A stretch of DNA of 64,000 nt, taken from assembly GCF_014042015.1 (NCBI RefSeq), contig NZ_CP059493.1, forward strand, positions 1,054,001 through 1,118,000. The letters run 5' to 3'. Below are positions 1-64,000 of the stretch, piece by piece; the stretch's first letter is position 1, and each line of letters begins with the position of its first letter. The position numbers and the translations under genes were made by a program. The notes under the pieces are model-generated. The model did no database searches. It was not told the DNA's origin and was given only the letters and a program-made list of their open reading frames with translations. Source of the DNA: Actinotalea sp. JY-7876. GTDB taxonomy: Bacteria > Actinomycetota > Actinomycetes > Actinomycetales > Cellulomonadaceae.

Positions 1-317
1 GTCTGCGCCGTGACGACCGTCGACCAGCCCTGCGTCACGGTCAGCGCGAGCTGACCCGCGCCGTCCAGCGTGAGCGTCCCTCGCAGGAGGCCGAGCCCGG
101 GCGTCGGCCAGCTGCGCTCACGGGCGCTCCCGGGGCCGCCGCCCTGCCACCGTCCCTGCTCCGACGCCTGCGCCGAGGACTGTGCCGCCCCCTGGCCGGG
201 GTCGTGACCACCCGGTGGCGACGCGGCGGCCGGGGCCGTGAGGGCCCCCGCGGCCATGGCGAGGGCCAGCAGGGGGGTGAGGGTGAGCGCTCCGAGCCGT
301 CGACGGCGTGATCGCAT
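1..317 (-). CDS. Secreted protein of unknown function, C-terminus cut by window edge
   Basis: The reading frame starts at ATG 315-317 and runs off the left edge after 105 codons. A good ribosome binding site (AAAGGAGA) lies just upstream of the start. The N-terminus has arginines (MRSRRRRLGA), a hydrophobic stretch and an AAA-type cleavage region near residue 32, so this is a typical Sec signal peptide. The visible mature part is Gly/Gln/Ser-rich and then begins a segment that looks beta-stranded (GTLTLDGAGQLALTV). No family can be named from this fragment. It could be a surface protein or the N-terminus of a secreted enzyme. Confidence 0.6.
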   Translation of the reverse strand, partial: MRSRRRRLGALTLTPLLALAMAAGALTAPAAASPPGGHDPGQGAAQSSAQASEQGRWQGGGPGSARERSWPTPGLGLLRGTLTLDGAGQLALTVTQGWSTVVTAQ

Positions 318-495
318 GCGGTGGTCTCCTTTGACCGGTCTGCGCGGCGGAGCGCCGGTGCCCCGCCGTCCCCCCGCGAGCGGCCGCGACGACGTCGCGG
401 CCGAAGTCGACCCACAGGATCGAACAAGGACGATCAGCAATCGCGGGGACAGGCTCACTTTCGCACAAGAACGGACGCTGTCAACCCTTGATCGT

Positions 496-1275
496 TCAAC
501 CGTCGAGCCGGGCGACCACGTACGACGTCCGCCCCGACGCGAAGGCGTCGAACCCGGGCGAGCCCTCGAGCGCCGCGAAACGCCGCATGAGCGGGTGCAC
601 CGGCCTCGGCAGCCAGCTGCTGATGAGCGCCGCCTTGCGGGTGTCGTCGGCGCGCAGGGCCGCGACGACCTGCGGCGTGATGTCGTGGTGGGCGACGAGG
701 CGCAGACCGTCCGCGGACAGGTCGGCGAGCAGGGCCGGCACGGCGTCGGCGGGACGGAAGTCGGCGAAGCAGAACGTGCCGCCGGGCCGCAGCACGCGCC
801 GCACCTCGCGCACGAACCCCGACGGGTCCGGGTAGCAGTGCGAGGACTCGACGTTCACGACGACGTCGAACGACGCGTCCGGGAACGGCATGGCCTGGGC
901 GTCGCCCCGCACGAACGAGAGCCCCGCTGCCCGACGGTGCCGTCGGGACAGCGCGACCGCGGACGCGGAGAAGTCGAGCCCGACGGTGCGCCGCGGGCGG
1001 TGCCGGCGGGCGATCCAGGCGCTCCCGCCGCCGCGGCCGGAGCCGACCTCCAGGACGTCGCGGCCGGTCAGCGGCGTGCCGTCGAGCGCGCGCTCGTAGA
1101 GCGCGATGCACAGCCGGTCCGGTTCGTCGGGCGGGTCCAGGACCAGGGGCTCCGTCCCGTCCGGCGCGGCGTAGCCGTAGTTCATGAAGGCCCACTCGGG
1201 CCGGCGCACCTGCGCGCCGAGCAGCTCGTACGCCGCCCGCCAGCCGAGCTTCCTGCCGCGGTTCGGGGTGTGCAT
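496..1275 (-). CDS. Class I SAM-dependent methyltransferase
   Basis: A 259-residue protein with the Rossmann methyltransferase signature. Motif I is DVLEVGSGRGGGSAW (about residues 73-87), motif II is VGLDFSAS, and the post-I region is GDAQAMPFPDASFDVV. The motif LRPGGTFCFADF follows. It resembles the small methyltransferases annotated as phthiotriolone or fatty-acid methyltransferase-like, but the substrate cannot be told. The start ATG has no clear Shine-Dalgarno sequence, but TACCGT lies at -11 to -6 (1281-1286), which fits a leaderless mRNA. It is followed by an unrelated glycan gene fragment and preceded by a DUF1905 gene on the same strand. Confidence 0.8.
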   Translation of the reverse strand: MHTPNRGRKLGWRAAYELLGAQVRRPEWAFMNYGYAAPDGTEPLVLDPPDEPDRLCIALYERALDGTPLTGRDVLEVGSGRGGGSAWIARRHRPRRTVGLDFSASAVALSRRHRRAAGLSFVRGDAQAMPFPDASFDVVVNVESSHCYPDPSGFVREVRRVLRPGGTFCFADFRPADAVPALLADLSADGLRLVAHHDITPQVVAALRADDTRKAALISSWLPRPVHPLMRRFAALEGSPGFDAFASGRTSYVVARLDG

Positions 1276-1309
1276 CCGGCACGGTACCGCGCGGGTGGGA
1301 CGGCCCGGG

Positions 1310-1612
1310 TCACACGTCGAGCAGCGTGATGGCGACCCGGACGACGTCGCCCGCCTCGACCCCCTCGGCGTGCCGCACGGCCTTCTTGATCGGCAGCACG
1401 TAGGTCTTCGCGGTGCCGTCGGGGAAGATCGAGGTCCGCCACCGGGAGTCCCCGAGACGCACCTCGACGCGCAGCGAGCCGAACCCGCGGGCGACGCCGC
1501 CCGCGACGTCGAGCACCTCGTCGGCGACGTCGGTCGGCAGGCTCACGAAGGTCCACGTGTCGGTGCGGCGCGCCTGCCACACCCACAGCTCGGCGTCGAA
1601 GTCGAAGACCAC
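1310..1612 (-). CDS. DUF1905 domain protein
   Basis: A protein of about 100 residues starting at GTG 1610-1612 (VVFDFDAELWVW). DUF1905 proteins are small, about 100 residues long and begin at just this point. The conserved pattern seen is an early FDAELW, then WTFVSLP, GFGSLRVEV, a W-T-S-IFPD turn and a YVLPIKKAVR strand. Longer upstream starts would add only low-complexity residues and would run over the divergent promoter at 1642-1670. The biochemical function of the family is unknown. The gene is divergent from the sugar-binding lipoprotein gene. Confidence 0.75.
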   Translation of the reverse strand: MVFDFDAELWVWQARRTDTWTFVSLPTDVADEVLDVAGGVARGFGSLRVEVRLGDSRWRTSIFPDGTAKTYVLPIKKAVRHAEGVEAGDVVRVAITLLDV

Positions 1613-1641
1613 CGGTCCAGCCTGCCGTGCCTCGCATGCGG

Positions 1642-1670
1642 TTGACAGCCCCGGCACGGGGGGTGACCAT
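1642..1670 (+). promoter_or_regulatory. Sigma-70-type promoter for the lipoprotein at 1783
   Basis: A perfect -35 TTGACA (1642-1647) is followed after 17 bases by GACCAT (1665-1670), a partial match to the -10 consensus. The downstream edge meets a LacI-type palindrome, which is the usual layout for a repressed sugar gene. Confidence 0.5.
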
Positions 1671-1685
1671 GGAAAGCGCATTCCA
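1670..1685. promoter_or_regulatory. LacI-family operator-like palindrome
   Basis: TGGAAAGCGCATTCCA is palindromic at 14 of 16 positions with the central CG typical of LacI/GalR-family operators. It overlaps the likely transcription start of the downstream sugar-binding protein gene. No LacI gene lies next to it; the only LacI-family gene in the window is at 20139-21188 and its own locus carries a different-looking palindrome. Confidence 0.5.
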
Positions 1686-1782
1686 GCGCGACCAGCACAT
1701 GCCTCGCACATCCCGCCGTCCCGGACGCGCCCCTCGCGGGCGCCGGCAGCGTCGCCGCCCGGGCGAGACTCCTGGAGCACCC

Positions 1783-3150
1783 GTGCACCCTCTGAGCACC
1801 GCGACCCGAAGCACACGACCCGCCTCCCGGCCCGCGCGCCGTCACCGGACCGCCCGCCTCGGCGCCGGCCTCGCCGTCGGCGCCCTCCTGCTCGCCGGCT
1901 GCGGCCAGGGTGACGCCGGCGCGGGCGAGACCGCAGGAGGCGGCGGAGGCGACGAGGGTGGCGACGTCACCCTGCGCTTCGCGTGGTGGGGCTCGGACCA
2001 CTACCACCAGATGTACCAGGAGGTCGCCGACGCCTTCATGGCCGAGCACCCGGACATCACGATCGTCCCCGAGTTCACCGACTGGGGCGGGTACTGGGAC
2101 AAGCTCGCCACCACGGTGGCGGCGGGGGACACGCCGGACGTGCTCATGCAGGAGCAGCGGTACCTGCGCGAGTACGTGGACCGCGGGGTGCTGGCCGACC
2201 TGTCCCAGCACGACATCGAGACCTCCGGCATGGACGAGGCGCTCCTGGCCACGGGCGAGGTCGACGACGGCCTGTACGCCATCCCGACCGGGCTCAACGT
2301 CTTCTCGATCGTCGCCAACCCCCAGGTCTTCGCCGACGCGGGCGTCGAGATGCCCGACGACACGACGTGGACCTGGGAGGAGTTCCACGAGATCGCGACG
2401 GAGGTCGGGCAGAAGGCGCCCGACGGCGTGTGGGGCAAGCAGGACTGGGGCACGAACGACGCCGGCCTGAACGTCTTCGCGCGCCAGCACGGCGAGCAGC
2501 TGTTCACGGAGGACGGCGAGCTCGGCATCTCGGAGGACACCCTGACGCAGTGGTGGCAGATGTCGCTGGACCTGCAGGAGTCCGGCGGCCAGCCGCCGGC
2601 GTCCACGACGTCCGAGATGATGAACATGGGCCCGGAGCAGTCCCTCGTCGGCACCAACACCGGCGCGATGATGGCCGAGTGGACCAACCAGCTGACGGCG
2701 ATCTCCGGGGCCGCGGGCCACGAGCTGGAGCTCCTGCGCTGGCCGGGGGAGTCCGACGGCGAGCGCACCGGGATGTACTACAAGCCCGCCCTGTACGCGT
2801 CGATGTCCGCCACCTCGGAGCACCCGGAGGAGGCCGCGATGTTCATCGACTTCATGCTCAACAGCGAGGCCGCGGGTGACATCATCATGGCCGACCTCGG
2901 CATGCCGGTGAACCTCGAGACGCGCGAGCGGGTCGTGGCCGAGCTCCCCGCGGCGGACAAGCAGTCGGCCGACTTCGTCGCGGACCTGGAGGACGAGATC
3001 GTCGACAGCCCGCCGGTGCCGCCCCAGGGCGCCGGGGAGATCGCGGCGATCCTCGGCCGGCTGAACGACGAGGTGCTGTTCGAGCGGCTGACCCCGCAGC
3101 AGGCCGCCGAGCAGTTCGTCGCCGAGGTCGAGAACGTCGTCGGTGGCTGA
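1783..3150 (+). CDS. ABC transporter sugar-binding lipoprotein (family 1)
   Basis: A 455-residue extracellular solute-binding protein of the carbohydrate family 1 type. I chose GTG 1783 because CTGGAG lies about 7 bases upstream and because it puts an Arg-rich n-region before a hydrophobic stretch and a lipobox (LLAGC). The mature part begins with an acidic Gly-rich linker, then LRFAWWGSDHYHQMYQEVADAF and later typical segments such as DWGGYWDKLATTVAAGDTPDV. It should bind an oligosaccharide outside the membrane and deliver it to a membrane permease, but no permease or ATPase genes follow. The next gene overlaps it by 8 bases and encodes a hydrolase. Confidence 0.85.
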   Translation: MHPLSTATRSTRPASRPARRHRTARLGAGLAVGALLLAGCGQGDAGAGETAGGGGGDEGGDVTLRFAWWGSDHYHQMYQEVADAFMAEHPDITIVPEFTDWGGYWDKLATTVAAGDTPDVLMQEQRYLREYVDRGVLADLSQHDIETSGMDEALLATGEVDDGLYAIPTGLNVFSIVANPQVFADAGVEMPDDTTWTWEEFHEIATEVGQKAPDGVWGKQDWGTNDAGLNVFARQHGEQLFTEDGELGISEDTLTQWWQMSLDLQESGGQPPASTTSEMMNMGPEQSLVGTNTGAMMAEWTNQLTAISGAAGHELELLRWPGESDGERTGMYYKPALYASMSATSEHPEEAAMFIDFMLNSEAAGDIIMADLGMPVNLETRERVVAELPAADKQSADFVADLEDEIVDSPPVPPQGAGEIAAILGRLNDEVLFERLTPQQAAEQFVAEVENVVGG

Positions 3151-4309
3151 CGGGCCGCGCCCCGAGCCGCCCGCACCCGCCGGGCGCCCGAGCGCGCTCG
3201 GCGGGTACGAGGACTGGCCCGCCTGGCAGCGCGGGGCGGCGCCGCTCGGCGGCGACGTCGCGGCGGCGCTCGGCGTGCCCGCGCCGCGCGCCACCCCCCG
3301 GCCGCGGGTCGTCGACTCGTGGACGGCGGACGGCGTCACGACGGAGCGCGTCGAGTGGTGGGTCGGCTTCGGCCCGCCGACGGCGGCGTGGGTCGTGCGG
3401 CCGCAGGACGCGTCCGACGCGCCCCGCCCGGGTGTGCTGGTGCTCCACTGCCACGCGGGCGTCAAGGCGATCGGAGCGGAGCGCCTCGTGCGCACCCCGA
3501 CACCCTCGGCGGCGGCCGAGCGGCTGCGCCGGGACCTGTACGACGGCCGCGCGCTCGCGCAGGACCTCGCCCGCCGCGGTGCCGTCGTGCTCGCGCACGA
3601 CACCTTCGCGTGGGGGTCGCGCCGCTTCGACCTGGACCCGCTGCCCGTGAGCCTGCGCGGCCCGGTGCGGGGCGCCGAGCTGGCCTGGGCGGCCGACGGC
3701 GTCGTCCCGGACGACGAGCAGCGCTACGACGCCGCGGCGGCGGCGCACGAGCACGTCGTGGCCAAGACCGCGGGGACCCTCGGGACCTCGTTCGCGGGCG
3801 TGGTCGCGCACGACGACCTCGTGGCGCTCGCGGTCCTCCGCGCCCTGCCCGGGCTCGACCCGGCGCGCACGGGCGCCGTCGGGTTCTCCGGTGGCGGCGG
3901 GCGCGCCGCGGCGCTCGCCTCCCTCGACCCGGACCTGAGGGCGGCCGTCGTCGTGGCCATGATGACGACGACGCAGGCGCTGCTGCCCGCGTACGCGGAC
4001 GCCCACTCGTGGCTGCTGACCACGCCCGGCCTGCTGGGCCGGTACGGCCTGCCGGACCTGGCGGCCGGGCGTCTCGCGCACGACCTGCTCGTGCTGTCCT
4101 TCGCCGACGACGCCCTCTTCCCGCCCGACGGCGTCCGCGCCGCCCACGACGAGCTCCGCACGCGGTTCACGGGGGCCCCGGGCCGCTACGACGAGGCGGT
4201 GCTCCCGGGCCCGCACGCGTTCACCGCGGAGGCGCAGGACCGCGCGGCCGACTTCCTCGAGACCAGCCTCGGCACGGCCGGCCTCAGCGACGGGCCAGGA
4301 GGGTCATGA
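3143..4309 (+). CDS. Alpha/beta hydrolase, dienelactone hydrolase/acetyl esterase-like
   Basis: A 388-residue protein starting at GTG 3143 inside the end of the binding-protein gene, so the two are probably translationally coupled. The nucleophile elbow is GFSGGGG (Ser about residue 249), the acid is likely in SFADDALFPP, and the catalytic His is in GPHAF near the C-terminus. An oxyanion-type HCHAG segment sits near residue 102. The architecture resembles abhydrolase-7/acetyl xylan esterase-like enzymes of about 380 residues. The context with a sugar-binding protein suggests intracellular deacylation of a substituted sugar, but this is inference. It has no signal peptide. Its end overlaps the end of rlmC by 26 bases. 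Confidence 0.7.
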   Translation: MADGPRPEPPAPAGRPSALGGYEDWPAWQRGAAPLGGDVAAALGVPAPRATPRPRVVDSWTADGVTTERVEWWVGFGPPTAAWVVRPQDASDAPRPGVLVLHCHAGVKAIGAERLVRTPTPSAAAERLRRDLYDGRALAQDLARRGAVVLAHDTFAWGSRRFDLDPLPVSLRGPVRGAELAWAADGVVPDDEQRYDAAAAAHEHVVAKTAGTLGTSFAGVVAHDDLVALAVLRALPGLDPARTGAVGFSGGGGRAAALASLDPDLRAAVVVAMMTTTQALLPAYADAHSWLLTTPGLLGRYGLPDLAAGRLAHDLLVLSFADDALFPPDGVRAAHDELRTRFTGAPGRYDEAVLPGPHAFTAEAQDRAADFLETSLGTAGLSDGPGGS

Positions 4310-5426
4310 CCTCGTAGTGCGACGTCTGCGGGAACATGTCGAGCAGGCGGACGCGCTGCGGGCGCAGGGACGGCATCGCCTCCAGGTCCTTGGCGAGCGT
4401 CACCGCGTTGCAGCTCGAGTACAGGACGTGCGCCACCCCTGAGGCCTCGAGCCAGCCCGCGAGGTCCGGCCCCACCCCGCGCCGCGGCGGGTTGACCACC
4501 ACGAGGTCCGGTACGTCGCGCGCGGACAGGGCGAACGCCGTCGCGTCGCCCGCCTCGAACCGGACCCCCGCCAGGCCGGCCTCGTCCCGGCTCAGCCGCG
4601 CGCTGGCGACCGCCTCGACGCTGGTCTCGATGCCGACGACGTCGCGCGTGCCGTCCGCGCAGTGCAGGGCGAACCCGCCGACGCCGCAGTACAGGTCCCA
4701 CATCGTCCGCGGGTCGAGCTCGGTCACCCACGCGCGCGCCTGCCCGTAGACGGCGGCCGCGACGGGCGTGTTGGTCTGGAAGAAGCTCTGCGGTCGCACG
4801 TGCAGCGGGACCCCGCCGCCGGCCACGTCGAGGCGCATCGTCAGGGCGGACTCCGGGGTGAGGAGGATCTCCCGCTCGCCCTCGAGCACGGCCTTGTGCT
4901 CGGGCTGGAGGTTCACCGACGCCACGCGGAGCGCTGGGACGACGGACAGCAGCGCCGGCAGGTGCTTGCGCAGGCGCGCGACCGGCTCCTGCGAGCGCAG
5001 CACGAAGCGCACCATGAGCTCGCCGTCCGGGGACTCCGTCACCAGGACGTGCTTGAGCTCACCGCGGCGTGCGGCGATGTCGTAGGGCACGAGCCCGGCG
5101 AGCGTGACGAACGCCGCGAGGTGGGGGAGCGCGGCGCGGATGCCGGCCGTGTGCAGGCCGCACTCGCGCAGGTCGACGCCGCGCCCGGCGGCGTCGAGGA
5201 TGCCGACGGTCGGCTCGTCAGCGGTCGCGCCCACGACCATCTTCGCCTTGTTGCGGAAGCCCTGCTCCGGGCTGCGCGCGGGCGGCAGCCACGCCGTGCC
5301 CGTCCCGACGTAGGGGGCGAGCAGCCGGCGGCAGTGCGCCTCCTTGCCCGCGAGCTGGTCCTCGTACGACCGGTCCAGCAGCGTGCACGAGCGGCACAGC
5401 GTGGTGTCGTGGTAGTCGCAGCGCAT
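4284..5426 (-). CDS. rlmC: 23S rRNA (uracil-747-C5) methyltransferase
   Basis: A 380-residue RNA m5U methyltransferase of the RumA/RumB/TrmA group. The N-terminus MRCDYHDTTLCRSCTLL carries the Cys residues of the iron-sulfur cluster typical of RlmC, which starts the same way in other bacteria. The SAM motif is DLYCGVGGFALHCA, followed by VVVNPPRRG and the catalytic YSSCNAVTLAKDL (nucleophile Cys) with a C-terminal Glu in HYEVMTLL. I prefer ATG 5424-5426 over a TTG four codons upstream. Assignment to RlmC over RlmD rests on the short N-terminus without a TRAM domain. Confidence 0.85.
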   Translation of the reverse strand: MRCDYHDTTLCRSCTLLDRSYEDQLAGKEAHCRRLLAPYVGTGTAWLPPARSPEQGFRNKAKMVVGATADEPTVGILDAAGRGVDLRECGLHTAGIRAALPHLAAFVTLAGLVPYDIAARRGELKHVLVTESPDGELMVRFVLRSQEPVARLRKHLPALLSVVPALRVASVNLQPEHKAVLEGEREILLTPESALTMRLDVAGGGVPLHVRPQSFFQTNTPVAAAVYGQARAWVTELDPRTMWDLYCGVGGFALHCADGTRDVVGIETSVEAVASARLSRDEAGLAGVRFEAGDATAFALSARDVPDLVVVNPPRRGVGPDLAGWLEASGVAHVLYSSCNAVTLAKDLEAMPSLRPQRVRLLDMFPQTSHYEVMTLLARR

Positions 5427-5487
5427 CGCCCCAGTCAACCGTGCGGCGCGCCCGCCTGTTCCACCGGGGCCGCGTGACGACGGGTGC

Positions 5488-6567
5488 TCAGCCCACGGGC
5501 TGGAGCTGGCGCGCCGCGACCGGGCGGCGCGAGGAGTGCTCGGTCCAGTGCCCGTACAGGTCCACGACCCGGGCGGCGACGTGGTCGCCGTCGTACCGCG
5601 TGACGGCGGCCGCGGCGCGGCTGCCGGCCGCCCGCCGCAGGGCGGGGTGGTCGCGCAGCGCGGTGAGGTGGGCCACGTAGCCGTCCACCGACCCCGCCGA
5701 GAGATAGGCGTCGTGGTCGCGGCCGAAGACGCCCTCGAACACCGGCAGGTCGCTCAGGACGAGGGGCAGGCCGGCGAAGGCCGCCTCGACGGGCGCCATG
5801 CCGAACGTCTCGTGGTGCGAGGGGAACAGGAAGGTGTCGGCCGCCCAGCAGTAGCGCGCGACCTCCTCGCGGGACTTCCGCCCGGGGAAGTCCATGTTCG
5901 CCGGCGCGTCGGCCACCGCCCGGCGCATCCGCGACCGCCCGTCGGACATGGCGCCGAAGAGGCAGTCGCCGAGCCACACGAACCGTGCGTCGGGCATCCG
6001 GCGGGCGCACTCGACGAACTCCTCGATGCCCTTGCGCGGCTGGAGCTGGCCCACGCCGAGGACCACGAACTCGCCGTCGGCGACGCCGAGCGCGGCGCGG
6101 GCGTCGGCGCGGCCCTGCGGGGTGGGCCGGAAGGTCTCGGACACCACGGCGTTCGGCACGACGACCACCGGGGTGCGCACCCCCATGTCGCGGACCTCGG
6201 CGGCGGCGCCGTCGCTCACCGCGATGACGACGTCGGCGTGGTTGTAGAAGGCCCGCAGGTAGGCGGTGAAGACGCCGCCGTAGAGGCCGACCCCGTTGAG
6301 GCTGCCGCGCAGCGAGCCGGGGGTGACGTGCGCCGAGACCACGCGCAGCCCGCGGTGGACGAGCATGCGGCGCAGGCTGGTGGGGCCGACGGTGTGGACG
6401 TGCAGGACGTCGTCGCGCCCGCGCTCGTTCACGACGACGTCGTGCCCGAGGCGCCGCTGTGCCGCGACGAGGTCGGTGAAGGCGGTGTGCACCCCGTGCC
6501 CCTGCACGGTGTAGACCGACTCCGAGAAGTGGGTGATGCGGGCGGGGGAGGCACTCCGTGTCGTCAC
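5488..6567 (-). CDS. GT4-family glycosyltransferase
   Basis: A 359-residue GT-B glycosyltransferase. The N-terminal domain contains GHGVHTAFTDLVAAQRRLGHDV and DVLHVHTVGP. The C-terminal nucleotide-sugar domain contains VVVVPNAVV, VLGVGQLQPRKGIEEFVECA and the E-x7-E type segment HETFGMAPVEAAFAGLPLVLS. This is classical family GT4, using an NDP- or GDP-sugar in the cytoplasm; acceptor unknown. GTG 6565-6567 lacks a Shine-Dalgarno sequence but has TAGTGT at -13 to -8, suggesting a leaderless start. It is divergent from the RND transporter gene across a region with a clear palindrome. Confidence 0.85.
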   Translation of the reverse strand: MTTRSASPARITHFSESVYTVQGHGVHTAFTDLVAAQRRLGHDVVVNERGRDDVLHVHTVGPTSLRRMLVHRGLRVVSAHVTPGSLRGSLNGVGLYGGVFTAYLRAFYNHADVVIAVSDGAAAEVRDMGVRTPVVVVPNAVVSETFRPTPQGRADARAALGVADGEFVVLGVGQLQPRKGIEEFVECARRMPDARFVWLGDCLFGAMSDGRSRMRRAVADAPANMDFPGRKSREEVARYCWAADTFLFPSHHETFGMAPVEAAFAGLPLVLSDLPVFEGVFGRDHDAYLSAGSVDGYVAHLTALRDHPALRRAAGSRAAAAVTRYDGDHVAARVVDLYGHWTEHSSRRPVAARQLQPVG

Positions 6568-6612
6568 GCTGGGAACACTAGGGCGGGCCCGGAGGCGGGG
6601 CCGTCCTACCCA

Positions 6613-6629
6613 CGGATGACTTTCATCCG
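6613..6629. promoter_or_regulatory. Palindrome between divergent glycosyltransferase and RND genes
   Basis: CGGATGACTTTCATCCG is a perfect inverted repeat with 7-base arms and a 3-base centre. It lies 46 bases from the glycosyltransferase start. It is 39 bases ahead of a TAGGCT -10-like hexamer (6668-6673) that would serve the RND gene. The place and symmetry fit an operator for one or both genes; the cognate regulator is not visible nearby. Confidence 0.5.
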
Positions 6630-6726
6630 GGCCTCTACGACCTGCGCGGCAGGCCCGCGCGCGAACGTAGGCTGAGCACCCGCGATGACGCGGTCGCCCC
6701 CCACCGGCTCGTCCCGAGGACCCCCT

Positions 6727-9700
6727 GTGCACCGTCTTGCCCGGCTCTCCCTGCGCATGCGCGCCGTCACCGCGCTCATCACCGTGGCCGTCACCGTCCT
6801 GGGGGTCGTCAGCCTCGGCGCCCTCAAGCAGGAGCTCATCCCGTCGGTGCAGGTGCCGGCGGCCGTCGTCCTCGCGGTGTACCCGGGCTCGTCGCCCGAC
6901 GTCGTCGAGGAGCAGGTGACCGAGCCGGTCGAGCTCGCGGCGCGGGGCGTGCGGGGGGTCGAGGAGATCTCCTCGACGTCCTCCACCGCGCTGTCCGTCA
7001 CGACGGTGATGTTCGAGTACGGCACCGACATGGACCTGGCGGCGCAGCAGCTGACGAGCGCGGTCACCGGCACGCGCAGCGGGCTGCCGGCCGACGTCGA
7101 GCCGCAGGTGGTCACGGGGTCGGTGGACGACCTGCCCGTGGTGCAGCTCGCGGTCGCCGGCGGCGCCGACGACGCGGCGCTCGCGGCGGCGGTCGAGGGC
7201 GTGCTCGTGCCGCGCCTGGAGGAGATCGACGACGTGCGCTCGGTCGACGTCACGGGCGTCGCCGCGCAGGAGATCACGCTCGACGTCGACGTCCCGGCGA
7301 TGCTCGCGCTGGGCGTGACCCCCGACGCGGTCCTCGGCGTGCTCGATGCCAACGGCGTCACGCTGCCCGCCGGCACCGTCTCGGACGGCGACCAGACCTT
7401 CTCCGTCGAGGTGGGCACCCCGCTCGCGAGCGTCGAGGAGCTCGCGGCGCTGCCGCTCACGACGGCGACCGGCGGGGTCGTCGCGCTGTCCCAGGTCGCC
7501 GAGGTGGTCGACGGCGTCGAGGCGGCGACGTCGTTCTCCCGGCTCGACGGGGACCCCGCGCTCGCCGTCGCCATCACCAAGACGCCTGCGGGCAACACCG
7601 TGGACGTCTCCCACGCGGTGCAGGACGCGATCGCCGAGGTGCGGGAGGTCCTGGAGCAGGACGACGTGCGCGTGAGCGTGGTCTTCGACCAGGCCCCGTT
7701 CATCGAGGAGTCCATCGAGGGCCTGGCGACGGAGGGCCTGCTCGGGCTCGTGTTCGCCGTCGTCGTCATCCTGCTGTTCCTCGCGTCGCTGCGATCGACG
7801 CTGGTCTCGGCCGTCTCCATCCCGCTCTCGCTGCTCGTGGCGTTCACCGTCATGCGCGTCACGGGGTACACGCTCAACCTGCTCACGCTGGCCGCGCTGA
7901 CGATCTCGATCGGCCGCGTCGTCGACGACTCCATCGTCGTCATCGAGAACATCAAGCGGCACCTGTCGTACGGCGAGGCGAAGACGTCGGCCATCCTCAC
8001 GGCGGTGCGCGAGGTCGGCGGTGCGATCACCGCGTCGACCGTCGCGACCGTCGCGGTGTTCGTGCCGATCGGGCTGGTCGGCGGCATGGTCGGCGAGCTG
8101 TTCCGGCCGTTCGCGATGACCGTCGCGATCGCGATGGGCGCCTCGCTGTTCGTCGCGCTCACGATCGTGCCGGTCCTCGCGTACTGGTTCATCCGTGCCC
8201 CCCGCTCGGTCGACGGCGCGGCCCTGGACCGGGCGCGCGAGGAGGCCGAGGCCAAGGAGCGGCGCGGACTGTGGCAGCGCGCGTACGTGCCGACGCTCGC
8301 GGCGTCGCTGCGCCACCCGTGGGTCACGCTCGGCGTCGCCGTCGTCGTGCTCGCCGGCACGCTGGCGCTGGTCCCGCGCCTGGAGACGAACCTGCTCGGC
8401 GACACCGGCCAGGACACCGTCACCGTCACGCAGGAGTTCTCGCCGGGCACCTCGCTCGAGGCGCAGGACGAGGCGGCGCGCGAGATCGAGGAGGCTCTCG
8501 GCGCGCTCGACGAGGTCGAGACGGTCCAGACGACCGTCGGCGGTGGCGGCCTGGCCGCGGTCTTCGGCGGTGGCGGCGGGCTCTCCGCGTCCTTCGCCGT
8601 CACGCTCGACCCCGACGTCGACGGCGTGGCCGCCCAGGAGTCGGTCCGCCAGGCCGTGGACGGGCTCGGTGGCGAGCGGACGACGGACGTCTCCGTCTCG
8701 GGGGGCGAGGCGGCCTTCGGCAGCTCGACCGTCGACCTCGTCGTCACCGCGGAGGACCTCGAGGCGCTCACCGAGGCCGCCGAGCTCGTGCAGGAGGCGG
8801 CGGCCGACGTCGACGGCGTGCTGGCCGCGACGAGCAACCTCGGCAGCGACCAGGAGATCGTCGACGTGACGATCGACCGGGACGCGGCGGCGCGCGCCGG
8901 ACTGACCGAGAGCCAGGTGGCGCAGGCCGTCGCCGGCGCCATGAACCCGATCCCGGTGGGGACCGTGGACCTGGGGGACGGTCCCGTCTCGGTGCGTGCT
9001 GAGCTGGGCACACCGGCCACGACGGTCGAGCAGCTCTCGCTGCTGCCCCTGACCGGTGCGCAGGGCATGACCACGCTCGGCCAGGTCGCGCAGGTCGAGG
9101 TCGTCGAGGTGCCGTCGGCGATCACCCGGGTCGACGGCGAGCGCAGCGCCACCGTCGCCGTCACGCCCGAGGGGCAGGACATCGGCACGCTCTCCACGGC
9201 GCTCGACGAGGCCGTCGCGGACCTCGACCTGCCGGCCGGTGCGAGCGTGACGCTCGGGGGCGTCGCGGCGGACCAGGAGGACGCGTTCGCGGACCTCGGG
9301 CTCGCGCTGGTGCTCGCGATCGCCATCGTCTTCATCGTCATGGTGGCGACGTTCAACAGCCTCGTGCAGCCGCTCATCCTGCTGGTGTCGGTGCCGTTCG
9401 CCGCGACCGGCGCGCTCATCGCGCTGCTGGTCACGGACACGCCGCTCGGCGTCCCGGCCCTGATCGGCATGCTCATGCTGGTCGGCGTCGTGGTGTCGAA
9501 CGCGATCGTGCTCATCGACCTCATCAACCAGTACCGCGAGCGCGGGCGCAGCCTGGCCGACGCGGTCACCGAGGGCGCGCGCAAGCGGCTGCGGCCGATC
9601 GTCATGACGGCCGCCGCGACGATCTTCGCGCTCGTCCCGATGGCGCTGGGCATCACGGGCGGCGGCGCGTTCATCTCGCGCCCGCTGGCCCTCGTGGTCA

Positions 9701-9900
9701 TCGGCGGCCTGCTGTCCTCGACGCTGCTGACCCTCATCGTGGTCCCGGTGCTCTACACCCTCCAGGCGCGACGCGGCGAGACCCGCCGGGTCGCGGCGCT
9801 CGTGGCGGCCGGGGAGGCCGAGGCCGCGGCCGCGGCGGCGCTCCGCGCGGACGAGGGCACCGACGCGCCGCGGCGGCGCGGGCGGCGCGCTGCCGAGTAG
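6727..9900 (+). CDS. Efflux RND transporter permease (AcrB/HAE-like)
   Basis: A 1057-residue RND pump. GTG 6727 has GAGGA six bases upstream; an ATG at 6685 is an alternative start. The first transmembrane helix (AVTALITVAVTVLGVVSLGAL) is followed by a porter domain, helices 2-6 with the conserved SIGRVVDDSIVVIENI region, a second helix 7 (WVTLGVAVVVLAGTLALVP), a second porter domain and helices 8-12 with GVVVSNAIVLIDLIN. This duplicated 12-helix plan and motif set mark the hydrophobe/amphiphile efflux branch. No membrane-fusion or outer-membrane partner is present, as expected for a Gram-positive cell. The substrate is unknown. The C-terminal tail is Ala/Arg-rich and cytoplasmic. Confidence 0.88.
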   Translation: MHRLARLSLRMRAVTALITVAVTVLGVVSLGALKQELIPSVQVPAAVVLAVYPGSSPDVVEEQVTEPVELAARGVRGVEEISSTSSTALSVTTVMFEYGTDMDLAAQQLTSAVTGTRSGLPADVEPQVVTGSVDDLPVVQLAVAGGADDAALAAAVEGVLVPRLEEIDDVRSVDVTGVAAQEITLDVDVPAMLALGVTPDAVLGVLDANGVTLPAGTVSDGDQTFSVEVGTPLASVEELAALPLTTATGGVVALSQVAEVVDGVEAATSFSRLDGDPALAVAITKTPAGNTVDVSHAVQDAIAEVREVLEQDDVRVSVVFDQAPFIEESIEGLATEGLLGLVFAVVVILLFLASLRSTLVSAVSIPLSLLVAFTVMRVTGYTLNLLTLAALTISIGRVVDDSIVVIENIKRHLSYGEAKTSAILTAVREVGGAITASTVATVAVFVPIGLVGGMVGELFRPFAMTVAIAMGASLFVALTIVPVLAYWFIRAPRSVDGAALDRAREEAEAKERRGLWQRAYVPTLAASLRHPWVTLGVAVVVLAGTLALVPRLETNLLGDTGQDTVTVTQEFSPGTSLEAQDEAAREIEEALGALDEVETVQTTVGGGGLAAVFGGGGGLSASFAVTLDPDVDGVAAQESVRQAVDGLGGERTTDVSVSGGEAAFGSSTVDLVVTAEDLEALTEAAELVQEAAADVDGVLAATSNLGSDQEIVDVTIDRDAAARAGLTESQVAQAVAGAMNPIPVGTVDLGDGPVSVRAELGTPATTVEQLSLLPLTGAQGMTTLGQVAQVEVVEVPSAITRVDGERSATVAVTPEGQDIGTLSTALDEAVADLDLPAGASVTLGGVAADQEDAFADLGLALVLAIAIVFIVMVATFNSLVQPLILLVSVPFAATGALIALLVTDTPLGVPALIGMLMLVGVVVSNAIVLIDLINQYRERGRSLADAVTEGARKRLRPIVMTAAATIFALVPMALGITGGGAFISRPLALVVIGGLLSSTLLTLIVVPVLYTLQARRGETRRVAALVAAGEAEAAAAAALRADEGTDAPRRRGRRAAE

Positions 9901-9923
9901 GGCCGCACGGCTCCGGTCGTCGT

Positions 9924-9942
9924 GCCGGGCAGACTGCCCGGC
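9924..9942. promoter_or_regulatory. Hairpin-forming inverted repeat abutting the ynfA-like start
   Basis: Perfect 8-base arms (GCCGGGCA / TGCCCGGC) separated by GAC end exactly one base before the ATG at 9943. CAGACT inside it lies at -13 to -8 and may be a leaderless -10 box. The repeat might be an operator, a translation-masking hairpin, or the 3' end signal of the upstream RND gene, which stops 23 bases earlier. There is no T-tract. Confidence 0.4.
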
Positions 9943-10275
9943 ATGACCGTGCTGCGCTCGCTCCTGCTGTTCGCCGTCGCCGCGCTGGCCGAGATCGGCG
10001 GCGCCTGGCTCGTCTGGCAGGGCGTGCGCGAGCACCGCGGCGTCCTGTGGATCGGCGCGGGCGTCGTCGCCCTGGGGCTGTACGGCTTCGTGGCGACGCT
10101 GCAGCCGGACGCGAGCTTCGGGCGCATCCTCGCGGCCTACGGCGGCATCTTCGTCGCGGGCTCGCTCGCCTGGGGCGTCGTGGTCGACAGGTTCCAGCCG
10201 GACCGGTGGGACGTCGTCGGCGCGGCGATCTGCCTGCTGGGCGTGGCCGTGATCATGTACGCGCCGCGCGGCTGA
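9943..10275 (+). CDS. YnfA/UPF0060 family small membrane protein
   Basis: A 110-residue protein with four hydrophobic segments, starting [25 protein letters not shown]. The family hallmarks are the AEIGG(A/C)W motif in helix 1, [17 protein letters not shown] in helix 3 and [19 protein letters not shown] at the end. YnfA proteins are about 108-110 residues long and are distant relatives of small multidrug resistance (SMR) transporters; a role in cationic drug efflux has been reported for some. It lies 42 bases after the RND gene on the same strand, so the two may be linked in export. Confidence 0.85.
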
Positions 10276-10282
10276 CCACGAG

Positions 10283-10723
10283 CTAGGCGGCGACGTCCGG
10301 GCGGGCCGCACGCCGTCGCCGCCACTGGCGCCAGGCGTCCGTCGACCACAGGGCCCAGACGACCAGGAGCGGCTGGAAGACGAGGCGGACGGCGCGCTTG
10401 AGGTCCGTGTCGAGGCCGAAGGCGTCGGTGCGCGTCGCGAGCTGCGAGAGGTTCCCGGGGAACACGGCGACGAAGAACGCCGCGACGACCCAGCCGACCG
10501 TCGTGCGCCGCCGCCGGGCGAGGACCAGTGCCGCGCCCATCGCGAGCTCGACGTAGCCGGAGACGCTCACGACGGCCTCGCGCGCCGGGAAGAACGGGGG
10601 CACCTGAGCGAGGAACTCGTCGGGGTTGCGCAGGTGGCCGGTGCCGGCCACCAGGAGCGCGGCACCCAGGCCCAGGCGCCCGAGCGTGCGCGGGACGGAG
10701 GACGACGGCGCGGGATCGGTCAT
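10283..10723 (-). CDS. DoxX family membrane protein
   Basis: A 146-residue protein with four predicted helices (LGLGAALLVAGTGHL, VSGYVELAMGAALVLA, VGWVVAAFFVAVFPGNL, LVFQPLLVVWALWS). It resembles the DoxX/SURF4-like DUF4267-type small membrane proteins of actinobacteria with the GHL-x-NPDEF and GYVELAMG motifs. Function unknown, usually linked to quinone or redox stress. The ATG at 10721-10723 lacks a Shine-Dalgarno sequence and has TAACCT at -11 to -6, suggesting a leaderless transcript. It is convergent with the YnfA-like gene, with 7 bases between the stops. Confidence 0.75.
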   Translation of the reverse strand: MTDPAPSSSVPRTLGRLGLGAALLVAGTGHLRNPDEFLAQVPPFFPAREAVVSVSGYVELAMGAALVLARRRRTTVGWVVAAFFVAVFPGNLSQLATRTDAFGLDTDLKRAVRLVFQPLLVVWALWSTDAWRQWRRRRAARPDVAA

Positions 10724-10767
10724 GCCTGAGGTTAGGTCGGCCGGTCGCAGCACGCACCCGCCGGGAC

Positions 10768-11418
10768 TCAGGGCAGCGCGACCACGGACCCCACCGGGAC
10801 CCGCACGAACGGGACGCCGGTCCCGGGCCCGCTCTGCCCGAGGAAGCCGCTGACCATCTTCTGCCCGACGTCGTCGTTCAGGCCCGCGTCGTGCACGCCG
10901 ATGGCGCGTCCCGGCCGGACCTCGCGGATCCAGTCCACGAGGTCGGCCAGGCGGGTCCACGGCGCGAAGAGCGGGACGAGCAGCACGTCGACCGGCACGT
11001 CGGGGACCGTGAGCGCGTCGCCGGGGTGGAACACCGAGACGCCGCCGGCGCTGACGACGAAGCCCACGTTCGGCGGCGCCGGGACGTCGGGGTGGATCGG
11101 CGCGTGCTCGGCGCCGACCACGCGCACGTCGAACCCCGGGACGGCGAAGGCGTCGCCGTGCTGGACGACGTGCACCCGCCCCGGCGCGTCCAGCTGCTGC
11201 GCCACGGGCGTCGTCGTCCAGACCTCGAGCGCGGAATCGGCCGAGAGCGCGGCGCGCAGCCGTTCGACGTCGACATGGTCGGCGTGGCCGTGCGTCACGA
11301 GCACGGCGTGCGTCGTGCCGATGACGTCCGCGGACCCGAAGGTCCCCGGGTCCAGGACGACGCGCTCTCCCGCGTGGTCCAGGGCGATGCACGAGTGGAC
11401 GTGCTTGACGAGCTGCAT
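10768..11418 (-). CDS. MBL-fold metallo-hydrolase
   Basis: A 216-residue metallo-beta-lactamase-fold protein. The zinc motif is THGHADH (H-x-H-x-D-H), further ligands are in GAEHAPIH and SVFHPGDAL, and the last His may be in AIGVHDAGLN. The start ATG (11416-11418) has GGAGG eight bases upstream. It resembles the UlaG/RNase Z-like L-ascorbate-6-phosphate lactonase superfamily proteins annotated only as MBL fold hydrolases. The substrate is unknown. It sits between DoxX and lysE on the same strand, with 75 bases to lysE, so it may be co-transcribed with lysE. Confidence 0.78.
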   Translation of the reverse strand: MQLVKHVHSCIALDHAGERVVLDPGTFGSADVIGTTHAVLVTHGHADHVDVERLRAALSADSALEVWTTTPVAQQLDAPGRVHVVQHGDAFAVPGFDVRVVGAEHAPIHPDVPAPPNVGFVVSAGGVSVFHPGDALTVPDVPVDVLLVPLFAPWTRLADLVDWIREVRPGRAIGVHDAGLNDDVGQKMVSGFLGQSGPGTGVPFVRVPVGSVVALP

Positions 11419-11493
11419 GGCATCCTCCGGGCTCACCGTGGCCGGACCGGCCCTCGGTGCCACGGTAGCCACGTCGCCCGGGTGGGGCGCGGC

Positions 11494-12111
11494 TCAGAGG
11501 GTGCTGACCAGCAGCGAGACGGCGAGGGCGAGCATCACGAGCGCGATGACGCCGTCCAGCACGCGCCAGGCCCGCGGCCTGGCGAACACCGGTCGCAGCA
11601 GGGCGGCCCCGTAGCCGAGGGCCGTGAACCACAGCACGCTGCCCAGCGCGGCCCCGGCCGCGAACCACCACTGCCGTCCCGGGTGGCCCTGCGCGACCAC
11701 GCCGAGCAGCACGACGGTGTCGAGGTAGACGTGGGGATTCAGCCACGTGAGCGCGAGCGCCGTCGTGACGGTGGCCGCGAGCGAGGTCCGCGCCGCCCCG
11801 TCCTCGGGGACCAGCCCCTGCTCGGTCAGGGCGCGCCGCGCGGCGACCACGCCGTAGCCGAGGAGGAACGCGGCGCCGGCGTACCGGACGACGTCGAGCA
11901 GCCACGGCCGGTCCTGGACCACCGCACCGGCACCGGCCACGCCCGCCGCGATCAGGACGGCGTCGGACAGCGCGCACACGAGCACGACGGCGCCGACGTG
12001 CTGGCGACGCAGTCCCTGGCGCAGCACGAACGCGTTCTGCGCGCCGATGGCGACGATCAGCGACAGGCCGAGGCCGAGGCCCGAGAGCGCGGCGAGGAGG
12101 TCGGGGAGCAC
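11494..12111 (-). CDS. lysE: LysE/ArgO-type basic amino acid exporter
   Basis: A 205-residue membrane protein with six hydrophobic segments. It begins LPDLLAALSGLGLGLSLIVAIGAQNAFVLRQGL, where the GAQNAFVLRQG motif is diagnostic for LysE/ArgO. It exports L-lysine and L-arginine to prevent toxic build-up. I chose GTG 12109-12111 because it gives the family length and has TACGGT at -12 to -7, matching a leaderless promoter. A LysR-type binding box lies further upstream. The divergent neighbour is the LysG/ArgP-type regulator, the conserved arrangement for this exporter. Confidence 0.88.
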   Translation of the reverse strand: MLPDLLAALSGLGLGLSLIVAIGAQNAFVLRQGLRRQHVGAVVLVCALSDAVLIAAGVAGAGAVVQDRPWLLDVVRYAGAAFLLGYGVVAARRALTEQGLVPEDGAARTSLAATVTTALALTWLNPHVYLDTVVLLGVVAQGHPGRQWWFAAGAALGSVLWFTALGYGAALLRPVFARPRAWRVLDGVIALVMLALAVSLLVSTL

Positions 12112-12117
12112 GTCACG

Positions 12118-12162
12118 ACCGTACGGTCGGCCATCCTGAAGTGGAAGTTCAGATTCCTGAAC
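12118..12162. promoter_or_regulatory. lysE promoter and LysG binding region
   Basis: On the minus strand TACGGT (12118-12123) is a -10 box for a leaderless lysE. Just upstream of the -35 area lie two overlapping inverted repeats. One is CTGAA-N7-TTCAG (12136-12152). The other is GTTCAG-ATTC-CTGAAC (12147-12162), which contains a T-N11-A LysR box. The second repeat is centred about 44 bases ahead of the lysE start, the expected place for activation by a LysR-type protein. Confidence 0.55.
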
Positions 12163-12182
12163 AACCATTAGCATCGCTGTTC

Positions 12183-13055
12183 ATGGACCTCGACCTCGCC
12201 CAGCTCCGGGCCCTGCGCGCCGCGGTCTCGGAGGGGACACTGGAGGCCGCCGCCCGCGCCCTGCACGTGACCCCGTCGGCGATCAGTCAGCGCCTGCGCG
12301 CCCTCGAGGTGGCGACGGGCCGCGTGCTGCTCGTGCGCAGCAGGCCGGTGCGCCCCACCGAGTCGGGCGAGGTCCTGCTCCGGCTGGCGCGCCAGATCGA
12401 GCTGCTCACCGACGACACGCTCGCCGAGCTGGGCAGCGGTGCCGAGCGGACCGTTCCGACGCTGCCGATCGCCGTCAACGCCGACTCGCTGGGCACGTGG
12501 GTGCTCGCGGCCCTCGCCCCGCTGAGCGGCCGCGTCGCCTTCGACCTGCGCCTCGACGACGAGGGGCACACGGCCGCGCTCGTGCGCTCGGGAGCCGTCG
12601 TCGGCGCGATCACCTCGGACCCCGAGCCGGTTCCGGGCTGCTCGGTCACGCGGCTGGGCACCATGCGGTACCGGCCGACGGCGGCTCCCGGCTTCGTCGA
12701 GCGCTGGTTCCCGGACGGCCCGACCGGCGAGGCGCTCGCCGTCGCGCCCGTGGTGGTCTTCGACCGCAAGGACGAGCTCCAGCACCGCTACCTGCGCGGG
12801 AGGCTGGCCCCCGGGGTGCAGCCGCCCCTCCACTACATCCCCTCGTCCGCGGACTTCCTGGCGGCGGTCCGCCTGGGCATGGGCTGGGGCATGCTGCCCG
12901 ACGCGCAGGGGGACGACGGGGCGCTGGTCCGCCTGGATCCCGCGGCGACGATCGACGTCGTGCTGCACTGGCAGCAGTGGAGGCTCCGGTCGGAGCCGCT
13001 CGACCGCGTGGCGTCCGCGATCACCGTGGCGGCCCGGCGTCACCTCGCTCGCTGA
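12183..13055 (+). CDS. lysG: LysR-type regulator of lysine/arginine export (LysG/ArgP)
   Basis: A 290-residue LysR-family protein. The N-terminal winged HTH is LRALRAAVSEGTLEAAARALHVTPSAISQRLRALE split over residues 7-41, and the effector domain contains VNADSLGTWVL, ITSDPEPVPGC and VVVFDRKDELQHRYL, all typical of the ArgP/LysG/IciA branch. It probably binds lysine or arginine and switches on lysE. The ATG at 12183 was chosen over an upstream in-frame start because it gives the standard N-terminus; TAGCAT at -14 to -9 suggests a near-leaderless mRNA. Divergent from lysE. Confidence 0.88.
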   Translation: MDLDLAQLRALRAAVSEGTLEAAARALHVTPSAISQRLRALEVATGRVLLVRSRPVRPTESGEVLLRLARQIELLTDDTLAELGSGAERTVPTLPIAVNADSLGTWVLAALAPLSGRVAFDLRLDDEGHTAALVRSGAVVGAITSDPEPVPGCSVTRLGTMRYRPTAAPGFVERWFPDGPTGEALAVAPVVVFDRKDELQHRYLRGRLAPGVQPPLHYIPSSADFLAAVRLGMGWGMLPDAQGDDGALVRLDPAATIDVVLHWQQWRLRSEPLDRVASAITVAARRHLAR

Positions 13056-13061
13056 GTGCGA

Positions 13062-13463
13062 TCACGCGCCCGCGAGCACCTGCAGCGGTGCGACGGGGAC
13101 GACGTCGTGGGCCCTGGCCGCGAGCGCCGGGTCCACCGTGACCAGCGCGTCGCCATGGAGGCGCGCCACCGCCAGGTACTCGGCGTCGCGCAGCGTCGGC
13201 CAGCCCTGCGCGCGAGCGATCTGCCAGGAGACGCGGCGCGAGACGCGGTCGCTGAGCAGACGCATCTTCAGCTCGGTCACCGCCTCGTGGGTCTGGAGCG
13301 CGGCGCGCTCCGTGCGGGCTCCCGACTCGACGTCGCGCAGCAGCAGCTCCAGGGCCTCCGACCGGATGCGGCCCGGCGCCACGAGCTGCACGTCGGGACC
13401 GACGGCCGCCCCCGTGTCGACGAGGTGCAGCAGGGTCGGGGCATCGATGACGTAGCGCGCCAT
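13062..13463 (-). CDS. PIN-domain protein (VapC-like)
   Basis: A 133-residue protein starting MARYVIDAPTLLHLVD, the first strand with the Asp metal ligand of PIN ribonucleases. Later acidic positions are IRSEALELL (Glu), WPTLRDAEYLAVA (Asp) and LVTVDPALAA (Asp). The size is normal for VapC toxins. PIN toxins cleave RNA and are usually paired with a small antitoxin upstream. No antitoxin gene is visible in the 50 bases to the next gene, so it may be an orphan or a non-toxin PIN protein. Confidence 0.75.
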   Translation of the reverse strand: MARYVIDAPTLLHLVDTGAAVGPDVQLVAPGRIRSEALELLLRDVESGARTERAALQTHEAVTELKMRLLSDRVSRRVSWQIARAQGWPTLRDAEYLAVARLHGDALVTVDPALAARAHDVVPVAPLQVLAGA

Positions 13464-13513
13464 GCCGCGAGGCTACTCGCGGACGTCGGCCGCCCCACAG
13501 GGACGACGGCCCG

Positions 13514-13837
13514 CTAGTTGTTGTCGAGGCCCAGCGACGCCGCGAGTCCGGTGCGTGCGCCGCGGACCTCCGTGTTGTTGGCGCCGTTCATCCGCGCGTT
13601 CGACAGTCGCGTGAGGGACTTGTGGAAGGTGTCGGACGCGCGCACGTCGTGCAGCGTCGCGCGGGTCTCGATCTCGTGCTTGTGGCGCTTGTCCGTGTTC
13701 CGGTACCGCAGGTACATCGAGATGTAGAAGGCCGGTCCCGCGAGGAGCAGGAGCAGGCCCCAGGCCCGCGGGTCGCTGTCGGACGAACCGCTCGAGGCGA
13801 GCACCTGCGTCGCCACCGTCATCACTGCGAGTCCCAC
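13514..13837 (-). CDS. Small membrane protein of the SPFH/zinc-ribbon module
   Basis: A 107-residue protein. GTG 13835-13837 is preferred because GGGAGG lies six bases upstream; that motif is formed at the end of the upstream zinc-ribbon gene. One transmembrane segment (WGLLLLLAGPAFYISMYLRY) follows a short Ser-rich region. The cytoplasmic part is charged (TDKRHKHEIETRATLHDV) and ends in a region with Asn/Arg and small residues. I do not recognise a family. Its tight spacing, 2 bases after the previous stop, ties it to the zinc-ribbon and SPFH genes. Confidence 0.65.
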   Translation of the reverse strand: MGLAVMTVATQVLASSGSSDSDPRAWGLLLLLAGPAFYISMYLRYRNTDKRHKHEIETRATLHDVRASDTFHKSLTRLSNARMNGANNTEVRGARTGLAASLGLDNN

Positions 13838-13839
13838 GC

Positions 13840-15126
13840 TCACCCTCCCGTCAGCATGATGAGCGCGAACAGGATCGTGCCGACCACCTGGACGACGCCC
13901 GCCACCGCGAGCAGCTTGGGCTGGTTCACCGGGACGCTGCCCATGGTCTCGCCCGTGCGCGCGTTGACGGCGACGTAGTGCAGGAACGACCGGCCGTTCG
14001 ACTTGCGCTGCTGGTAGCTGTAGAGCCAGACGGGCAGGTAGGCGGAGACCCAGCGCTGGCCGACGACGTCGACCCGCTCGTGGTCCCAACGGACCCCGCG
14101 GTCGTAGAACTCGAGTGTCTGGTTGGCCGCGTGCCGCGCGACGTCCTGCGCCTGGACGGTCGCGACCGGGGTCAGGTCCGCGACGTTGCTGTCGCGCCGC
14201 TCGGAGTGGAAGCCCGAGAGGTAGTTGGAGTCGTAGCGGACGGCGTTCTCGACGTCGAACGGCAGGATCGAGTTGATGATGTTGTTGGTGTTCCGCGACG
14301 CGTCCTTGTCGAGCCGCGCCCGCGACGACTCCACGGTGAGGTCGTCGATGTGGACGGTGAAGTCGCGCACGACGTCGTACACGTCCGCGTCGTAGACCCG
14401 TCGCCGGCTGTCGCCGCTCTTGACCGTGTACGAGCGCGTCTGGTGCTCACCCTGGCCCGCGAGGCTCGCGCGGGCGTTGACGTCGACCACCATGTACGGC
14501 AGGTACACGCCCATGACGTTCTCGGGGTTGAACTCCCGCTTGAAGACCGGGTGCGCGAAGAAGGTGCGCTTCTTGACGAACTCGGCGATGCGGGCGACGG
14601 CGTCGTCCTTGGGCACCCGGAACGGCAGGACCATGTCCGGGACCGCCCCGTTGGGCACCTGCTGGTTCATCGAGAGCGTGTTGCGGCACCAGTGGCACCG
14701 CGCCTGCGTGCTCTCGTTCGTGTCGATGACCACCTCGGCGCCGCAGGCCGAGCACTTGAAGGTCAGGACCTCGTCGGTCGAGGGGATGATGTCGGCCGAG
14801 CCGGAGCCGATGACGACCCCGGACAGCTCGCCGATCGGGCTGTTCAGGTCCGACGTCGCGAGCGCGCTGGGGCCCTGCCACTCGTAGCGGCAGTAGCTGC
14901 AGCGCAGGCGACCCGTCGCCACGTTGAGCGAGATCTCCGTCGAGCCGCAGCGCTCGCACCGGGTCAGCCCGTCGACGGCGCCCTCGTCCGTCCGCACGAC
15001 GCGCGGGCCCGGCGGGGGCGGCGGGGGTGGGGGGACCGCCGCGCGCGCGCCCGCTGCCGCCGCGGGAGGCGGCGGTGGCGGCGGTGGCGGTGGCGCGGCG
15101 GAGCCCGCGGGGTCGCGCTGGTCCAT
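13840..15126 (-). CDS. TFIIB-type zinc-ribbon membrane-associated protein
   Basis: A 428-residue protein. After a Pro-rich N-terminus (long proline runs up to about residue 44) come two zinc ribbons: CERCGSTE...CSYC (about residues 57-80) and CSACGAE...CHWC (about 124-146). A beta-rich middle domain (MVLPFRVPKDDAVARIAEFV through ENVMGVYLPYMVVDVNARAS) follows, and the C-terminus is one transmembrane helix (VVQVVGTILFALIMLTG). Proteins with this plan are annotated as TFIIB-type zinc-ribbon-containing and are found beside SPFH/virion-core-like proteins, as here. Molecular role unknown; a membrane-bound chaperone or envelope-stress role is possible. Confidence 0.72.
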   Translation of the reverse strand: MDQRDPAGSAAPPPPPPPPPPAAAAGARAAVPPPPPPPPGPRVVRTDEGAVDGLTRCERCGSTEISLNVATGRLRCSYCRYEWQGPSALATSDLNSPIGELSGVVIGSGSADIIPSTDEVLTFKCSACGAEVVIDTNESTQARCHWCRNTLSMNQQVPNGAVPDMVLPFRVPKDDAVARIAEFVKKRTFFAHPVFKREFNPENVMGVYLPYMVVDVNARASLAGQGEHQTRSYTVKSGDSRRRVYDADVYDVVRDFTVHIDDLTVESSRARLDKDASRNTNNIINSILPFDVENAVRYDSNYLSGFHSERRDSNVADLTPVATVQAQDVARHAANQTLEFYDRGVRWDHERVDVVGQRWVSAYLPVWLYSYQQRKSNGRSFLHYVAVNARTGETMGSVPVNQPKLLAVAGVVQVVGTILFALIMLTGG

Positions 15127-15136
15127 GCCCGGGGCC

Positions 15137-16339
15137 CTAGAGGCCGAGGACCTTGGCCTTGGCGGCCTCGTAGTCGGCGTCCGTGATCAGGCCCTGGTCG
15201 AGCATCGTCTTGAGCTGGGTCAGCTTCGCGACGGGGTCCTCCGCGGCGGGGGCCGGCGGGGGCGGGGGCGGCGTGTCCTGCGGCTGCTGGGGCGTGGCGT
15301 GCGGGACGTTCGGCTGCTGCAGCGCGCCGGCCGCGCCGGCCGCCGCGTTGACGCCCATGCCGAGGAAGGCCATCCCGTCCCCGCCGCCGTTCTCGCCGGC
15401 GGCCTGGAACCCGCGCGCGGCGGCCTGCTGCATGAAGGAGTTGCCGCGGGCGCCGCCGAGGGCGTCGGCCTTCTTGACGTCGCTGAGCAGGGCGCGGGTG
15501 TCCTCGTCGTACTCGATCGCCTGGATCGCGACCTTGACGATCGTGATGCCGCGCGCGGTCGTCCACTGGTAGCCCTCTTCGACCGCCAGCGCCAGGGACT
15601 GCGCGAACCCGACCGAGTCGCTCTGGATCCGCGCGATCCGGTTCCCCTTGCTGGGGTCGTTCGTGTAGATCGAGAACGCCGCCGCGAGCGACCCGACGAC
15701 CTCGTTGAAGAGCTGGCTGGCGGCCGGGTTGTCGAGGTCCGAGAAGTCGAAGGCCCGCGCACCGGCGCTGAGGTACGTCAGGGGCACGAACTGCTTGACC
15801 AGGAGGATCGGGTCCACGATCCGCAGCGAGTAGGAGCCGCGGGTGATCGCGCCGACCTGCGCGCCGAGGTAGGCGTCGTCCCAGTAGATCTCCGACTGGG
15901 TGCCGAAGCGGTTGTTCGGGATCTCCTTGAGGTTCACGTAGAACGCGAGCTGCTGGGTCCCCGGACGACCGCCGAACTTGAACCGCTCCCACGACATGGT
16001 GACCGTGGGGCTGAGGATGCCGTCGCCCGCGAAGATCGACTGCGAGTTGGGGTCCTCGGACGTGTAGACGAACCCGCCCGGCTCGGCGACGAGGCCCGTC
16101 AGCTGGCCGTCCTGGAACGTGAGGAGACCGTAGCCCTCGGGCACCAGGATCCGGCTGCCGTTGGTGATGATGTTCTCGGACGCCTTGGTGTTCGATCCGC
16201 GGCCGGCGTTCTGGCCCTGCGGGACGGCCGGGAAGATCGCTGCCGTCGGTGCGAGGTGCGCCGGGGGAGCCAGGAAGTCCTGCCACTGGTCGGCCAGCAT
16301 GCCGCCGACTGCTCCCGAGAAGGCCTTGATGAAACCCAT
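15137..16339 (-). CDS. SPFH-domain (YdjI/virion core-like) protein with C-terminal SHOCT
   Basis: A 400-residue protein starting at ATG 16337-16339 behind a strong GGAGGAA site. The N-terminus MGFIKAFSGAVGGMLADQWQDF and the SPFH/band-7-like core (YGLLTFQDGQLTGLV, ILLVKQFVPLTYLSAGARAF) match the YdjI/virion core protein family. A Gly/Ala/Pro-rich linker leads to a C-terminal SHOCT motif (LTQLKTMLDQGLITDADYEAAK). SPFH proteins organise membrane microdomains and interact with partner proteins; YdjI homologues in Bacillus act with phage-shock-type proteins. The zinc-ribbon gene follows 10 bases later. TAGAGT at 16388-16393 may be its -10 box. Confidence 0.8.
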   Translation of the reverse strand: MGFIKAFSGAVGGMLADQWQDFLAPPAHLAPTAAIFPAVPQGQNAGRGSNTKASENIITNGSRILVPEGYGLLTFQDGQLTGLVAEPGGFVYTSEDPNSQSIFAGDGILSPTVTMSWERFKFGGRPGTQQLAFYVNLKEIPNNRFGTQSEIYWDDAYLGAQVGAITRGSYSLRIVDPILLVKQFVPLTYLSAGARAFDFSDLDNPAASQLFNEVVGSLAAAFSIYTNDPSKGNRIARIQSDSVGFAQSLALAVEEGYQWTTARGITIVKVAIQAIEYDEDTRALLSDVKKADALGGARGNSFMQQAAARGFQAAGENGGGDGMAFLGMGVNAAAGAAGALQQPNVPHATPQQPQDTPPPPPPAPAAEDPVAKLTQLKTMLDQGLITDADYEAAKAKVLGL

Positions 16340-16390
16340 CCGATTCCTCCACGTGACGTGCGTCGGGGCCAAGCGCCGGACCTTCGAACT

Positions 16391-17752
16391 CTACATGATC
16401 GTTTCTTGACCATCTCGGGTGCGACGGGGTGAGAACCGGCGCGTCACCGGTACCGCGAGCGTGCCCGGACCCGGACCTGCGCCGAGCGCCCCCAGCAGCA
16501 GGGCGAGTGCCGGCACGAGGAGGACGGCCGCGGCGAGGTTCACGCCGCGGAAGCCGCCGGCCGCGAGGATCGGCCCGGCCAACGCGGCCGCCCCGGCCCC
16601 CGCGTAGTTCATGCCGGCGTCGGTGGCGCCCTGGAGCGGGAGCCGCAGATCGAGGGGTGCTGTCGCCAGGACCGACGACGCCGCGATGACGCTGGCCGAC
16701 CAGCCCAGGCCAAGGACGACGAGCGCGATCGCGGTCAGCGCGCTGCTCTCCGGGCGCGCGGCGGCGACGAAGCCCAGAGTCACCGCCACGGCGAGGACGG
16801 CCAGGCCGCCTGCCGCCAGGCGGAGCGCTCCCCAGCGGTCCGCCAGCCACCCGAACACGGGGCTGAGCGCGAACATCCCGAGGACGTGCAGGCTGATGAC
16901 GACGCCGACGACCTCCAGTGACATGCCGCCGTGCTTCATGTGCAGGGGGGTCATGACCATGACCATGACCATCGCCGCGTGCGCCAGGGCGAGGAGCGCG
17001 ACGGCGAACCGCAGCACGGGGTCCCGGCCGGCGCGGGCCACCGCCGCGAGGGCGCCGACCGACGGTGGTCCGACGACCGCCGAGGTCCCCGCAGGCGCGG
17101 CGTGCGCGGCGTCGGCCGGACCAGCGTCGGCCGGAGCAGCGTCGACGGGTCCGGCGGCGCCGGGTGCGGCGGCGCGGAAGAGCGAGGCCACCACGAGGGA
17201 CGCCGAGGCGAACGCGAGCACGGAGAAGAGGTACGGCCCCGCGAGCCCGGGGATCCCCACGCGCACGCCGAGGTCCGCGCCGACCGCGCTGAGGTTCGGG
17301 CCGGCGACGGAGCCGATCGTCGTCGCCCAGAGCACGATCGACATGACGCGACCGCGGGTCGCGGGCGCGACCCCGTCGGCGGCGGCGTAGCGGGACTGGA
17401 GGTTCGCGGCCTGGGCGACGCCGAAGCACCCCAGGCCGAGGAACAGGACGACGACCTGCGAGACGACAGCGGACGCCACGACGAGCACGGCGCCCAGCAG
17501 CGCGATCGCGTAGCCGGTCGCGAGCGACCAGCGGCGGCCCCGGCGCGCCGCCAGGCCGGCCAGGGGGATGGCGGCCACCGCCGCACCGAGGACGCTGGCC
17601 GCCTGCGCCACCCCGGCGATCGACGTGCCCCCCAGCTGCTCGGCCAGCAGCCCGCCGACCGCCGCACCCGAGGCGATGCCGACGCCCCCGAGCACGTTGC
17701 TGAGGATCAGCACGCCCGTGCTGCGGGCGTCGAGCCGCGGTGGACGTCTCAT
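16391..17752 (-). CDS. MFS transporter
   Basis: A 453-residue major facilitator with about 12 hydrophobic segments. The first half ends with a cytoplasmic Ala/Pro/Gly-rich loop (about residues 205-245), which is the expected central loop between the two six-helix bundles. The helix 2-3 loop reads AGLAARRGRRWSLATGYAIAL, a version of the MFS motif A, and a second copy is FGWLADRWGALRLAAGG. The profile suggests a drug or small-molecule exporter. The start is ATG 17750-17752. It lies 35 bases after the GH3 gene on the same strand and may be the last gene of that transcript. Confidence 0.8.
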   Translation of the reverse strand: MRRPPRLDARSTGVLILSNVLGGVGIASGAAVGGLLAEQLGGTSIAGVAQAASVLGAAVAAIPLAGLAARRGRRWSLATGYAIALLGAVLVVASAVVSQVVVLFLGLGCFGVAQAANLQSRYAAADGVAPATRGRVMSIVLWATTIGSVAGPNLSAVGADLGVRVGIPGLAGPYLFSVLAFASASLVVASLFRAAAPGAAGPVDAAPADAGPADAAHAAPAGTSAVVGPPSVGALAAVARAGRDPVLRFAVALLALAHAAMVMVMVMTPLHMKHGGMSLEVVGVVISLHVLGMFALSPVFGWLADRWGALRLAAGGLAVLAVAVTLGFVAAARPESSALTAIALVVLGLGWSASVIAASSVLATAPLDLRLPLQGATDAGMNYAGAGAAALAGPILAAGGFRGVNLAAAVLLVPALALLLGALGAGPGPGTLAVPVTRRFSPRRTRDGQETIM

Positions 17753-17787
17753 GCCGCCAGCATGCCGCCTGGCAGCCCTGCCGCGGG

Positions 17788-20136
17788 TCAGCGGGCGGCC
17801 GCGCCGCTCCGCACGGTGGACTCGGAGCGCAGGACGCGGGCGTGGTCGACGGTCCGGCACGGTCCGGTGAGCCGGACCCCGGCGCGGGGCCAGTCGCCCT
17901 CGCTGGAGCCGCCCGCCATGAACGTCAGGGTGCCGGGCTCCACCACGCGCTCGCCCCGGATCCCCGTGAAGGAGCTGAGGTCGGCGTGGACGGTGAACGA
18001 GACCACGGCGCTCTCGCCCGGCGCCAGCTCGACCCGGCGGTACCCCACCAGCTGCCGGACCGGCCGATTCACCTGGGCGACAGGGTCGCTCAGGTACAGC
18101 TGGACCACCTCGGCGCCCGCGCGAGGCCCGACGTTGCTGAGCTCGACGGTCAGCTCCACGGCGCCGTCGGTCGGGACGTCCTCGTGGGTGACGCGGAGGT
18201 CGCCGTAGCGGAACTGCGTGTACGACAGGCCGTGGCCGAAGGGGTAGGCGGGCGTGAGGTCGAGGTTGCTGATCCGGTCGACCTGGCGGGTCAGGAGGCT
18301 GCCGAGGTACGTCTGCGGTCCGCTCGTCGCGACGGCCGGCACCTGGACCGGCAGCTTGCCGCTGGGGTTGATGCGTCCGGACAGCACGCCCGCGATCGCG
18401 GACGCCCCCTCCTCGCCCGGCATGAACGCCTGCACGACGGCCGCGGCCCGCGGGGCGTGGGCGCCCAGCGCGTAGGGCCGCCCGGACACGACCACGAGGA
18501 CCGTCGGTGTCCCGGTCGCCAGGACGGCGTCCACGAGCTCGTCCTGCACGCCCGGCAGGCGCAGGTCCGCCGCGTCGCACCCCTCGCCCGAGCTGCCGCG
18601 GCCGAACATCCCCGAGCGGTCGCCCACGGTCAGGACGCACACGTCGGCGTCCCGCGCCGCCGCGACCGCGGCCGCGATGCCCGCCCGGTCGGTCCCGAGC
18701 ACGTCGCAGCCGCGTTCGACGGCCCACGCCGCCGCCGGGAGCTCCGCCGCGAGCGCCTCGGCGATCGTGGGGACCTCGATGCCCAGACCCAGCTCGGGAT
18801 GCCGCGGCAGCACGTGCACCGGGTAGGAGTAGCAGCCCATCAGCGTGCGGGGGTCCTGCGCCAGCGGGCCGACGAGGGCCACGCGGGCCGGGCCGTCGCC
18901 GAGCGGGAGCACCCCGGCTGCGTTGTGCAGCAGGACGATCGACTGCTCGGCCACGGTCCGGGCCAGCAGCCGGTTCGCCGGGCTGTCCAGGTCGATCGGG
19001 CCCGCCGCGTCCGTGGTCGGCGGCGTCGCGTCGAGCAGCCCCAGCTCGAGCTTCTGGTGCAGCACCCGCCGGGCCGCCCGGTCGACGAGCTCCTCGGCGA
19101 CGGCGCCCGAGCGCACCTGCTCGACCAGCCGGCTCCCGTAGCCGGCCACGTCCGGGAGCTCGACGTCGATCCCGGCACGCAGGGCGAGCGCGCCCGCCTC
19201 GGCGACGTCGGCCGCCACCCCGTGGGTCGTGGCGAGGAACGCGACCGCCCAGTAGTCCGAGACGACCGTGCCGGTGAACCCCCACGCGTCGCGCAGCACC
19301 GACGTGAGCAGCTCCTCGGAGGCGCCGACGGGCACCTCGTCGATCGCCGAGTAGGAGTTCATCACGGAGCGGGCGCCGCCCTCGCGCAGCGCCATCTCGA
19401 ACGGTGGCAGCAGCACGTCGGCGAGCTCGCGGCGGCCCACCGAGACCGGCGCGTGGTTGCGCGCCGACCGGGACGCCGAGTAGCCGACGAAGTGCTTGAG
19501 CGTGGCGACCGTCCCGGTGGACTCCATGCCGCGCACGTACGCGGCGCCGATGGTCCCCACGGTGTACGGGTCCTCGCCGATGGTCTCCTCGACCCGGCCC
19601 CACCGGTAGTCGCGGACGACGTCCATCACGGGGGCCAGGCCCTGGTGCACGCCGAGGCGGCGCAGGTCGCGCCCGATCGCGGCGCCGACCTCCTCGACCA
19701 GCTCGGGGTGGAAGGTCGCGCCCCACGCGAGGGGGATCGGGTACACCGTCGCGCCGAGCGCCGCCACGCCGGTGAGGCACTCCTCGTGCGCGATCGCGGG
19801 CAGGCCCAGACGGCTCGCGCGGGCGAGGCGCGCCTGGACGCCCGCGAGCTTGGCCGCGCCCTCGTCCGCCGGCACCGGCTCGGTCCCGACGACGCGGGTG
19901 AGGTGGCCCAGGCCCTGGGCCGCCGCGTCGTCGAACGCGGGGCGGTTGGCGCCGAGCGTGTCCTGCATCGGGGCGATCACCTCGCCCGGCCCCCGCGTGT
20001 CGAACCAGTAGCCGCCGAGCTGGCCCACCTTCTCCTCGAGCGACATCGCCGCGAGCAGCGACGCGACGCGTCGCTCCGCCGGCAGGTCGGCGTCGTGCCA
20101 GGTGGTCGCGGCCGGCCGCTCCGTCTCGTGGGGCAC
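17788..20136 (-). CDS. GH3 beta-glycosidase
   Basis: A 782-residue cytoplasmic glycoside hydrolase family 3 enzyme with no signal peptide. The (beta/alpha)8 domain contains IAHEECLTG, KHFVGYSASRSARNHAP (substrate-binding Lys-His about residues 214-215) and the nucleophile Asp in GTVVSDYWAV (about residue 294). The second sandwich domain includes SGRPYALG and the last third is a fibronectin-III-like domain (VELTVELSNVGPRAGAEVVQLYL). The specificity could be beta-glucosidase or beta-xylosidase. GTG 20134-20136 starts 2 bases after the LacI stop with GGAAGG upstream. Its neighbours suggest it cleaves the imported glycoside inside the cell. Confidence 0.88.
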   Translation of the reverse strand: MPHETERPAATTWHDADLPAERRVASLLAAMSLEEKVGQLGGYWFDTRGPGEVIAPMQDTLGANRPAFDDAAAQGLGHLTRVVGTEPVPADEGAAKLAGVQARLARASRLGLPAIAHEECLTGVAALGATVYPIPLAWGATFHPELVEEVGAAIGRDLRRLGVHQGLAPVMDVVRDYRWGRVEETIGEDPYTVGTIGAAYVRGMESTGTVATLKHFVGYSASRSARNHAPVSVGRRELADVLLPPFEMALREGGARSVMNSYSAIDEVPVGASEELLTSVLRDAWGFTGTVVSDYWAVAFLATTHGVAADVAEAGALALRAGIDVELPDVAGYGSRLVEQVRSGAVAEELVDRAARRVLHQKLELGLLDATPPTTDAAGPIDLDSPANRLLARTVAEQSIVLLHNAAGVLPLGDGPARVALVGPLAQDPRTLMGCYSYPVHVLPRHPELGLGIEVPTIAEALAAELPAAAWAVERGCDVLGTDRAGIAAAVAAARDADVCVLTVGDRSGMFGRGSSGEGCDAADLRLPGVQDELVDAVLATGTPTVLVVVSGRPYALGAHAPRAAAVVQAFMPGEEGASAIAGVLSGRINPSGKLPVQVPAVATSGPQTYLGSLLTRQVDRISNLDLTPAYPFGHGLSYTQFRYGDLRVTHEDVPTDGAVELTVELSNVGPRAGAEVVQLYLSDPVAQVNRPVRQLVGYRRVELAPGESAVVSFTVHADLSSFTGIRGERVVEPGTLTFMAGGSSEGDWPRAGVRLTGPCRTVDHARVLRSESTVRSGAAAR

Positions 20137-20138
20137 GG

Positions 20139-21188
20139 TCAGACCTTCCGGTTGGGCAGCGGCGGGTGCGTCGTGGAGTCGCGGACCACGAGGGACGTGG
20201 CGATCTCGATGTGGTTCGAGTCGAGCGGGACGCCGTCGTGCACGCGCAGGACCGTGTGCAGCGCGCGCCGGCCGATCTCCTGCAGCGGCTGTCGCACGGC
20301 GGTCAGCGGCGGGCTCGCCCAGCCGGCCACGGGCGTGTCGTCGTACGAGACGACGCTGACGTCGCGCGGCACGGACAACCCCACCCGCCGGGCGGCCTGC
20401 AGGACGCCCATGGCCTGCACGTCGCTCGACGCGAGGATGCCGGTCGGGCGGTCGGGTCGCTGCAGCCACGTCCACGCGACGTGCTCGGCCTCCTCGAGGT
20501 TGAACCCCACCTGCTGCGCGTGGCCCGCGACCAGCTCGATGCCCGCCTGGGCGCAGGCCGAGCGGAAGCCGTCGAGCCGCGCGACGGCGCTCATGGACTG
20601 CGCCGGCCCGGCGACCACCGCGAGCCGGGTGTGGCCCAGGCTCAGGAGGTGCTCGGCGGCGGTCCGACCGCCCAGCCAGTTCGTCGAGCCGACGGAGACG
20701 ACGTCGGGATGCGTGAAGTCGAGCGGGTCGATCACGACCACCGGCAGCCGCGCGTGGACGATGCTGCCGTAGACCTCGGGGCCGAGGCCCGCGGTCAGGA
20801 CGATCGCGCCCAGGCGTCCCGACGCGGCGAGGCGCTGGGTCCAGGCCGTGCTGGACTCCGCCGCGCCGTCCGGCGTCCGGCGCAGGAAGCGGCCCACGAC
20901 GATGTCGACCCCGTGCTCCTCGGCGGCGAGGGTCGCCCCGCGGAGGACCTCCATCGCGTAGGCGCTGTTGAGCACGTCGACCATGAGCTCGACGGTCCGT
21001 TGACCTGCCGAGCGCCGGCCCGCCGGCGTCTTGTAGCCGAGCTGGGTGATCGCGCGCTCGACGCGCTCGCGCGTGGTCGCCGCGACGTCCGGACGCCCGT
21101 GGACGACCTTCGACGCCGTCGCGACGGAGACCCCCGCGTGGGCCGCGACGGCGGACAGGTTCGGGCGCGCACCGTTGGGCTTGGTCAC
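20139..21188 (-). CDS. LacI-family transcriptional repressor
   Basis: A 349-residue LacI/GalR protein. The HTH is NLSAVAAHAGVSVATASKVV (about residues 10-29), followed by a hinge and a periplasmic-binding-like sensor domain (VELMVDVLNSAYAMEVLRGA, IDPLDFTHPDVVSVGSTNWLGG, ILASSDVQAMGVLQAARRVG, VVSYDDTPVAGWASPPLTAVRQP). The start is GTG 21186-21188 with GGAGG upstream. It is divergent from the ABC sugar operon and directly upstream of the GH3 gene, so it very likely represses both until the imported sugar binds. The palindrome at 21340-21352 is its best candidate operator. Confidence 0.9.
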   Translation of the reverse strand: MTKPNGARPNLSAVAAHAGVSVATASKVVHGRPDVAATTRERVERAITQLGYKTPAGRRSAGQRTVELMVDVLNSAYAMEVLRGATLAAEEHGVDIVVGRFLRRTPDGAAESSTAWTQRLAASGRLGAIVLTAGLGPEVYGSIVHARLPVVVIDPLDFTHPDVVSVGSTNWLGGRTAAEHLLSLGHTRLAVVAGPAQSMSAVARLDGFRSACAQAGIELVAGHAQQVGFNLEEAEHVAWTWLQRPDRPTGILASSDVQAMGVLQAARRVGLSVPRDVSVVSYDDTPVAGWASPPLTAVRQPLQEIGRRALHTVLRVHDGVPLDSNHIEIATSLVVRDSTTHPPLPNRKV

Positions 21189-21289
21189 CGCGGTCCTCCA
21201 AGGTTCGACGCGACTGTACCCACGGCACCGAAAACATCAAAGCGTGGGCCGGCCGCCTCAGGCCGTCCGGTCTCGGCCGAAGCGGACTA

Positions 21290-21318
21290 TTTACACGGCT
21301 GCCGCGTCGTCGTACTGT
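21290..21318 (+). promoter_or_regulatory. Promoter of the ABC sugar operon
   Basis: TTTACA (21290-21295) and TACTGT (21313-21318) are separated by exactly 17 bases, a good vegetative-type promoter. The predicted start near 21325 leaves a leader of about 50 bases that contains the palindrome at 21340-21352. Confidence 0.6.
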
Positions 21319-21339
21319 GCAAGCGTTTCGACGAAGGTC

Positions 21340-21352
21340 CGAAAAGTTTTCG
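21340..21352. promoter_or_regulatory. Candidate LacI operator of the sugar operon
   Basis: CGAAAAGTTTTCG is a perfect odd palindrome placed about 15 bases downstream of the predicted transcription start, where binding would block elongation. Related half sites (GAAAAC at about 21230 and AAGCGTTTCG at 21321-21330) lie nearby. The adjacent LacI gene is the expected ligand. Confidence 0.5.
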
Positions 21353-21375
21353 CCACGACGAAGTGGAGAGACGCC

Positions 21376-22725
21376 ATGTTGAGGCACACACGCACGCGCC
21401 AGGCCGCCGCGGTGACGGGCGGCGTCGTCGCAGCCCTGCTCCTGGCGGCCTGTGGTTCCGGCGCCACACCCGAGCTTGGCCAGAGCAGCGAGCCCGAGGC
21501 AGCCGCGGGTGACTCCGCGGGCGGCGGGGCCGTCGTCTGGGCGGTCGAGAGCTCGCAGTCGGACACCTACGTCGCCGCGGTGGAGCGGTGGAACGCCGAC
21601 CACCCCGACGCACCCATCGAGCTCCAGCTCTTCCCCGACAACGGGTACAAGGACAAGCTCCGCGTCGCCCTGGGGGCCGGCGAGGGGCCCACCATGATCT
21701 ACAGCTGGGGCGGCGGCGGGCTCGAGGCCTTCGTGGAGCAGGACCTCGTCGAGTCGCTCTCGGACCTCGCCGCGGACACGCCGGAGATCATCGACCGGTA
21801 CCTGCCCGCCACCCTCGGGGGCGTGACGTTCGACGGCGAGGTCTACGGCGTCCCGATCAACAACATGCAGCCGGTCGTGCTGCTCTACAACAAGGACGTC
21901 TTCGAGCAGGTCGGGGCGGAGCCGCCGGCCACGTGGGACGACCTCATGGACCTCGTGCCCACGTTCACCGAGGCGGGCGTCGCGCCGCTGGCGCTGGCGG
22001 GCCAGAGCAAGTGGCCGCAGCTGCCGTACCTGGCGTACCTGGTCGACCGGGTCGGCGGGCCCGAGGTCTGGGACGCCGTCGCGGCGAACGAGCCCGACGC
22101 GTGGTCCGACCCCGCCGTGCTCGAGGCGGTCACGATGATCCAGGACCTCGTGGAGGCCGGGGGCTTCGTGGAGAACTTCTCCTCGATCTCCTACGAGAGC
22201 GGCGCCGCGGACGCCCTGCTCTACACCGACAAGGCGGCCATGCTCGTCATGCTGAGCCAGGCGTACTCGAACATCGCGAAGACCGCGCCGGAGTTCGCCG
22301 AGTCCGGGTCGATGGGCTACGTCCCCTTCCCGGCGGTCGACGGCGGCGCGGGCGACCCCGCGAACCTCACCGGCAACCCGTCGAACTACTGGTCCATCAC
22401 GACGGCGGCGTCCGACGAGGAGCAGGCCACCGCGCTGGCCTTCCTCGAGGAGCAGGTGATGAACGAGGAGTACACCGGCGAGATCGTCGGACGCTCGGCG
22501 GTCCCGGGGGTCACAACGGCCGAGGACCTCATCGCCGAGAGCGACGACGAGTACCCCGGCTTCGTCTTCGACCTCGTCGCCGAGGCGCCGCACTTCCAGC
22601 TCTCGCTCGACCAGGCGCTCTCGCCCGCGCAGGGCGAGGCGCTCAAGACGGCGCTGGACCAGGTGTTCCTGCTGCAGATCACCCCGGAGCAGTTCGCCGA
22701 GACGATGAACGCCACCATCGAATGA
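21376..22725 (+). CDS. ABC transporter sugar-binding lipoprotein
   Basis: A 449-residue family 1 extracellular binding protein. The signal peptide ends in a lipobox (LLLAAC, Cys about residue 25). The mature protein shows VVWAVESSQSDTYVAAVERWN, YKDKLRVALGAGEGPTMIYSWGG and GVPINNMQPVVLLYNKDVF, all typical of oligosaccharide binders. The ATG at 21376 is preceded by GAGA. It is the first gene of an operon whose next start overlaps its stop (ATGA). It should capture the sugar released or recognised outside the cell for import by the two permeases; the ATPase (MsiK-type) is not encoded here, as is usual in actinobacteria. Confidence 0.9.
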   Translation: MLRHTRTRQAAAVTGGVVAALLLAACGSGATPELGQSSEPEAAAGDSAGGGAVVWAVESSQSDTYVAAVERWNADHPDAPIELQLFPDNGYKDKLRVALGAGEGPTMIYSWGGGGLEAFVEQDLVESLSDLAADTPEIIDRYLPATLGGVTFDGEVYGVPINNMQPVVLLYNKDVFEQVGAEPPATWDDLMDLVPTFTEAGVAPLALAGQSKWPQLPYLAYLVDRVGGPEVWDAVAANEPDAWSDPAVLEAVTMIQDLVEAGGFVENFSSISYESGAADALLYTDKAAMLVMLSQAYSNIAKTAPEFAESGSMGYVPFPAVDGGAGDPANLTGNPSNYWSITTAASDEEQATALAFLEEQVMNEEYTGEIVGRSAVPGVTTAEDLIAESDDEYPGFVFDLVAEAPHFQLSLDQALSPAQGEALKTALDQVFLLQITPEQFAETMNATIE

Positions 22726-23639
22726 GCGCTCCCGCACAGGCCGTGCGGGAGCGCGGCAGGACCGCGCTCCCGCACGCCGGGCCGTCGCTGTGGCTGCTGG
22801 CCCCGGCCGCCCTCCTGTTCGTCACGTTCGCCGTCGTGCCGCTGCTGGGCGCGATCGGGCTGTCCCTGACGTCGTGGAACGGCCTGGGCGTGCCGGCCTG
22901 GACGGGCTTCGACAACTGGCGGGACGTCTACTCCGACCCGGTCACGTGGCACACGATCCGGCTCAGCCTGCTGGTCATGGTCGGCTCGTGGGTCGTCCAG
23001 ACGCCGCTGAGCCTGCTGCTCGGCGTCTACCTGGCCGGGGGCAGGCGCAGCCGGGCGGTGGTCGGGGTGGCCTACTTCCTGCCGCTCCTGCTGTCGTCGG
23101 CGGCCGTCGGGCTGACCTGGAAGAACCTCCTGGACCCGAACTTCGGGCTGACCAGCACGGCGCCGGCCGGCCCGCTGTCCCACGCGTGGCTCGGTGACCC
23201 GCGGACCGCGCTCGCGGCCGTCGTCGTCATCGTCGCGTGGCACTTCGTCCCCCTGCACACGCTGCTCTACCAGGCCGGGGTGCGGCAGATCCCGCGGTCG
23301 CTGTACGAGGCGGCCGCGATGGACGGGGCCAGCACCCTGCAGCAGTTCCGGTCGATCACGCTGCCGCAGCTGAAGTACACGATCGTCACGTCGTCGGTGC
23401 TCGTGCTCGTCGGCTCCCTGACCTACTTCGACCTCGTCTTCGTCCTCACCGGCGGGGGCCCGGGCGACGCCACCCGGATCCTGCCGCTGCACATGTACCT
23501 CACGGGCTTCCAGGCGACCGAGATGGGCAAGGCCAGCGCCATCGCCGCGGTGCTGGCCGTCATCGGCCTCCTGCTGTCCCTCGCCCTGACCAGGTTCTCC
23601 GGGTTCTCGCGCATGCAGAGCCAGCAGGAGGGGCTCTGA
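22722..23639 (+). CDS. ABC transporter sugar permease 1
   Basis: A 305-residue MalF-type inner membrane permease with six helices (WLLAPAALLFVTFAVVPLLGAI is the first). The cytoplasmic EAA loop is seen as EAAAMDGASTLQQFRSITLPQL, which docks to the ATPase. The start overlaps the binding-protein stop by the ATGA arrangement, and its stop overlaps the next gene the same way, so translation is coupled. No ATPase gene is in the operon; a shared multi-sugar ATPase such as MsiK elsewhere in the genome is the known solution in related bacteria. Confidence 0.92.
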   Translation: MSAPAQAVRERGRTALPHAGPSLWLLAPAALLFVTFAVVPLLGAIGLSLTSWNGLGVPAWTGFDNWRDVYSDPVTWHTIRLSLLVMVGSWVVQTPLSLLLGVYLAGGRRSRAVVGVAYFLPLLLSSAAVGLTWKNLLDPNFGLTSTAPAGPLSHAWLGDPRTALAAVVVIVAWHFVPLHTLLYQAGVRQIPRSLYEAAAMDGASTLQQFRSITLPQLKYTIVTSSVLVLVGSLTYFDLVFVLTGGGPGDATRILPLHMYLTGFQATEMGKASAIAAVLAVIGLLLSLALTRFSGFSRMQSQQEGL

Positions 23640-24526
23640 TGACCGTCGTCGACGAGGCCGCCCCCCGCACGTCCGAGCGGGCGCCGGCACCCACCGGGCG
23701 CCGCGCGCCGTCGTGGCGGGTCAACTGGCCGGGAGGCGTCGGCGCGCTGGTCTGGCTCGTCGTCGTGCTGGTGCCGATCTACTGGGTGCTCATCACGAGC
23801 CTGCGCACGCAGCAGGACTTCTTCGGCGACCACCCGCTCGCGCTGCCCGCCGAGCCCTCGCTCGACAACTACCTCGTGGTGTTCGAGCTGGGCTTCGCGC
23901 GGTACTTCCTCAACTCGGGGATCGTCACCGTCGCCGCCGTCGCGCTGACCGTCTTCGTCTCGCTCTTGGCGGCGTACACGATCGTGCGCAGCTCGCGGCC
24001 GCTGGCCCGCCGCGCGTTCTCGCTGTTCCTGCTCGGCCTCGCGATCCCGGTGCAGTCGGCGATCATCCCGATCTTCTACATGATCACCAAGCTCGGGCTC
24101 TACGACAGCCTCACGGCGGTGGTCCTGCCGTCGGCCGCGTTCGCCATCCCCATCACCGTGATCATCTTCTGCAGCTTCATGCGCGACATCCCCGGCGAGC
24201 TCTTCGAGTCGATGCGGCTCGACGGTGCGGGGGAGTGGCGGATCCTCTGGCGGCTCGTGCTGCCGCTGAGCAAGCCGGCCATCCTGACGACCGCGATCTA
24301 CAACGGCGTGAACGTGTGGAACAACTTCCTCTTCCCGCTGGTCCTCACGCAGAGCCCTGGTACGCGCACGCTGCCCCTGGCACTGTGGACGTTCCAGGGC
24401 GAGCTCACGATCAACGTGCCGGCGATGATGGCGGCCGTCGTGCTCTCGGCCCTGCCTCCGCTCACGCTCTACGTCTTCGGCCGGCGCCAGCTCGTCGCCG
24501 GCCTGACCGCGGGGTTCGGCAAGTGA
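23639..24526 (+). CDS. ABC transporter sugar permease 2
   Basis: A 295-residue MalG-type permease. Six helices begin with GALVWLVVVLVPIYWVLITSL, and the EAA loop reads ESMRLDGAGEWRILWRLVLPLSKP. The short C-terminus GLTAGFGK is typical of this subgroup (the xylobiose/cellobiose-type CUT1 importers end GLTAGAVKG). It starts within the stop of permease 1 (ATGA). The pair forms the channel for the sugar delivered by the lipoprotein at 21376. Confidence 0.92.
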   Translation: MTVVDEAAPRTSERAPAPTGRRAPSWRVNWPGGVGALVWLVVVLVPIYWVLITSLRTQQDFFGDHPLALPAEPSLDNYLVVFELGFARYFLNSGIVTVAAVALTVFVSLLAAYTIVRSSRPLARRAFSLFLLGLAIPVQSAIIPIFYMITKLGLYDSLTAVVLPSAAFAIPITVIIFCSFMRDIPGELFESMRLDGAGEWRILWRLVLPLSKPAILTTAIYNGVNVWNNFLFPLVLTQSPGTRTLPLALWTFQGELTINVPAMMAAVVLSALPPLTLYVFGRRQLVAGLTAGFGK

Positions 24527-24555
24527 CCGAGCCCCACGACCCCCGAGGAGCATCG

Positions 24556-25524
24556 ATGCCCGCAGGTCCCCGACCCACCGCCGAGAGCTGGCCGATCGCG
24601 GCCGCCATGCTGCCGTTCCCGCCGTCGCAGGACGCCCCCGCCGAGCAGTGGGTCGACCAGCTCGCGGAGGTCGCGTTCGAGGGCTTCGACCACGTCGACG
24701 TCACCGACTCGTGGGTCCGGGCGGGCGACCTCGAGCCCGCCCGCCTGGACGAGCTCAAGGACGCGCTCCGGGCGACCGGCCTGGCGCCGGCCGCCCTGTC
24801 GGCGATCCGGCGCAGCGTCATCGACCCGGAGCAGGGCGCCGACAACCTCGCCTACTCCCACCGCACCATCGACGCCGCGGCGGAGCTGGGCTGCTCGGTG
24901 GTCAGCGTCGGCCTGCACCGGCCGCTGCTGCCCGGCCAGCGGGAGGCGTTCTGGTTCTGGACGGCCCAGGGCCCGGTCGACGCGACCGACCGGGACACCT
25001 GGCAGCTCGCGGTGGACCGGCTGCGCGAGCTCGGGGAGCACGCCGCCGACGTCGGGCTCGAGCTCTCGCTGGAGATGTACGAGGACACGCTGCTGGGCAC
25101 CGCCGAGTCCGCCGTCCGCCTGGTCCAGGACATCGACCACGCGGCCGTCGGCCTCAACCCCGACCTCGGGAACGTCTTCCGCCTGCACCGGGAGATCGAG
25201 GACTTCGACGCCGCGGTGCGCCTGTGCCTGCCGGTCTCGAACTACTGGCACGTGAAGAGCTACTACCGCGACGAGGACCCGTCCAGCGGCGCGGTCGTGA
25301 CCCTGCCGGCGCCGATGGAGCTCGGGTCCGTCAGCTACCGCCGGGCGGTGGCGGTCGCGCTCGACGCCGGCTTCACCGGTCCCTTCTGCGTCGAGCACTA
25401 CGGCGGCGACGGGCTCTCGGTCTCGGCCATGAACGCCCGGTACCTGCGCCGCCTGCTCGCCGTCGCCACCGGCGAGGCGCGCGACGCGGTGCTGGCCCGG
25501 ACGCGCGCGGGGGTGACGCGATGA
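24556..25524 (+). CDS. Xylose-isomerase-like TIM-barrel sugar isomerase/epimerase
   Basis: A 322-residue protein of the AP-endonuclease-2/xylose isomerase-like fold. Likely metal ligands are Glu in SLEMYED (about 173), Asp in GLNPDLGN (about 203), His in YWHVKSYY (about 232) and Glu in CVEHYGG (about 280), spaced as in sugar 2-epimerases and ketose-aldose isomerases. ATG 24556 has GAGGAG upstream; a GTG at 24523 overlapping the permease stop is an alternative. It probably interconverts the aldose and ketose forms, or epimerises the oxidised form, of the imported sugar. The following gene overlaps its stop by ATGA. Confidence 0.75.
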   Translation: MPAGPRPTAESWPIAAAMLPFPPSQDAPAEQWVDQLAEVAFEGFDHVDVTDSWVRAGDLEPARLDELKDALRATGLAPAALSAIRRSVIDPEQGADNLAYSHRTIDAAAELGCSVVSVGLHRPLLPGQREAFWFWTAQGPVDATDRDTWQLAVDRLRELGEHAADVGLELSLEMYEDTLLGTAESAVRLVQDIDHAAVGLNPDLGNVFRLHREIEDFDAAVRLCLPVSNYWHVKSYYRDEDPSSGAVVTLPAPMELGSVSYRRAVAVALDAGFTGPFCVEHYGGDGLSVSAMNARYLRRLLAVATGEARDAVLARTRAGVTR

Positions 25525-26408
25525 CCACCCGGGTCGCCGTCCTCGGGCTCGGCGCCATGGGCCTGCCCATGGCCACCTGGCTCGCGCGGACCATGGACGT
25601 GACGGGCTTCGACCTCAGTGCCGAGCGTCTCGCGCTCGCCGCCGAGGGCGGCGTCCGGCCCGCCCCCAGCGCCCGCGAGGCGTGCGAGGCCGCCGACGTC
25701 GTCGTGGTGGGGGTGCGCGACGGCGCCCAGCTGCGCGCGGTGCTCGGTCCCGACGGCGCGGGCACGGGCCTGCGCGCCGGCGCCGTCGTCGTCGTCACCT
25801 CGACCGTCGGCGCCGCCGCGGTGCGGGCAGCCGCCGCGGAGCTCGCGGCGGCGGGTGTCGCGACCGTGGACGCGCCGGTCTCCGGCGGTCCGGTGCGGGC
25901 GGGTGCCGGGGACCTGCTGATCATGGTGGGGGCGGACGACGCGGCGCTCGAGCTGGCGCGGCCCGTGCTCGACGCCCTCGCGTCGACCCTCGTCCCGCTG
26001 GGCGGCGTCGGCGCCGGGCAGGACATGAAGACGGTCAACCAGCTGCTGTGCGGCATCCACACCGCCGCGGCCGCCGAGGCGCTGGCCCTGGCGCAGCGGC
26101 TGGGGCTCGACCTCGACGCCGCCGTCGACGTGCTCGGCCAGGGCGCCGCGGCGTCCTTCATGCTGGCCGACCGCGGCCCCCGGATCGCCGCGCAGCTGCG
26201 CGGGGAGGTGCCCCCGACCCGGTCGCGGCTCGACGTCATCGCCAAGGACATGGGCATCGTCGGCGACCTCGCCCGGGAGCTCAAGGTCGCGACGCCGGTC
26301 GCCGGTGCGGCCGAGCAGCTCTACCGCGTCGGCCTCGCGGCCGGCCTGCACGCCGCCGACGACTCGGTGATCTCGACCATCCTCACCAGCGCGGAGGGCA
26401 CCCGATGA
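25521..26408 (+). CDS. NAD(P)-dependent beta-hydroxyacid dehydrogenase (LtnD/HIBADH-like)
   Basis: A 295-residue protein of the 3-hydroxyisobutyrate/6-phosphogluconate dehydrogenase superfamily. The dinucleotide motif is GLGAMGLPMA (residues 9-18), the substrate loop is DAPVSGGPVRAG (about 118-129), and the catalytic Lys is in DMKTVNQLL (about 170). L-threonate dehydrogenase LtnD and tartronate semialdehyde reductase are relatives. It is embedded by ATGA overlaps between the TIM-barrel isomerase and the DhaK-DhaL kinase, which argues for a hydroxy-acid or sugar-acid step in the pathway. The exact substrate is not predictable by eye. Confidence 0.8.
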   Translation: MTTRVAVLGLGAMGLPMATWLARTMDVTGFDLSAERLALAAEGGVRPAPSAREACEAADVVVVGVRDGAQLRAVLGPDGAGTGLRAGAVVVVTSTVGAAAVRAAAAELAAAGVATVDAPVSGGPVRAGAGDLLIMVGADDAALELARPVLDALASTLVPLGGVGAGQDMKTVNQLLCGIHTAAAAEALALAQRLGLDLDAAVDVLGQGAAASFMLADRGPRIAAQLRGEVPPTRSRLDVIAKDMGIVGDLARELKVATPVAGAAEQLYRVGLAAGLHAADDSVISTILTSAEGTR

Positions 26409-28156
26409 GACCGCTCGCAGACGACCCGGCGACCTTCGCGGAGGACATGCTCGAGGGCTTCGTCGACCTCTACCCCTCCTACGTCCGGCTCGTGCCCGGC
26501 GGGGTGGTCCGCGCCGCGGGCCCGACGCCCGGCAAGGTCGCCGTCGTCGTCGGGGGAGGCTCGGGGCACTACCCCGCCTTCTGCGGTCTCGTCGGGCCCG
26601 GCCTGGCCGACGGCGCCGTCGTCGGCAACGTCTTCACGTCACCCTCGACCGCCGACGCCGTCTCGGTGGCACGCGAGAGCTCGGGCGGCGCCGGCGTCGT
26701 GCTGCTCACGGGCAACTACGCGGGCGACGTCATGAACTTCACGCTCGCGCGCGACCAGCTCGTCGCCGCCGGGATCCCGGCGGAGTTCCTCGTCGTGACG
26801 GATGACGTGGCCAGCGCGCCGCAGGAGGCCGACCGGCGCGGGATCGCGGGCGACCTCACGGTGTTCAAGGTCGCGTCCAGCGCGGCGGAGCACGGCCACG
26901 ACCTCGCGGGTGTCGTGGCGCTCGCGGAGCGCGCGAACGCCCGGACGCGCACGCTCGGCGTGGCGTTCGACGGCTGCACCATGCCCGGGACGAGCGAGCC
27001 GCTCTTCCGGGTCGCCGAGGGCACGGTGGGGCTCGGGGTGGGTATCCACGGCGAGCCGGGCATCGGGGAGATGCCCGTCATGACCGCCGCCGAGCTCGGC
27101 GAGCTCTTCGTCGAGCGGCTGCTGCAGGAGGCGCCGCCGGACGCCGGGACCCGGGTGACGGCGCTCCTCAACGGGCTGGGCCGGACCAAGTACGAGGAGC
27201 TCTTCGTGCTGTGGCGCACCGTGCGCCGGGCCCTCGGCCGGGCGGGCCTCGAGGTCGTCGCGCCCGAGGCGGGGGAGCTGGTCACCAGCCTCGACATGGC
27301 GGGCTGCTCGCTGACGCTGATGTGGCTGGACGACGAGCTCGAGCGGCACTGGACGGCACCCGTCGACACCCCGGCGCTGCGGCGCGGGGCCGTGCCGACC
27401 ACGACGTCGGCGTCGCGGGCGGCCGCGGTGGCGCGACCCGCTCCGGTCGCGGCGACGGCCGGCCGGCCCACGCCCGGGTCCGACGGCGCCCCGGCGGCCG
27501 CCGTCACCGAGGCGGAGCGCGTGCTCGCCCGCGCGGTGGTCCAGCACCTGGCGGTCGCGCTGGGTGCGGTCACGGACGCGGAGGCGCGCCTGGCCGAGCT
27601 CGACGCGGTCGCCGGCGACGGCGACCACGGCCGGGGCATGGTCCGGGGCCTCACGCACGCCCACCGCGCCGCCGAGGCCGCCGCCGAGGCCGGCGAGGGC
27701 GGGCGCGCGGCGCTCGTGGCTGCGGGCCGTGCGTGGGCCGACCGGGCGGGAGGCACGTCCGGGGTGCTGTGGGGCTCCGCGCTCGTGGCCGCCGCGGAGG
27801 CGATCGGCCCGTCCGCCGCCGACGTGACCGCCGCCGTGCGTGCGGGCCTCGACGCGGTCGCGACGCTGGGCGGCGCCTCGCTCGGGGACAAGACCCTGCT
27901 CGACGCCGCCCTGCCCTTCGCGGAGGCGCTCGCGCTGGCCGCCGACGGCGGGGCGGGGGTGCTCGACGCGTGGGCGGCCGCGGCGCCGACTGCGCTCGAG
28001 GCCGCGGAGGCGACCGCGGACCTGCGCCCGCGCGTCGGGCGCGCACGCCCGCTCGCCGAGCGCAGCGTGGGCTGGCCCGATCCGGGGGCGACGTCGTTCG
28101 CCCTCGTCGTCGACGCGTTGGCACGTCCCGTGGCCGAGGCGGGGGAGGGGCGATGA
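26405..28156 (+). CDS. DhaK-DhaL fusion kinase (dihydroxyacetone/tetrulose kinase family)
   Basis: A 583-residue fusion. The DhaK domain covers about residues 1-325 with [26 protein letters not shown] and the substrate-linking His in GVGIHGEPG (about 215). An Ala/Pro/Thr-rich linker (about 326-372) leads to the DhaL nucleotide-binding domain with the Mg-binding DGDHGRGM (about 405-412) and [17 protein letters not shown]-dependent fused kinases of this type act on dihydroxyacetone or, in the LerK/DerK group, on L- or D-erythrulose. Being next to an RpiB-like isomerase favours a tetrulose or branched ketose substrate, which is inference. Confidence 0.88.
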
Positions 28157-28635
28157 CCGGCTGGCGGGTGGTCGTCGGGTCCGACGATGCCGGGCTCACC
28201 TACAAGGACGTGCTCGCGGACCTGCTGCGTGCCGACGCCCGCGTCGCGTCGGTCGAGGACGTCGGCGTGCGCCAGGGCGAGGTGACGGCGTACCCCCACG
28301 TCGCCGTCGAGGCCGCGAGGCGCGTGGCCGCGGGCGGGGCGGACCGGGCGCTGCTGGTCTGCGGGACGGGGCTCGGCGTCGCCATCGCGGCGAACAAGGT
28401 GCCGGGGATCCGCGCGGTGACGGCGCACGACAGCTATTCGGTCGAGCGGTCCGTGAAGTCGAACAACGCGCAGGTGCTGTGCCTGGGGCAGCGGGTCATC
28501 GGCGTGGAGCTCGCCAAGCGCCTCGTGACCGAGTGGCTCGACCACGCCTTCGACCCGGCGTCGGCCTCGGCCGAGAAGGTCGCGGCGATCGACGGCTACG
28601 AGGACGAGGCGGGCGCCGAGCAGCGCGCCGAGTGA
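28153..28635 (+). CDS. RpiB/LacAB-family sugar-phosphate isomerase
   Basis: A 160-residue protein of the ribose-5-phosphate isomerase B fold. It shows [16 protein letters not shown] at the N-terminus, [23 protein letters not shown] with the family CGTG-G motif, [26 protein letters not shown], and an acidic tail. RpiB usually has a Cys or Ser base in the CGTGxG segment, present here as Cys. Family members include D-erythrulose-4-phosphate isomerases (EryI/DerI type) that give erythrose 4-phosphate. Overlapping the kinase gene by ATGA, it most likely isomerises the kinase product and feeds the pentose phosphate pathway. Confidence 0.85.
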
Positions 28636-28645
28636 GCCCGGGGCC

Positions 28646-28675
28646 GAACGGGTCGGGCCGCCGCTCGACCCGTTC
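28646..28675 (+). terminator. Operon-end hairpin
   Basis: GAACGGGTCG and CGACCCGTTC are perfect 10-base arms with a 10-base loop, starting 10 bases after the RpiB-like stop. There is no T-tract, as is common in high-GC bacteria, but the position supports a transcription end. Confidence 0.55.
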
Positions 28676-28727
28676 GTCCCGCGCGTCGTCTGGTACAACG
28701 AGACCGGCGACGAGCGGAGGTGGCCGG

Positions 28728-30176
28728 GTGACGACTGACGCGCGGCGGCACACCGTGCTCGCCACGGCGCAGAGCGAGGGCTTCGGCTCGCTGCTCCGGC
28801 GCCCGACCTCGCGCAGCGAGCGGTTCGCGATCGGGCGCGGGCTGCGGCGACAGGTGCCCCGGCGCACGCTCGGGGACTGGGAGGTGTCGGCGGACCGCCG
28901 CGACCCCGTCGCGCTGATCCAGGAGTCGCACGACGGCAGGCTCGCGGAGCTGGTCCCGATCCGGGTCGCGCGCATGATGACCTCGCCGTACGGGTTCCTG
29001 CGTGGCACGGCCGTCGTCATGGCCGCGGACGTCGCGGGGCTTCCGGCCACGGGGATCACGCCGGTGATCTGCGGCGACGCCCACCTCGGGAACTTCGGGT
29101 TCTACGCCTCGCCCGAGGGCGAGCTGGTGATCGACCTCAACGACTTCGACGAGGCCCACCCCGGCGCGTGGGAGTGGGACCTGCGTCGGCTCGTGGCGAG
29201 CATCTGGGTGGCGGGACGCCAGAACTCGGCGAGCGAGGACCAGTGCGCCGACGCCGTCCGCTCGTGCGTGGCGGCGTACCGGGCGGAGGTGGACTTCCTC
29301 GCCGAGCAGCCGCTGCTCATGCGCTCCTACAACCGGCTCGACGTCGAACGGCTCCACGAGACGGCCACGGAGAAGACGCTGCGCGACGAGATCGAGCGCG
29401 CCGTCCGCCGCGCGAGGACCAGGACGAGCGACCGCGCGCTTCCGCGCTTCACGCACGAGCACGAGGGGCGGCGGCGGATCGTGGACCAGCCGCCGCTCAT
29501 CACCCACGTCCCGGACGACGACGCCGAGCACCTCGCCGCGGCCCTGGACGGGTACCTCGAGACGCTCCCACCGCACTGGCGCCGGGTGCTCGGGGGGTAC
29601 ACGCTCGTCGACCTCGCGCAGAAGGTGGTGGGCGTCGGCAGCGTCGGGCTGCGCGCCTACGTCGCGCTGCTCGAGGGCAGCGCGCCCGACGACGTGCTCT
29701 TCCTCCAGCTCAAGCAGGCGCGGCGCTCCGTGCTGGCGCCCTTCGTCCACGGCGACTCCGCGTGGCACGCGCACCAGGGCCAGCGGGTGGTCGAGTACCA
29801 GCAGGCGCTGCAGACGGTGAGCGACCCGTTGCTCGGGTGGACCACGGCGGGGGACCGGCAGTACTACGTCCGCCAGTTCCGGAACATGAAGGGCACCGTG
29901 CCGCTGGACGCGATCGACGCCGCGGCGCTGGCCGACTACGCCGGCATCGTCGGGCACCTGCTCGCCAAGGGGCACGCGCGCACCAGCGGGGCGTCCATGA
30001 TCGCCGGGTACGCGGGCCGGTCCGACAAGCTCGACCGGGCCATGGTCCGCTTCGCGCGGGCCTACGCCGACCAGACGGAGCTCGACCACGCGCAGCTGCT
30101 GCGTGCCGTCCGGCGCGGTGCGCTGCCCGCCGCCGAGGGCGCGTGGGACCAGGTCGGCAACGCCTTCCGGCCCTAG
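28728..30176 (+). CDS. DUF2252 protein, kinase-like fold
   Basis: A 482-residue DUF2252 protein starting at GTG 28728 with GGAGG seven bases upstream. Conserved features are the early SERFAIGRGLRRQVPR, a PVICGDAHLGNFGFYASPEGELVIDLNDFDEAH stretch (split motif GDAHLGN and DLNDFDE, resembling the catalytic and metal loops of aminoglycoside-phosphotransferase-like kinases), and QLKQARRSVL. No substrate is known for the family. It is a single gene facing the convergent universal stress protein, with TACAAC at 28693-28698 as a weak possible -10. Confidence 0.82.
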   Translation: MTTDARRHTVLATAQSEGFGSLLRRPTSRSERFAIGRGLRRQVPRRTLGDWEVSADRRDPVALIQESHDGRLAELVPIRVARMMTSPYGFLRGTAVVMAADVAGLPATGITPVICGDAHLGNFGFYASPEGELVIDLNDFDEAHPGAWEWDLRRLVASIWVAGRQNSASEDQCADAVRSCVAAYRAEVDFLAEQPLLMRSYNRLDVERLHETATEKTLRDEIERAVRRARTRTSDRALPRFTHEHEGRRRIVDQPPLITHVPDDDAEHLAAALDGYLETLPPHWRRVLGGYTLVDLAQKVVGVGSVGLRAYVALLEGSAPDDVLFLQLKQARRSVLAPFVHGDSAWHAHQGQRVVEYQQALQTVSDPLLGWTTAGDRQYYVRQFRNMKGTVPLDAIDAAALADYAGIVGHLLAKGHARTSGASMIAGYAGRSDKLDRAMVRFARAYADQTELDHAQLLRAVRRGALPAAEGAWDQVGNAFRP

Positions 30177-30192
30177 CGGGCGGAGGTGCGCG

Positions 30193-30214
30193 GCCGGGTC
30201 CGGGTCGGACCGGC
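30193..30214. terminator. Hairpin between convergent DUF2252 and usp genes
   Basis: GCCGGGTCCG and CGGACCGGC form a nine-pair stem with one bulged G and a 3-base loop. It lies between two stop codons facing each other, so it could end both transcripts. Confidence 0.4.
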
Positions 30215-30236
30215 TCCGTGCGGCCCGGCCACGGCC

Positions 30237-30701
30237 TCAGCCCAGGGCGCGCTCGCTGTTGGGCGTCGGGCGGCACACCAGCACCGGGCACGGCGCGGAG
30301 TGCTGCACCCGCGAGGCGGTGCTGCCGAGCAGGATGGTGCGGGTCAGGCCGCGGCTCCCCGAGGCCAGGGAGATGAGGTCGGCGTCGACGTCCTCCGCGG
30401 CGCGGATGATCTCCTGCGCGGGGGACCCGCTGCGGATCTCCTTGTGGATGCGCGGGCCCCAGCCCTCGAACTCGGCGGCCACGATGTCGACCGCCGCCCG
30501 GGCCTCGCGGACGAAGTTGAGCTCGGTGAGCGGGGCCGGCTCCTGCGGACCCAGGTCGTTGGCGAACGGGACGGCGGCGTAGGGACTGACCACGGCCACG
30601 ACCGTCACGTCGGTGATCTCGCGGGAGTCGGCGATCCACTGGAACTGCCGGGCCGCGACCAGCGAGGCCCGCGAGCCGTCGGTGGCGACGATGACGTGCA
30701 T
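30237..30701 (-). CDS. Universal stress protein (UspA family)
   Basis: A 154-residue single-domain Usp. It begins MHVIVATDGSRASLVAARQFQW and carries the ATP-binding signature near the C-terminus, SLASGSRGLTRTILLGSTASRVQHSAPCPVLV (motif G-x2-G-x9-G-S), with the final strand VLVCRP. Usp proteins bind ATP and modulate survival under stress or energy limitation. The start lies 3 bases after the stop of the APC permease gene on the same strand, so the two are one transcript and the Usp may regulate the permease, a pairing seen often in bacteria. Confidence 0.88.
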   Translation of the reverse strand: MHVIVATDGSRASLVAARQFQWIADSREITDVTVVAVVSPYAAVPFANDLGPQEPAPLTELNFVREARAAVDIVAAEFEGWGPRIHKEIRSGSPAQEIIRAAEDVDADLISLASGSRGLTRTILLGSTASRVQHSAPCPVLVCRPTPNSERALG

Positions 30702-30704
30702 GGG

Positions 30705-32171
30705 TCAGAGCTCCTTCGTCGTGGTGGTGGGCGCGCCGGGGACAGCAGCCTGCCCGGTGCCCCCCGGGCCGGGCTGCCTGCCGGCGCGGAACTTCTTGAG
30801 CAGGTACAGCACCAGGCCGACGGCGAGCAGCCCGCCGACCCACAGCAGCGCCGCCGGGTCGTCGATCAGCGTGTACACCAGCACGAGCAGGTTGCCGGCG
30901 ATGCCGGCGATGAGCAGCGGGGTGTTGGCCCGGTAGGTCCCCGGGGCCTCGTCCCGGCCGCGCAGCCTGAGGCAGGCGACGATCACCAGGGCGTAGATGA
31001 ACAGCAGGAAGACGACGGTGACCGTCGCGAGGCGGTCGACGACGTCGAGCTGCTCGTCGACGGGCAGGGCGGACTGGGTGGACCGGACCGCCGCGCCGAT
31101 GATCAGCAGGGAGCCGACGACGAGTGCCCCGAAGATCAGCGCGACGTACGGGCTGCGGCGCGCGGGGTGCAGCTTGGCGAAGACCGACGGCACGACGCCC
31201 TCGCGGGCCATGCCGTACAGGATCCGCGACTGCGCGACCACGGTGACGAGCGCGGTGTTGCTGATCGCGATCATGGCGACGAGCCCGAACACGACGAGCA
31301 TCACCGTGGCGGGGACGATCAGCAGGTCCGCCTCGATCACCGCGAGCAGCGTCTGCCCCGCGAGCTCGTCGATGGGGACGGTGAGGGCGGCGGCGACGGA
31401 GACGAGCACGTAGACCACGCCGGCGGTGAGCATGCCGCCGATGAGCGCCCGCGGGAACGCGCGGGAGGGGTCGATGGTCTCCTCGGCGACGTTGGCGGCG
31501 TTCTCGAACCCCGTCATGGCGAAGAAGGCGAGGGAGACGCCGGCGAGCACGGCGATGACGGGCGAGCCCTCCGCGCGGAACTCCAGCAGCACGCCCGGGT
31601 CGTTGACACCCTGCATCACGGCGATGACGCCGATCGCGACGACGACGACCAGGCCGCTGAGCTCGATGAACGTCATGATGACGTTCGCCACGACGGACTC
31701 GGTGATCCCGATGAGGTTGACGACGGTGATCACGGCCACGAAGACGAGCGCGACGACGGCCGCCACCCAGACGGACTCCTCCGGGATCCCCACCACGCCG
31801 CTGAAGTACCGCACGAAGCCCGAGGCCAGGGATCCGACCGCGGCCATGTTGGCCGACAGCATGCAGATCGTGATGAAGAAGGTCAGCAGCGGGTTCCGGA
31901 ACGCCTTGTTGATGTAGAGCGAGGCTCCGGCCGCCTGCGGGTACTTCGTGACGAGCTCGGCGTACGCGAGGCCGGTGACGGCCGCGATCGCGACGCCGAC
32001 GAGGAAGGCCATCCAGAAGGCCCCACCGACCGCCGCGGCGACGAGCCCGACGAGCACGTAGATGCCCGAGCCGAGCACGTCGCCGACCACGTAGAAGTAC
32101 AGCTGCCGCGCGGTGATCGAGCGCTTGAGCTCGCTGCGCGTCCCGGCTTCCGCCGTCGCGGGAGTGGTCAT
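30705..32171 (-). CDS. APC-superfamily amino acid permease
   Basis: A 488-residue transporter with 12 predicted helices. The first helix region is ITARQLYFYVVGDVLGSGIYVLVGLVAAAVGGAF with the GSGIYVLVG unwound-helix motif of amino acid/polyamine transporters. AFFAMTGFENAANVAEE in helix 6 and the loop SRILYGMAREGVVPSVFAKLHP are also diagnostic. The C-terminus is Pro/Gly-rich and cytoplasmic. ATG 32169-32171 has TACGGT at -11 to -6 and no Shine-Dalgarno sequence, suggesting leaderless transcription. The substrate cannot be told. Followed at 3 bases by the Usp gene. Confidence 0.88.
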   Translation of the reverse strand: MTTPATAEAGTRSELKRSITARQLYFYVVGDVLGSGIYVLVGLVAAAVGGAFWMAFLVGVAIAAVTGLAYAELVTKYPQAAGASLYINKAFRNPLLTFFITICMLSANMAAVGSLASGFVRYFSGVVGIPEESVWVAAVVALVFVAVITVVNLIGITESVVANVIMTFIELSGLVVVVAIGVIAVMQGVNDPGVLLEFRAEGSPVIAVLAGVSLAFFAMTGFENAANVAEETIDPSRAFPRALIGGMLTAGVVYVLVSVAAALTVPIDELAGQTLLAVIEADLLIVPATVMLVVFGLVAMIAISNTALVTVVAQSRILYGMAREGVVPSVFAKLHPARRSPYVALIFGALVVGSLLIIGAAVRSTQSALPVDEQLDVVDRLATVTVVFLLFIYALVIVACLRLRGRDEAPGTYRANTPLLIAGIAGNLLVLVYTLIDDPAALLWVGGLLAVGLVLYLLKKFRAGRQPGPGGTGQAAVPGAPTTTTKEL

Positions 32172-32268
32172 GCTCGACCGTAGGTGATCTGTGTGACATG
32201 CGCGCGTCGTCGGGGTTACGACGTCGTGCGTGATCGCGGCGGCGCCGAGGGTGCGGCGCCCAGGGAGG

Positions 32269-33060
32269 TCAGGCGCCCTGCTGGACCACCTCGAACGGTG
32301 CGCGACCCGAGACCCGACCCTCGATGCCCGCGGTCACGAACTCCTTCGCCCGCGCGACCGCCGGGCCGACCTCGGCGCCCTTCGCGAGCTCCGCGGTGAT
32401 CGCGGCGGCGAGGGTGCAGCCGGCCCCCGCGACGCGCTCGCGACCGACCTTCGGCGTCCTCAGCACCGTGACGTCGTCGCCGTCGAGCAGCACGTCGACG
32501 GCGTCGTCGCCGGGCAGCTCGACCCCGCCCTTGGCCACGACGTACCGCGGACCGAGCTCCTGGATGCGCCGGGCCGCCTCGGTGAGCTGCTCGACGGTCT
32601 CGACGCTCTCCATGCCCGACAGGGCGCGGGTCTCGAAGAGGTTGGGCGTGACCACCGTGGCGAGCGGGAGGATGTGCTGGCGCAGCGCGTTGTCGGTGTC
32701 GAGCGCCGCGCCGGGCTCCTGGCCCTTGCAGATCAGCACCGGGTCGAGCACGACGTGCCGCCACGGCTGCCGCCGCAGCCCTGCGGCCACGACCTCGATC
32801 GTCGCGGGCGTGCCGAGCATCCCGATCTTGACGATGTCCAGCTCGTAGGCCGCCGTCGCCGCCTCCATCTGGGCCGCGATGACCTCGGGCGGCACGGGGA
32901 AGAAGCGGTGCCCCCAGTCGTTCGCCGGGTCGAACGAGACGATGCAGGTCAGGGTGCCCAGCCCGAAGGCGCCGAGCTCCTGGAAGGTCCGCAGGTCCGC
33001 CTGGATGCCGGCGCCCCCCGTGGCCTCGGATCCGGCGATGACGTACGCGAGGTCGACCAC
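32269..33060 (-). CDS. ThiD/PdxK-type hydroxymethylpyrimidine or pyridoxine kinase
   Basis: A 263-residue ribokinase-superfamily kinase. The N-terminus VVDLAYVIAGSEATGGAGIQADLRTFQELGAFG is typical of ThiD and PdxK-like proteins. Middle motifs include VLDPVLICKG and VVTPNLFETRALSG, and the catalytic loop is RERVAGAGCTLAAAI with GAGCT in place of GTGCT; a Cys in this loop is known for the Bacillus PdxK/ThiD-like pyridoxal kinases. It phosphorylates vitamin B6 vitamers or HMP in the cytoplasm. GTG 33058-33060 has GGAGT upstream. Single gene by position; no thiamine operon nearby, which favours a B6 role. Confidence 0.78.
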   Translation of the reverse strand: MVDLAYVIAGSEATGGAGIQADLRTFQELGAFGLGTLTCIVSFDPANDWGHRFFPVPPEVIAAQMEAATAAYELDIVKIGMLGTPATIEVVAAGLRRQPWRHVVLDPVLICKGQEPGAALDTDNALRQHILPLATVVTPNLFETRALSGMESVETVEQLTEAARRIQELGPRYVVAKGGVELPGDDAVDVLLDGDDVTVLRTPKVGRERVAGAGCTLAAAITAELAKGAEVGPAVARAKEFVTAGIEGRVSGRAPFEVVQQGA

Positions 33061-33170
33061 GGGTGACTCCTGTCGGTGTGCTGTCGGCGTGCTGCCACCA
33101 AGACTGTCACGCCGACGCGGTCCCTGCGGTCGCCGTCCCACCGCGCGTCCACCCCAACCCCGGCCACCTG

Positions 33171-33240
33171 GCGAGGTCGCACGTCTGCAGCGAGGACGCA
33201 CGTGCGCATGACCGTCGTCGGTGCGGATGTGCGACGTCGA
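33171..33240. repeat. 70-bp dispersed repeat with inverted ends, copy 1
   Basis: This segment matches 34709-34778 at 65 of 70 positions in the same orientation. Each copy has inverted ends: GTCGCAC near the left end and GTGCGAC near the right, extended imperfectly (GTCGCACGTCTGCA vs TGCGGATGTGCGAC here). It could fold into a long hairpin. Copy 1 ends 18 bases before the -10-like box of the VOC gene. Confidence 0.75.
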
Positions 33241-33269
33241 CCTTTGGGCGGGCGGTCGTACATTGGGTC

Positions 33270-33659
33270 ATGCTCACCGGTGCGCACACCCTCCTCTACT
33301 CGAGCGACCCCGCGATGACGCGGAGGTTCTTCCAGGAGGTGCTGCGGTGGCCCTGTGTCAGCGAGGGTGAGACCGACGAGCCCGAGGAGTGGCTGATCTT
33401 CCGGACCGGTCCCAGCGAGCTGGGCGTCCACCCCACGGGTGGGCCGACCGGTGAGACCTGGGGACCCGAGGGGCAGCACCGGGTCGCCCTCATGTGCGAC
33501 GACCTCGAGGCCACGATGGAGGAGCTGGGCGGCCGAGGGGCACGGTTCGACGGCGAGCCCCGCGACATGGGCTTCGGGACGGGGGTCGACATGCTCGTCC
33601 CGGGCGCGGGCCGCATCCTCGTGTACGAACCGAGGCACCCGATCGCGCTTCACCTCTGA
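33270..33659 (+). CDS. VOC-superfamily (glyoxalase-like) protein
   Basis: A 129-residue vicinal-oxygen-chelate protein. It begins MLTGAHTLLYSSDPAMTRRFFQEVLRWPCV, the usual beta-alpha start with a His ligand, then WLIFRTGPSELGVHPTGG, HRVALMCDDLEATMEELGGRG and RILVYEPRHP at the end. The size is that of a single-domain glyoxalase/bleomycin-resistance-like protein. The substrate is unknown. ATG 33270 has TACATT at -11 to -6 and no Shine-Dalgarno sequence, again a leaderless start. It is preceded by repeat copy 1 and followed by a strong hairpin. Confidence 0.8.
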   Translation: MLTGAHTLLYSSDPAMTRRFFQEVLRWPCVSEGETDEPEEWLIFRTGPSELGVHPTGGPTGETWGPEGQHRVALMCDDLEATMEELGGRGARFDGEPRDMGFGTGVDMLVPGAGRILVYEPRHPIALHL

Positions 33660-33683
33660 GGGCGCGACGCGGGCTGCACGCCA

Positions 33684-33716
33684 GAAGGCCGTCGCCCACG
33701 AGGGGCGACGGCCTTC
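33684..33716. terminator. Strong hairpin after the VOC gene
   Basis: Perfect 14-base arms (GAAGGCCGTCGCCC and its complement) with a 5-base loop lie 25 bases after the VOC stop and 9 bases before the duplicated tmRNA end. A similar hairpin (34814-34852) stands before the intact tmRNA end, so this one may be the ancestral tmRNA terminator. Confidence 0.65.
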
Positions 33717-33724
33717 CGGCTGTC

Positions 33725-33751
33725 TGGTGGAGGTGGCGGGAATCGAACCCG
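33725..33751 (-). repeat. Duplicated tmRNA 3' end with encoded CCA (attachment-site copy)
   Basis: Positions 33727-33751 are identical over 25 bases to 34884-34908, the T-loop and acceptor 3' half of the tmRNA gene. Here the sequence continues into TGG (33725-33727), which encodes the 3' CCA on the minus strand; the intact tmRNA gene lacks it. The match stops inside the T arm. Tyrosine-integrase elements commonly use this part of ssrA as attachment site, so this is probably the distal att site that received the original gene end. Confidence 0.75.
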
Positions 33752-33853
33752 TCGGGAGCTGTTGGGACGTGGTGGTTCGAGGCGCTGACCTGGGGGAACG
33801 CTGCGAACGGTTGTGGTCCCGGCGGCTCGGATCGACCGCGTTCGTTGACGGCG

Positions 33854-34324
33854 TCAACATGTCCAGGTGGGCTCGACTGCGCCCCGTGGAAGTGATGCGC
33901 GGTGTCTCCGTTGCGCGTCAGGGCGCGACGTAGAAGACGCCGTCGACGTCGCACCATTGGGCGCGTAGTCGGCATCCAGCGGCTCCTCGTTGAAGCCGCC
34001 GCCGAGGCTGATGCTGCTGCCGTCCGTGTAGGGCCTGCGGTTGTAGGTCAGGGTCGTGCCGTCCCACGTTGTCCGTGGTCTCTGGAAGATCGGCAGCCAC
34101 GTCTGGCCGAACTCGTCCGCGATCACGACACAGGAGTCGGACACCTGCACGGTGCCCTCGAGGAGGGCGCTGTCGCCACCGTCGCTGCTGGGGGTGACGT
34201 AGGCAACCGGTCCGCCCTCGGCGGTGCCCGTTCCGCCCGCCGGCGTCGAGCACGCTGACAGCAGCAGCGCGAGGACCGTTCCGGCGGAGAGCACGGCGGC
34301 TTGCCCCAAACCCGGATGTCTCAC
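33854..34324 (-). CDS. Small lipoprotein, possibly frameshifted near its end
   Basis: A 156-residue frame starting at GTG 34322-34324 with TAGCCT exactly at -12 to -7 and no Shine-Dalgarno sequence. The signal peptide ends in LALLLSAC. The mature part (TVQVSDSCVVIADEFGQ, LTYNRRPYTDGSSISLGGGF) looks like a small secreted beta-rich domain. After DADYAP the frame becomes low-complexity. A one-base shift near 33963 gives the plausible ending QWCDVDGVFYVAP with a stop at 33918, so a frameshift is possible. The gene lies between the two tmRNA att copies, so it may be cargo of a lost element. Family not recognised. Confidence 0.6.
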   Translation of the reverse strand: MRHPGLGQAAVLSAGTVLALLLSACSTPAGGTGTAEGGPVAYVTPSSDGGDSALLEGTVQVSDSCVVIADEFGQTWLPIFQRPRTTWDGTTLTYNRRPYTDGSSISLGGGFNEEPLDADYAPNGATSTASSTSRPDAQRRHRASLPRGAVEPTWTC

Positions 34325-34361
34325 GTGACGAGGCTAGTCGTCGCAGGCGACGTGCCGCGGG

Positions 34362-34611
34362 GTAGCCCAGTCGCGCGGCCGTCGTCGTCACCGCGGACAG
34401 CAGGCCGTGCACATTCGTCATCGTCTCGGGGGACAGCCCCTTCTCAGCCATCGCCCGCACCGACCCGGCGACGTGCCGGTCTCTCATGGCGGCCACCGGG
34501 TAGGGCGAAGCGCGGGGGCAATGTGGTTCGCGGCCGGCCGCGGTAGTGCGAAAGAGTGTCCGAGCCTGCGCCGGTGAGCAGGTCGATGTGCTCAGTGATT
34601 GGCTCGAGCAC
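34362..34611 (-). pseudogene. Remnant of a tyrosine recombinase (phage-type integrase)
   Basis: Two pieces in different frames resemble the core-binding (SAM-like) domain of actinophage-type integrases. The upstream piece reads EPITEHIDLLTGAGSDTLSHYR, split here as EPITEHIDLL and GAGSDTLSHYR, from about 34611. The downstream piece, from about 34487 to 34362, contains VRAMAEKGLSPETMTNVHGL and LLSAVTTTAARLGYP. Such proteins normally read HI(D)-LTG-T---YR, then LSPKTI-N-HGLLSA--- in one frame, followed by a catalytic R-H-R-Y domain. The catalytic domain is absent. A frameshift and the truncation show it is dead. Its position beside the tmRNA end fits an integrase. Confidence 0.7.
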
Positions 34612-34708
34612 CGTGGGGCCGGGTCGACGCACCGCCTCGGCGGTCGGCCATGTCGGCCGACGAGTCCCGCGCTCATCGTCCCGCCTGGCGCCCCGCCCCG
34701 GACGTCGG

Positions 34709-34778
34709 GCGAGGTCGCACGGCTGCAGCGAGGCCGCACATGCGCAGGACCGTCGTCGGTGCAGATGTGCGACGTCGA
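34709..34778. repeat. 70-bp dispersed repeat with inverted ends, copy 2
   Basis: Differs from copy 1 (33171-33240) at only five positions. The inverted ends are cleaner here: GTCGCACGGCTGCA against TGCAGATGTGCGAC. It lies inside the ssrA-flanked segment, 35 bases before the first hairpin next to the tmRNA end. Confidence 0.75.
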
Positions 34779-34813
34779 CGACCTCGGTGGGCGTGGGGGG
34801 CGTCAGGGCACAA

Positions 34814-34880
34814 GAAGGGCCGCCACCCCTGGCGAGAGGGATGACGGCCTTCAAGGTCGTGACCACCCGTGGGCGGTCAC
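34814..34880 (-). terminator. Two hairpins downstream of tmRNA
   Basis: GAAGGGCCG-CA / TG-CGGCCTTC (34814-34852) is an imperfect relative of the perfect hairpin at 33684-33716. GTGACC-ACCCGTGGGC-GGTCAC (34859-34880) lies 4 bases past the tmRNA 3' end. Either could end tmRNA transcription, which reads leftwards. Confidence 0.5.
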
Positions 34881-34884
34881 AGCG

Positions 34885-35249
34885 TGGAGGTGGCGGGAAT
34901 CGAACCCGCGTCCGATGGCAGTGAAACAGGTCTTCTCCGGGCGCAGTCTGCTGAAGATTTTCTCAGCCCCAGCGATCACGCAGACGAGTCGCTGACGGGC
35001 TCAGCCGTCTGAAAGTCCCCGCAGCGCCGACGGCGAACGCTGCGAGCAGTGGCTTCCTAGATGACGCCAGACTCTGAGTCGGAAGCTACCTCAGGCTGAC
35101 GGACTTCAGGACTCGCTCAGGCGGCGAGTGCGAAGTCGGTGCGCTTGGAATCGGCACCTATTGGTTTGCAAGGAGCGTTAACGAGATAACCCTGCATCCT
35201 CGGCCCGCTTCTCCTGGAACGACGACCATCGTCGAAACCGATCACCCCC
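34885..35249 (-). ncRNA. ssrA: Transfer-messenger RNA
   Basis: A 365-nt tmRNA. The 5' end GGGGGTGATCGGTTTCGAC pairs its first seven bases with CACCTCC at the 3' end (one G-U pair), and the T arm GGGTTCGATTCCC is intact. The tag frame, complement 35117-35155, encodes ADSKRTDFALAA and a stop, a typical actinobacterial proteolysis tag. It rescues stalled ribosomes with SmpB, whose gene is about 8 kb away. The CCA is not encoded at this end (CGC instead), while the truncated copy at 33725 has it. This indicates that an integrated element replaced the original 3' end. Confidence 0.95.
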
Positions 35250-35392
35250 TGTGCAGTTGTCAAGCACTCGCGTCCGGACCGGGGTCCGCGCAGCGAGCAT
35301 GTCGATCGTACGCCACAACGCGCCCGCTGGCGCCGGGATTCCCGGCCGGCGGGGCGCGCTGCTCGCGAGCGTGATGGCGGGCCGGGGGGCGG

Positions 35393-35908
35393 TCAGCCGG
35401 CCGTCGCGTCGGGCTCGAGCTCGACGACCAGCTCGATCTCGACGGGTGCGTCGAGCGGCAGGACGGCGACGCCGACGGCGCTGCGGGCATGGGCCCCGGC
35501 GGCGCCGAAGACGGCCTGCAGCACCTCGCTGGCACCGTTGACCACGACGGGCTGGCCGGTGAAGGACGGGTCGCTCGCCACGAACCCGACGAGCTTGACC
35601 ACCCGGCGGATCCGGTCGATGCCCCCGGCCTGCGCGGCGGCGGCGGCGATCGCGTTGAGGGCCGCCTCGCGGGCGAGCAGGGTGGCCGCCTCGGGGGCCA
35701 CGCAGCCGGGTCCGTGACCGACCTTGCCGCGGGCGGTCAGGGCGCCGTCGACCAGCGGCAGCTGGCCCGAGGTCCACACCCAGGAGCCGGAGCGCACGGC
35801 GGGTTCGTACGCCGCGACGGGCGTGGCCACGGCCGGCAGCTCGAGCCCGAGCCCGGCGAGCCGGTCGGAGTGCGTGGTGGGGGTGGCCGGGAGGTCGGTG
35901 GTGGTCAT
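35393..35908 (-). CDS. RidA/YjgF-family enamine/imine deaminase
   Basis: A 171-residue Rid-family protein. Family features are AAYEPAVRSGSWVWTSGQLPLVDG (start of the YjgF fold), EAALNAIAAAAAQAGGIDRIRRVVKLVGFVAS and the C-terminal HARSAVGVAVLPLDAPVEIELVVE, whose Arg is the conserved acid-binding residue. Rid proteins hydrolyse 2-aminoacrylate and related enamines made by PLP lyases. Tryptophanase, two genes upstream on the same strand, releases aminoacrylate, so this is likely its detoxifying partner. ATG 35906-35908 has GGAGAG upstream. Confidence 0.85.
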   Translation of the reverse strand: MTTTDLPATPTTHSDRLAGLGLELPAVATPVAAYEPAVRSGSWVWTSGQLPLVDGALTARGKVGHGPGCVAPEAATLLAREAALNAIAAAAAQAGGIDRIRRVVKLVGFVASDPSFTGQPVVVNGASEVLQAVFGAAGAHARSAVGVAVLPLDAPVEIELVVELEPDATAG

Positions 35909-35962
35909 GGTGTGCTCTCCAGGTGGTCGGCGGGCGGTGCCCGCCGGTGGGGGTGAGGGGGT

Positions 35963-36002
35963 GGGGCGGCCTCGCCGCCGTCGTCGCCGACGAGGCCGCC
36001 CC
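35963..36002 (-). terminator. Hairpin between permease and ridA-like gene
   Basis: GGGGCGGCCTCG and CGAGGCCGCCCC are perfect 12-base arms with a 16-base loop, beginning a few bases after the permease stop. It may be a partial terminator that lowers expression of the last gene. Confidence 0.55.
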
Positions 36003-36007
36003 GGTGG

Positions 36008-37459
36008 TCAGCTCTCGACCGTCGCGGCCGTGCGCTGCTCGGCCCGCGTCTTGAACCGGAACGCCACGTACAGGACACCGATCCAGATCGGGCCGACGTA
36101 CAGCGCGTACCGGAAGTCGGGCAGGACGCCCATGAGGACGACGACGCCGGCGAGGAACGCCAGCACGATGTAGTTGGACACGGGGTAGAACGGCATCTTG
36201 AAGCCGAGCTTCTCGACCTCGGTCGCCCCGATTCGCTTGCGGAACTTCATCTGCGTGATGACGACCATCGTCCAGTTGAAGATGCCCGCGATCAGGGCCA
36301 CGGCCATGAGGTAGACGAACACCTTGCCGGGGACCAGGAAGTTGAGGAGCACGGCGAAGGCGGTGACGGCCGACGAGGTGAGCACGCCCGCCATGGGTGA
36401 GCCGTTGCGGTTCAGCTTGCCCAGGTACTTGGGCGCGTTGCCCTGCTGCGCGAGGCTGTAGAGCATCCGCCCGTTGCTGTAGAGGCCGCTGTTGTAGGCC
36501 GAGACCGCCGCCGTCAGGACGACGACGTTGAGCAGGACCGCCGCACCGCTGATGCCGATGTTGTCGAAGATGAGGACGAACGGGCTGCCACCCTCGCCGA
36601 TCTGGTTCCACGGGAAGATGCAGAGCATGACCAGGATCGCGCCGACGTAGAAGATCAGGATCCGGTAGACGACCTGGTTGATGGCCTTGGGGATGGTGCG
36701 CCGGGGGTTCTCGGCCTCGCCGGCGGTGATGCCGATGAGCTCGACGCCGCCGAAGGAGAACATCACCACCGCGAGCGCGGTCACCGTGCCCCAGACCCCG
36801 TTGGGGAAGAAGCCGCCGTGCTCCCAGAGGTTGGAGACGCCGGTCGCCTCCGACCCGTCGACGCCGAACATCACGATCACGGCACCGAGGGCGATCATGG
36901 CGATGATCGCGACGACCTTGACGATCGCGAACCAGAACTCGAACTCGCCGTAGGCCTTGACGCTGGTGAGGTTGACCACCGTCACCAGGATGAGGAACAG
37001 CGCCGCGGAGACCCACGTCGGCACGTCAGGGAGCCAGAAGTTGACGTAGATGCCGACGACGGCCAGCTCGGCCATGCTCACGGCGATGTAGTTGAACCAG
37101 TAGTTCCAGCCGGAGAAGAAGCCTGCGAACCGGCCCCAGTTGGTGAACGCGTAGTGGCTGAACGCGCCGGACACGGGGGTGTGCCACGACATCTCGCCGA
37201 GGGCACGCATGATCAGGAAGATCATGGCGCCACCGATCAGGTACGCCAGCGTGATCGACGGGCCGGCCATCCCGATGCTCGCCGACGAGCCGTAGAACAA
37301 GCCGGTCCCGATCGCCCCGCCGAGCGCGATCATCTGGATGTGTCGGTTCTTCAGCCCTCGCCGAAGGCCGCCGTTCTCGGTGGGGGCGTCGTCGCCCCCT
37401 GCCGGAGCCGGGGGCGGCTCGACGGACGCCGCCGTCCCCTCGCGTGCCTGTGTGGTCAT
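36008..37459 (-). CDS. APC-family amino acid permease (aromatic/GABA permease type)
   Basis: A 483-residue transporter with 12 hydrophobic segments of the AAT subgroup. The first motif is LKNRHIQMIALGGAIGTGLFYGSS, followed by RALGEMSWHTPVSGAFSHYA and FGGVELIGITAGEAENPRRTIPKAINQV, which are hallmarks of AroP/PheP/GabP/CycA proteins. In this operon with tryptophanase and RidA it most likely imports tryptophan for degradation, a role played by TnaB (a different family) in E. coli. A Shine-Dalgarno GAAGGGA lies upstream. The substrate assignment is inference from context. Confidence 0.85.
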   Translation of the reverse strand: MTTQAREGTAASVEPPPAPAGGDDAPTENGGLRRGLKNRHIQMIALGGAIGTGLFYGSSASIGMAGPSITLAYLIGGAMIFLIMRALGEMSWHTPVSGAFSHYAFTNWGRFAGFFSGWNYWFNYIAVSMAELAVVGIYVNFWLPDVPTWVSAALFLILVTVVNLTSVKAYGEFEFWFAIVKVVAIIAMIALGAVIVMFGVDGSEATGVSNLWEHGGFFPNGVWGTVTALAVVMFSFGGVELIGITAGEAENPRRTIPKAINQVVYRILIFYVGAILVMLCIFPWNQIGEGGSPFVLIFDNIGISGAAVLLNVVVLTAAVSAYNSGLYSNGRMLYSLAQQGNAPKYLGKLNRNGSPMAGVLTSSAVTAFAVLLNFLVPGKVFVYLMAVALIAGIFNWTMVVITQMKFRKRIGATEVEKLGFKMPFYPVSNYIVLAFLAGVVVLMGVLPDFRYALYVGPIWIGVLYVAFRFKTRAEQRTAATVES

Positions 37460-37500
37460 GGTCGTTCAAGTCCCTTCGTCGTTGAAAGGCGGCCGAGGCC

Positions 37501-37541
37501 GGGACGAGGGCCGACGTCGTTCGGACGACGGCCCCCGTCCC
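37501..37541 (-). terminator. Hairpin between tnaA and permease gene
   Basis: GGGACG-A-GGGCCG pairs with CGGCCC-C-CGTCCC around a central loop, giving a strong stem with one mismatch just after the tnaA stop on the minus strand. It probably attenuates rather than ends transcription. Confidence 0.5.
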
Positions 37542-37572
37542 TCACCGGTGCCGGTGGGGAGGTCCGGGCGAG

Positions 37573-38949
37573 TCAGTCGACCGGCTTGAGGTGCGAGGTG
37601 AAGTGGCGCAGGACCTTGGGCTCCCACGTGATCTGGTAGCCGCGGACCTCCGAGGCGCGGTCCTTGACGGCCTTGAGGGCGTCGGCGACGACGTCCAGGT
37701 GGGCCTGGGTGTAGACCCGGCGCGGGATCGCCAGGCGCGTGAACTCGAACGGCGCCCGCTGCTGCTCGCCGGTCTCGGGGTCGCGGTCCATGAGGAACGA
37801 GCCGATGTCGCACGTGCGGATGCCGGCCTCGATGTACAGCTCGATGGCGAGCGCCTGGCCCGGGAACTGGTCGTACGGGATGTGGGGGAGGAGCTTGCCG
37901 GCGTCGACGAACACGGCGTGGCCGCCGACGGGGTTCTGGAACGGGATCCCGTACTCGGTGAGCCGGGCGCCGAGGTACTGCATCTGCCCGACGCGGTAGC
38001 GCAGGTAGTCGTGGTCGAGACCCTCGTACAGGCCGGTGGTCAGGGCCTCCAGGTCGCGGCCGGCCAGGCCGCCGTACGTCAGGTAGCCCTCGAAGGAGAT
38101 GACCCGCGTCTTGATGGCCTCGACGAGCGGTCCGTCCTCGCGCACCGCGAGCAGGCCGCCCATGTTCACCAGCGCGTCCTTCTTGGCGCTCATGGTGAAC
38201 GCGTCGCCGTAGCTGAACATCTCGCGCGTGATCTCGAGGGGCGTGGCGTCGGCGAACTCGGCCTCGCGCTCCTTGATGAAGTACGCGTTCTCGGCGTAGC
38301 GGGCTGCGTCGATGACGACGAGGATGCCGTGCTCGCGGGCGAGCGCCGCCGTCTCGCGCATGTTCGCCATCGAGACGGGCTGGCCACCGACGCTGTTGTT
38401 CGTGATCGTCATGACGATCGCGGCGATGTTCTCGGCGCCGTGCTCGGCGATGAGCGAGCGGAGCCGGGGCACGTCCATGTTGCCCTTGAAGTCGAAGTAG
38501 GCGCCCGAGTCGAGCCCTTCCGGGCAGACGCAGTCGATCGCCCGGCCACCCGCGAGGCCCACGTGCGCCCGGGTGGTGTCGAAGAACATGTTGGAGATGA
38601 CGTACTGGCCCGGGGTGACGATCAGCGGGAAGAGGACCTTCTCGGCGGCACGGCCCTGGTGCACCGGCTGGATGTACTCGTAGCCGAAGATCTCCTTGCC
38701 GGCCTCCAGGAGGCGGAAGTAGCTGCGGCCGCCCGAGTACGACTCGTCGCCGCGCATCATCGCGCCCCACTGGGCGTCGCTCATCGCGCCCGTGCCGGAG
38801 TCCGTCTGCAGGTCGATGTAGACGTCCTCGGCGGACAGCGAGAAGGCGTTGTAGTGGGCGTCCCGGATGAACGCGGCCCGCTCCTCGCGGGTGGTCATCT
38901 TGATCGGCTCGACCATCTTGATCTTGAAGGGCTCGGGCAGGTACCGCAT
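37573..38949 (-). CDS. tnaA: Tryptophanase
   Basis: A 458-residue PLP beta-eliminating lyase converting L-tryptophan to indole, pyruvate and ammonia. The PLP Lys is in [11 protein letters not shown] (second Lys, about 257), and [13 protein letters not shown] and [14 protein letters not shown] are family motifs. Two features mark tryptophanase over tyrosine phenol-lyase: Asp in FFDTTRAH (tyrosine phenol-lyase has Thr) and the C-terminal [12 protein letters not shown] with its His. ATG 38947-38949 has AGGAGA upstream. The 85-base leader encodes no Trp-containing peptide, so a TnaC-type control is not evident. The promoter is covered by palindromes. Confidence 0.93.
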
Positions 38950-39015
38950 GGTCCGTCTCCTCGTGTCGCCGCCGGCGCAGGGCTCCGACGTCCGGCCGCA
39001 GGGCATACACCCCGC

Positions 39016-39070
39016 GTTGAATCCATCAACTGCTGGTGCGACAGTAGCCACTTACGTTGAAGTATTCAAC
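39016..39070. promoter_or_regulatory. tnaA promoter with two operator palindromes
   Basis: On the minus strand TTGAAT (39064-39069) and TACTGT (39041-39046) are 17 bases apart, a good promoter for tnaA. GTTGAAGTATTCAAC (39056-39070, perfect 6-3-6 palindrome) covers its -35 and GTTGAATCCATCAAC (39016-39030) lies just past the start. Their centres are 40 bases apart. A third half site TTCAAC is at 39084-39089 on the regulator side. The divergent YheO-type protein is the obvious candidate to bind them. Confidence 0.65.
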
Positions 39071-39131
39071 AAGGTGTGAGGGCTTCAACTCTGTGTCATG
39101 CTGATTGCTCCACAGTGGAGAGGTCACGAGG

Positions 39132-39845
39132 ATGACAAGTCGCGAGCAGCCCGCAGCAGGACCTTCGGCACTCGAGGCCGACCAGGCGCTCGCGGTGCTG
39201 GGCGCGTTGGTCGAGCCCCTTGCCGCCGCGCTGCCGGGCGACGCCGAGGTCGTTCTGCACGACCTGCGCCGGCTGCCCAACTCGATCATCGCCATCGCCG
39301 GTGACGTCACCGGGCGCGGCGTGGGGAGCCCTGCCACCGACCTGCTGCTGCGCCGGGCTGCCGACGGGACGCTCGCGACGAACGTCGGCTACGAGACGCG
39401 CCTGCCCGACGGCCGGGTGCTGCTCTCGACCACCATCGTGGTCCGCGACAGCGCCGGCACACCCGTCGCCGCGCTCTGCATCAACAGCGACGTGATGATC
39501 TGGCAGGCGGTCAAGGCCATCGCCGAGGCGATGCTCCCCGGCACCACGGCGAGCGCAGGCACCGCCGAGCCGGCCGAGAAGTTCGTCCACGACATCGACG
39601 AGCTCGCGCAGCACCTGCTCACCGAGACCATCGACGCGTGCGGCGTCCCGGTCGAGCTGATGCAGAAGAAGCACAAGCTCGCCGTCGTCGGCGACCTCAA
39701 GAGCCGGGGCTTCTTCCTGCTCAAGGAGAGCGTCGAGATCGCCGCCCAGGCGCTTCAGGTGACCCGGTTCACCATCTACAACTACCTCAACGAGCTCGGC
39801 TCCGACGACGCCGACGGTGAGTCACCGGCCCGCGGGAGGTCGTGA
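39132..39845 (+). CDS. YheO/DauR-type PAS-HTH transcriptional regulator
   Basis: A 237-residue protein. The N-terminal PAS-like YheO domain spans about residues 18-135 (EVVLHDLRRLPNSIIAIAGDVTGR, ATNVGYETRLPDGRVLLSTTIVV). The C-terminal HTH_22 domain contains KLAVVGDLKSRGFFLLKESVEIAAQALQVTRFTIYNYLNE in split form. DauR, a member of this family, controls D-arginine catabolism. It is divergent from the tryptophanase operon, so it probably senses tryptophan or a product and controls tnaA through the palindromes between them. ATG 39132 follows GAGG. Confidence 0.85.
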   Translation: MTSREQPAAGPSALEADQALAVLGALVEPLAAALPGDAEVVLHDLRRLPNSIIAIAGDVTGRGVGSPATDLLLRRAADGTLATNVGYETRLPDGRVLLSTTIVVRDSAGTPVAALCINSDVMIWQAVKAIAEAMLPGTTASAGTAEPAEKFVHDIDELAQHLLTETIDACGVPVELMQKKHKLAVVGDLKSRGFFLLKESVEIAAQALQVTRFTIYNYLNELGSDDADGESPARGRS

Positions 39846-39867
39846 CCGGGGTCCGCGCGCCGTCCGG

Positions 39868-40821
39868 TCAGTCGGGCTTGGCCGTGTACAGGCGGTCGTC
39901 CGCCACGGCGAACCAGTCCTCGAAGCTCTCGCCGGACCAGGTGGCGACGCCTGCGGACCAGTCGCACAGGTCACTCCGCATCCGGGACAGCACCGGCTGC
40001 GCCCCGTCGGCGTCGGTCCGTGGCATGAGGACGACGAACTCGTCACCACCGAAGCGCCCGACGACGTCCTCCGGTCGCAAGGTCTCCTGCCAGCTCCGGG
40101 CGAGGCCGGACAGGACGGCGTCGCCGGCGGTGTGGCCCCGCTCGTCATTGATGGCCTTGAAGTCGTCCAGGTCGACGATCGCCAGGCTCAGGGGTTGGCC
40201 GGTGCGCCGGGCGCGCGCCATCTCGAGCTCCGCCGCGACCCGGAACGCCCGGCGCGACAGGACGCCCGTGAGCTCGTCGGTGGTGGCCTCGAGCCGGAGG
40301 TCGACGATCCGGCTGTTGAGCACGAGCGCGACGCACGCGAACGTCACGACGAGGAAGAACCAGGTCTGCGACGCCGACCCCGCCCCGGCGGCGACGAGCC
40401 CGCCGGCGAGGGCGACGGCCATCCAGGCCAGGTGTCGGAGCAGCACCCGCCGGCGGTGGAACACCGCGCTGTAGGTGGCTGGCCACAGGAGCGCGACGCT
40501 CGTGGTCACGATGCCGTGCGGCGTCGTCGCCTGTGCCACGCACAGGGCGATGAGCCCCGTGGCGAGCGCGGTGACGGCATGCAGGTGGACCCGGCGGACG
40601 CGGTCGGCGGTGAGGTGCAGGACCGCACTCAGGACGAGGGCGAGGGTCGCGAGCGCCGCGCCCAGCTCACGTGGCGCCGTCGGGCTGAACGGGACCACGA
40701 CCGTCACGGCCGTGACGGCGCCGACCCACAGGCAGGCCAGGGCGAGCACGCGACCCTCGTCGCGACGGGTGAGCACGCCCAACCCTCGTACCCGACCCCG
40801 AAGCACGTCGTCTCCCCGCAC
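39868..40821 (-). CDS. Membrane-bound diguanylate cyclase (GGDEF)
   Basis: A 317-residue protein with six hydrophobic helices (about residues 24-165) and a C-terminal GGDEF domain. The active-site motif is intact (VVGRFGGDEFVVLMPR), with DELTGVLSRRAF at the domain start and the metal site LAIVDLDDFKAIND. It should make cyclic di-GMP from GTP in response to a membrane-domain signal. It is the only c-di-GMP gene seen in the window. The start GTG (40819-40821) has no clear Shine-Dalgarno sequence. It is convergent with the YheO-type regulator. Confidence 0.88.
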   Translation of the reverse strand: MRGDDVLRGRVRGLGVLTRRDEGRVLALACLWVGAVTAVTVVVPFSPTAPRELGAALATLALVLSAVLHLTADRVRRVHLHAVTALATGLIALCVAQATTPHGIVTTSVALLWPATYSAVFHRRRVLLRHLAWMAVALAGGLVAAGAGSASQTWFFLVVTFACVALVLNSRIVDLRLEATTDELTGVLSRRAFRVAAELEMARARRTGQPLSLAIVDLDDFKAINDERGHTAGDAVLSGLARSWQETLRPEDVVGRFGGDEFVVLMPRTDADGAQPVLSRMRSDLCDWSAGVATWSGESFEDWFAVADDRLYTAKPD

Positions 40822-40900
40822 CGTCCGCAGAACCTCTACCCGGTGAGAGGATCGGCACCCGTACGGGTGCAGGTGAGCGCCGACGTGGACCGATCGGTGA

Positions 40901-42790
40901 TCACCAGGTGCCGCCGCCTCCGCCGCTCACGCCGGCGCCGGAATACCCGCCGCCTCCCGACGAGCCCGACGAGCCCGACGAGCCGGGTGTGGGCGCGCTC
41001 AGCGCGCTGCCGGCGACCGCGGTGAACGAGGCGAGGTTCAGGGCGAACCCGTCGTCGGAGCTCCAGAACGCCGCGTGCGGGGACAGGCCGACGTACCAGC
41101 CCGGCTCGGGCACGGCGTGACCCCGGGCGGCGAGGTCTGCGAACACGCGGGCCCAGCGCTCGGTGAGGCCGAAGGCGACCGCGTAGGGCAGGTACCTGCT
41201 GAACAGGTCCTCGCCCTCCTCGAACCGGAGCTGGTCGGCCTCGGCGGTCGCGAGGTAGCGGCGGAAGCCCTCCGCCTGCGCCAGCACCGCGGAGCCGTCG
41301 GCCGTGCGGGCGGGAGCCGCGCGGGTCAGGGCCGTCATCACGACCCCGACCACCAGCACCGCGACGCCCACGAGCGCCCACGAGGTCCAGATCGCCAGCG
41401 CCGCCGTGAGCAGCACGCCGAGCAGGATGAGGCCCACGCCGGTCAGCGCCCACCGGGTCCGCACGGTGCGTGGGTTGCCGCGGAACCAGCCGCGCTCCGT
41501 GACGTCGTCGTACAGCTCGCCCTGGATCTTCGTCATCGAGCTCGAGAACGTGGTGCGCAGCTCGGAGAGGAGGACCGCCACGCGGTCGTCGAAGAGCTCG
41601 TCGAGGACGGTCCGCTCGAACGGCAGCAGCTCGGGCCCGGGGTCCGCCTTCTCACGCACCAGGCGCCAGTCGCGGTCCTTCGCGGTGGCGTCGGGGCCCG
41701 ACGCCTCCTCGATCCGTAGGTAGCCGCGCACGGCCAGGTCGATGACCGTGGCCGTGACGTCGTGGGGATCCGCATGCTCGTCCACGAGCGTGCCGAGCTG
41801 GCCGGGCCGGAAGCCCTCCGGCGGGGTGAAGCGGACGGTGACCGGCGTGCGCCGGCGTGCGCCGGTCGTGGCCTCCTGCCCGGGAGCGGGCTGCAGGCCG
41901 GGAGTGAGCCCCACGTACTGCTCGTCGCGTCCGCGCGTGGTCGCCCGGCCGGCGACGAGCGCCGTCCCACCGACCAGGACCAGGAGCGTCGCGACGCCCG
42001 TACCGGCGTCGAGCGCGAACGCGCGGCCGAAGGACCAGCGGTCCTGCAGGATCGGTGCCACCCCGCCGAAGGTGCCGGCGGGGAAGGTGGCGACCACCGT
42101 GAGGCCGTCGCCCGGCTCGACCAGGTCCTGGCCGAACACCGCCGTCGTGCCGTCCGCGTCGGCCCGCGTGCACGGCTCCGTGGAGCGGCTGGGCCCGGTG
42201 GCGCAGTCCGCGGTGACGACGTCGCTCGGACCCGTGACCGCGACCGTGACGTCCTCGACCGGGATCTCCCAGCCGCCGAAGACGTTGAGGTGCAACTCGT
42301 CGTCGCCACCCGTGAGGTCGGCGGAGTTGATCCAGCCCTCGACCTCGTACGTCAGGCGGTAGCGGTGCAGCCCCGTGATCTCCTCGTCCTCGTCGCCGAC
42401 CCGGACGACGAGGAGCGGGCCGTCCTCCTCGACGTCGACGTCGTCGGGCGCACCCGAGGGAGACTCCGCCTCGATGCCGGTGATCCGGTAGACGCGATCC
42501 TGCTCGTCGTCCCACCGCTGCTTGACGAGCCATGTGAGGTACGGGCCGTGGTTGGCCGTCGTGCCGAAGTCGACCTCGAGGTCGAGCACGACATCGGCCG
42601 AGCCGTCCCGGTCGAGCGTGACGTCCATGGCGTAGCGCGTGACGACGTCCTCGGGGTCGTTGCCGGACTCGTCGTCGGCGACTGCCGGTGCCGCGGCGCC
42701 GAGCTGCACGCCGACCGCCGCGAGCACCGCGACGCCCACGAGGGCCGAGGAACGTGTCCGCCAGCGGGCGGCGCCGCGCGCTCGTGCCAT
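40901..42790 (-). CDS. DUF2207 membrane protein
   Basis: A 629-residue DUF2207 protein. A signal peptide (ALVGVAVLAAVGVQLGAAAPAVA) leads into an extracellular beta-rich domain (YAMDVTLDRDGSADVVLDLEVDF, YRLTYEVEGWIN), then one helix (GVATLLVLVGGTALVAG), a cytoplasmic domain, two helices (LTGVGLILLGVLLTAALAIW, ALVGVAVLVVGVVMTAL), another soluble part with RYLPYAVAFGLTERWARVFADL, and a Gly/Ser-rich tail that ends in GGGGGTW. The family is common in Gram-positive bacteria and has no known function. Its ATG overlaps the smpB stop (TGATG), so it is translated with smpB. Confidence 0.82.
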   Translation of the reverse strand: MARARGAARWRTRSSALVGVAVLAAVGVQLGAAAPAVADDESGNDPEDVVTRYAMDVTLDRDGSADVVLDLEVDFGTTANHGPYLTWLVKQRWDDEQDRVYRITGIEAESPSGAPDDVDVEEDGPLLVVRVGDEDEEITGLHRYRLTYEVEGWINSADLTGGDDELHLNVFGGWEIPVEDVTVAVTGPSDVVTADCATGPSRSTEPCTRADADGTTAVFGQDLVEPGDGLTVVATFPAGTFGGVAPILQDRWSFGRAFALDAGTGVATLLVLVGGTALVAGRATTRGRDEQYVGLTPGLQPAPGQEATTGARRRTPVTVRFTPPEGFRPGQLGTLVDEHADPHDVTATVIDLAVRGYLRIEEASGPDATAKDRDWRLVREKADPGPELLPFERTVLDELFDDRVAVLLSELRTTFSSSMTKIQGELYDDVTERGWFRGNPRTVRTRWALTGVGLILLGVLLTAALAIWTSWALVGVAVLVVGVVMTALTRAAPARTADGSAVLAQAEGFRRYLATAEADQLRFEEGEDLFSRYLPYAVAFGLTERWARVFADLAARGHAVPEPGWYVGLSPHAAFWSSDDGFALNLASFTAVAGSALSAPTPGSSGSSGSSGGGGYSGAGVSGGGGGTW

Positions 42791-43260
42791 CAGCCGTGCT
42801 TGCGCAGGCTCATCGCCGCCAAGGCCTCACGGTTCTCCTGGCGCTCACGCAGCGCGTGGCGCTTGTCGTACTCCTTCTTGCCGCGCGCGAGCGCGATCTC
42901 GACCTTGGCTCGCCCGTCGACGAAGTACAGGGCGAGGGGGACGATCGTGTGCCCCTTGCCCTGGCTCTCGCGCTCGAGCTCCTCGATCTCGCGCCGGTGC
43001 AGGAGGAGCTTGCGCTTGCGGCGAGGCGCGTGGTTGGTCCACGTCCCCTCCGTGTACTCGGGGATGTGGACGCCCTCGAGCCACGCCTCGCCACGCTCGA
43101 CGCTCGCGAACCCGTCCACCAGCGACGCCCGGCCGGCGCGCAGCGCCTTGACCTCGGTCCCGGTCAGCACGAGGCCGGCCTCGAAGGTGTCGTCGATGTG
43201 GTAGTCGTGCCGCGCCTTCTTGTTCGACGCGACGAGCTTGCGTCCCGTCTCCTTGGCCAT
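42790..43260 (-). CDS. smpB: SsrA-binding protein SmpB
   Basis: A 156-residue RNA-binding protein of the trans-translation system; it delivers tmRNA to stalled ribosomes. Standard features are [34 protein letters not shown], the central HIPEY-W-NH region and the basic C-terminal tail with [19 protein letters not shown] chose ATG 43258-43260 rather than the GTG two codons upstream because TAGCCT lies at -12 to -7, a perfect leaderless spacing. The M23 gene precedes it by 46 bases. Its partner tmRNA gene is 8 kb to the left. Confidence 0.95.
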
Positions 43261-43306
43261 GGTCACAGGCTAGGGGATGGGCCCGACACGGGCCGCCGGA
43301 AAACCC

Positions 43307-44668
43307 TCAGCCGTTGATCAGCGGGCGCGGGTCACGCGTGTTGCCGTTGACGTAGACCTCGAAGTGCAGGTGGCAGCCGCCCGAGGTGCCCGTGTTCCCT
43401 GCGTAGCCGATGAGCTGGCCCTGGGAGACCTGCTGGCCCCCCGAGACGGCGAAGCTCGTCATGTGGTTGTAGCTCGACATGAGCGACTGACCCTGCCAGT
43501 AGCCGTGATTGATCATCACCTGGTTGCCGAAGCCGCTGCGTGCCCGCGCCCACTCGACCGTGCCGCTCGCGCCCGCGTAGAGCGGGGTGCCGCACCACGT
43601 GCGCAGATCGGTCCCGGCGTGCAGGCGGTAGTAGCCGAGGAGCGGGTGCAGGCGCATCCCGTAGTCGGACGTCACGTACATCGGGTTGACCGAGCTCGGG
43701 TTGATGAACGGCCGGCTCGCGCTCGAGCCGCCCGAGGGCGGCGGTGGTGCGGGCTTGCCCGCTGCGGCCGCCGCTGCCGCTGCCGCGGCGGCGTCGGCGC
43801 GCCGCCGCTCCTCCTGCGCCGCGACGATGGCCTGCAGCTCCGCGGCCAGCGCGGCCTGCTGGTTGGCGAGCTCGCGCTCCTGCGCCTCCATGGTCGCCTT
43901 GGCGGACTCGATCTGCGCGGTCTTGGCCGCCGCCTCCGCCTGGAGGTCCTCGAGCTCGAGCTTGCGCGCCTCGGCGGCCGCGCGCGCGGCCTCGGCCTCG
44001 ACGACCTTGGCGTCCGCCTCGGCCTTGAGGCCGGTGATCTCCTCGCGGACCGCCGTGAGGCGCACCTGGCGGTTCCGGTTGACCCCGTTGATCTGCTCGA
44101 GCTCGCGCAGCGCCTGGGTCTGGGTCCGCAGCGCCGTCGAGGCGAGCGCGGACTGCTCGACGAACTCCTCGGTGCTCGTCGCGTCCAGCACGGCCGACAA
44201 CGACGACTGGGCCATGTTGCCCTTGTACGCGTCGCGCGCCATCTGGCCGATGGCCACGCGCGTGTCGTCGGCGCGGGCCGTGTCCGTGTCGATCTGCGCG
44301 GTGATCGAGGACTCCTCCTGCTCGGCGACCACCAGGCGCTCCGCAATGATCTGCGCCTCGCGCTGCAGCCGCGCGAGCGTCTCCTCCGCGAGGGCCAGCT
44401 GCTCCTGCGCCACGGGGATCTGCGCCTCGATGCCCTGGAGCTCGGCGTAGGCCTGCACGAGGGCGGCGTCGGTGTGCTCGAGCTCGGCCTGCAGCGCCTC
44501 CATCGCAGCGTCGGTCGCGGCCTGGCGCGCCTGCGTCTGCGCGCGCCGGTCGTCGTACTCGTCCGCGGCGGCGGGCAGCACGGCACCGGAGGCCAGCACG
44601 GCGACCAGGAGCGCGCCGAAGGCGCGGCGCGTGCGGCGGCGCGCGGGGGCGAGGGTGGCGGGGGGCAT
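43307..44668 (-). CDS. M23 peptidoglycan peptidase with coiled coil (EnvC/RipC-like)
   Basis: A 453-residue secreted protein. The signal peptide covers about residues 1-35 (ending AAADE). A long coiled coil with heptads (about 40-290, e.g. ALQAELEHTDAALVQAYAEL) precedes an Ala-rich stretch and a Pro linker, then the LytM/M23 domain with YRLHAGTDLR (first His and Asp) and GGCHLHFEVY (HLH). The layout matches EnvC-like murein hydrolases activated by FtsEX. In related actinobacteria the protein encoded here is the FtsEX partner RipC. It starts 5 bases after the ftsX stop, supporting that link. The metal ligands appear complete, so it may be an active endopeptidase. Confidence 0.9.
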   Translation of the reverse strand: MPPATLAPARRRTRRAFGALLVAVLASGAVLPAAADEYDDRRAQTQARQAATDAAMEALQAELEHTDAALVQAYAELQGIEAQIPVAQEQLALAEETLARLQREAQIIAERLVVAEQEESSITAQIDTDTARADDTRVAIGQMARDAYKGNMAQSSLSAVLDATSTEEFVEQSALASTALRTQTQALRELEQINGVNRNRQVRLTAVREEITGLKAEADAKVVEAEAARAAAEARKLELEDLQAEAAAKTAQIESAKATMEAQERELANQQAALAAELQAIVAAQEERRRADAAAAAAAAAAAGKPAPPPPSGGSSASRPFINPSSVNPMYVTSDYGMRLHPLLGYYRLHAGTDLRTWCGTPLYAGASGTVEWARARSGFGNQVMINHGYWQGQSLMSSYNHMTSFAVSGGQQVSQGQLIGYAGNTGTSGGCHLHFEVYVNGNTRDPRPLING

Positions 44669-44673
44669 CGGCG

Positions 44674-45588
44674 TCACACCTTCGTGTATCGGCTCAGAGT
44701 GACGACGCTTGACACCGCGGCGAGCCCGATCGCGACGACGAGCAGCAGCGGGGCGATCGTCCAGACGGCGTCGGTGCCGATGTACTGCACGAACTGGACC
44801 TGCGTCGCGAGCCAGTCCTCGATGAGGTAGCGGACCCCGAACCAGAGCCCTGCCACGGACAGCGCCGCGCCGATCGTCGCGGCGATGGCGCCCTCGAGCA
44901 TGAACGGCAGCTGGATGAACAGGTTCGAGGCGCCGACGAGCCGCATGATCCCGGTCTCCCGACGCCGGCTCATGGCCGAGAGCCGAATCGTCGTCGTGAT
45001 GAGCAGGACGGCGGCCAGGAGCATGACGGCCGCGAGGCCCGCCGCGACGAGGCTGGAGCGGTTGAGGACGAGGATCAGCGGCTCGATGACCTGCCGCTGG
45101 TCGCGGACCTCCTCGACGCCGGCCACGCCCGTGAACGCGTCGGAGACGACCTGGTACTGCTCCGGGTCGACCAGCGCCACGCGGAACGACCCCTGGAGCT
45201 GGTCGGCCGTCACGCCCTGGGCCCACCACTCGTCGGCGAACCGCTCCTGGAAGGCCTCGTACGCGTCCTCCTTCGACTCGTAGTAGACCGCCTCGACGTA
45301 CGGCTCGAGCGCCTCGGCCTCGAGCTGGTCGCGCAGGGCCTGCGTCTGCTCCGCGGTCACCTCGCCGCCCGCGCAGGTCGGGGCGTCGGAGTCGCTGGGG
45401 CACAGGAAGATCGAGACCTCGACCTTGTCGTACCAGTCGTCCTTCATCTCGTTGATCTGGAGCTGGAGGAGGCCGGCCGCGCCGACGAAGGTCAGCGACA
45501 CGAACGTCACGAGGACGACGGAGATCGTCATGGAGAGGTTCCGGCGCAGGCCGAGACCGATCTCCGAGAGGATGAACTGGAGTCTCAT
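44674..45588 (-). CDS. ftsX: Cell division ABC transporter permease FtsX
   Basis: A 304-residue protein with the FtsX plan. One helix near the N-terminus (LSMTISVVLVTFVSLTFVGAAG) is followed by a large extracellular loop with two Cys (FLCPSDSDAPTCAGG), then three C-terminal helices (LVAAGLAAVMLLAAVLLITTTIRL, IGAALSVAGLWFGV, APLLLVVAIGLAAVSSVV) with the MRLVGASNLFIQLPFMLEG segment. It couples FtsE ATP hydrolysis to activation of a peptidoglycan hydrolase outside. It follows ftsE by 7 bases and is followed by the M23 gene. Confidence 0.95.
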   Translation of the reverse strand: MRLQFILSEIGLGLRRNLSMTISVVLVTFVSLTFVGAAGLLQLQINEMKDDWYDKVEVSIFLCPSDSDAPTCAGGEVTAEQTQALRDQLEAEALEPYVEAVYYESKEDAYEAFQERFADEWWAQGVTADQLQGSFRVALVDPEQYQVVSDAFTGVAGVEEVRDQRQVIEPLILVLNRSSLVAAGLAAVMLLAAVLLITTTIRLSAMSRRRETGIMRLVGASNLFIQLPFMLEGAIAATIGAALSVAGLWFGVRYLIEDWLATQVQFVQYIGTDAVWTIAPLLLVVAIGLAAVSSVVTLSRYTKV

Positions 45589-45595
45589 GATGTCC

Positions 45596-46285
45596 TCAGC
45601 GGGTGGATCCGTAGACGCCGCGCGACTGGTCGCGGACGAGCTGCCCGTTGTCCAGCTCGATCACGCGCTTGCGCATCTGGTCCACGATCTCGTCGTCGTG
45701 CGTGGCCATGACCACGGTGGTCCCGGTCCGGTTGATCCGGTCGAGCAGGCGCATGATGCCGACCGACGTCGTCGGGTCGAGGTTTCCCGTGGGCTCGTCG
45801 CACAGCAGGATCGACGGACGGTTGACGAAGGCCCGCGCGATGGCGACGCGTTGCTGCTCGCCGCCCGAGAGCTCGTGCGGGCGCCGCTTCTCCTTGCCGC
45901 CGAGCCCGACCAGCTCGAGCGTGTCCGGCACGGTGGTCATGATGTGGTGGCGCGGCTTGCCGATGACCTGCAGCGCGAAGGCGACGTTCTCGAAGACCGT
46001 CTTGTTCGGCAGCAGCCGGAAGTCCTGGAACACCGCGCCGATCTGGCGGCGCAGGTGCGGGACCTTCCACGTCGAGAGGGTCGACAGGTCGCGGCCCGCG
46101 ACGAAGACCTTGCCCGCGGTCGGCCGCTCCTCGCGCAGCACGAGGCGCAGGAACGTCGACTTGCCCGAGCCGGACGCGCCGACGAGGAAGACGAACTCGC
46201 CGCGTTCGACCTCGAGGTCGACGTCGTCCAGCGCGGGGCGGGCGCCGCGCGCGTAGACCTTGGTGACGTTCTCGAAGCGGATCAC
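45596..46285 (-). CDS. ftsE: Cell division ATP-binding protein FtsE
   Basis: A 229-residue ABC ATPase. Walker A is [10 protein letters not shown]-loop [17 protein letters not shown], signature [14 protein letters not shown] and Walker [15 protein letters not shown], then the H-loop [11 protein letters not shown]. The start is GTG 46283-46285 with GAGGA upstream. FtsE pairs with FtsX at the divisome. In most actinobacteria prfB lies close upstream on the same strand; here prfB is about 10.5 kb away beyond a block of plus-strand genes. Confidence 0.96.
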
Positions 46286-46589
46286 GCGGTCCTCGGGTGC
46301 TCGGGTTCAGGTCGTCGCCGCCGCCCGGGGAGCCGGGGTCACGCTGCCCCGCGGGCACCAGCGGTGCGCGACCACACTAAGCAGCGGTGTCCGCGCGTCC
46401 GGCCGGGACACGCCGCCCGACGGGGGAGGACCGAGCCCGTGCCGGGGCATCGTGCCCGTGCTGCGAGAATTCGCCCGGTCTATGGGGTCTTGTGCGGTTC
46501 CGCCGGGTCTGAGTCGAGTGCACACTGTGGTTGCGGTCGACCGGGCCCTCGCCCGGTCGCACAGACCTGCGTCGCCGGGAGGGTCCCCC
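46286..46589. other. Divergent ftsE/luxR intergenic region
   Basis: This 304-base region separates divergent ftsE and the LuxR-type gene. The one clear structure is a hairpin (CGACCGGGC / GCCCGGTCG, loop CCTC, 46538-46559) lying in the leader of the LuxR gene about 18 bases before its GGGAGG site. I could not place a convincing -35/-10 pair. No gene is seen in it. Confidence 0.5.
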
Positions 46590-49172
46590 ATGGCCGAACC
46601 CCTGCCCGCGTTCGTCGGGCGTGTCGACCTCCTCGACCGCGCCCGGCTGGCCCTGTCCGACCCGCACTCGCACGGGATCGTGATCCACGGTGCGCCCGGC
46701 GTCGGGACCACGGCATTCGTCCACCAGCTCGAGGCGGGTCTGGACCCCCGCGTCGCGGTGCGGCACACCCACAGCTCGGTCGGCTCAGGAGGCGTGCCGT
46801 ACGGCGCGGTGATGCCCCTGCTGCGCGACGGTGCCATCGATGCGGTCGAGCACCCCCTGCGTGCCCTGCGCTCCGCGGTCGACCACCTCGTCGCCCAGGG
46901 CGCCCACTCGGTGGTCCTGGTGGTCCACGGCGCCCGGCACGTGGACGCATGGAGCGCCCTCGTGCTGTCCACCCTCGCCTCGGTGCCGGACTGCTCCCTC
47001 GTGCTCGTCGCGGACTCGCTCCGCACGCTTCCGCGTGACATCGCGGTCCTCGTGCGCGAGGGCGCCATGACCGCCCTCGACATCCCGCCGCTCACGCTGG
47101 AGGAGACGGCTCAGCTCCTGGCCGGGCGCTGGGGCCACGCGCCGACGCGTCTGGTCGAGCGCCTGTGGCGAGCCAGCCGGGGGAACGTGCGCTCGCTCGT
47201 CGCCCTGGTCGAGCACGTCGACGACGTCGGCCCGGGGGCGCTGCTCGACGTCGACCGCTGGCCCGGGCGCGCCGGCCTCGACACGGCGTTGCCGACCGCG
47301 TACGCCGCGCTCACGCCCTCCGACCGCCGGCTGCTCGAGGTCCTCGCCCTCGCCGGAGGGCTCTCGCTGCCCCACGCGGCGCGGGTGGGGGGCCCCGACT
47401 CCGTGGACGCGCTCCTCAGCGGCGGCCTGGCAGGCGTCACTGCGCCGCCGCGGCCGACGGTGCGGGTCTGCACCGACGTCGTCGCGGCAGCGGTGCGGCA
47501 CCAGGTGGGCGCGGGGAGGCGGGTGCAGCTCCTGCACGCGACGTTCCCGAACGGCGAGCCGGAGGACGAGGACCTCGTGCTGCGGTACGCCCGGTGGGCC
47601 GCCGACGGCGGCGTCGGTGTGTCGCCCGGCACGGCCTCGCGGGCCGCCCGGCTCGCCCTCGAGGCCGGTGACGCCCCGACGGCGCTGCTCGTGCTCGACG
47701 CCGTCCCGCAGGCCGACCGGTCGCCGGCGCACGGCGTCCTCACCGGCCTGGCGCTGCTGCTCGCGGGAGAAGGACGGGGCGGGCTGGACGCGCTCCTGTC
47801 GCTGCCCCGGCTGCTGCCCGACGACGACGAGGCGGCCGCGCAGGTCGCCTGGGGCCTGGGCGCGTGCCCCGACCTGACGCTGCCGCACGATGCCGGGCGC
47901 TGGGGCACCGCGGGGCGGCTGCTGCTCGACCTCGCGCCGACGGCGTGGCGGTCGTGGCTGCCCGCGAGCCGGGCCGCCGTCGCCGCCGTGGCCGACCTGG
48001 CCGCCGGGGGAGCCCTGCCCGCGCTGGAGCCGTTGCGCGCGGAGGCGGTACGCCTCGCCGACCTGGCCGGCGCCGACGACGTCGACCGCGCGGCCTGGCA
48101 CGCCGCGGTCCGCTGGCGGCTCGCCGAGGCGATCGCCCTCACGGAGGGGCGACCCCCGGCGGGGCCGGGGAGCGGGACGGTCGTGGAGGGCGCCCCACCC
48201 GGCGGCGGGGGCGACGGGCTCGACGCGCGCACCCACGGGCGCCTGTCCGCGGTGCTCGTCGACTACCTCACGGGACGGGACCTCGTCGTCGTGCCCCCGG
48301 GTGCGGCGGACGGCGAGCCGGGCGTGACGGCGCTGGACGACCTGTGCGCCGGCCTCCACGCCCTGCGGGCGGGGGCCCTCGGCGAGGCGCGCGCCGCCCT
48401 GGAGGCCGTGCTCACCGTGCCTGTGGCGCTGGATGCCGCCGGCGCGCGCACCGTCGCGCACGCTGCCGCGGCCCTCGCGGCCGCCGAGGACGGCGACCGG
48501 TCCGCCGCCCGGGAGCACCTCGCCCGGGTGACGGGCTCCGGGCGCTGGCTGCCCGCGCGCGTCGCCACGCTGCTCGCCACCTCCGCCGAGCTGGCGCTCG
48601 GGGAGCCGGGTGCCGCGACCCGGCTGGTGGACGAGGGGCGGCACGACGCCGCCGCGGGCCGTCCGCTGATGGCGGCTCGCTTCTTCCTCGTGCCGGCGCT
48701 GGCCGGCGACCGCGAGGCGGCCGACCTCCTCGGCATGACGGCGGGGCACATCGACGGCCCGCTCGCGCGGTGGGGCTGGGCCCTCGCGGTCGGCCTGGCC
48801 GGCGACGACGCCGCCCCGCTGCTCGCGGCCGCGGCGGACGCCGAGGAGTGCGGACGGCGGGGTGTCGCGCGGAGCGTCGCGGCCCTGGCCCTCGCGGCCG
48901 CCGTGCGCCGTGACGACACGGAGCTGGCGCGGGAAGCCCGCGCGGTGCAGGCGCGCATCGGGGCGCGCAGCCGGCGCGCCGGCCTCTCCGGAGCTCACCA
49001 CCTGACGGTCAGGGAGTCGCAGATCGCCGCCCTGGTCACCCAGGGGCTCGACAACCACGAGGTGGCGAGGGCGCTGCACCTCTCGGTTCGCACGGTCGAG
49101 GGCCACGTCTCGCGCATCTACGCCAAGCTCGGCGTCGCGAGCCGGTCCGAGCTCGCCGCCCTCCTCGGCTGA
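46590..49172 (+). CDS. Large LuxR-type regulator with degenerate ATPase domain
   Basis: An 860-residue protein. The C-terminal LuxR HTH is clear (HHLTVRESQIAALVTQGLDN and SVRTVEGHVSRIYAKLGVAS). The N-terminus looks like an AAA/STAND ATPase domain (AFVGRVDLLDRARLAL, GLLSLP-rich helical middle). But the Walker A sequence is HGAPGVGTTAF without the Lys, and the Walker B position is VVLVVHGARHVD where VVDDAH is usual. The middle is Ala/Leu-rich helical repeats. It probably no longer hydrolyses ATP. ATG 46590 has GGGAGG upstream. It lies directly before the polysaccharide genes on the same strand and is their likely activator. Confidence 0.82.
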   Translation: MAEPLPAFVGRVDLLDRARLALSDPHSHGIVIHGAPGVGTTAFVHQLEAGLDPRVAVRHTHSSVGSGGVPYGAVMPLLRDGAIDAVEHPLRALRSAVDHLVAQGAHSVVLVVHGARHVDAWSALVLSTLASVPDCSLVLVADSLRTLPRDIAVLVREGAMTALDIPPLTLEETAQLLAGRWGHAPTRLVERLWRASRGNVRSLVALVEHVDDVGPGALLDVDRWPGRAGLDTALPTAYAALTPSDRRLLEVLALAGGLSLPHAARVGGPDSVDALLSGGLAGVTAPPRPTVRVCTDVVAAAVRHQVGAGRRVQLLHATFPNGEPEDEDLVLRYARWAADGGVGVSPGTASRAARLALEAGDAPTALLVLDAVPQADRSPAHGVLTGLALLLAGEGRGGLDALLSLPRLLPDDDEAAAQVAWGLGACPDLTLPHDAGRWGTAGRLLLDLAPTAWRSWLPASRAAVAAVADLAAGGALPALEPLRAEAVRLADLAGADDVDRAAWHAAVRWRLAEAIALTEGRPPAGPGSGTVVEGAPPGGGGDGLDARTHGRLSAVLVDYLTGRDLVVVPPGAADGEPGVTALDDLCAGLHALRAGALGEARAALEAVLTVPVALDAAGARTVAHAAAALAAAEDGDRSAAREHLARVTGSGRWLPARVATLLATSAELALGEPGAATRLVDEGRHDAAAGRPLMAARFFLVPALAGDREAADLLGMTAGHIDGPLARWGWALAVGLAGDDAAPLLAAAADAEECGRRGVARSVAALALAAAVRRDDTELAREARAVQARIGARSRRAGLSGAHHLTVRESQIAALVTQGLDNHEVARALHLSVRTVEGHVSRIYAKLGVASRSELAALLG

Positions 49173-49197
49173 CACGCAGGCCGCGCCCGGCCCACCT

Positions 49198-49219
49198 CAC
49201 CCGTTCGGGCTAACGGGTG
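49198..49219. promoter_or_regulatory. Inverted repeat upstream of the polysaccharide operon
   Basis: CACCCGTT and AACGGGTG are perfect 8-base arms around a 6-base centre (CGGGCT), 26 bases after the LuxR-type stop. It could be an operator for the downstream operon or a weak terminator of the regulator gene. No T-tract follows. Confidence 0.45.
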
Positions 49220-49250
49220 CGTGCGATCCCGGCTCGACGCGGTGGGAACA

Positions 49251-49277
49251 CAGGTGTGACGGCGATGAAACAGGTGT
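49251..49277. promoter_or_regulatory. Direct repeat boxes CAGGTGT
   Basis: CAGGTGT occurs at 49251-49257 and 49271-49277, 20 bases apart (about two helical turns), each preceded by an A-rich base pair (ACA, AAA). A -10-like TAACGT lies at 49311-49316, 34 bases downstream. The spacing fits activator sites for a LuxR-type protein. Confidence 0.45.
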
Positions 49278-49381
49278 AGTGCCCCATATCGGACAGAACG
49301 CCACGCCCCCTAACGTCGGAGCACGACGTCATGCAGGTCGACGCGGACCGACGTACCGCCCCCGACGGGAGGACAGACCCC

Positions 49382-50692
49382 ATGCCGCTCGACTCCTTCT
49401 TCACCGATCTGAGGATCGGTGAGATCTCCGCCGAACAGCTCTGGGCTGCGTTCCCGCTCGCCGCTGCCGGCATCGTCGTGTGGAGCCTGTGGCTCTACCG
49501 CGTGATCCTGTCGCGCCGTGCCAGCCCGGTCGTCAACGACTTCCGCACCACGACCTCGGTCGTCGTCCCGTCCTTCCACGAGGACCCGGACATCCTCATG
49601 CGCTGCTTGCACAGCTGGCTGTCGCAGGAGCCCACCGAGGTCATCATCGTGCTCGACCTCGCCGACACCGAGGCGCAGCAGCGGATCGTGGCGCTCGGGG
49701 ACCCCCGGGTCCGCGCCGTGATGTTCCGGCACGCAGGCAAGCGGTCGGCCCTCGGCGTCGGGATGCGTCTGGCCACCAGCGAGCTGCTCGTCCTCGTGGA
49801 CTCGGACACCTCATGGCGCCCCGGCCTGCTCGAGGCCGTCCAGATGCCGTTCGTGGACCCCGGCGTGGGCGGGGTCAGCACCCAGCAGAACGTCTACGAG
49901 CGCGGCTCGAGCGTGTGGCGCCGCATCGCCGACTGGCTGGTCGACCTGCGCTACTACGACTACGTCCCGGCGATGGGCGCCGCCGGCGCCGTCGCCTGCC
50001 TGTCCGGGCGCACGGCGGCCTACCGCCGCGCGGCCGTCGAGCCCGTGATCGCGAACCTCGAGGACGAGTTCTTCCTCGGCCGACGGTGCATCGCCGGTGA
50101 CGACGGGCGCCTGACGTGGCTCGTCCTGGCGTCCGGGTACACGACGGTGCACCAGTCGACAGCACGGGCGCTGTCCATGTTCCCCGCGTCGTTCCGGGCC
50201 TTCGTCAAGCAGCGCGTCCGGTGGAGCCGGAACTCCTACCGCTGCTACCTGACGGCGATCTACAAGGGGTGGTTGTGGCAGGTGCCGTTCGTCACGAAGA
50301 TCACCGTGCTGCAGATCCTCCTCACCCCGGTCACGATGGGCCTGACGCTCGGCTACCTGGTCTTCGCCCGCCTCGAGGCGACGCCCGTGAGCATCGCTCT
50401 CGCCGTGGGCTGGGTGCTGCTCGGCCGCGGTATCCGCGGCTGGTCGCACCTGAGGAAGCACCCCGGGGAGATCCTCCTGCTGCCGCTCCTCGCGCTGATC
50501 GTGATCATGGTGGCGTTGCCGATCAAGCTCTACGCCTTCGTCACCATGAACAAGCAGGGCTGGCTGACCCGGCACGCCGACCAGATGGGCGGCGACGGCC
50601 AGACGGCGAGCACGATGCGCCGCGAGGCGTCCGTCCTGCAGGCCCCCGCCGTTCCCGTGACGGCTCGCGAGGCGGAGAAGGTCCCCGCATGA
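49382..50692 (+). CDS. Processive GT2 glycosyltransferase (hyaluronan synthase/NodC-like)
   Basis: A 436-residue membrane synthase. One N-terminal helix (AAAGIVVWSLWLYRVIL) precedes a GT-A domain with TTSVVVPSFHEDPDIL, VLVDSDTSW (DxD, about residues 140-142), CLSGRTAAYRR, the GDDGRLT motif (about 239-245) and QRVRW (277-281, the Q-x-x-R-W of processive enzymes). At least three C-terminal helices follow. GDD(R), SGR-YR and QxxRW together resemble hyaluronan synthase and NodC more than cellulose synthase. It should polymerise and export a polysaccharide. The start ATG 49382 has GGGAGG upstream. The next gene overlaps its stop (ATGA). Confidence 0.85.
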   Translation: MPLDSFFTDLRIGEISAEQLWAAFPLAAAGIVVWSLWLYRVILSRRASPVVNDFRTTTSVVVPSFHEDPDILMRCLHSWLSQEPTEVIIVLDLADTEAQQRIVALGDPRVRAVMFRHAGKRSALGVGMRLATSELLVLVDSDTSWRPGLLEAVQMPFVDPGVGGVSTQQNVYERGSSVWRRIADWLVDLRYYDYVPAMGAAGAVACLSGRTAAYRRAAVEPVIANLEDEFFLGRRCIAGDDGRLTWLVLASGYTTVHQSTARALSMFPASFRAFVKQRVRWSRNSYRCYLTAIYKGWLWQVPFVTKITVLQILLTPVTMGLTLGYLVFARLEATPVSIALAVGWVLLGRGIRGWSHLRKHPGEILLLPLLALIVIMVALPIKLYAFVTMNKQGWLTRHADQMGGDGQTASTMRREASVLQAPAVPVTAREAEKVPA

Positions 50693-52830
50693 GCCGCCGC
50701 CGCGTGCCCCGGCCCTCGTCACGACCCGCCTGTCGCGCCGCGACCGTCGTCGCGCTCGCCGTCGCGCTCGCCTGCACCGCCGCGCCGGCCTCCGCGAGCG
50801 AGAGCGCGGACCCGGGGGGCGGCGGGTCGCCGGCGGCCGAGGAGTCCGCCCGCGAGGCCGCGACCGACCGCGCCGCGGCGGACGACGACGCCGCGACGGT
50901 CCTCGGCTCTGCCTACCCCGGCAACCCGGTGACGGAGCCTTCGCTGGTCGCTGACGAGGAGGACCGGTTGGCGGACGTCCAGACGGTCGGCCGGATGATC
51001 CAGTGGGGCAAGCTCCCGGTGTTCGGCGCGTACCGCCTCAGCACCGGCTCGGCCTACACGCTCGTGCTCACCCGGCGCAGCGAGCCGTACACGCTGTCCG
51101 ACCTCCTGGAGCTCGCACCCCAGACGTTCGTCCGTGAACCGGACGGCGCCTACCTGCTCTCGGAGAACATCGTCGTGCAGCCCGGAGCCCGGCTCGTGAT
51201 GAGCAACACGGGGCCGCTGACCATCCGGATGGCGAGCGACACGGACCGCTTCGTCTCGATCGTGAACATGGGCGGCGAGCTCGAGATCGTCGGCACGGCC
51301 GCGTCCCCCGTCACGCTGACGAGCTGGAACCGCGACTCCGGGACCGAGGACGAGACCACGCAGGACGGCCGCGCGTACGTGCGCTCCGTCGGCGGCAAGG
51401 TGACCCTCGAGGGCACCACCTTCAGCCACCTCGGGTTCTGGAGCGGTCGCACGGGCGGGGTCGCCCTGACGGGCGTCGACCGTCCCAGCGAGGGCGCGCT
51501 GGAGGAGTACGGACGTGACCTCGGTGACGCGGTCGCCTCCAACAACGCCGCCAGCGGCCTCGACGTCCCCTTCGGGACGGTGCCGGACGCCAACCCGACG
51601 GTGGTGGACCCGACCGTGGTGGACCCGGCCGTGGTGGACCCGACCGTGGTGGACCCGGCCGTGCCGCGCGGCGAGGTGCTCCAGGACGCCACCGCCGGGT
51701 CCCCGGTCGAGGGCCTGCTGCCCGCGGGCACCTTGCCGGTGCCGTACACGGACGACGAGGACCCGGAGTACAGCTACGTCTCCGCGAAGGTGGAGGACGT
51801 GACCTTCGACGGGAACGCCTTCGGCCTCTTCATCTCGAGCGCCAACGGCGTCGACATCTCCGGCTCGACCATCACCGGGAGCCTCGTGGACGGCCTGACG
51901 ATGCACCGGTACGTGGTCAACGCGGCCGTCACCGACACGGTCTCGGAGGACAACGCCGGCCACGGGTTCGTGCTCGCCCGCGCGACCACCGGCATCGTGC
52001 TGAGCGAGGTCTCCGCGCGCCGCAACAGCGGCAGTGGGATCGTCATCCGCGGCAGCGCCCTGGCGAACGGGCCGAGCGCGACCGGGATGCCGGTGGGCGA
52101 CTACGGCAACAACTCCGTGAGCAACAGCAGCGCCGACGAGAACGCCCGGTACGGGATCGAGATCATCGGCGGCCGGAACATCAGCCTGAACTCCAACGAC
52201 GTGACGGCGAACGACATGGGGATCGTCGTCCGCGAGGGCGCCTCCGACATCACGCTCGTCGGCAACCACTTCGAGGACAACGTCCGGCACGCCGTGGCCC
52301 TGCGTGACGCTGCCACGGACGTCGAGATTACCGGCAACATCATCTCGGACAGCCCGACCGGGGTGTACGTCCGGGACTCCTCCGCCACCGTCGTGCGGAA
52401 CACCTTGGACGGTCTGACGAACCACGCCGTGACCGCCATCGGCCTCACACCGGGGACGCTCGTCGAGGCGAACACCGTCTCGGGGCGTGGCCCCAGCGCG
52501 GTGGACGTCAAGCGCGCCGAGGGTGCGACCGTGGGCGAGAACGACCTGTCCGACTGGGAGAGCACGAAGCCCTTCTGGACCGCCGTGCGCAACACGCTGC
52601 AGCCGCTGACCCTCATGTGGCTCGCGCTGGGGCTCATCGTCATCAGCACCGCGGTCAAGGGGGCTCGCCAACGGCGCGAACGGCGCCACCCCTACCAGGA
52701 GCAGGCCAAGATGGCCGACCTCGTCGAGGCACCCGTGGACCTCGGCAGGGCCGAGGACCCGCCGGGCGACGGCGGGAAGCACGCGCGCGGCGGGCGCGAG
52801 CTCGTCGATGCCGAGCGGGGCGGACAGTGA
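50689..52830 (+). CDS. Membrane-anchored right-handed beta-helix protein
   Basis: A 713-residue surface protein. The signal peptide ends near ASASES. An N-terminal domain (about residues 90-300) has short beta repeats (LVMSNTGPLTIRM, GGKVTLEGTTFSHLGFW). After a VVDP repeat linker (about 305-324) comes a NosD/AlgG-type beta-helix of CASH repeats (DVTFDGNAFGLFISSANGVDI, GIEIIGGRNISLNSNDVTAN, NTVSGRGPSAVDV). One helix (LTLMWLALGLIVISTAV) and a basic cytoplasmic tail end it. Such helices bind or modify polysaccharides (AlgG epimerase, lyases). Coupled by ATGA to the synthase and by GTGA to the next gene, it probably tailors the exported polymer. Confidence 0.82.
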   Translation: MSRRRVPRPSSRPACRAATVVALAVALACTAAPASASESADPGGGGSPAAEESAREAATDRAAADDDAATVLGSAYPGNPVTEPSLVADEEDRLADVQTVGRMIQWGKLPVFGAYRLSTGSAYTLVLTRRSEPYTLSDLLELAPQTFVREPDGAYLLSENIVVQPGARLVMSNTGPLTIRMASDTDRFVSIVNMGGELEIVGTAASPVTLTSWNRDSGTEDETTQDGRAYVRSVGGKVTLEGTTFSHLGFWSGRTGGVALTGVDRPSEGALEEYGRDLGDAVASNNAASGLDVPFGTVPDANPTVVDPTVVDPAVVDPTVVDPAVPRGEVLQDATAGSPVEGLLPAGTLPVPYTDDEDPEYSYVSAKVEDVTFDGNAFGLFISSANGVDISGSTITGSLVDGLTMHRYVVNAAVTDTVSEDNAGHGFVLARATTGIVLSEVSARRNSGSGIVIRGSALANGPSATGMPVGDYGNNSVSNSSADENARYGIEIIGGRNISLNSNDVTANDMGIVVREGASDITLVGNHFEDNVRHAVALRDAATDVEITGNIISDSPTGVYVRDSSATVVRNTLDGLTNHAVTAIGLTPGTLVEANTVSGRGPSAVDVKRAEGATVGENDLSDWESTKPFWTAVRNTLQPLTLMWLALGLIVISTAVKGARQRRERRHPYQEQAKMADLVEAPVDLGRAEDPPGDGGKHARGGRELVDAERGGQ
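51601..51660 (+). repeat. In-frame 30-bp tandem repeat (two exact copies)
   Basis: A 30-base unit occurs twice in exact tandem, each made of two 15-base halves that encode VVDPT and VVDPA. This gives four VVDP motifs in the linker of the beta-helix protein. Exact DNA identity at third positions suggests recent slippage and a length-variable linker. Confidence 0.85.
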
Positions 52831-54029
52831 CCCGGGGCCGCGCGCTGCGGCTGCTCGCGGGGTCGCTCGTGGTCCTGGCAGCGGGCTGCACCTCCCCGGC
52901 ACCCGAGCCGCCGCCGTCGGACGACGCACGTCCGGAGGCGACGTCGGCGCCGATCGAGCCGGAGGAGAGCCCCGGCGGTGCGCCGGTGCTGGGCGAGGAG
53001 GGCGAGCCGGTCTCGCCGTCGCCCGAGCCCAGCGACGACGAGGATGACGAGGACGGCGACCGGGGTCGCCGCCGCGGCCCCGAGCTGCTCTCCGAGCCCT
53101 CCCCGTTCCCGGAGTGGATGACGAGGCCGAGCCCCGACGACGGGCTGTGCCCGACGCCGACGGTCCGGGTCTCGGACGCGGACGAGCTGCAGGACGCTCT
53201 GGACGACGCGGGCCCCGGCACCGTCATCGGTCTGGCGCCCGGCGTCTACATCGGCAAGTTCGTCACGACGGCGTCCGGCACCGCCGACGCGCCGGCGCGT
53301 CTGTGCGGGGAGGCGGACGCCGTCCTCGACGGCGACAACCAGCGCGGCGGGTACGTCCTTCACCTGGACGGTGCGCAGCACTGGGTGCTCAGCGGTTTCA
53401 CCGTGCGCAACGGCCAGAAGGGCGTGATGGCGGACGGCACGACCGGGACCACCATCAGTGGGCTCACCGTCTACGGCATCGGTGACGAGGGGATCCACCT
53501 GCGGGCCCACAGCACGGACAACCTGGTCGCGCACAACACGATCAGCGACACCGGTCGGCGCCGGGAGAAGTTCGGCGAAGGCGTCTACGTGGGCACCGCG
53601 AACAGCAACTGGTGCCGGATCACCGACTGCGACCCGGACCTGAGCGACCGCAACCAGGTCATCGGCAACGCGGTCTACGCCGGCACGAGCGAGAGCGTCG
53701 ACATCAAGGAGGGCACGAGCGACGGGCTCGTCGAGGGCAACCAGTTCGACGGCTCGACCATCACCGGCGCGGACTCGTGGGTCGACGTCAAGGGCAACGA
53801 CTGGACGATCCGGGACAACGTGGGTCACGGGACCCCGATGGACGGCTTCCAGACGCACGACGTCTACGAGGGTTGGGGCGAGCAGAACGAGTTCCTCGAC
53901 AACGAGGGCTCCCTGGACGACCCGGAGGGCTTCCTGGTCGCGATGCGCCCGGCGAACGACAACGTCGCCCGCTGCTCCAACCGGTTGCTCGGCGACATCG
54001 GAGAGCTCTCGAACGAGCGATGCGTATGA
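52827..54029 (+). CDS. Lipoprotein with right-handed beta-helix (polysaccharide-lyase-like)
   Basis: A 400-residue protein starting at GTG 52827 inside the previous stop (GTGA). The signal peptide ends in LAAGC (Cys about 21). A disordered acidic/Pro region (about 22-110) leads to a beta-helix. Its N-cap VSDADELQDALDDAGPGTVIGLAPGVY, with GTADAPARLCGE, is typical of PL6/pectate-lyase-like and chondroitinase-B-like helices. Repeats follow (WVLSGFTVRNGQKGV, SVDIKEGTSDGLVEGNQFDG, WVDVKGNDWTIRDN). It could cleave, trim or bind the polymer made by the upstream synthase. Catalytic residues cannot be assigned by eye. Confidence 0.8.
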   Translation: MTRGRALRLLAGSLVVLAAGCTSPAPEPPPSDDARPEATSAPIEPEESPGGAPVLGEEGEPVSPSPEPSDDEDDEDGDRGRRRGPELLSEPSPFPEWMTRPSPDDGLCPTPTVRVSDADELQDALDDAGPGTVIGLAPGVYIGKFVTTASGTADAPARLCGEADAVLDGDNQRGGYVLHLDGAQHWVLSGFTVRNGQKGVMADGTTGTTISGLTVYGIGDEGIHLRAHSTDNLVAHNTISDTGRRREKFGEGVYVGTANSNWCRITDCDPDLSDRNQVIGNAVYAGTSESVDIKEGTSDGLVEGNQFDGSTITGADSWVDVKGNDWTIRDNVGHGTPMDGFQTHDVYEGWGEQNEFLDNEGSLDDPEGFLVAMRPANDNVARCSNRLLGDIGELSNERCV

Positions 54030-54105
54030 CGCCCCACGCCTGCTGAGCGCCGTCGGGCCCTACCGACAACCGCTGCTCCACCCACGACCAGCACCACGCC
54101 ACCGG

Positions 54106-54153
54106 ACCCACACACCACCGGACCCCACACACCACCGGACCCCACACACCACC
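54106..54153. repeat. 17-bp tandem repeats before the UDP-glucose dehydrogenase gene
   Basis: The unit ACCCCACACACCACCGG is repeated almost three times (16, 17 and 15 bases). It lies in the only gap of the polysaccharide operon (54030-54206). The C/A-rich strand is the coding-strand sense and would be unstructured in RNA. No gene is present in this gap. Confidence 0.75.
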
Positions 54154-54206
54154 AGCAACCGTCGGCGACGCCGCACGGCGGGTCCGCCACACCCTCAGGA
54201 GGATCC

Positions 54207-55682
54207 ATGAGCACGATCGCCACCCCTGCCGGGCAGCCGGCCGTCGTCCTGCATCCCCGCCTCACCGTCATCGGCACCGGCTACCTGGGCGCGACCCATG
54301 CCGTCTGCATGGCGGCCGTCGGGTACGACGTCCTGGGCGTCGACGTCGACCCCCGCAAGATCGAGGCGCTCAACAACGGTGAGGTCCCCTTCTTCGAGCC
54401 CGGGCTGCCGGAGCTGCTGAAGGACGCGCTCGCCAGCGGCCGCCTGCGCTTCACGCAGGACTTCGCCGAGGCCGCCGAGTTCGGTGACGTCCACTTCATC
54501 TGCGTCGGCACCCCGCAGGCGAAGGGCTCACCGGCCGCGGACCTGTCCTACGTCCACGCCGCCGTCGAGTCCCTCGCGGTGAACCTGCGCCGCCGGGCGC
54601 TCGTCGTCGGCAAGTCGACGGTGCCGATCGGCACCGCCGCCCAGCTGCGCGACCGCATCCATGCCGTCGCCCCCGCCGGCACCGCCGTCGAGCTGGCGTG
54701 GAACCCGGAGTTCCTGCGCGAGGGGTACGCCGTCGCGGACACCCTGCAGCCGGACCGCATGGTCTTCGGCGTGGAGTCCCCGTGGGCCGCGGCCCAGCTC
54801 GCCGCGGCCTTCGCGCCCGTGGTCGACCGGGGCACGCCCGTCGTGCAGTGCGATCTCGCCACGGCGGAGCTCGTCAAGGTCGCGGCGAACTCGTTCCTCG
54901 CCACGAAGATCTCCTACATCAACGCCATGGCGGAGGTCTGCGAGGTCACCGGGGCCGACGTCAACCTCCTGGCCCGGGCGCTGTCCTACGACGAGCGCAT
55001 CGGCGGCCGCTTCCTCAAGCCCGGGCTGGGCTTCGGTGGCGGCTGCCTGCCCAAGGACATCCGTGCCTTCGCCGCCCGGGCCGCGGAGCTCGGGGTCGGT
55101 CAGGCGGTGTCCTTCCTGCACGAGGTCGACGCCATCAACGTCCGTCGACGTCGGCGCACGGTCGACCTGGTCCGCGAGATCTCCGGCGGAAGCCTCACCG
55201 GGGTGAAGGTCGCCGCGCTCGGGGCGGCCTTCAAGCCCAACTCCGACGACATCCGTGACGCCCCGGCCCTGGACGTCGCGCGAATGCTGCACCAGGAGGG
55301 TGCCGCGGTCCGGGTGTACGACCCGCAGGCGATGGCCAACGCCCGCCGTGCCTATCCGGATCTCAGCTACGCGGACTCGCTGCCGGCGGCCGTGCAGGGC
55401 GCCGACGTGGTGGTGCTCCTCACCGAGTGGGAGCAGTTCCGCCACGCCGACCCGGAGATGATGGGCTGGCTCGTCGCGCAGCGGCGGGTCGTCGACGGGC
55501 GTCACGCGCTCGACGCCGATGCCTACCGCGCCGCCGGATGGGAGTACCGGGCGCTCGGCCGGCCGGCCACACCGGCCACCGTGGAGCTGGCGACGGCGGC
55601 GGCCGACAGCCTCGACCTGTCGAGCCGGATGGACCTCGCTGCGCAGCTGCTGCGGCGACCTGCGGTCGACGCCCTCCGTTGA
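54207..55682 (+). CDS. UDP-glucose 6-dehydrogenase
   Basis: A 491-residue UDP-glucose/GDP-mannose dehydrogenase. The NAD site is TVIGTGYLGATHAV (about residues 20-33), the middle contains VGKSTVPIGTA, AWNPEFLREG (catalytic Glu region) and NSFLATKISYINA, and the active-site Cys is in GLGFGGGCLPKD (about 280). The C-terminal UDP-binding domain includes KPNSDDIRDAPAL. The residues favour UDP-glucose, giving UDP-glucuronate, the expected precursor for the upstream hyaluronan-synthase-like enzyme. A perfect AGGAGG precedes ATG. The next gene begins inside its stop codon. Confidence 0.92.
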   Translation: MSTIATPAGQPAVVLHPRLTVIGTGYLGATHAVCMAAVGYDVLGVDVDPRKIEALNNGEVPFFEPGLPELLKDALASGRLRFTQDFAEAAEFGDVHFICVGTPQAKGSPAADLSYVHAAVESLAVNLRRRALVVGKSTVPIGTAAQLRDRIHAVAPAGTAVELAWNPEFLREGYAVADTLQPDRMVFGVESPWAAAQLAAAFAPVVDRGTPVVQCDLATAELVKVAANSFLATKISYINAMAEVCEVTGADVNLLARALSYDERIGGRFLKPGLGFGGGCLPKDIRAFAARAAELGVGQAVSFLHEVDAINVRRRRRTVDLVREISGGSLTGVKVAALGAAFKPNSDDIRDAPALDVARMLHQEGAAVRVYDPQAMANARRAYPDLSYADSLPAAVQGADVVVLLTEWEQFRHADPEMMGWLVAQRRVVDGRHALDADAYRAAGWEYRALGRPATPATVELATAAADSLDLSSRMDLAAQLLRRPAVDALR

Positions 55683-56728
55683 GCGACCAGGGGCCCGGGT
55701 CCGGGCCGGGGCGCCGCACGCGCGGCGTCCGAGGCGGTGGTGGCACGCAGGCCGGTGCCACCACCGCCGTGGCGCTCGTCCTGATCCTCCTCGCCGCCTG
55801 CGGCCGACCCGCCGAGCCCGTCCCGACGGCGTCCGACCGGCCGCCCGCGTTGGTCGCCGGGCGCGGTTCGACCCCCACCGGCGTCGATCCTGTCGACATC
55901 CCTGGCGCGCCGGTCTTCGCCGACCCGCCACCGGAGGCGTCGGCGCACGGACCCTCCGGGGCCCCGTCGTCCCAGCTCGACGCCCTCCTGCCCACGGGGG
56001 ACGAGGTCGCGGCGTGGTCGGCGGCCGAGCTGATCGCCTGGGCGGGCCAGCTGGAGGGTGTCACGCTGCCGGCCGCAGGGACATGGCGCTCGCTGACCGT
56101 CGGCCTGTTCTTCGCGGCGGACGGCAGCGAGCGGCTCGACCGCATCGAGACGGACCTGAAGGTGGCGACGCCGGAGGCGGTGGACGCCCTCGTCGCCCAG
56201 CAGGTGGCGAGCCCGCCGCGCGGCTCGACCGTGCTCGACGTGATCGAGGGCACCGATGAGGACGACGGCCGCCGGACGGTCACGCTCGTCCTGGGGGCGG
56301 CGGGCAGCTCGGCGGCCTCCGTCGACGTCGTCGCCGAAGCCGACGGCAGCATGCTCCACGTCCAGGACCTACCCCGCCGTGACGCCGCACGCCCTGACCT
56401 GTCCGAGGAGCGGGTCCGCGCCCTCGTCTCGCGCCTGACCGAGGGCGCTCGCCCGCAGGACTGGCAGCTCAGGTTCGCGCGGCTCACGCTCGTCCGTGAC
56501 CAGCCGCCGATGGTCATGGTCGCGTGGTCGGCGCCGGGACAGGACGTGCCCCGGGCCGTCACGGCCGCGCAGGCGACGTTCGGCCACCTGACGTTCGAAC
56601 CCGTCCAGGTGAACCAGTACCGGATGACCTCCGACTTCGAGTACCCCGGGGCGGCGACGAGCGGCATGCTCTCGGCCAGCACCGAGAGCGACGGCACCAC
56701 GCGGGTCGAGCTGGAGGCGCGCGGGTGA
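55679..56728 (+). CDS. Lipoprotein of the polysaccharide locus, unknown function
   Basis: A 349-residue frame that opens with TTG 55679, overlapping the dehydrogenase stop (TTGA); no ATG or GTG gives a signal peptide. The lipobox is LILLAAC (Cys about 40). The mature domain has no family I recognise: an alpha/beta pattern with LDALLPTGDEVAAWSAAELIAWAG, GTWRSLTVGLFFAADGSERLDRIETDL and a C-terminal part with TFGHLTFEPVQVNQYRM. Together with the synthase, beta-helix and dehydrogenase genes it could be an assembly or retention factor. It is the last gene of the block and faces prfB. Confidence 0.7.
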   Translation: MSDQGPGSGPGRRTRGVRGGGGTQAGATTAVALVLILLAACGRPAEPVPTASDRPPALVAGRGSTPTGVDPVDIPGAPVFADPPPEASAHGPSGAPSSQLDALLPTGDEVAAWSAAELIAWAGQLEGVTLPAAGTWRSLTVGLFFAADGSERLDRIETDLKVATPEAVDALVAQQVASPPRGSTVLDVIEGTDEDDGRRTVTLVLGAAGSSAASVDVVAEADGSMLHVQDLPRRDAARPDLSEERVRALVSRLTEGARPQDWQLRFARLTLVRDQPPMVMVAWSAPGQDVPRAVTAAQATFGHLTFEPVQVNQYRMTSDFEYPGAATSGMLSASTESDGTTRVELEARG

Positions 56729-56792
56729 GCCCGTGGCCCGCGGGGGTGCCGACAGGCGCTGTCCGATCCTCGCGCGCGGCGCGAACCCCGCG

Positions 56793-57905
56793 TCAGGCGT
56801 CGGCACCGCCGCTGCGCCGCCACCGGATGCCGGCCTCGATGAAGTCGTCGATGTCGCCGTCGAACACCGCGGAGGGGTTGCCGACCTCGTGCTCGGTCCG
56901 CAGGTCCTTGACCATCTGGTACGGCTGCAGGACGTAGGAGCGCATCTGGTCGCCCCAGCTCGCCTTGATGTCGCCCGCGAGCTCCTTCTGGGTGGCCTTC
57001 TCCTGCGCCTGGCGCAGGAGGAGCAGGCGCGACTGGAGCACGCGCAGCGCGGCGGCCCGGTTCTGGATCTGGCTCTTCTCGTTCTGCATCGACACCACGG
57101 TGCCGGTGGGCAGGTGGGTCAGGCGCACGGCGGAGTCCGTCGTGTTGACCGACTGCCCACCCGGCCCGGACGAGCGGAACACGTCGACCTTGAGCTCGTT
57201 CTCGGGGATGTCGATGTGGTCGGTCTGCTCGATGAGCGGGACCACCTCGACCGCGGCGAACGACGTCTGGCGGCGCCCCTGGTTGTCGAACGGGGAGATG
57301 CGCACGAGGCGGTGCGTCCCGGCCTCGACCGACAGGTTGCCGAACGCGTAGGGCACCTTGACCTCGAAGGTCGCGGACTTCAGGCCGGCCTCCTCGGCGT
57401 AGGACGTGTCGAGCACAGCGGTCGGGTACCCGTGGCGCTCGGCCCAGCGCAGGTACATGCGCAGCAGCATCTCGGCGAAGTCGGCGGCGTCGACGCCGCC
57501 GGCTCCCGCGCGGATGGTCACGACGGCCTCGCGCGAGTCGTACTCGCCGTTGAGGAGGGTGCGCACCTCGAGCGCACCGAGGTCCCGGCGCAGGCCGGCC
57601 AGCTCGGACTCGGCGTCGGCGAGCGTGTCGGCGTCGTCCTCCTCCTGCGCCATCTCCACGAGCGTCTCGAGGTCCTCGAGGCGCTGCTCGAGCTCCGCGA
57701 TGCGGTCGAGCTCCGACTGCGCGTGCGAGAGGGCGGACGTGACCTTCTGGGCGGCGTCGGCGTCGTCCCACAGGTCCGGCGCGGACGCCTTCTCCGACAG
57801 GTCGGCGATGCGGGCGCGCAGGCGCTCGGGGTCGGTCACGGCGCGGATGGTGCCGAGCGTCGAGCGCAGGGCGGCGATCTCGGAGGTGAAGTCGGTGGCT
57901 GCCAC
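56793..57905 (-). CDS. prfB: Peptide chain release factor 2
   Basis: A 370-residue RF2 that recognises UGA and UAA. The SPF tripeptide (RISPFD) and the GGQ motif ([16 protein letters not shown]) are present, with the coiled-coil domain 1 ([18 protein letters not shown]). It is a single frame from GTG 57903-57905; there is no CTTTGAC-type programmed frameshift, as known for actinobacteria. TAGCCT at -14 to -9 suggests an almost leaderless mRNA. It is usually near ftsE; here a polysaccharide block separates them. Confidence 0.96.
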
Positions 57906-58021
57906 GACCGTCCAGGCTAGTCGAGCGCGGGAGCGGCGCGATGCGGACGCCCGACCCTAGGATCCTCGGCGGGCGACGAAGCCCCGGCCACGCGGCCGCC
58001 CCCGAGCCGAAGACGAGCGAG

Positions 58022-60574
58022 ATGACTGCCTCCACCCACGTCCCCGGGACGGTCGTGCCCGCCACCGAGCCGCTGCACGACGGCTGGTCCCTGCAGGCCG
58101 TCGGCGGCCCCGTGCCCGCCGAGCTGCGCGACAGGTCCGTGCCCGCCACGGTCCCGGGCAGCGCGCACACCGACCTCCTCGCCGCCGGGCTCATCCCCGA
58201 CCCGTACCTGGACCGCAACGAGAGCGCGCTCGTCTGGGCGCACCGCACCGACTGGCGCTACACGACGGCGTTCGCGGCCACGGCGCCGGCGGACGACGAG
58301 CGCGTCGACCTGGTCGCCCACGGGCTCGACACGGTCGCGACCGTGGAGCTCAACGGCACCGAGGTCGCCCGCACCGCCAACATGCACCGCAGCTACCGCG
58401 TGGACGTGCGCTCGCTGCTGGCCGACGGCGAGAACGCGCTCACCGTGTCCTTCCGCTCCGCGCTCGAGCACGCCGAGGAGGTCGAGCGGCAGCTCGGACG
58501 CCGCGACCACGTGTACGACCACCCGTTCAACATGGTCCGCAAGATGGCGTGCTCCTTCGGCTGGGACTGGGGCCCGGACCTGCAGACGGCCGGCATCTGG
58601 CGGCCGATCGGGCTCGAGCGGTGGCGCGTGGCGCGCCTCGCGCAGGTCCGCCCGCTCGTCACCGTCGACGGCGCCACGGGCCGCGTGGTCGTGTACGCCA
58701 CCGTCGAGCGCTCGGGCCTGGGCGACGACGACGTCGACCTCGTCCTGAGCGCCGAGGTCGCCGGGCAGCGCGCGGAGGTCGTCGTGCCCGCGGGGAGCAC
58801 GGACGGCGTCGTCGAGCTCACGGTGCCCGACGTGGACCTGTGGTGGCCGCGGGGCTACGGGCAGCAGCCGCTGCACGACCTCGTGGTCGAGGTGGCGCGC
58901 CCGGGTGGCGAGGTGCTGGCGCGCGTGGAGCGGCGCATCGGCTTCCGCACGGTCGAGGTCGACCAGACGCCGGACGAGCACGGCACGCCCTTCACGCTCG
59001 TCGTCAACGGCCGGCCGGTCTTCGTCAAGGGCGCCAACTGGATTCCCGACGACCACTTCCTCACGCGCATCGACCGGGACCGGTACGCGCGGCGCATCGC
59101 CCAGGCGACGGACGCCAACATGAACCTGCTGCGCATCTGGGGCGGCGGGATCTACGAGGACCACGACTTCTACGAGCTGTGCGACGAGGCGGGCGTGCTC
59201 GTGTGGCAGGACTTCCTCTTCGCGTGCTCGTCGTACGCCGAGGAGGAGCCGATCCGCGGCGAGGTCGAGGCCGAGGCGCGCGAGAACGTCGTCCGCCTCA
59301 TGCACCACCCGTCGCTCGTGATCTGGAACGGCGCCAACGAGAACGTCTGGGGCTACTGGGACTGGGGCTGGCCGGAGCAGCTCGAGGGCCGCACCTGGGG
59401 TCTCGGCTACTACGCGGACCTGTTCCCGGCCGTGCTGGCCGAGCTGGACCCGACGCGGCCGTACTCGCTCAACAGCCCGTTCACGCCGGGCTCGACCGAC
59501 ACCGGGACGCACCCCAACCACCCCGACCACGGCACGCACCACGAGTGGGAGTGCTGGAACCGGCGCGACTACGTCCACTACCGCGACGACGTGCCGCGGT
59601 TCTGCTCGGAGTTCGGCTGGCAGGGCCCGGCCACGTGGGCGACTCTCACCCGGTCCGTCCCCGCCGACGCGCTGAGCCAGGAGTCCGAGGCGTTCCTGCT
59701 CCACCAGAAGGCCGAGGACGGCAACGGCAAGCTGAACCGCGGCCTCGAGCCGCACCTGCCCGTCCCGGAGGACTTCGAGGACTGGCACTGGGCGACGTCG
59801 CTCAACCAGGCGCGTGCGGTCCGGTACGCCGTCGAGCACTACCGCTCGTGGTGGCCGCGCACGGCGGGCAGCGTCGTGTGGCAGCTCAACGACTGCTGGC
59901 CGGTCACGTCCTGGGCGGCCGTCGACGGCGACGAGCGGCCCAAGCCGCTCTGGTACGCGCTGCGGGCGGCGTACGCCGACCGCCTGCTCACGGTCCAGCC
60001 GCGGGACGGCCGGCTCGTGGTCGTGGCGGTCAACGACACGGACCAGCCGTGGGAGACGACGCTGAAGAGCGCGCGCACGACCTTCTCGGGGGAGGTGCTG
60101 GCGGCCGCCGACGGCCCCCTGGTCGTGGCTCCGCGCAGCGCCGTGGCGGTCGCGCTGCCCGACGACGTGCTCGCCGTCGGTGACGAGAGCCGCGAGCTGC
60201 TGGCCGTGCGCGCCACGCCGCAGGAGGCGCCGGCGGCGGGCCCGGCCGCTGCGGTCGTGGCGCAGGCGGTGCACACCTGGGCCGAGGACAAGGACCTGGC
60301 GCTGGACCCCGAGCCGGTCGAGGTCGCGGTGCAGCCGGGGCCGGGCGGGGCCACGGTGCGGGTGCGAGCGCGCTCGTTCGTCCGGGACCTCGCGCTCCTG
60401 GTGGACAAGGTCCACCCCGACGCGCGGGTCGACGACCAGCTCGTCACCCTGCTGGCGGGTCAGGAGGTCGTCCTGGGCGTGCGCGGTCCGGCCGACGCCG
60501 ACTGGGCGCGCCTCGCGTCGCCGGAGGTCCTGCGGACCGCCAACGCGCTGGTCGGAGGCGCCCGCACGGTGTGA
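58022..60574 (+). CDS. GH2 beta-mannosidase
   Basis: An 850-residue glycoside hydrolase family 2 enzyme of the beta-mannosidase type. The N-terminal jelly roll (SVPATVPGSAHTDLLAAGLI) is typical of MANBA-like proteins, then CSFGWDWGPDLQTAG and FVKGANWIPDDHFL in the barrel. The acid/base Glu is in WNGANENVWGY (about 440) and the nucleophile Glu in FCSEFGWQG (about 530). It has no signal peptide, so it works on mannobiose-like products inside the cell. TAGGAT at 57958-57963 may be its -10 box. The adjacent ABC importer presumably supplies the substrate. Confidence 0.9.
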   Translation: MTASTHVPGTVVPATEPLHDGWSLQAVGGPVPAELRDRSVPATVPGSAHTDLLAAGLIPDPYLDRNESALVWAHRTDWRYTTAFAATAPADDERVDLVAHGLDTVATVELNGTEVARTANMHRSYRVDVRSLLADGENALTVSFRSALEHAEEVERQLGRRDHVYDHPFNMVRKMACSFGWDWGPDLQTAGIWRPIGLERWRVARLAQVRPLVTVDGATGRVVVYATVERSGLGDDDVDLVLSAEVAGQRAEVVVPAGSTDGVVELTVPDVDLWWPRGYGQQPLHDLVVEVARPGGEVLARVERRIGFRTVEVDQTPDEHGTPFTLVVNGRPVFVKGANWIPDDHFLTRIDRDRYARRIAQATDANMNLLRIWGGGIYEDHDFYELCDEAGVLVWQDFLFACSSYAEEEPIRGEVEAEARENVVRLMHHPSLVIWNGANENVWGYWDWGWPEQLEGRTWGLGYYADLFPAVLAELDPTRPYSLNSPFTPGSTDTGTHPNHPDHGTHHEWECWNRRDYVHYRDDVPRFCSEFGWQGPATWATLTRSVPADALSQESEAFLLHQKAEDGNGKLNRGLEPHLPVPEDFEDWHWATSLNQARAVRYAVEHYRSWWPRTAGSVVWQLNDCWPVTSWAAVDGDERPKPLWYALRAAYADRLLTVQPRDGRLVVVAVNDTDQPWETTLKSARTTFSGEVLAAADGPLVVAPRSAVAVALPDDVLAVGDESRELLAVRATPQEAPAAGPAAAVVAQAVHTWAEDKDLALDPEPVEVAVQPGPGGATVRVRARSFVRDLALLVDKVHPDARVDDQLVTLLAGQEVVLGVRGPADADWARLASPEVLRTANALVGGARTV

Positions 60575-60599
60575 GGCGCGCGGGCGCCCTGCGTCCGGA

Positions 60600-60639
60600 C
60601 GGGTGAGGCCGGTGGTCGCGCGACCACCGGCCTCACCCG
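60600..60639. terminator. Very strong hairpin after the GH2 gene
   Basis: A near-perfect 19-pair stem with a 2-base loop (CGGGTGAGG... and its complement, 60600-60639) starts 26 bases after the GH2 stop. It separates the GH2 gene from the downstream ABC promoter. Confidence 0.75.
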
Positions 60640-60723
60640 CGTCTGAGCACGCGAGTTCGTCCCCAAGTCGATCGTAACCAAGTCGTGACCGGCGTCCCGT
60701 GTCGGGGCGAAGATGACCGCCGC

Positions 60724-60760
60724 TACATTGTGGGAACGCTCCAACGTGGGAGCGCACCCA
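60724..60760. promoter_or_regulatory. -10 box and tandem CelR/LacI-type operators
   Basis: TACATT (60724-60729) is a -10 box for the ABC operon. It is followed at once by TGGGAACGCTCCAA (60731-60744) and TGGGAGCGCACCCA (60747-60760), two near-matches to the TGGGAGCGCTCCCA operator known for CelR of Thermobifida and relatives. Their centres are 16 bases apart. A LacI/CelR-type repressor bound here would block transcription until cello- or manno-oligosaccharide appears. Confidence 0.65.
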
Positions 60761-60782
60761 CAGCCTTCAAAGGGGATATGGC

Positions 60783-62087
60783 ATGAAGTGGTCTCGATCC
60801 CGGCCGGCGAGCTTCCTCGCACTCGGCGCAGCATCCGCCCTCCTCCTCACCGCGTGCAGCGGCGGCGGCGAGGAGCCCGGCGAGGGTGGAGAGGGTGAGG
60901 GCGACTCGGACACGGTCGAGCTCTCCATCCACTTCTGGGGCGACATGGGCTTCGCCGACCTCGTCGACCAGTACGAGCAGGAGAACGAGGGCGTCACCGT
61001 CAACCTCGTCGAGGGCGAGTTCAACGCCCAGCACGAGGCGCTGCAGCAGCAGCTCATCGCGGGCTCCGGCGCCGCGGACATCGCCGCGATCGACGAGGGC
61101 TTCGTCGTCCAGTTCCGCGAGCAGGCCGACAAGTTCGTCAACCTCAACGACTTCGGCGCCGCCGACCTCGAGGACCGCTACCTGCCGTGGAAGTGGCAGC
61201 AGTCGCTCTCCCCGGACGGCGCGACCCAGATCGGCCTGGGCACGGACGTCGGCGGCCAGGCCATGTGCTACCGCCACGACCTGTTCGCGGCGGCCGGCCT
61301 CCCGTCGGACCGCGCCGAGGTCTCCGCGCTGTGGGACGACGAGGGCTGGGACGGCTTCATCGCCGCCGGCGAGACGTACGTCGCCAACTCGGGCAAGAAG
61401 TTCGTCGACAACGCCACCCAGGTGTTCAACCCGATCCTCGCCCAGCAGGAGAACAACTTCTTCTCCGAGGACGAGGAGCTCATGATGGAGCCCGGCCCGA
61501 AGGCGGCGTTCGAGCTCACCGAGGAGATCATCGACGCGGGCCTGTCGGCCAACATCGCGGCGTGGTCGGACGAGTGGAACGCGGGCTTCGCCAACGACGC
61601 GTTCGCCGTGCTCGGCTGCCCGGCCTGGATGACGGGCCACATCCGCAACCAGGCGCCGGACAAGGAGGGCCTGTGGGACATCGCGGCCATCCCCGGCGGC
61701 GGCGGCAACTGGGGCGGCTCGTTCCTCACGCTGCCCGCGCAGGGTGAGAACCACGAGGAGGCCTACAAGCTGATGACGTGGCTCCTCGAGCCCGAGCAGC
61801 AGATCGCCGTCTTCGAGCAGGTCGGCAACCTCCCGTCGCAGCCGGCGCTCTACGACGACCCGAAGATCCAGGAGCGTACGGACGAGTTCTTCAACGGCGC
61901 GCCGACCGGCCAGATCTTCTCGGCCACCGCGCTCGCGCTCGAGCCGCAGTACCTGGGCAAGCGCAACGGGCCCGTCCGCGTCGCCGTGGAGAACGTCCTG
62001 AACGACATCCAGGCGGGCAACATCCAGACCGGTGCCGAGGCGTGGGACCGGGCTGTCGCGGAGGCGGAGGCGGCCTCGCAGGGCTGA
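60783..62087 (+). CDS. ABC transporter sugar-binding lipoprotein
   Basis: A 434-residue family 1 binding protein. The signal peptide ends in LLLTAC (Cys about 25), followed by a Gly/Glu-rich linker and VELSIHFWGDMGFADLVDQYEQ. Middle features are LQQQLIAGSGAADIAAIDEGFV, GLGTDVGGQAMCYRHDLFAAAG and WAAIPGGG-like turns. The start ATG 60783 follows AAGGGGAT. Its operators and the adjacent beta-mannosidase suggest a beta-1,4-linked gluco- or mannooligosaccharide. Two permease genes follow after a strong hairpin. Confidence 0.9.
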   Translation: MKWSRSRPASFLALGAASALLLTACSGGGEEPGEGGEGEGDSDTVELSIHFWGDMGFADLVDQYEQENEGVTVNLVEGEFNAQHEALQQQLIAGSGAADIAAIDEGFVVQFREQADKFVNLNDFGAADLEDRYLPWKWQQSLSPDGATQIGLGTDVGGQAMCYRHDLFAAAGLPSDRAEVSALWDDEGWDGFIAAGETYVANSGKKFVDNATQVFNPILAQQENNFFSEDEELMMEPGPKAAFELTEEIIDAGLSANIAAWSDEWNAGFANDAFAVLGCPAWMTGHIRNQAPDKEGLWDIAAIPGGGGNWGGSFLTLPAQGENHEEAYKLMTWLLEPEQQIAVFEQVGNLPSQPALYDDPKIQERTDEFFNGAPTGQIFSATALALEPQYLGKRNGPVRVAVENVLNDIQAGNIQTGAEAWDRAVAEAEAASQG

Positions 62088-62126
62088 ACCAGCCCGCGCG
62101 TCAGCGAACCTGCTGACCCGCAGCAC

Positions 62127-62163
62127 GCTGGGCGGGGTGGGCGTCGAGCCCGCCCCGCCCAGC
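62127..62163 (+). terminator. Attenuating hairpin between binding-protein and permease genes
   Basis: GCTGGGCGGGG pairs with CCCCGCCCAGC, extended by GGGC/GCCC across one mismatch. It sits in a 158-base gap. Such hairpins commonly keep binding-protein mRNA in excess over permease mRNA. Confidence 0.6.
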
Positions 62164-62245
62164 GCCGCGGCCGGTCCCGATCGGGGCCGCTCGCGTCCAC
62201 AGTCCGCCAGCGCCGGTGCCTCGACCGGTCCCCTCAGGAGGTTCC

Positions 62246-63286
62246 ATGTCCGCCACCAGTGGCGCAGGGGCGACGGCCGTCGCACCGCGCACCGGGAGCG
62301 AGAGCCGTAGCAGCCGTCCGGTGCAGCCGCCCCAGGAGGGCAGTTCCTGGCACCGCTTCTGGGGGAGGTTCGACCACAAGGTCGTGCCCTACCTGCTGAT
62401 CTCGCCCTTCTTCATCCTCTTCGCCGTGTTCGGCCTCTTCCCGCTGCTCTACAACGGCGTGGTCGCGTTCCGGAACTGGAGCCTGATCGACCCGGCGAAC
62501 GACGGCTGGGCCGGCTTCGCCAACTTCGAGCGCCTGATCGGCGACGAGAAGTTCTGGAACGCGCTCGGCAACACCTTCGGGATCTTCATCCTCTCGACCG
62601 TGCCGCAGCTGTTCCTCGCGCTCGTCATCGCGGCCCTGCTCAACCGCAAGCTGCGCGCCCAGTCGGTCTTCCGGGTCGGCATCCTGCTGCCCTACGTGAC
62701 GCCGATCGTGGCCTCGACGCTGGTGTTCGCGTCGATCTTCGCCAAGGACCACGGCCTGGCGAACTGGTTCTTCGGCGTGCTCGGCGTCGAGAGCGAGCTC
62801 GGCGGCGGACAGGTGATCCAGGGCTTCGACTGGCGTTCCTCGAAGGCGACCTCCTGGGCCGCGATCGCCATCATGGTCAACTGGAAGTGGGTCGGCTACA
62901 ACGCCCTGCTCTACCTGTCGGCGATGCAGTCCATCCCGAAGGACGTGTACGAGGCGGCCGCGCTCGACGGCGCCGGGGCCTGGAAGCAGCTGTGGCGCAT
63001 CACCGTCCCCATGATCCGCCCGATGGTGCTGTTCACGGTCGTGCTGTCGACGATCGGCGGGCTCCAGCTCTTCACCGAGCCGATGCTCTTCGAGCAGAAC
63101 GCACAGGCCGCGACCGGCGGCACGCGCGGCCAGTGGCAGACCGTCGCCCAGCTCATCTACTACACCGGCTGGAAGCAGCTGAACCTCGGCTACGCCGCCG
63201 CGATGTCGTGGGGCCTGTTCCTCATCATCATCGTCATCGCCGGCCTCAACGCCCTCCTCACGAACCGCCTCGGAGGCAAGCGATGA
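62246..63286 (+). CDS. ABC transporter sugar permease 1
   Basis: A 346-residue MalF-type permease with a basic, Ser/Pro-rich N-terminus and helices beginning VVPYLLISPFFILFAVFGLFPLLYNGV. The EAA loop is YEAAALDGAGAWKQLWRITVPMIRP. A relatively long extracellular segment (FFGVLGVESELGGGQVIQGFDWRS) is typical of the cellobiose/mannobiose-type CUT1 group. The ATG has AGGAGG upstream, and the stop overlaps the next start (ATGA). Confidence 0.92.
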   Translation: MSATSGAGATAVAPRTGSESRSSRPVQPPQEGSSWHRFWGRFDHKVVPYLLISPFFILFAVFGLFPLLYNGVVAFRNWSLIDPANDGWAGFANFERLIGDEKFWNALGNTFGIFILSTVPQLFLALVIAALLNRKLRAQSVFRVGILLPYVTPIVASTLVFASIFAKDHGLANWFFGVLGVESELGGGQVIQGFDWRSSKATSWAAIAIMVNWKWVGYNALLYLSAMQSIPKDVYEAAALDGAGAWKQLWRITVPMIRPMVLFTVVLSTIGGLQLFTEPMLFEQNAQAATGGTRGQWQTVAQLIYYTGWKQLNLGYAAAMSWGLFLIIIVIAGLNALLTNRLGGKR

Positions 63287-64000
63287 CCGCCACCGGACCG
63301 TCGACCCTCGGGGTCCGCACCGTCGGGGCCGTCGGCCCCACGACCGTCGCCGGCACGCCCGCGCCGACGCGTCGCAAGGCGGCGCTGCTGGGCCGCTCGC
63401 CGCAGGACACGGCCGCGAGCGCGTGGAACTACGTGTTCCTCGTCCTCGCGATCATCGTCTCGGCGTTCCCCGTCTACTGGATGTTCGTCGTCGCGACGGG
63501 TACCGACGCCGACCTCGCACGCCCCGCGTACGAGGGACTGATCCCGGGCGACAACTTCCTGCACAACGTCGGGGTCGTGCTGGGCAACATCAGCGAGCAG
63601 GGGCGGTCGTACGAGAACGCGCGGTTCGCCGACTCGTTCGTCAACAGCATCATCGTCACGGTCATCGTCACGGCGTCGCTGCTGTTCTTCTGCTCCCTGG
63701 CGGGCTTCGCGTTCGCCAAGCTGCGCTTCAAGGGCCGTGACGCGCTCATGGTCGTCGTCATCCTGACGCTGACCATCCCGAACCAGCTGGGCATCGTCGC
63801 GCTCTACATCATCATCGCCAAGCTCGGCTGGCAGGGGGAGCTGATCTCGGTCATCGTCCCGGGTCTCGTGAGCGCCTTCGGCGTGTTCTACATGCGCCAG
63901 TTCATCCAGGACTCGGTCCCCGACGAACTCATCGAGTCGGCCCGCGTCGACGGGGCCTCGACGTTCCGCGTGTACTGGAACATCGTCCTGCCGATCATCC
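63283..64000 (+). CDS. ABC transporter sugar permease 2, cut by window edge
   Basis: The frame opens at ATG 63283 in an ATGA overlap and stays open for 239 codons to the right edge. It encodes an N-terminal basic segment, a first helix (YVFLVLAIIVSAFPVYWMFVV), further helices (SFVNSIIVTVIVTASLLFFCSLAGF and so on) and the EAA loop, in which IESARVDGASTFRVYWNIVLP is visible. It is the MalG-type partner of permease 1 and pairs with it at the membrane. Roughly the last quarter of the protein is missing. Confidence 0.9.
   Translation, partial: MTATGPSTLGVRTVGAVGPTTVAGTPAPTRRKAALLGRSPQDTAASAWNYVFLVLAIIVSAFPVYWMFVVATGTDADLARPAYEGLIPGDNFLHNVGVVLGNISEQGRSYENARFADSFVNSIIVTVIVTASLLFFCSLAGFAFAKLRFKGRDALMVVVILTLTIPNQLGIVALYIIIAKLGWQGELISVIVPGLVSAFGVFYMRQFIQDSVPDELIESARVDGASTFRVYWNIVLPII

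Follow-up and report, generated by a model that had tools for sequence, protein, structure and literature searches.

The window, that is the whole 64,000-nucleotide stretch of DNA analysed, holds a block of plus-strand genes which were confirmed as real open reading frames. The block comprises the following features:

46590..49172, plus strand: LuxR-type protein, candidate regulator (GerE domain in Pfam, E 1.5e-15)
49173..49381, plus strand: intergenic region 5' of the synthase, possible operator (two ACAGGTGT copies)
49382..50692, plus strand: processive-type GT2 polysaccharide synthase resembling NodC and HAS (436 aa, ATG start at 49382)
50689..52830, plus strand: BH1, right-handed beta-helix resembling AlgG, with a hydrophobic segment near either terminus (profile search, hhalign, hydropathy)
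52827..54029, plus strand: BH2, predicted lipoprotein beta-helix related to the alginate lyase PsAly (6kfn, E 3.6e-45)
54207..55682, plus strand: UGDH, UDP-glucose 6-dehydrogenase type enzyme, predicted to supply UDP-glucuronate (PDB bit scores)
55679..56728, plus strand: orphan lipoprotein outside the conserved system (no family match, no counterpart in other loci)

Starts and stops overlap as ATGA at 50689 (GT2/BH1), GTGA at 52827 (BH1/BH2) and TTGA at 55679 (UGDH/last lipoprotein), the TTG start being uncertain. BH2 and UGDH are separated by 177 nt, so the overlaps that the initial annotation described for five genes hold for three junctions but not for this one. A 17-bp tandem repeat at 54095-54153 lies inside the gap. 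The synthase gene follows the LuxR-type gene at a distance of 209 nt. The block is flanked by prfB and ftsE, a pair that lies side by side in 8 of 18 loci from the same genus, and its GC content (73.9% compared to 72.8% in the surroundings) is uninformative as a sign of recent arrival.

Conservation of the gene set

The best 80 relatives of the synthase provided 79 named loci. The AlgG-like gene (BH1) is present in 78 of them, the lyase gene (BH2) in 72 and the dehydrogenase gene in 64, and the order GT2-BH1-BH2-UGDH is complete in 63, all from other genomes. Because the same order returns in that many loci of other genomes, the arrangement is not a matter of chance. The 63 loci span 11 family labels, including a Vibrionaceae label that belongs to a mislabelled record. 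Among the 16 loci without the full order, eight lie on stretches cut short, one has an upstream dehydrogenase (42%) and seven have no UGDH nearby. A wider sample of 29 loci showed UGDH on the synthase strand in nine cases (eight downstream, one of these with an identity of 30%), in divergent orientation on the other strand in 14, and absent nearby in six. Beside the five more distant GT2 relatives (L075-L079) no BH1 or BH2 match was observed. Under the gene filter applied, no other neighbour family recurs in more than 15 of the 79 loci. Searching the 12 genomes behind named loci with BH1 recovered it in 12 of 12, without any new finding. Spread on plasmids was rejected: 303 of 72,556 plasmid records match the synthase, none with at least 60% identity, and no BH1 match occurs among these records. 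Many soil-dwelling members of the Streptomyces and Cellulomonas group have this gene set in common.

The conserved core consists of four genes, GT2 synthase, BH1, BH2 and UGDH, rather than the five proposed initially. The last lipoprotein has no Pfam or NCBIfam match at E≤0.001, has a counterpart in none of the 79 named loci and was found, among 39 genomes, in its own alone; lacking a counterpart in the 79 loci or the 38 other relatives, it was rejected as part of a five-gene operon. Hydrophobic residues 24-42 (hydropathy scan) and a lipobox-like LLAAC (by eye) are seen in its sequence. A similar restriction applies to the LuxR-type protein, which had been regarded as a possible upstream switch. 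Full-length relatives adjoin GT2 in just two of the 79 loci besides the window; with linkage in so few genomes it was rejected as a general part of the system and is kept as a candidate regulator. Copies of ACAGGTGT occur at 49250 and 49270, 5' of the synthase, and a motif akin to it precedes GT2 in two other LuxR-linked loci (L082, L083); the pair is a possible operator.

The two beta-helix proteins

In the profile search for BH1, AlgG was the top match (E 1.6e-6). Alignment by hhalign with two rhizobial AlgG-like proteins gave a probability of 97.5 and an E of 5e-12 over 337 columns, in comparison to a probability of 0.3 for BH2 against AlgG as negative control. The AlgG model NF038177 matches 25 of 46 aligned BH1 members at E≤0.1 (best E 1.9e-9), the window copy giving no match at this threshold. 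BH1 scores below the curated cut-off of 700 bits, which is strict, as the two rhizobial AlgG-like proteins themselves reach 259 and 285. Homology of BH1 and AlgG is thus indicated by three methods. Concerning the active site, for which a comparison of the beta-helices with AlgG had been suggested, the sequence homology holds but the AlgG motif DPHD is absent from BH1. In one register H406 (45/46 members) and R431 (46/46) match the AlgG His and Arg, with Asp, Pro and Tyr not kept; in a second, R407 alone matches and DPHD is lost, and the coil register is ambiguous. By analogy BH1 is a putative C5-epimerase of uronates. A simple hydropathy scan marks residues 14-32 and 640-658 as hydrophobic segments.

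For BH2 a comparison with PL6 had been suggested. An assignment to PL6 was rejected, since the sole PDB sequence matching at E≤1 is 6kfn, the lyase PsAly of Paenibacillus FPU-7, which is filed under PL31; the homology extends over about 260 aa of beta-helix. All 40 BH2 sequences contain the catalytic pair Tyr184/Lys221 together with Glu181, Glu216 and Asp219 of the first cation site, and the 13 counted PsAly active-site residues are kept in 37-40 of the 40. These residues, including the catalytic pair and the first cation site, are described in PMC6796002. The window copy differs from PsAly in the alignment at Asp188, Lys191, Tyr195 and Tyr244, which that paper lists as present, not as conserved. 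BH2 is also unlike PsAly in being a predicted lipoprotein from a synthesis locus. No segment was marked in its hydropathy scan, and a lipobox-like LAAGC was recognized by eye. We predict BH2 to be a lyase and a surface lipoprotein. The membrane and lipoprotein placement of the products in the initial annotation finds support in the hydropathy scans and the lipobox-like sequences.

Synthase, dehydrogenase and the predicted polymer

The synthase motifs GDD, SGR-YR and QxxRW described earlier could all be located (DSD 140-142, SGRTAAYR 208-215, GDD 239-241, QRVRW 277-281, WLTR 394-397). The best curated match in NCBIfam is NodC (TIGR04242, E 1.3e-37, 129.7 bits, below the cut-off of 550), and the best PDB matches are hyaluronan synthases (8smm, E 8.8e-19). 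In a tree built without a non-polymerising GT2 reference the family forms its own clade (support 96/97), apart from two Alg8-like rows (support 100/100); its deep branches were not used, since those leading to PgaC, the HAS piece and L078 are very long. The labels Alg8-like and Alg44-like were assigned here to the rhizobial references, for which NCBIfam gives no such model match and Pfam gives GT2 and PilZ. In direct comparison with Alg8-like proteins, identity was about 22%, with E values from 9e-6 to 2e-5 for two rhizobial loci and no match at 1e-4 for the third. Judged by sequence, NodC and HAS, both of them users of GlcNAc, are closer to the synthase than the Alg8-like synthases are. It carries SGR, compared to TGR in three Alg8-like synthases and SGP/CGP in HAS/NodC.

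These relatives would fit a hyaluronan-like alternating polymer made from UDP-GlcA and UDP-GlcNAc, with BH1 and BH2 acting on its glucuronate. HAS operons likewise pair the synthase with a UGDH, and for this reason the dehydrogenase alone does not give a homopolymer. We nevertheless consider the alternating polymer rather unlikely, as SGR replaces the SGP of HAS and NodC and the relatives of the lyase and the AlgG relatives act on homopolymeric uronates. The finding that no GlcNAc-specific neighbour enzyme recurs argues weakly in the same direction, since housekeeping UDP-GlcNAc would serve.

UGDH reaches 333 bits with the UDP-glucose dehydrogenase 4a7p, an enzyme type that also provides its closest PDB relatives, and 184 bits with the GDP-mannose dehydrogenase 1mfz. 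The two rhizobial AlgG-linked controls, in contrast, are of GDP-mannose type (434 vs 234 and 381 vs 220 bits). The score of 422 bits with the nucleotide-sugar dehydrogenase family TIGR03026 exceeds its cut-off of 189.8, whereas the UDP-glucose equivalog cut-offs are missed (TuaD 371 of 700, AglM 351 of 670). On these NCBIfam and PDB scores UGDH belongs to the UDP-glucose side of the family, being neither of GDP-mannose nor of ManNAc type, in agreement with the initial designation as UDP-glucose dehydrogenase. With UDP-glucose as its likely substrate both donors would be at hand for a mixed, cellobiuronate-like glucose-glucuronate polymer; nothing in the analysis points there, and we hold it to be improbable. 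The TuaD score could hint at a wall-bound glycopolymer of teichuronic type instead of a free exopolysaccharide, but it stays below the cut-off and no priming or ligating enzyme recurs in the neighbourhood of more than 15 of the 79 loci, making this very improbable. Alginate itself, produced with an unusual dehydrogenase, would account for the AlgG-like and PsAly-like proteins but is disfavoured as extremely improbable: the dehydrogenase differs in type from both controls, the synthase falls outside the Alg8-like clade, and PilZ, which Pfam finds next to the synthase of the rhizobial loci L168 and L205, is missing at E≤0.001 from the six proteins scanned, as had been noted initially.

As polymer we favour a beta-1,4-linked glucuronate homopolymer (glucuronan), possibly with iduronate. 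In its favour, proteins related to the two modifying enzymes have contiguous runs of 1,4-linked uronates as their substrates. That the four genes constitute a synthase-dependent exopolysaccharide system whose proteins act as proposed here appears reasonably likely. UGDH would convert UDP-glucose to UDP-glucuronate, which the GT2 synthase would polymerise, alone or with a housekeeping UDP-sugar, passing the chain across the membrane by a channel of its own in the manner of hyaluronan synthase. BH1, anchored in the membrane and exposing its beta-helix on the outside, would bind and probably C5-epimerise uronates of the emerging chain like AlgG, and BH2, as a lipoprotein on the outer face, would cut it by beta-elimination, thereby setting its length or releasing it. 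We read the product as a secreted glucuronate polymer, probably a homopolymer, whose editing and trimming would take place outside the membrane. The full picture of a Gram-positive counterpart of the alginate machine, in which BH1 turns glucuronan into a mixed glucuronate/iduronate chain and BH2 trims it, is put forward as a tentative proposal.

Relation to known systems

Alginate is the product of a well-studied Gram-negative polyuronate machine with the set AlgD-Alg8-Alg44-AlgG-lyase. The alginate-like logic recognized in the initial annotation is borne out in that synthase, sugar-nucleotide dehydrogenase, AlgG-like beta-helix and uronate lyase occur together. Unlike in alginate biosynthesis, the dehydrogenase is of UDP-glucose type, the synthase NodC/HAS-like and the lyase PsAly-like, and a PilZ domain and outer-membrane parts are absent. 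In one rhizobial alginate-type locus a BH2-like gene (33%) is located about 9 kb away. Class I hyaluronan synthase operons (hasA-hasB) also combine a single self-contained GT2 synthase, sharing DSD, GDD and QxxRW, with UGDH; the AlgG-like protein and the lyase are additions here.

The predicted polymer is of the kind made by the glucuronan producers Sinorhizobium meliloti M5N1CS and Peteryoungia rosettiformans, which belong to a different phylum. According to PMC10180729, the S. meliloti strain has a glucuronan lyase of its own, and the glucuronan biosynthesis genes of bacterial producers were stated there to be unknown in 2023. Among the matches listed in the open-licence PMC literature no description of the present gene set was found. 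If the proposal is correct, actinobacteria would form a matrix similar to alginate, of which neither the genes nor the structure have yet been described. PsAly-like lyases may have a native role here. With the four genes present in many cultured actinobacteria, a small number of parts would suffice to test how a polyuronate is synthesised, epimerised at polymer level and trimmed by its producer.

Locus layout and the prfB–ftsE junction

Six plus-strand genes are located between ftsE and prfB in the genome, a single 3.55-Mb contig:

45596–46285, minus, ftsE (above the FtsE cut-off)
46590–49172, plus, LuxR-type regulator
49382–50692, plus, GT2 synthase, 436 aa
50689–52830, plus, BH1, membrane-anchored beta-helix protein
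52827–54029, plus, BH2, lipoprotein beta-helix protein
54207–55682, plus, UGDH, UDP-glucose-type dehydrogenase
55679–56728, plus, last lipoprotein
56793–57905, minus, prfB (TIGR00020, 486 bits, cut-off 370)

The last five plus-strand genes had been described as overlapping throughout. This holds for three of the four junctions, but not for BH2–UGDH, where a gap of 177 nt is found. A 17-bp tandem repeat (54095–54153) lies in this gap, and a 15-bp tandem repeat inside BH1 (51593–51663) corresponds to VVDP repeats in a variable linker. On the other side of prfB, a glycoside hydrolase family 2 enzyme gene adjoins (57941–60574).

For comparison, loci from 29 of 38 other relatives with ftsE were used, 18 of them from the same genus. 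The distance from prfB to ftsE was at most 300 bp in 15 of the 29 and 0.66–1.05 kb in three more; in the remaining 11, prfB was not within the stretch examined around ftsE, some stretches stopping at a contig edge. Since prfB directly adjoins ftsE in 8 of the 18 same-genus loci (L176–L178, L180, L181, L184–L186), while a 10-kb block separates them in the window (46285–56793), the junction is a variable site. The GC content of the block (73.9% vs 72.8% around it) leaves no compositional mark, and both transfer and loss are possible.

Linkage of the gene set across genomes

Of the 394 genomes in a class-wide sample, 36 (the synthase's own included) gave a synthase match at E≤1e-50: 31 at ≥60% identity (its own, 29 others and one partial, which was left out) and five at 36–40%. 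Of the 29 other loci (L046–L074), 28 carry BH1, 27 BH2 and 23 UGDH, the last with only 30% identity in one case; the sole locus without BH1 stops 176 bases past the synthase. The dehydrogenase gene shares the strand of the synthase in nine of these loci (eight downstream, one upstream), is divergent on the opposite strand in 14 (L057–L070) and was not found in six. Thus, in this wider sample the dehydrogenase can be divergent or missing. None of the five distant loci (L075–L079) contained a match to BH1 or BH2.

A scan of named genomes gave 79 distinct loci from the best 80 of 318 synthase relatives; as these were picked by synthase nearness, their counts describe linkage among near relatives and not prevalence. 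BH1 occurred in 78, BH2 in 72 and UGDH in 64 of the 79. The initial annotation had proposed a five-gene system: four of its members, synthase, BH1, BH2 and UGDH, follow each other in this order on one strand in 63 of the 79 loci, with labels from 11 families and 26 genera (a mislabelled Vibrio record adds one to both counts), whereas the fifth, the last lipoprotein, occurs in none. Neighbour clustering revealed no further family in more than 15 of the 79 loci, with a rough gene filter that recovered the four core families in 58–64 loci only. Among close relatives, BH1 matches were found in 7 of 99 genomes, the own one included and two of the seven weak; the set is patchily distributed there.

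Several loci deviate from the simple order. Herbiconiux sp. (L085, 1984–14303) carries two side-by-side copies of the set, the second with the dehydrogenase upstream. BH1 is tandemly duplicated in several Streptosporangiales loci (L099–L157), as is BH2 in several Actinomadura; perhaps these are two editing enzymes of differing specificity. Plasmid pTCL of Curtobacterium TC1 (L166, 9941–14512) encodes a distant GT2 (32%), followed by an annotated glycosyl hydrolase gene and a dehydrogenase, possibly a sister system with a hydrolase in place of the lyase. Actinobacterial copies in records labelled Vibrio cholerae 35D (L088; 66.8% GC, 82–84% identity to Arthrobacter L084 across two stretches) and Stenotrophomonas maltophilia P13 (L095; 98% identity to Microbacterium L097, last 1670 bases only) likely reflect contamination or mislabelling.

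Similarity to LuxR of any kind was seen in four of the 79 named loci and a full-length gene in two (L082, L083). The 64-kb window contains two copies of ACAGGTGT, at 49250 and 49270 (span 49250–49277), 20 bp apart and both preceding the synthase. With 0.75 copies expected and at least two in 15 of 100 shuffles, the placement alone is notable. CAGGTRTNAC lies 131–149 nt ahead of the synthase in the window, L082 and L083; overall it was found in 14 of 205 loci, three being copies of the window stretch. A motif related to ACAGGTGT stands at a comparable position in L082 and L083, and also ahead of the synthase in two Streptomyces loci, L117 and L145. A link of the motif to LuxR is a guess.

The four-gene set is not described among the matches listed in open-licence literature, the scope to which “undescribed” is limited. 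As stated in 2023, glucuronan genes were unknown (PMC10180729). A survey of synthase-dependent operons treats Gram-positive PNAG and Pel and, in the passages covered here, names no Gram-positive alginate-like set (PMC7112194).

Synthase and dehydrogenase types

The top curated model for the synthase is NodC (E 1.3e-37, 129.7 bits, under the cut-off of 550), followed by MftF (3e-12), PgaC (4e-12) and HpnI (4e-7), and its best PDB relatives are hyaluronan synthases (HAS), in agreement with the likeness initially claimed. In a tree of 41 rows, the 29 rows of the family form one clade of their own (support 96/97), separate from both the NodC/HAS/PgaC rows and two Alg8-like synthases; the nearest synthases come from Cellulomonas. 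“Alg8-like” is assigned here by gene context to Rhizobium plasmid synthases, which no NCBIfam model names and whose genes adjoin a GDP-mannose-type dehydrogenase and an AlgG-like gene, with a PilZ gene too in L168 and L205. The latter (Rhizobium sp. T136 plasmid, 8861–26418) comprises a GDP-mannose-type dehydrogenase relative, Alg8-like, PilZ-bearing Alg44-like and AlgG-like genes and, about 9 kb beyond these on the opposite strand, a BH2-like gene (33%).

Preceding the catalytic GDD, the family carries SGRTAAYR, with R210 invariant in all 27 rows of synthase alignment A1, four distant relatives among them. Three Alg8-like synthases show TGRMSMFR at this place, NodC CGPCAMYR or CGPCAIYR, two solved HAS SGPLGMYR and GGPLGAY, and PgaC SGVIAAFR. 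Judging from these few references, the Arg common to the family and the Alg8-like motif possibly marks uronate acceptors.

UGDH proved to be of the UDP-glucose and not the GDP-mannose type, scoring 333 bits to UDP-glucose dehydrogenase 4a7p vs 184 bits to GDP-mannose dehydrogenase 1mfz; in the same search, dehydrogenases adjacent to AlgG-like genes on two Rhizobium plasmids scored higher with the GDP-mannose enzyme, at 434 against 234 bits in one and 381 against 220 in the other. Since the other matches in the genome are 62% identical with one stop codon within the matched stretch, and 30% identical, UGDH may be a dedicated copy.

Putative modifying enzymes and the proposed polymer

A single-sequence search gave a weak AlgG match to BH1 (E 0.025), whereas AlgG was the first match of a 46-row BH1 profile (E 1.6e-6). 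The AlgG model matches 25 of the 46 members at E≤0.1, the window copy not among them; NosD and general beta-helix repeat models match 45 and 44. Alignment by hhalign with two rhizobial AlgG-like proteins reached a probability of 97.5 (E 5e-12, 337 columns) vs 0.3 for BH2 as control. On the basis of profile, model matches and hhalign, BH1 is likely homologous to AlgG and a putative epimerase. In AlgG, the His of DPHD is the probable proton abstractor, Tyr314 the water holder and an Arg the charge neutraliser, according to PMC4444821. BH1 conserves H406 (45/46), R407 and R431 (both 46/46); DP and Tyr are absent from the matching places. The single-sequence register places H406 and R431 opposite the His and Arg of AlgG, with one gap; in the hhalign register R407 pairs with the Arg, and the His has no counterpart.

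Residues 110–371 of BH2 match the lyase PsAly (6kfn, E 3.6e-45). PMC6796002 identifies Tyr184 and Lys221 as the catalytic residues, assigns Glu181/Glu216/Asp219 to the first cation site as ligands and lists Lys128, His154, Arg156, Asp250 and Lys252 as fully conserved. His278 and all of these but Asp250 (37/40) are invariant across the 40 aligned BH2 proteins; Asp246 and Gln276 are each kept in 38. As the window copy does not retain Asp188, Lys191, Tyr195 and Tyr244, its substrate preference may differ from that of PsAly, which prefers polymannuronate. Beta-D-mannuronate and beta-D-glucuronate differ solely at C2, which means that either could undergo the same syn elimination.

With a HAS/NodC-like synthase, an alternating GlcA/GlcNAc chain is a live rival for the product. 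A homopolymer of glucuronate is favoured instead by the SGR motif and by the families to which BH1 and BH2 belong. Enzyme families, lyase active-site conservation, dehydrogenase type and linkage are observed; we infer that UDP-GlcA would be made inside the cell and polymerised by the synthase, which would also export the chain, and that at the outer face BH1 would edit and BH2 would cut it.
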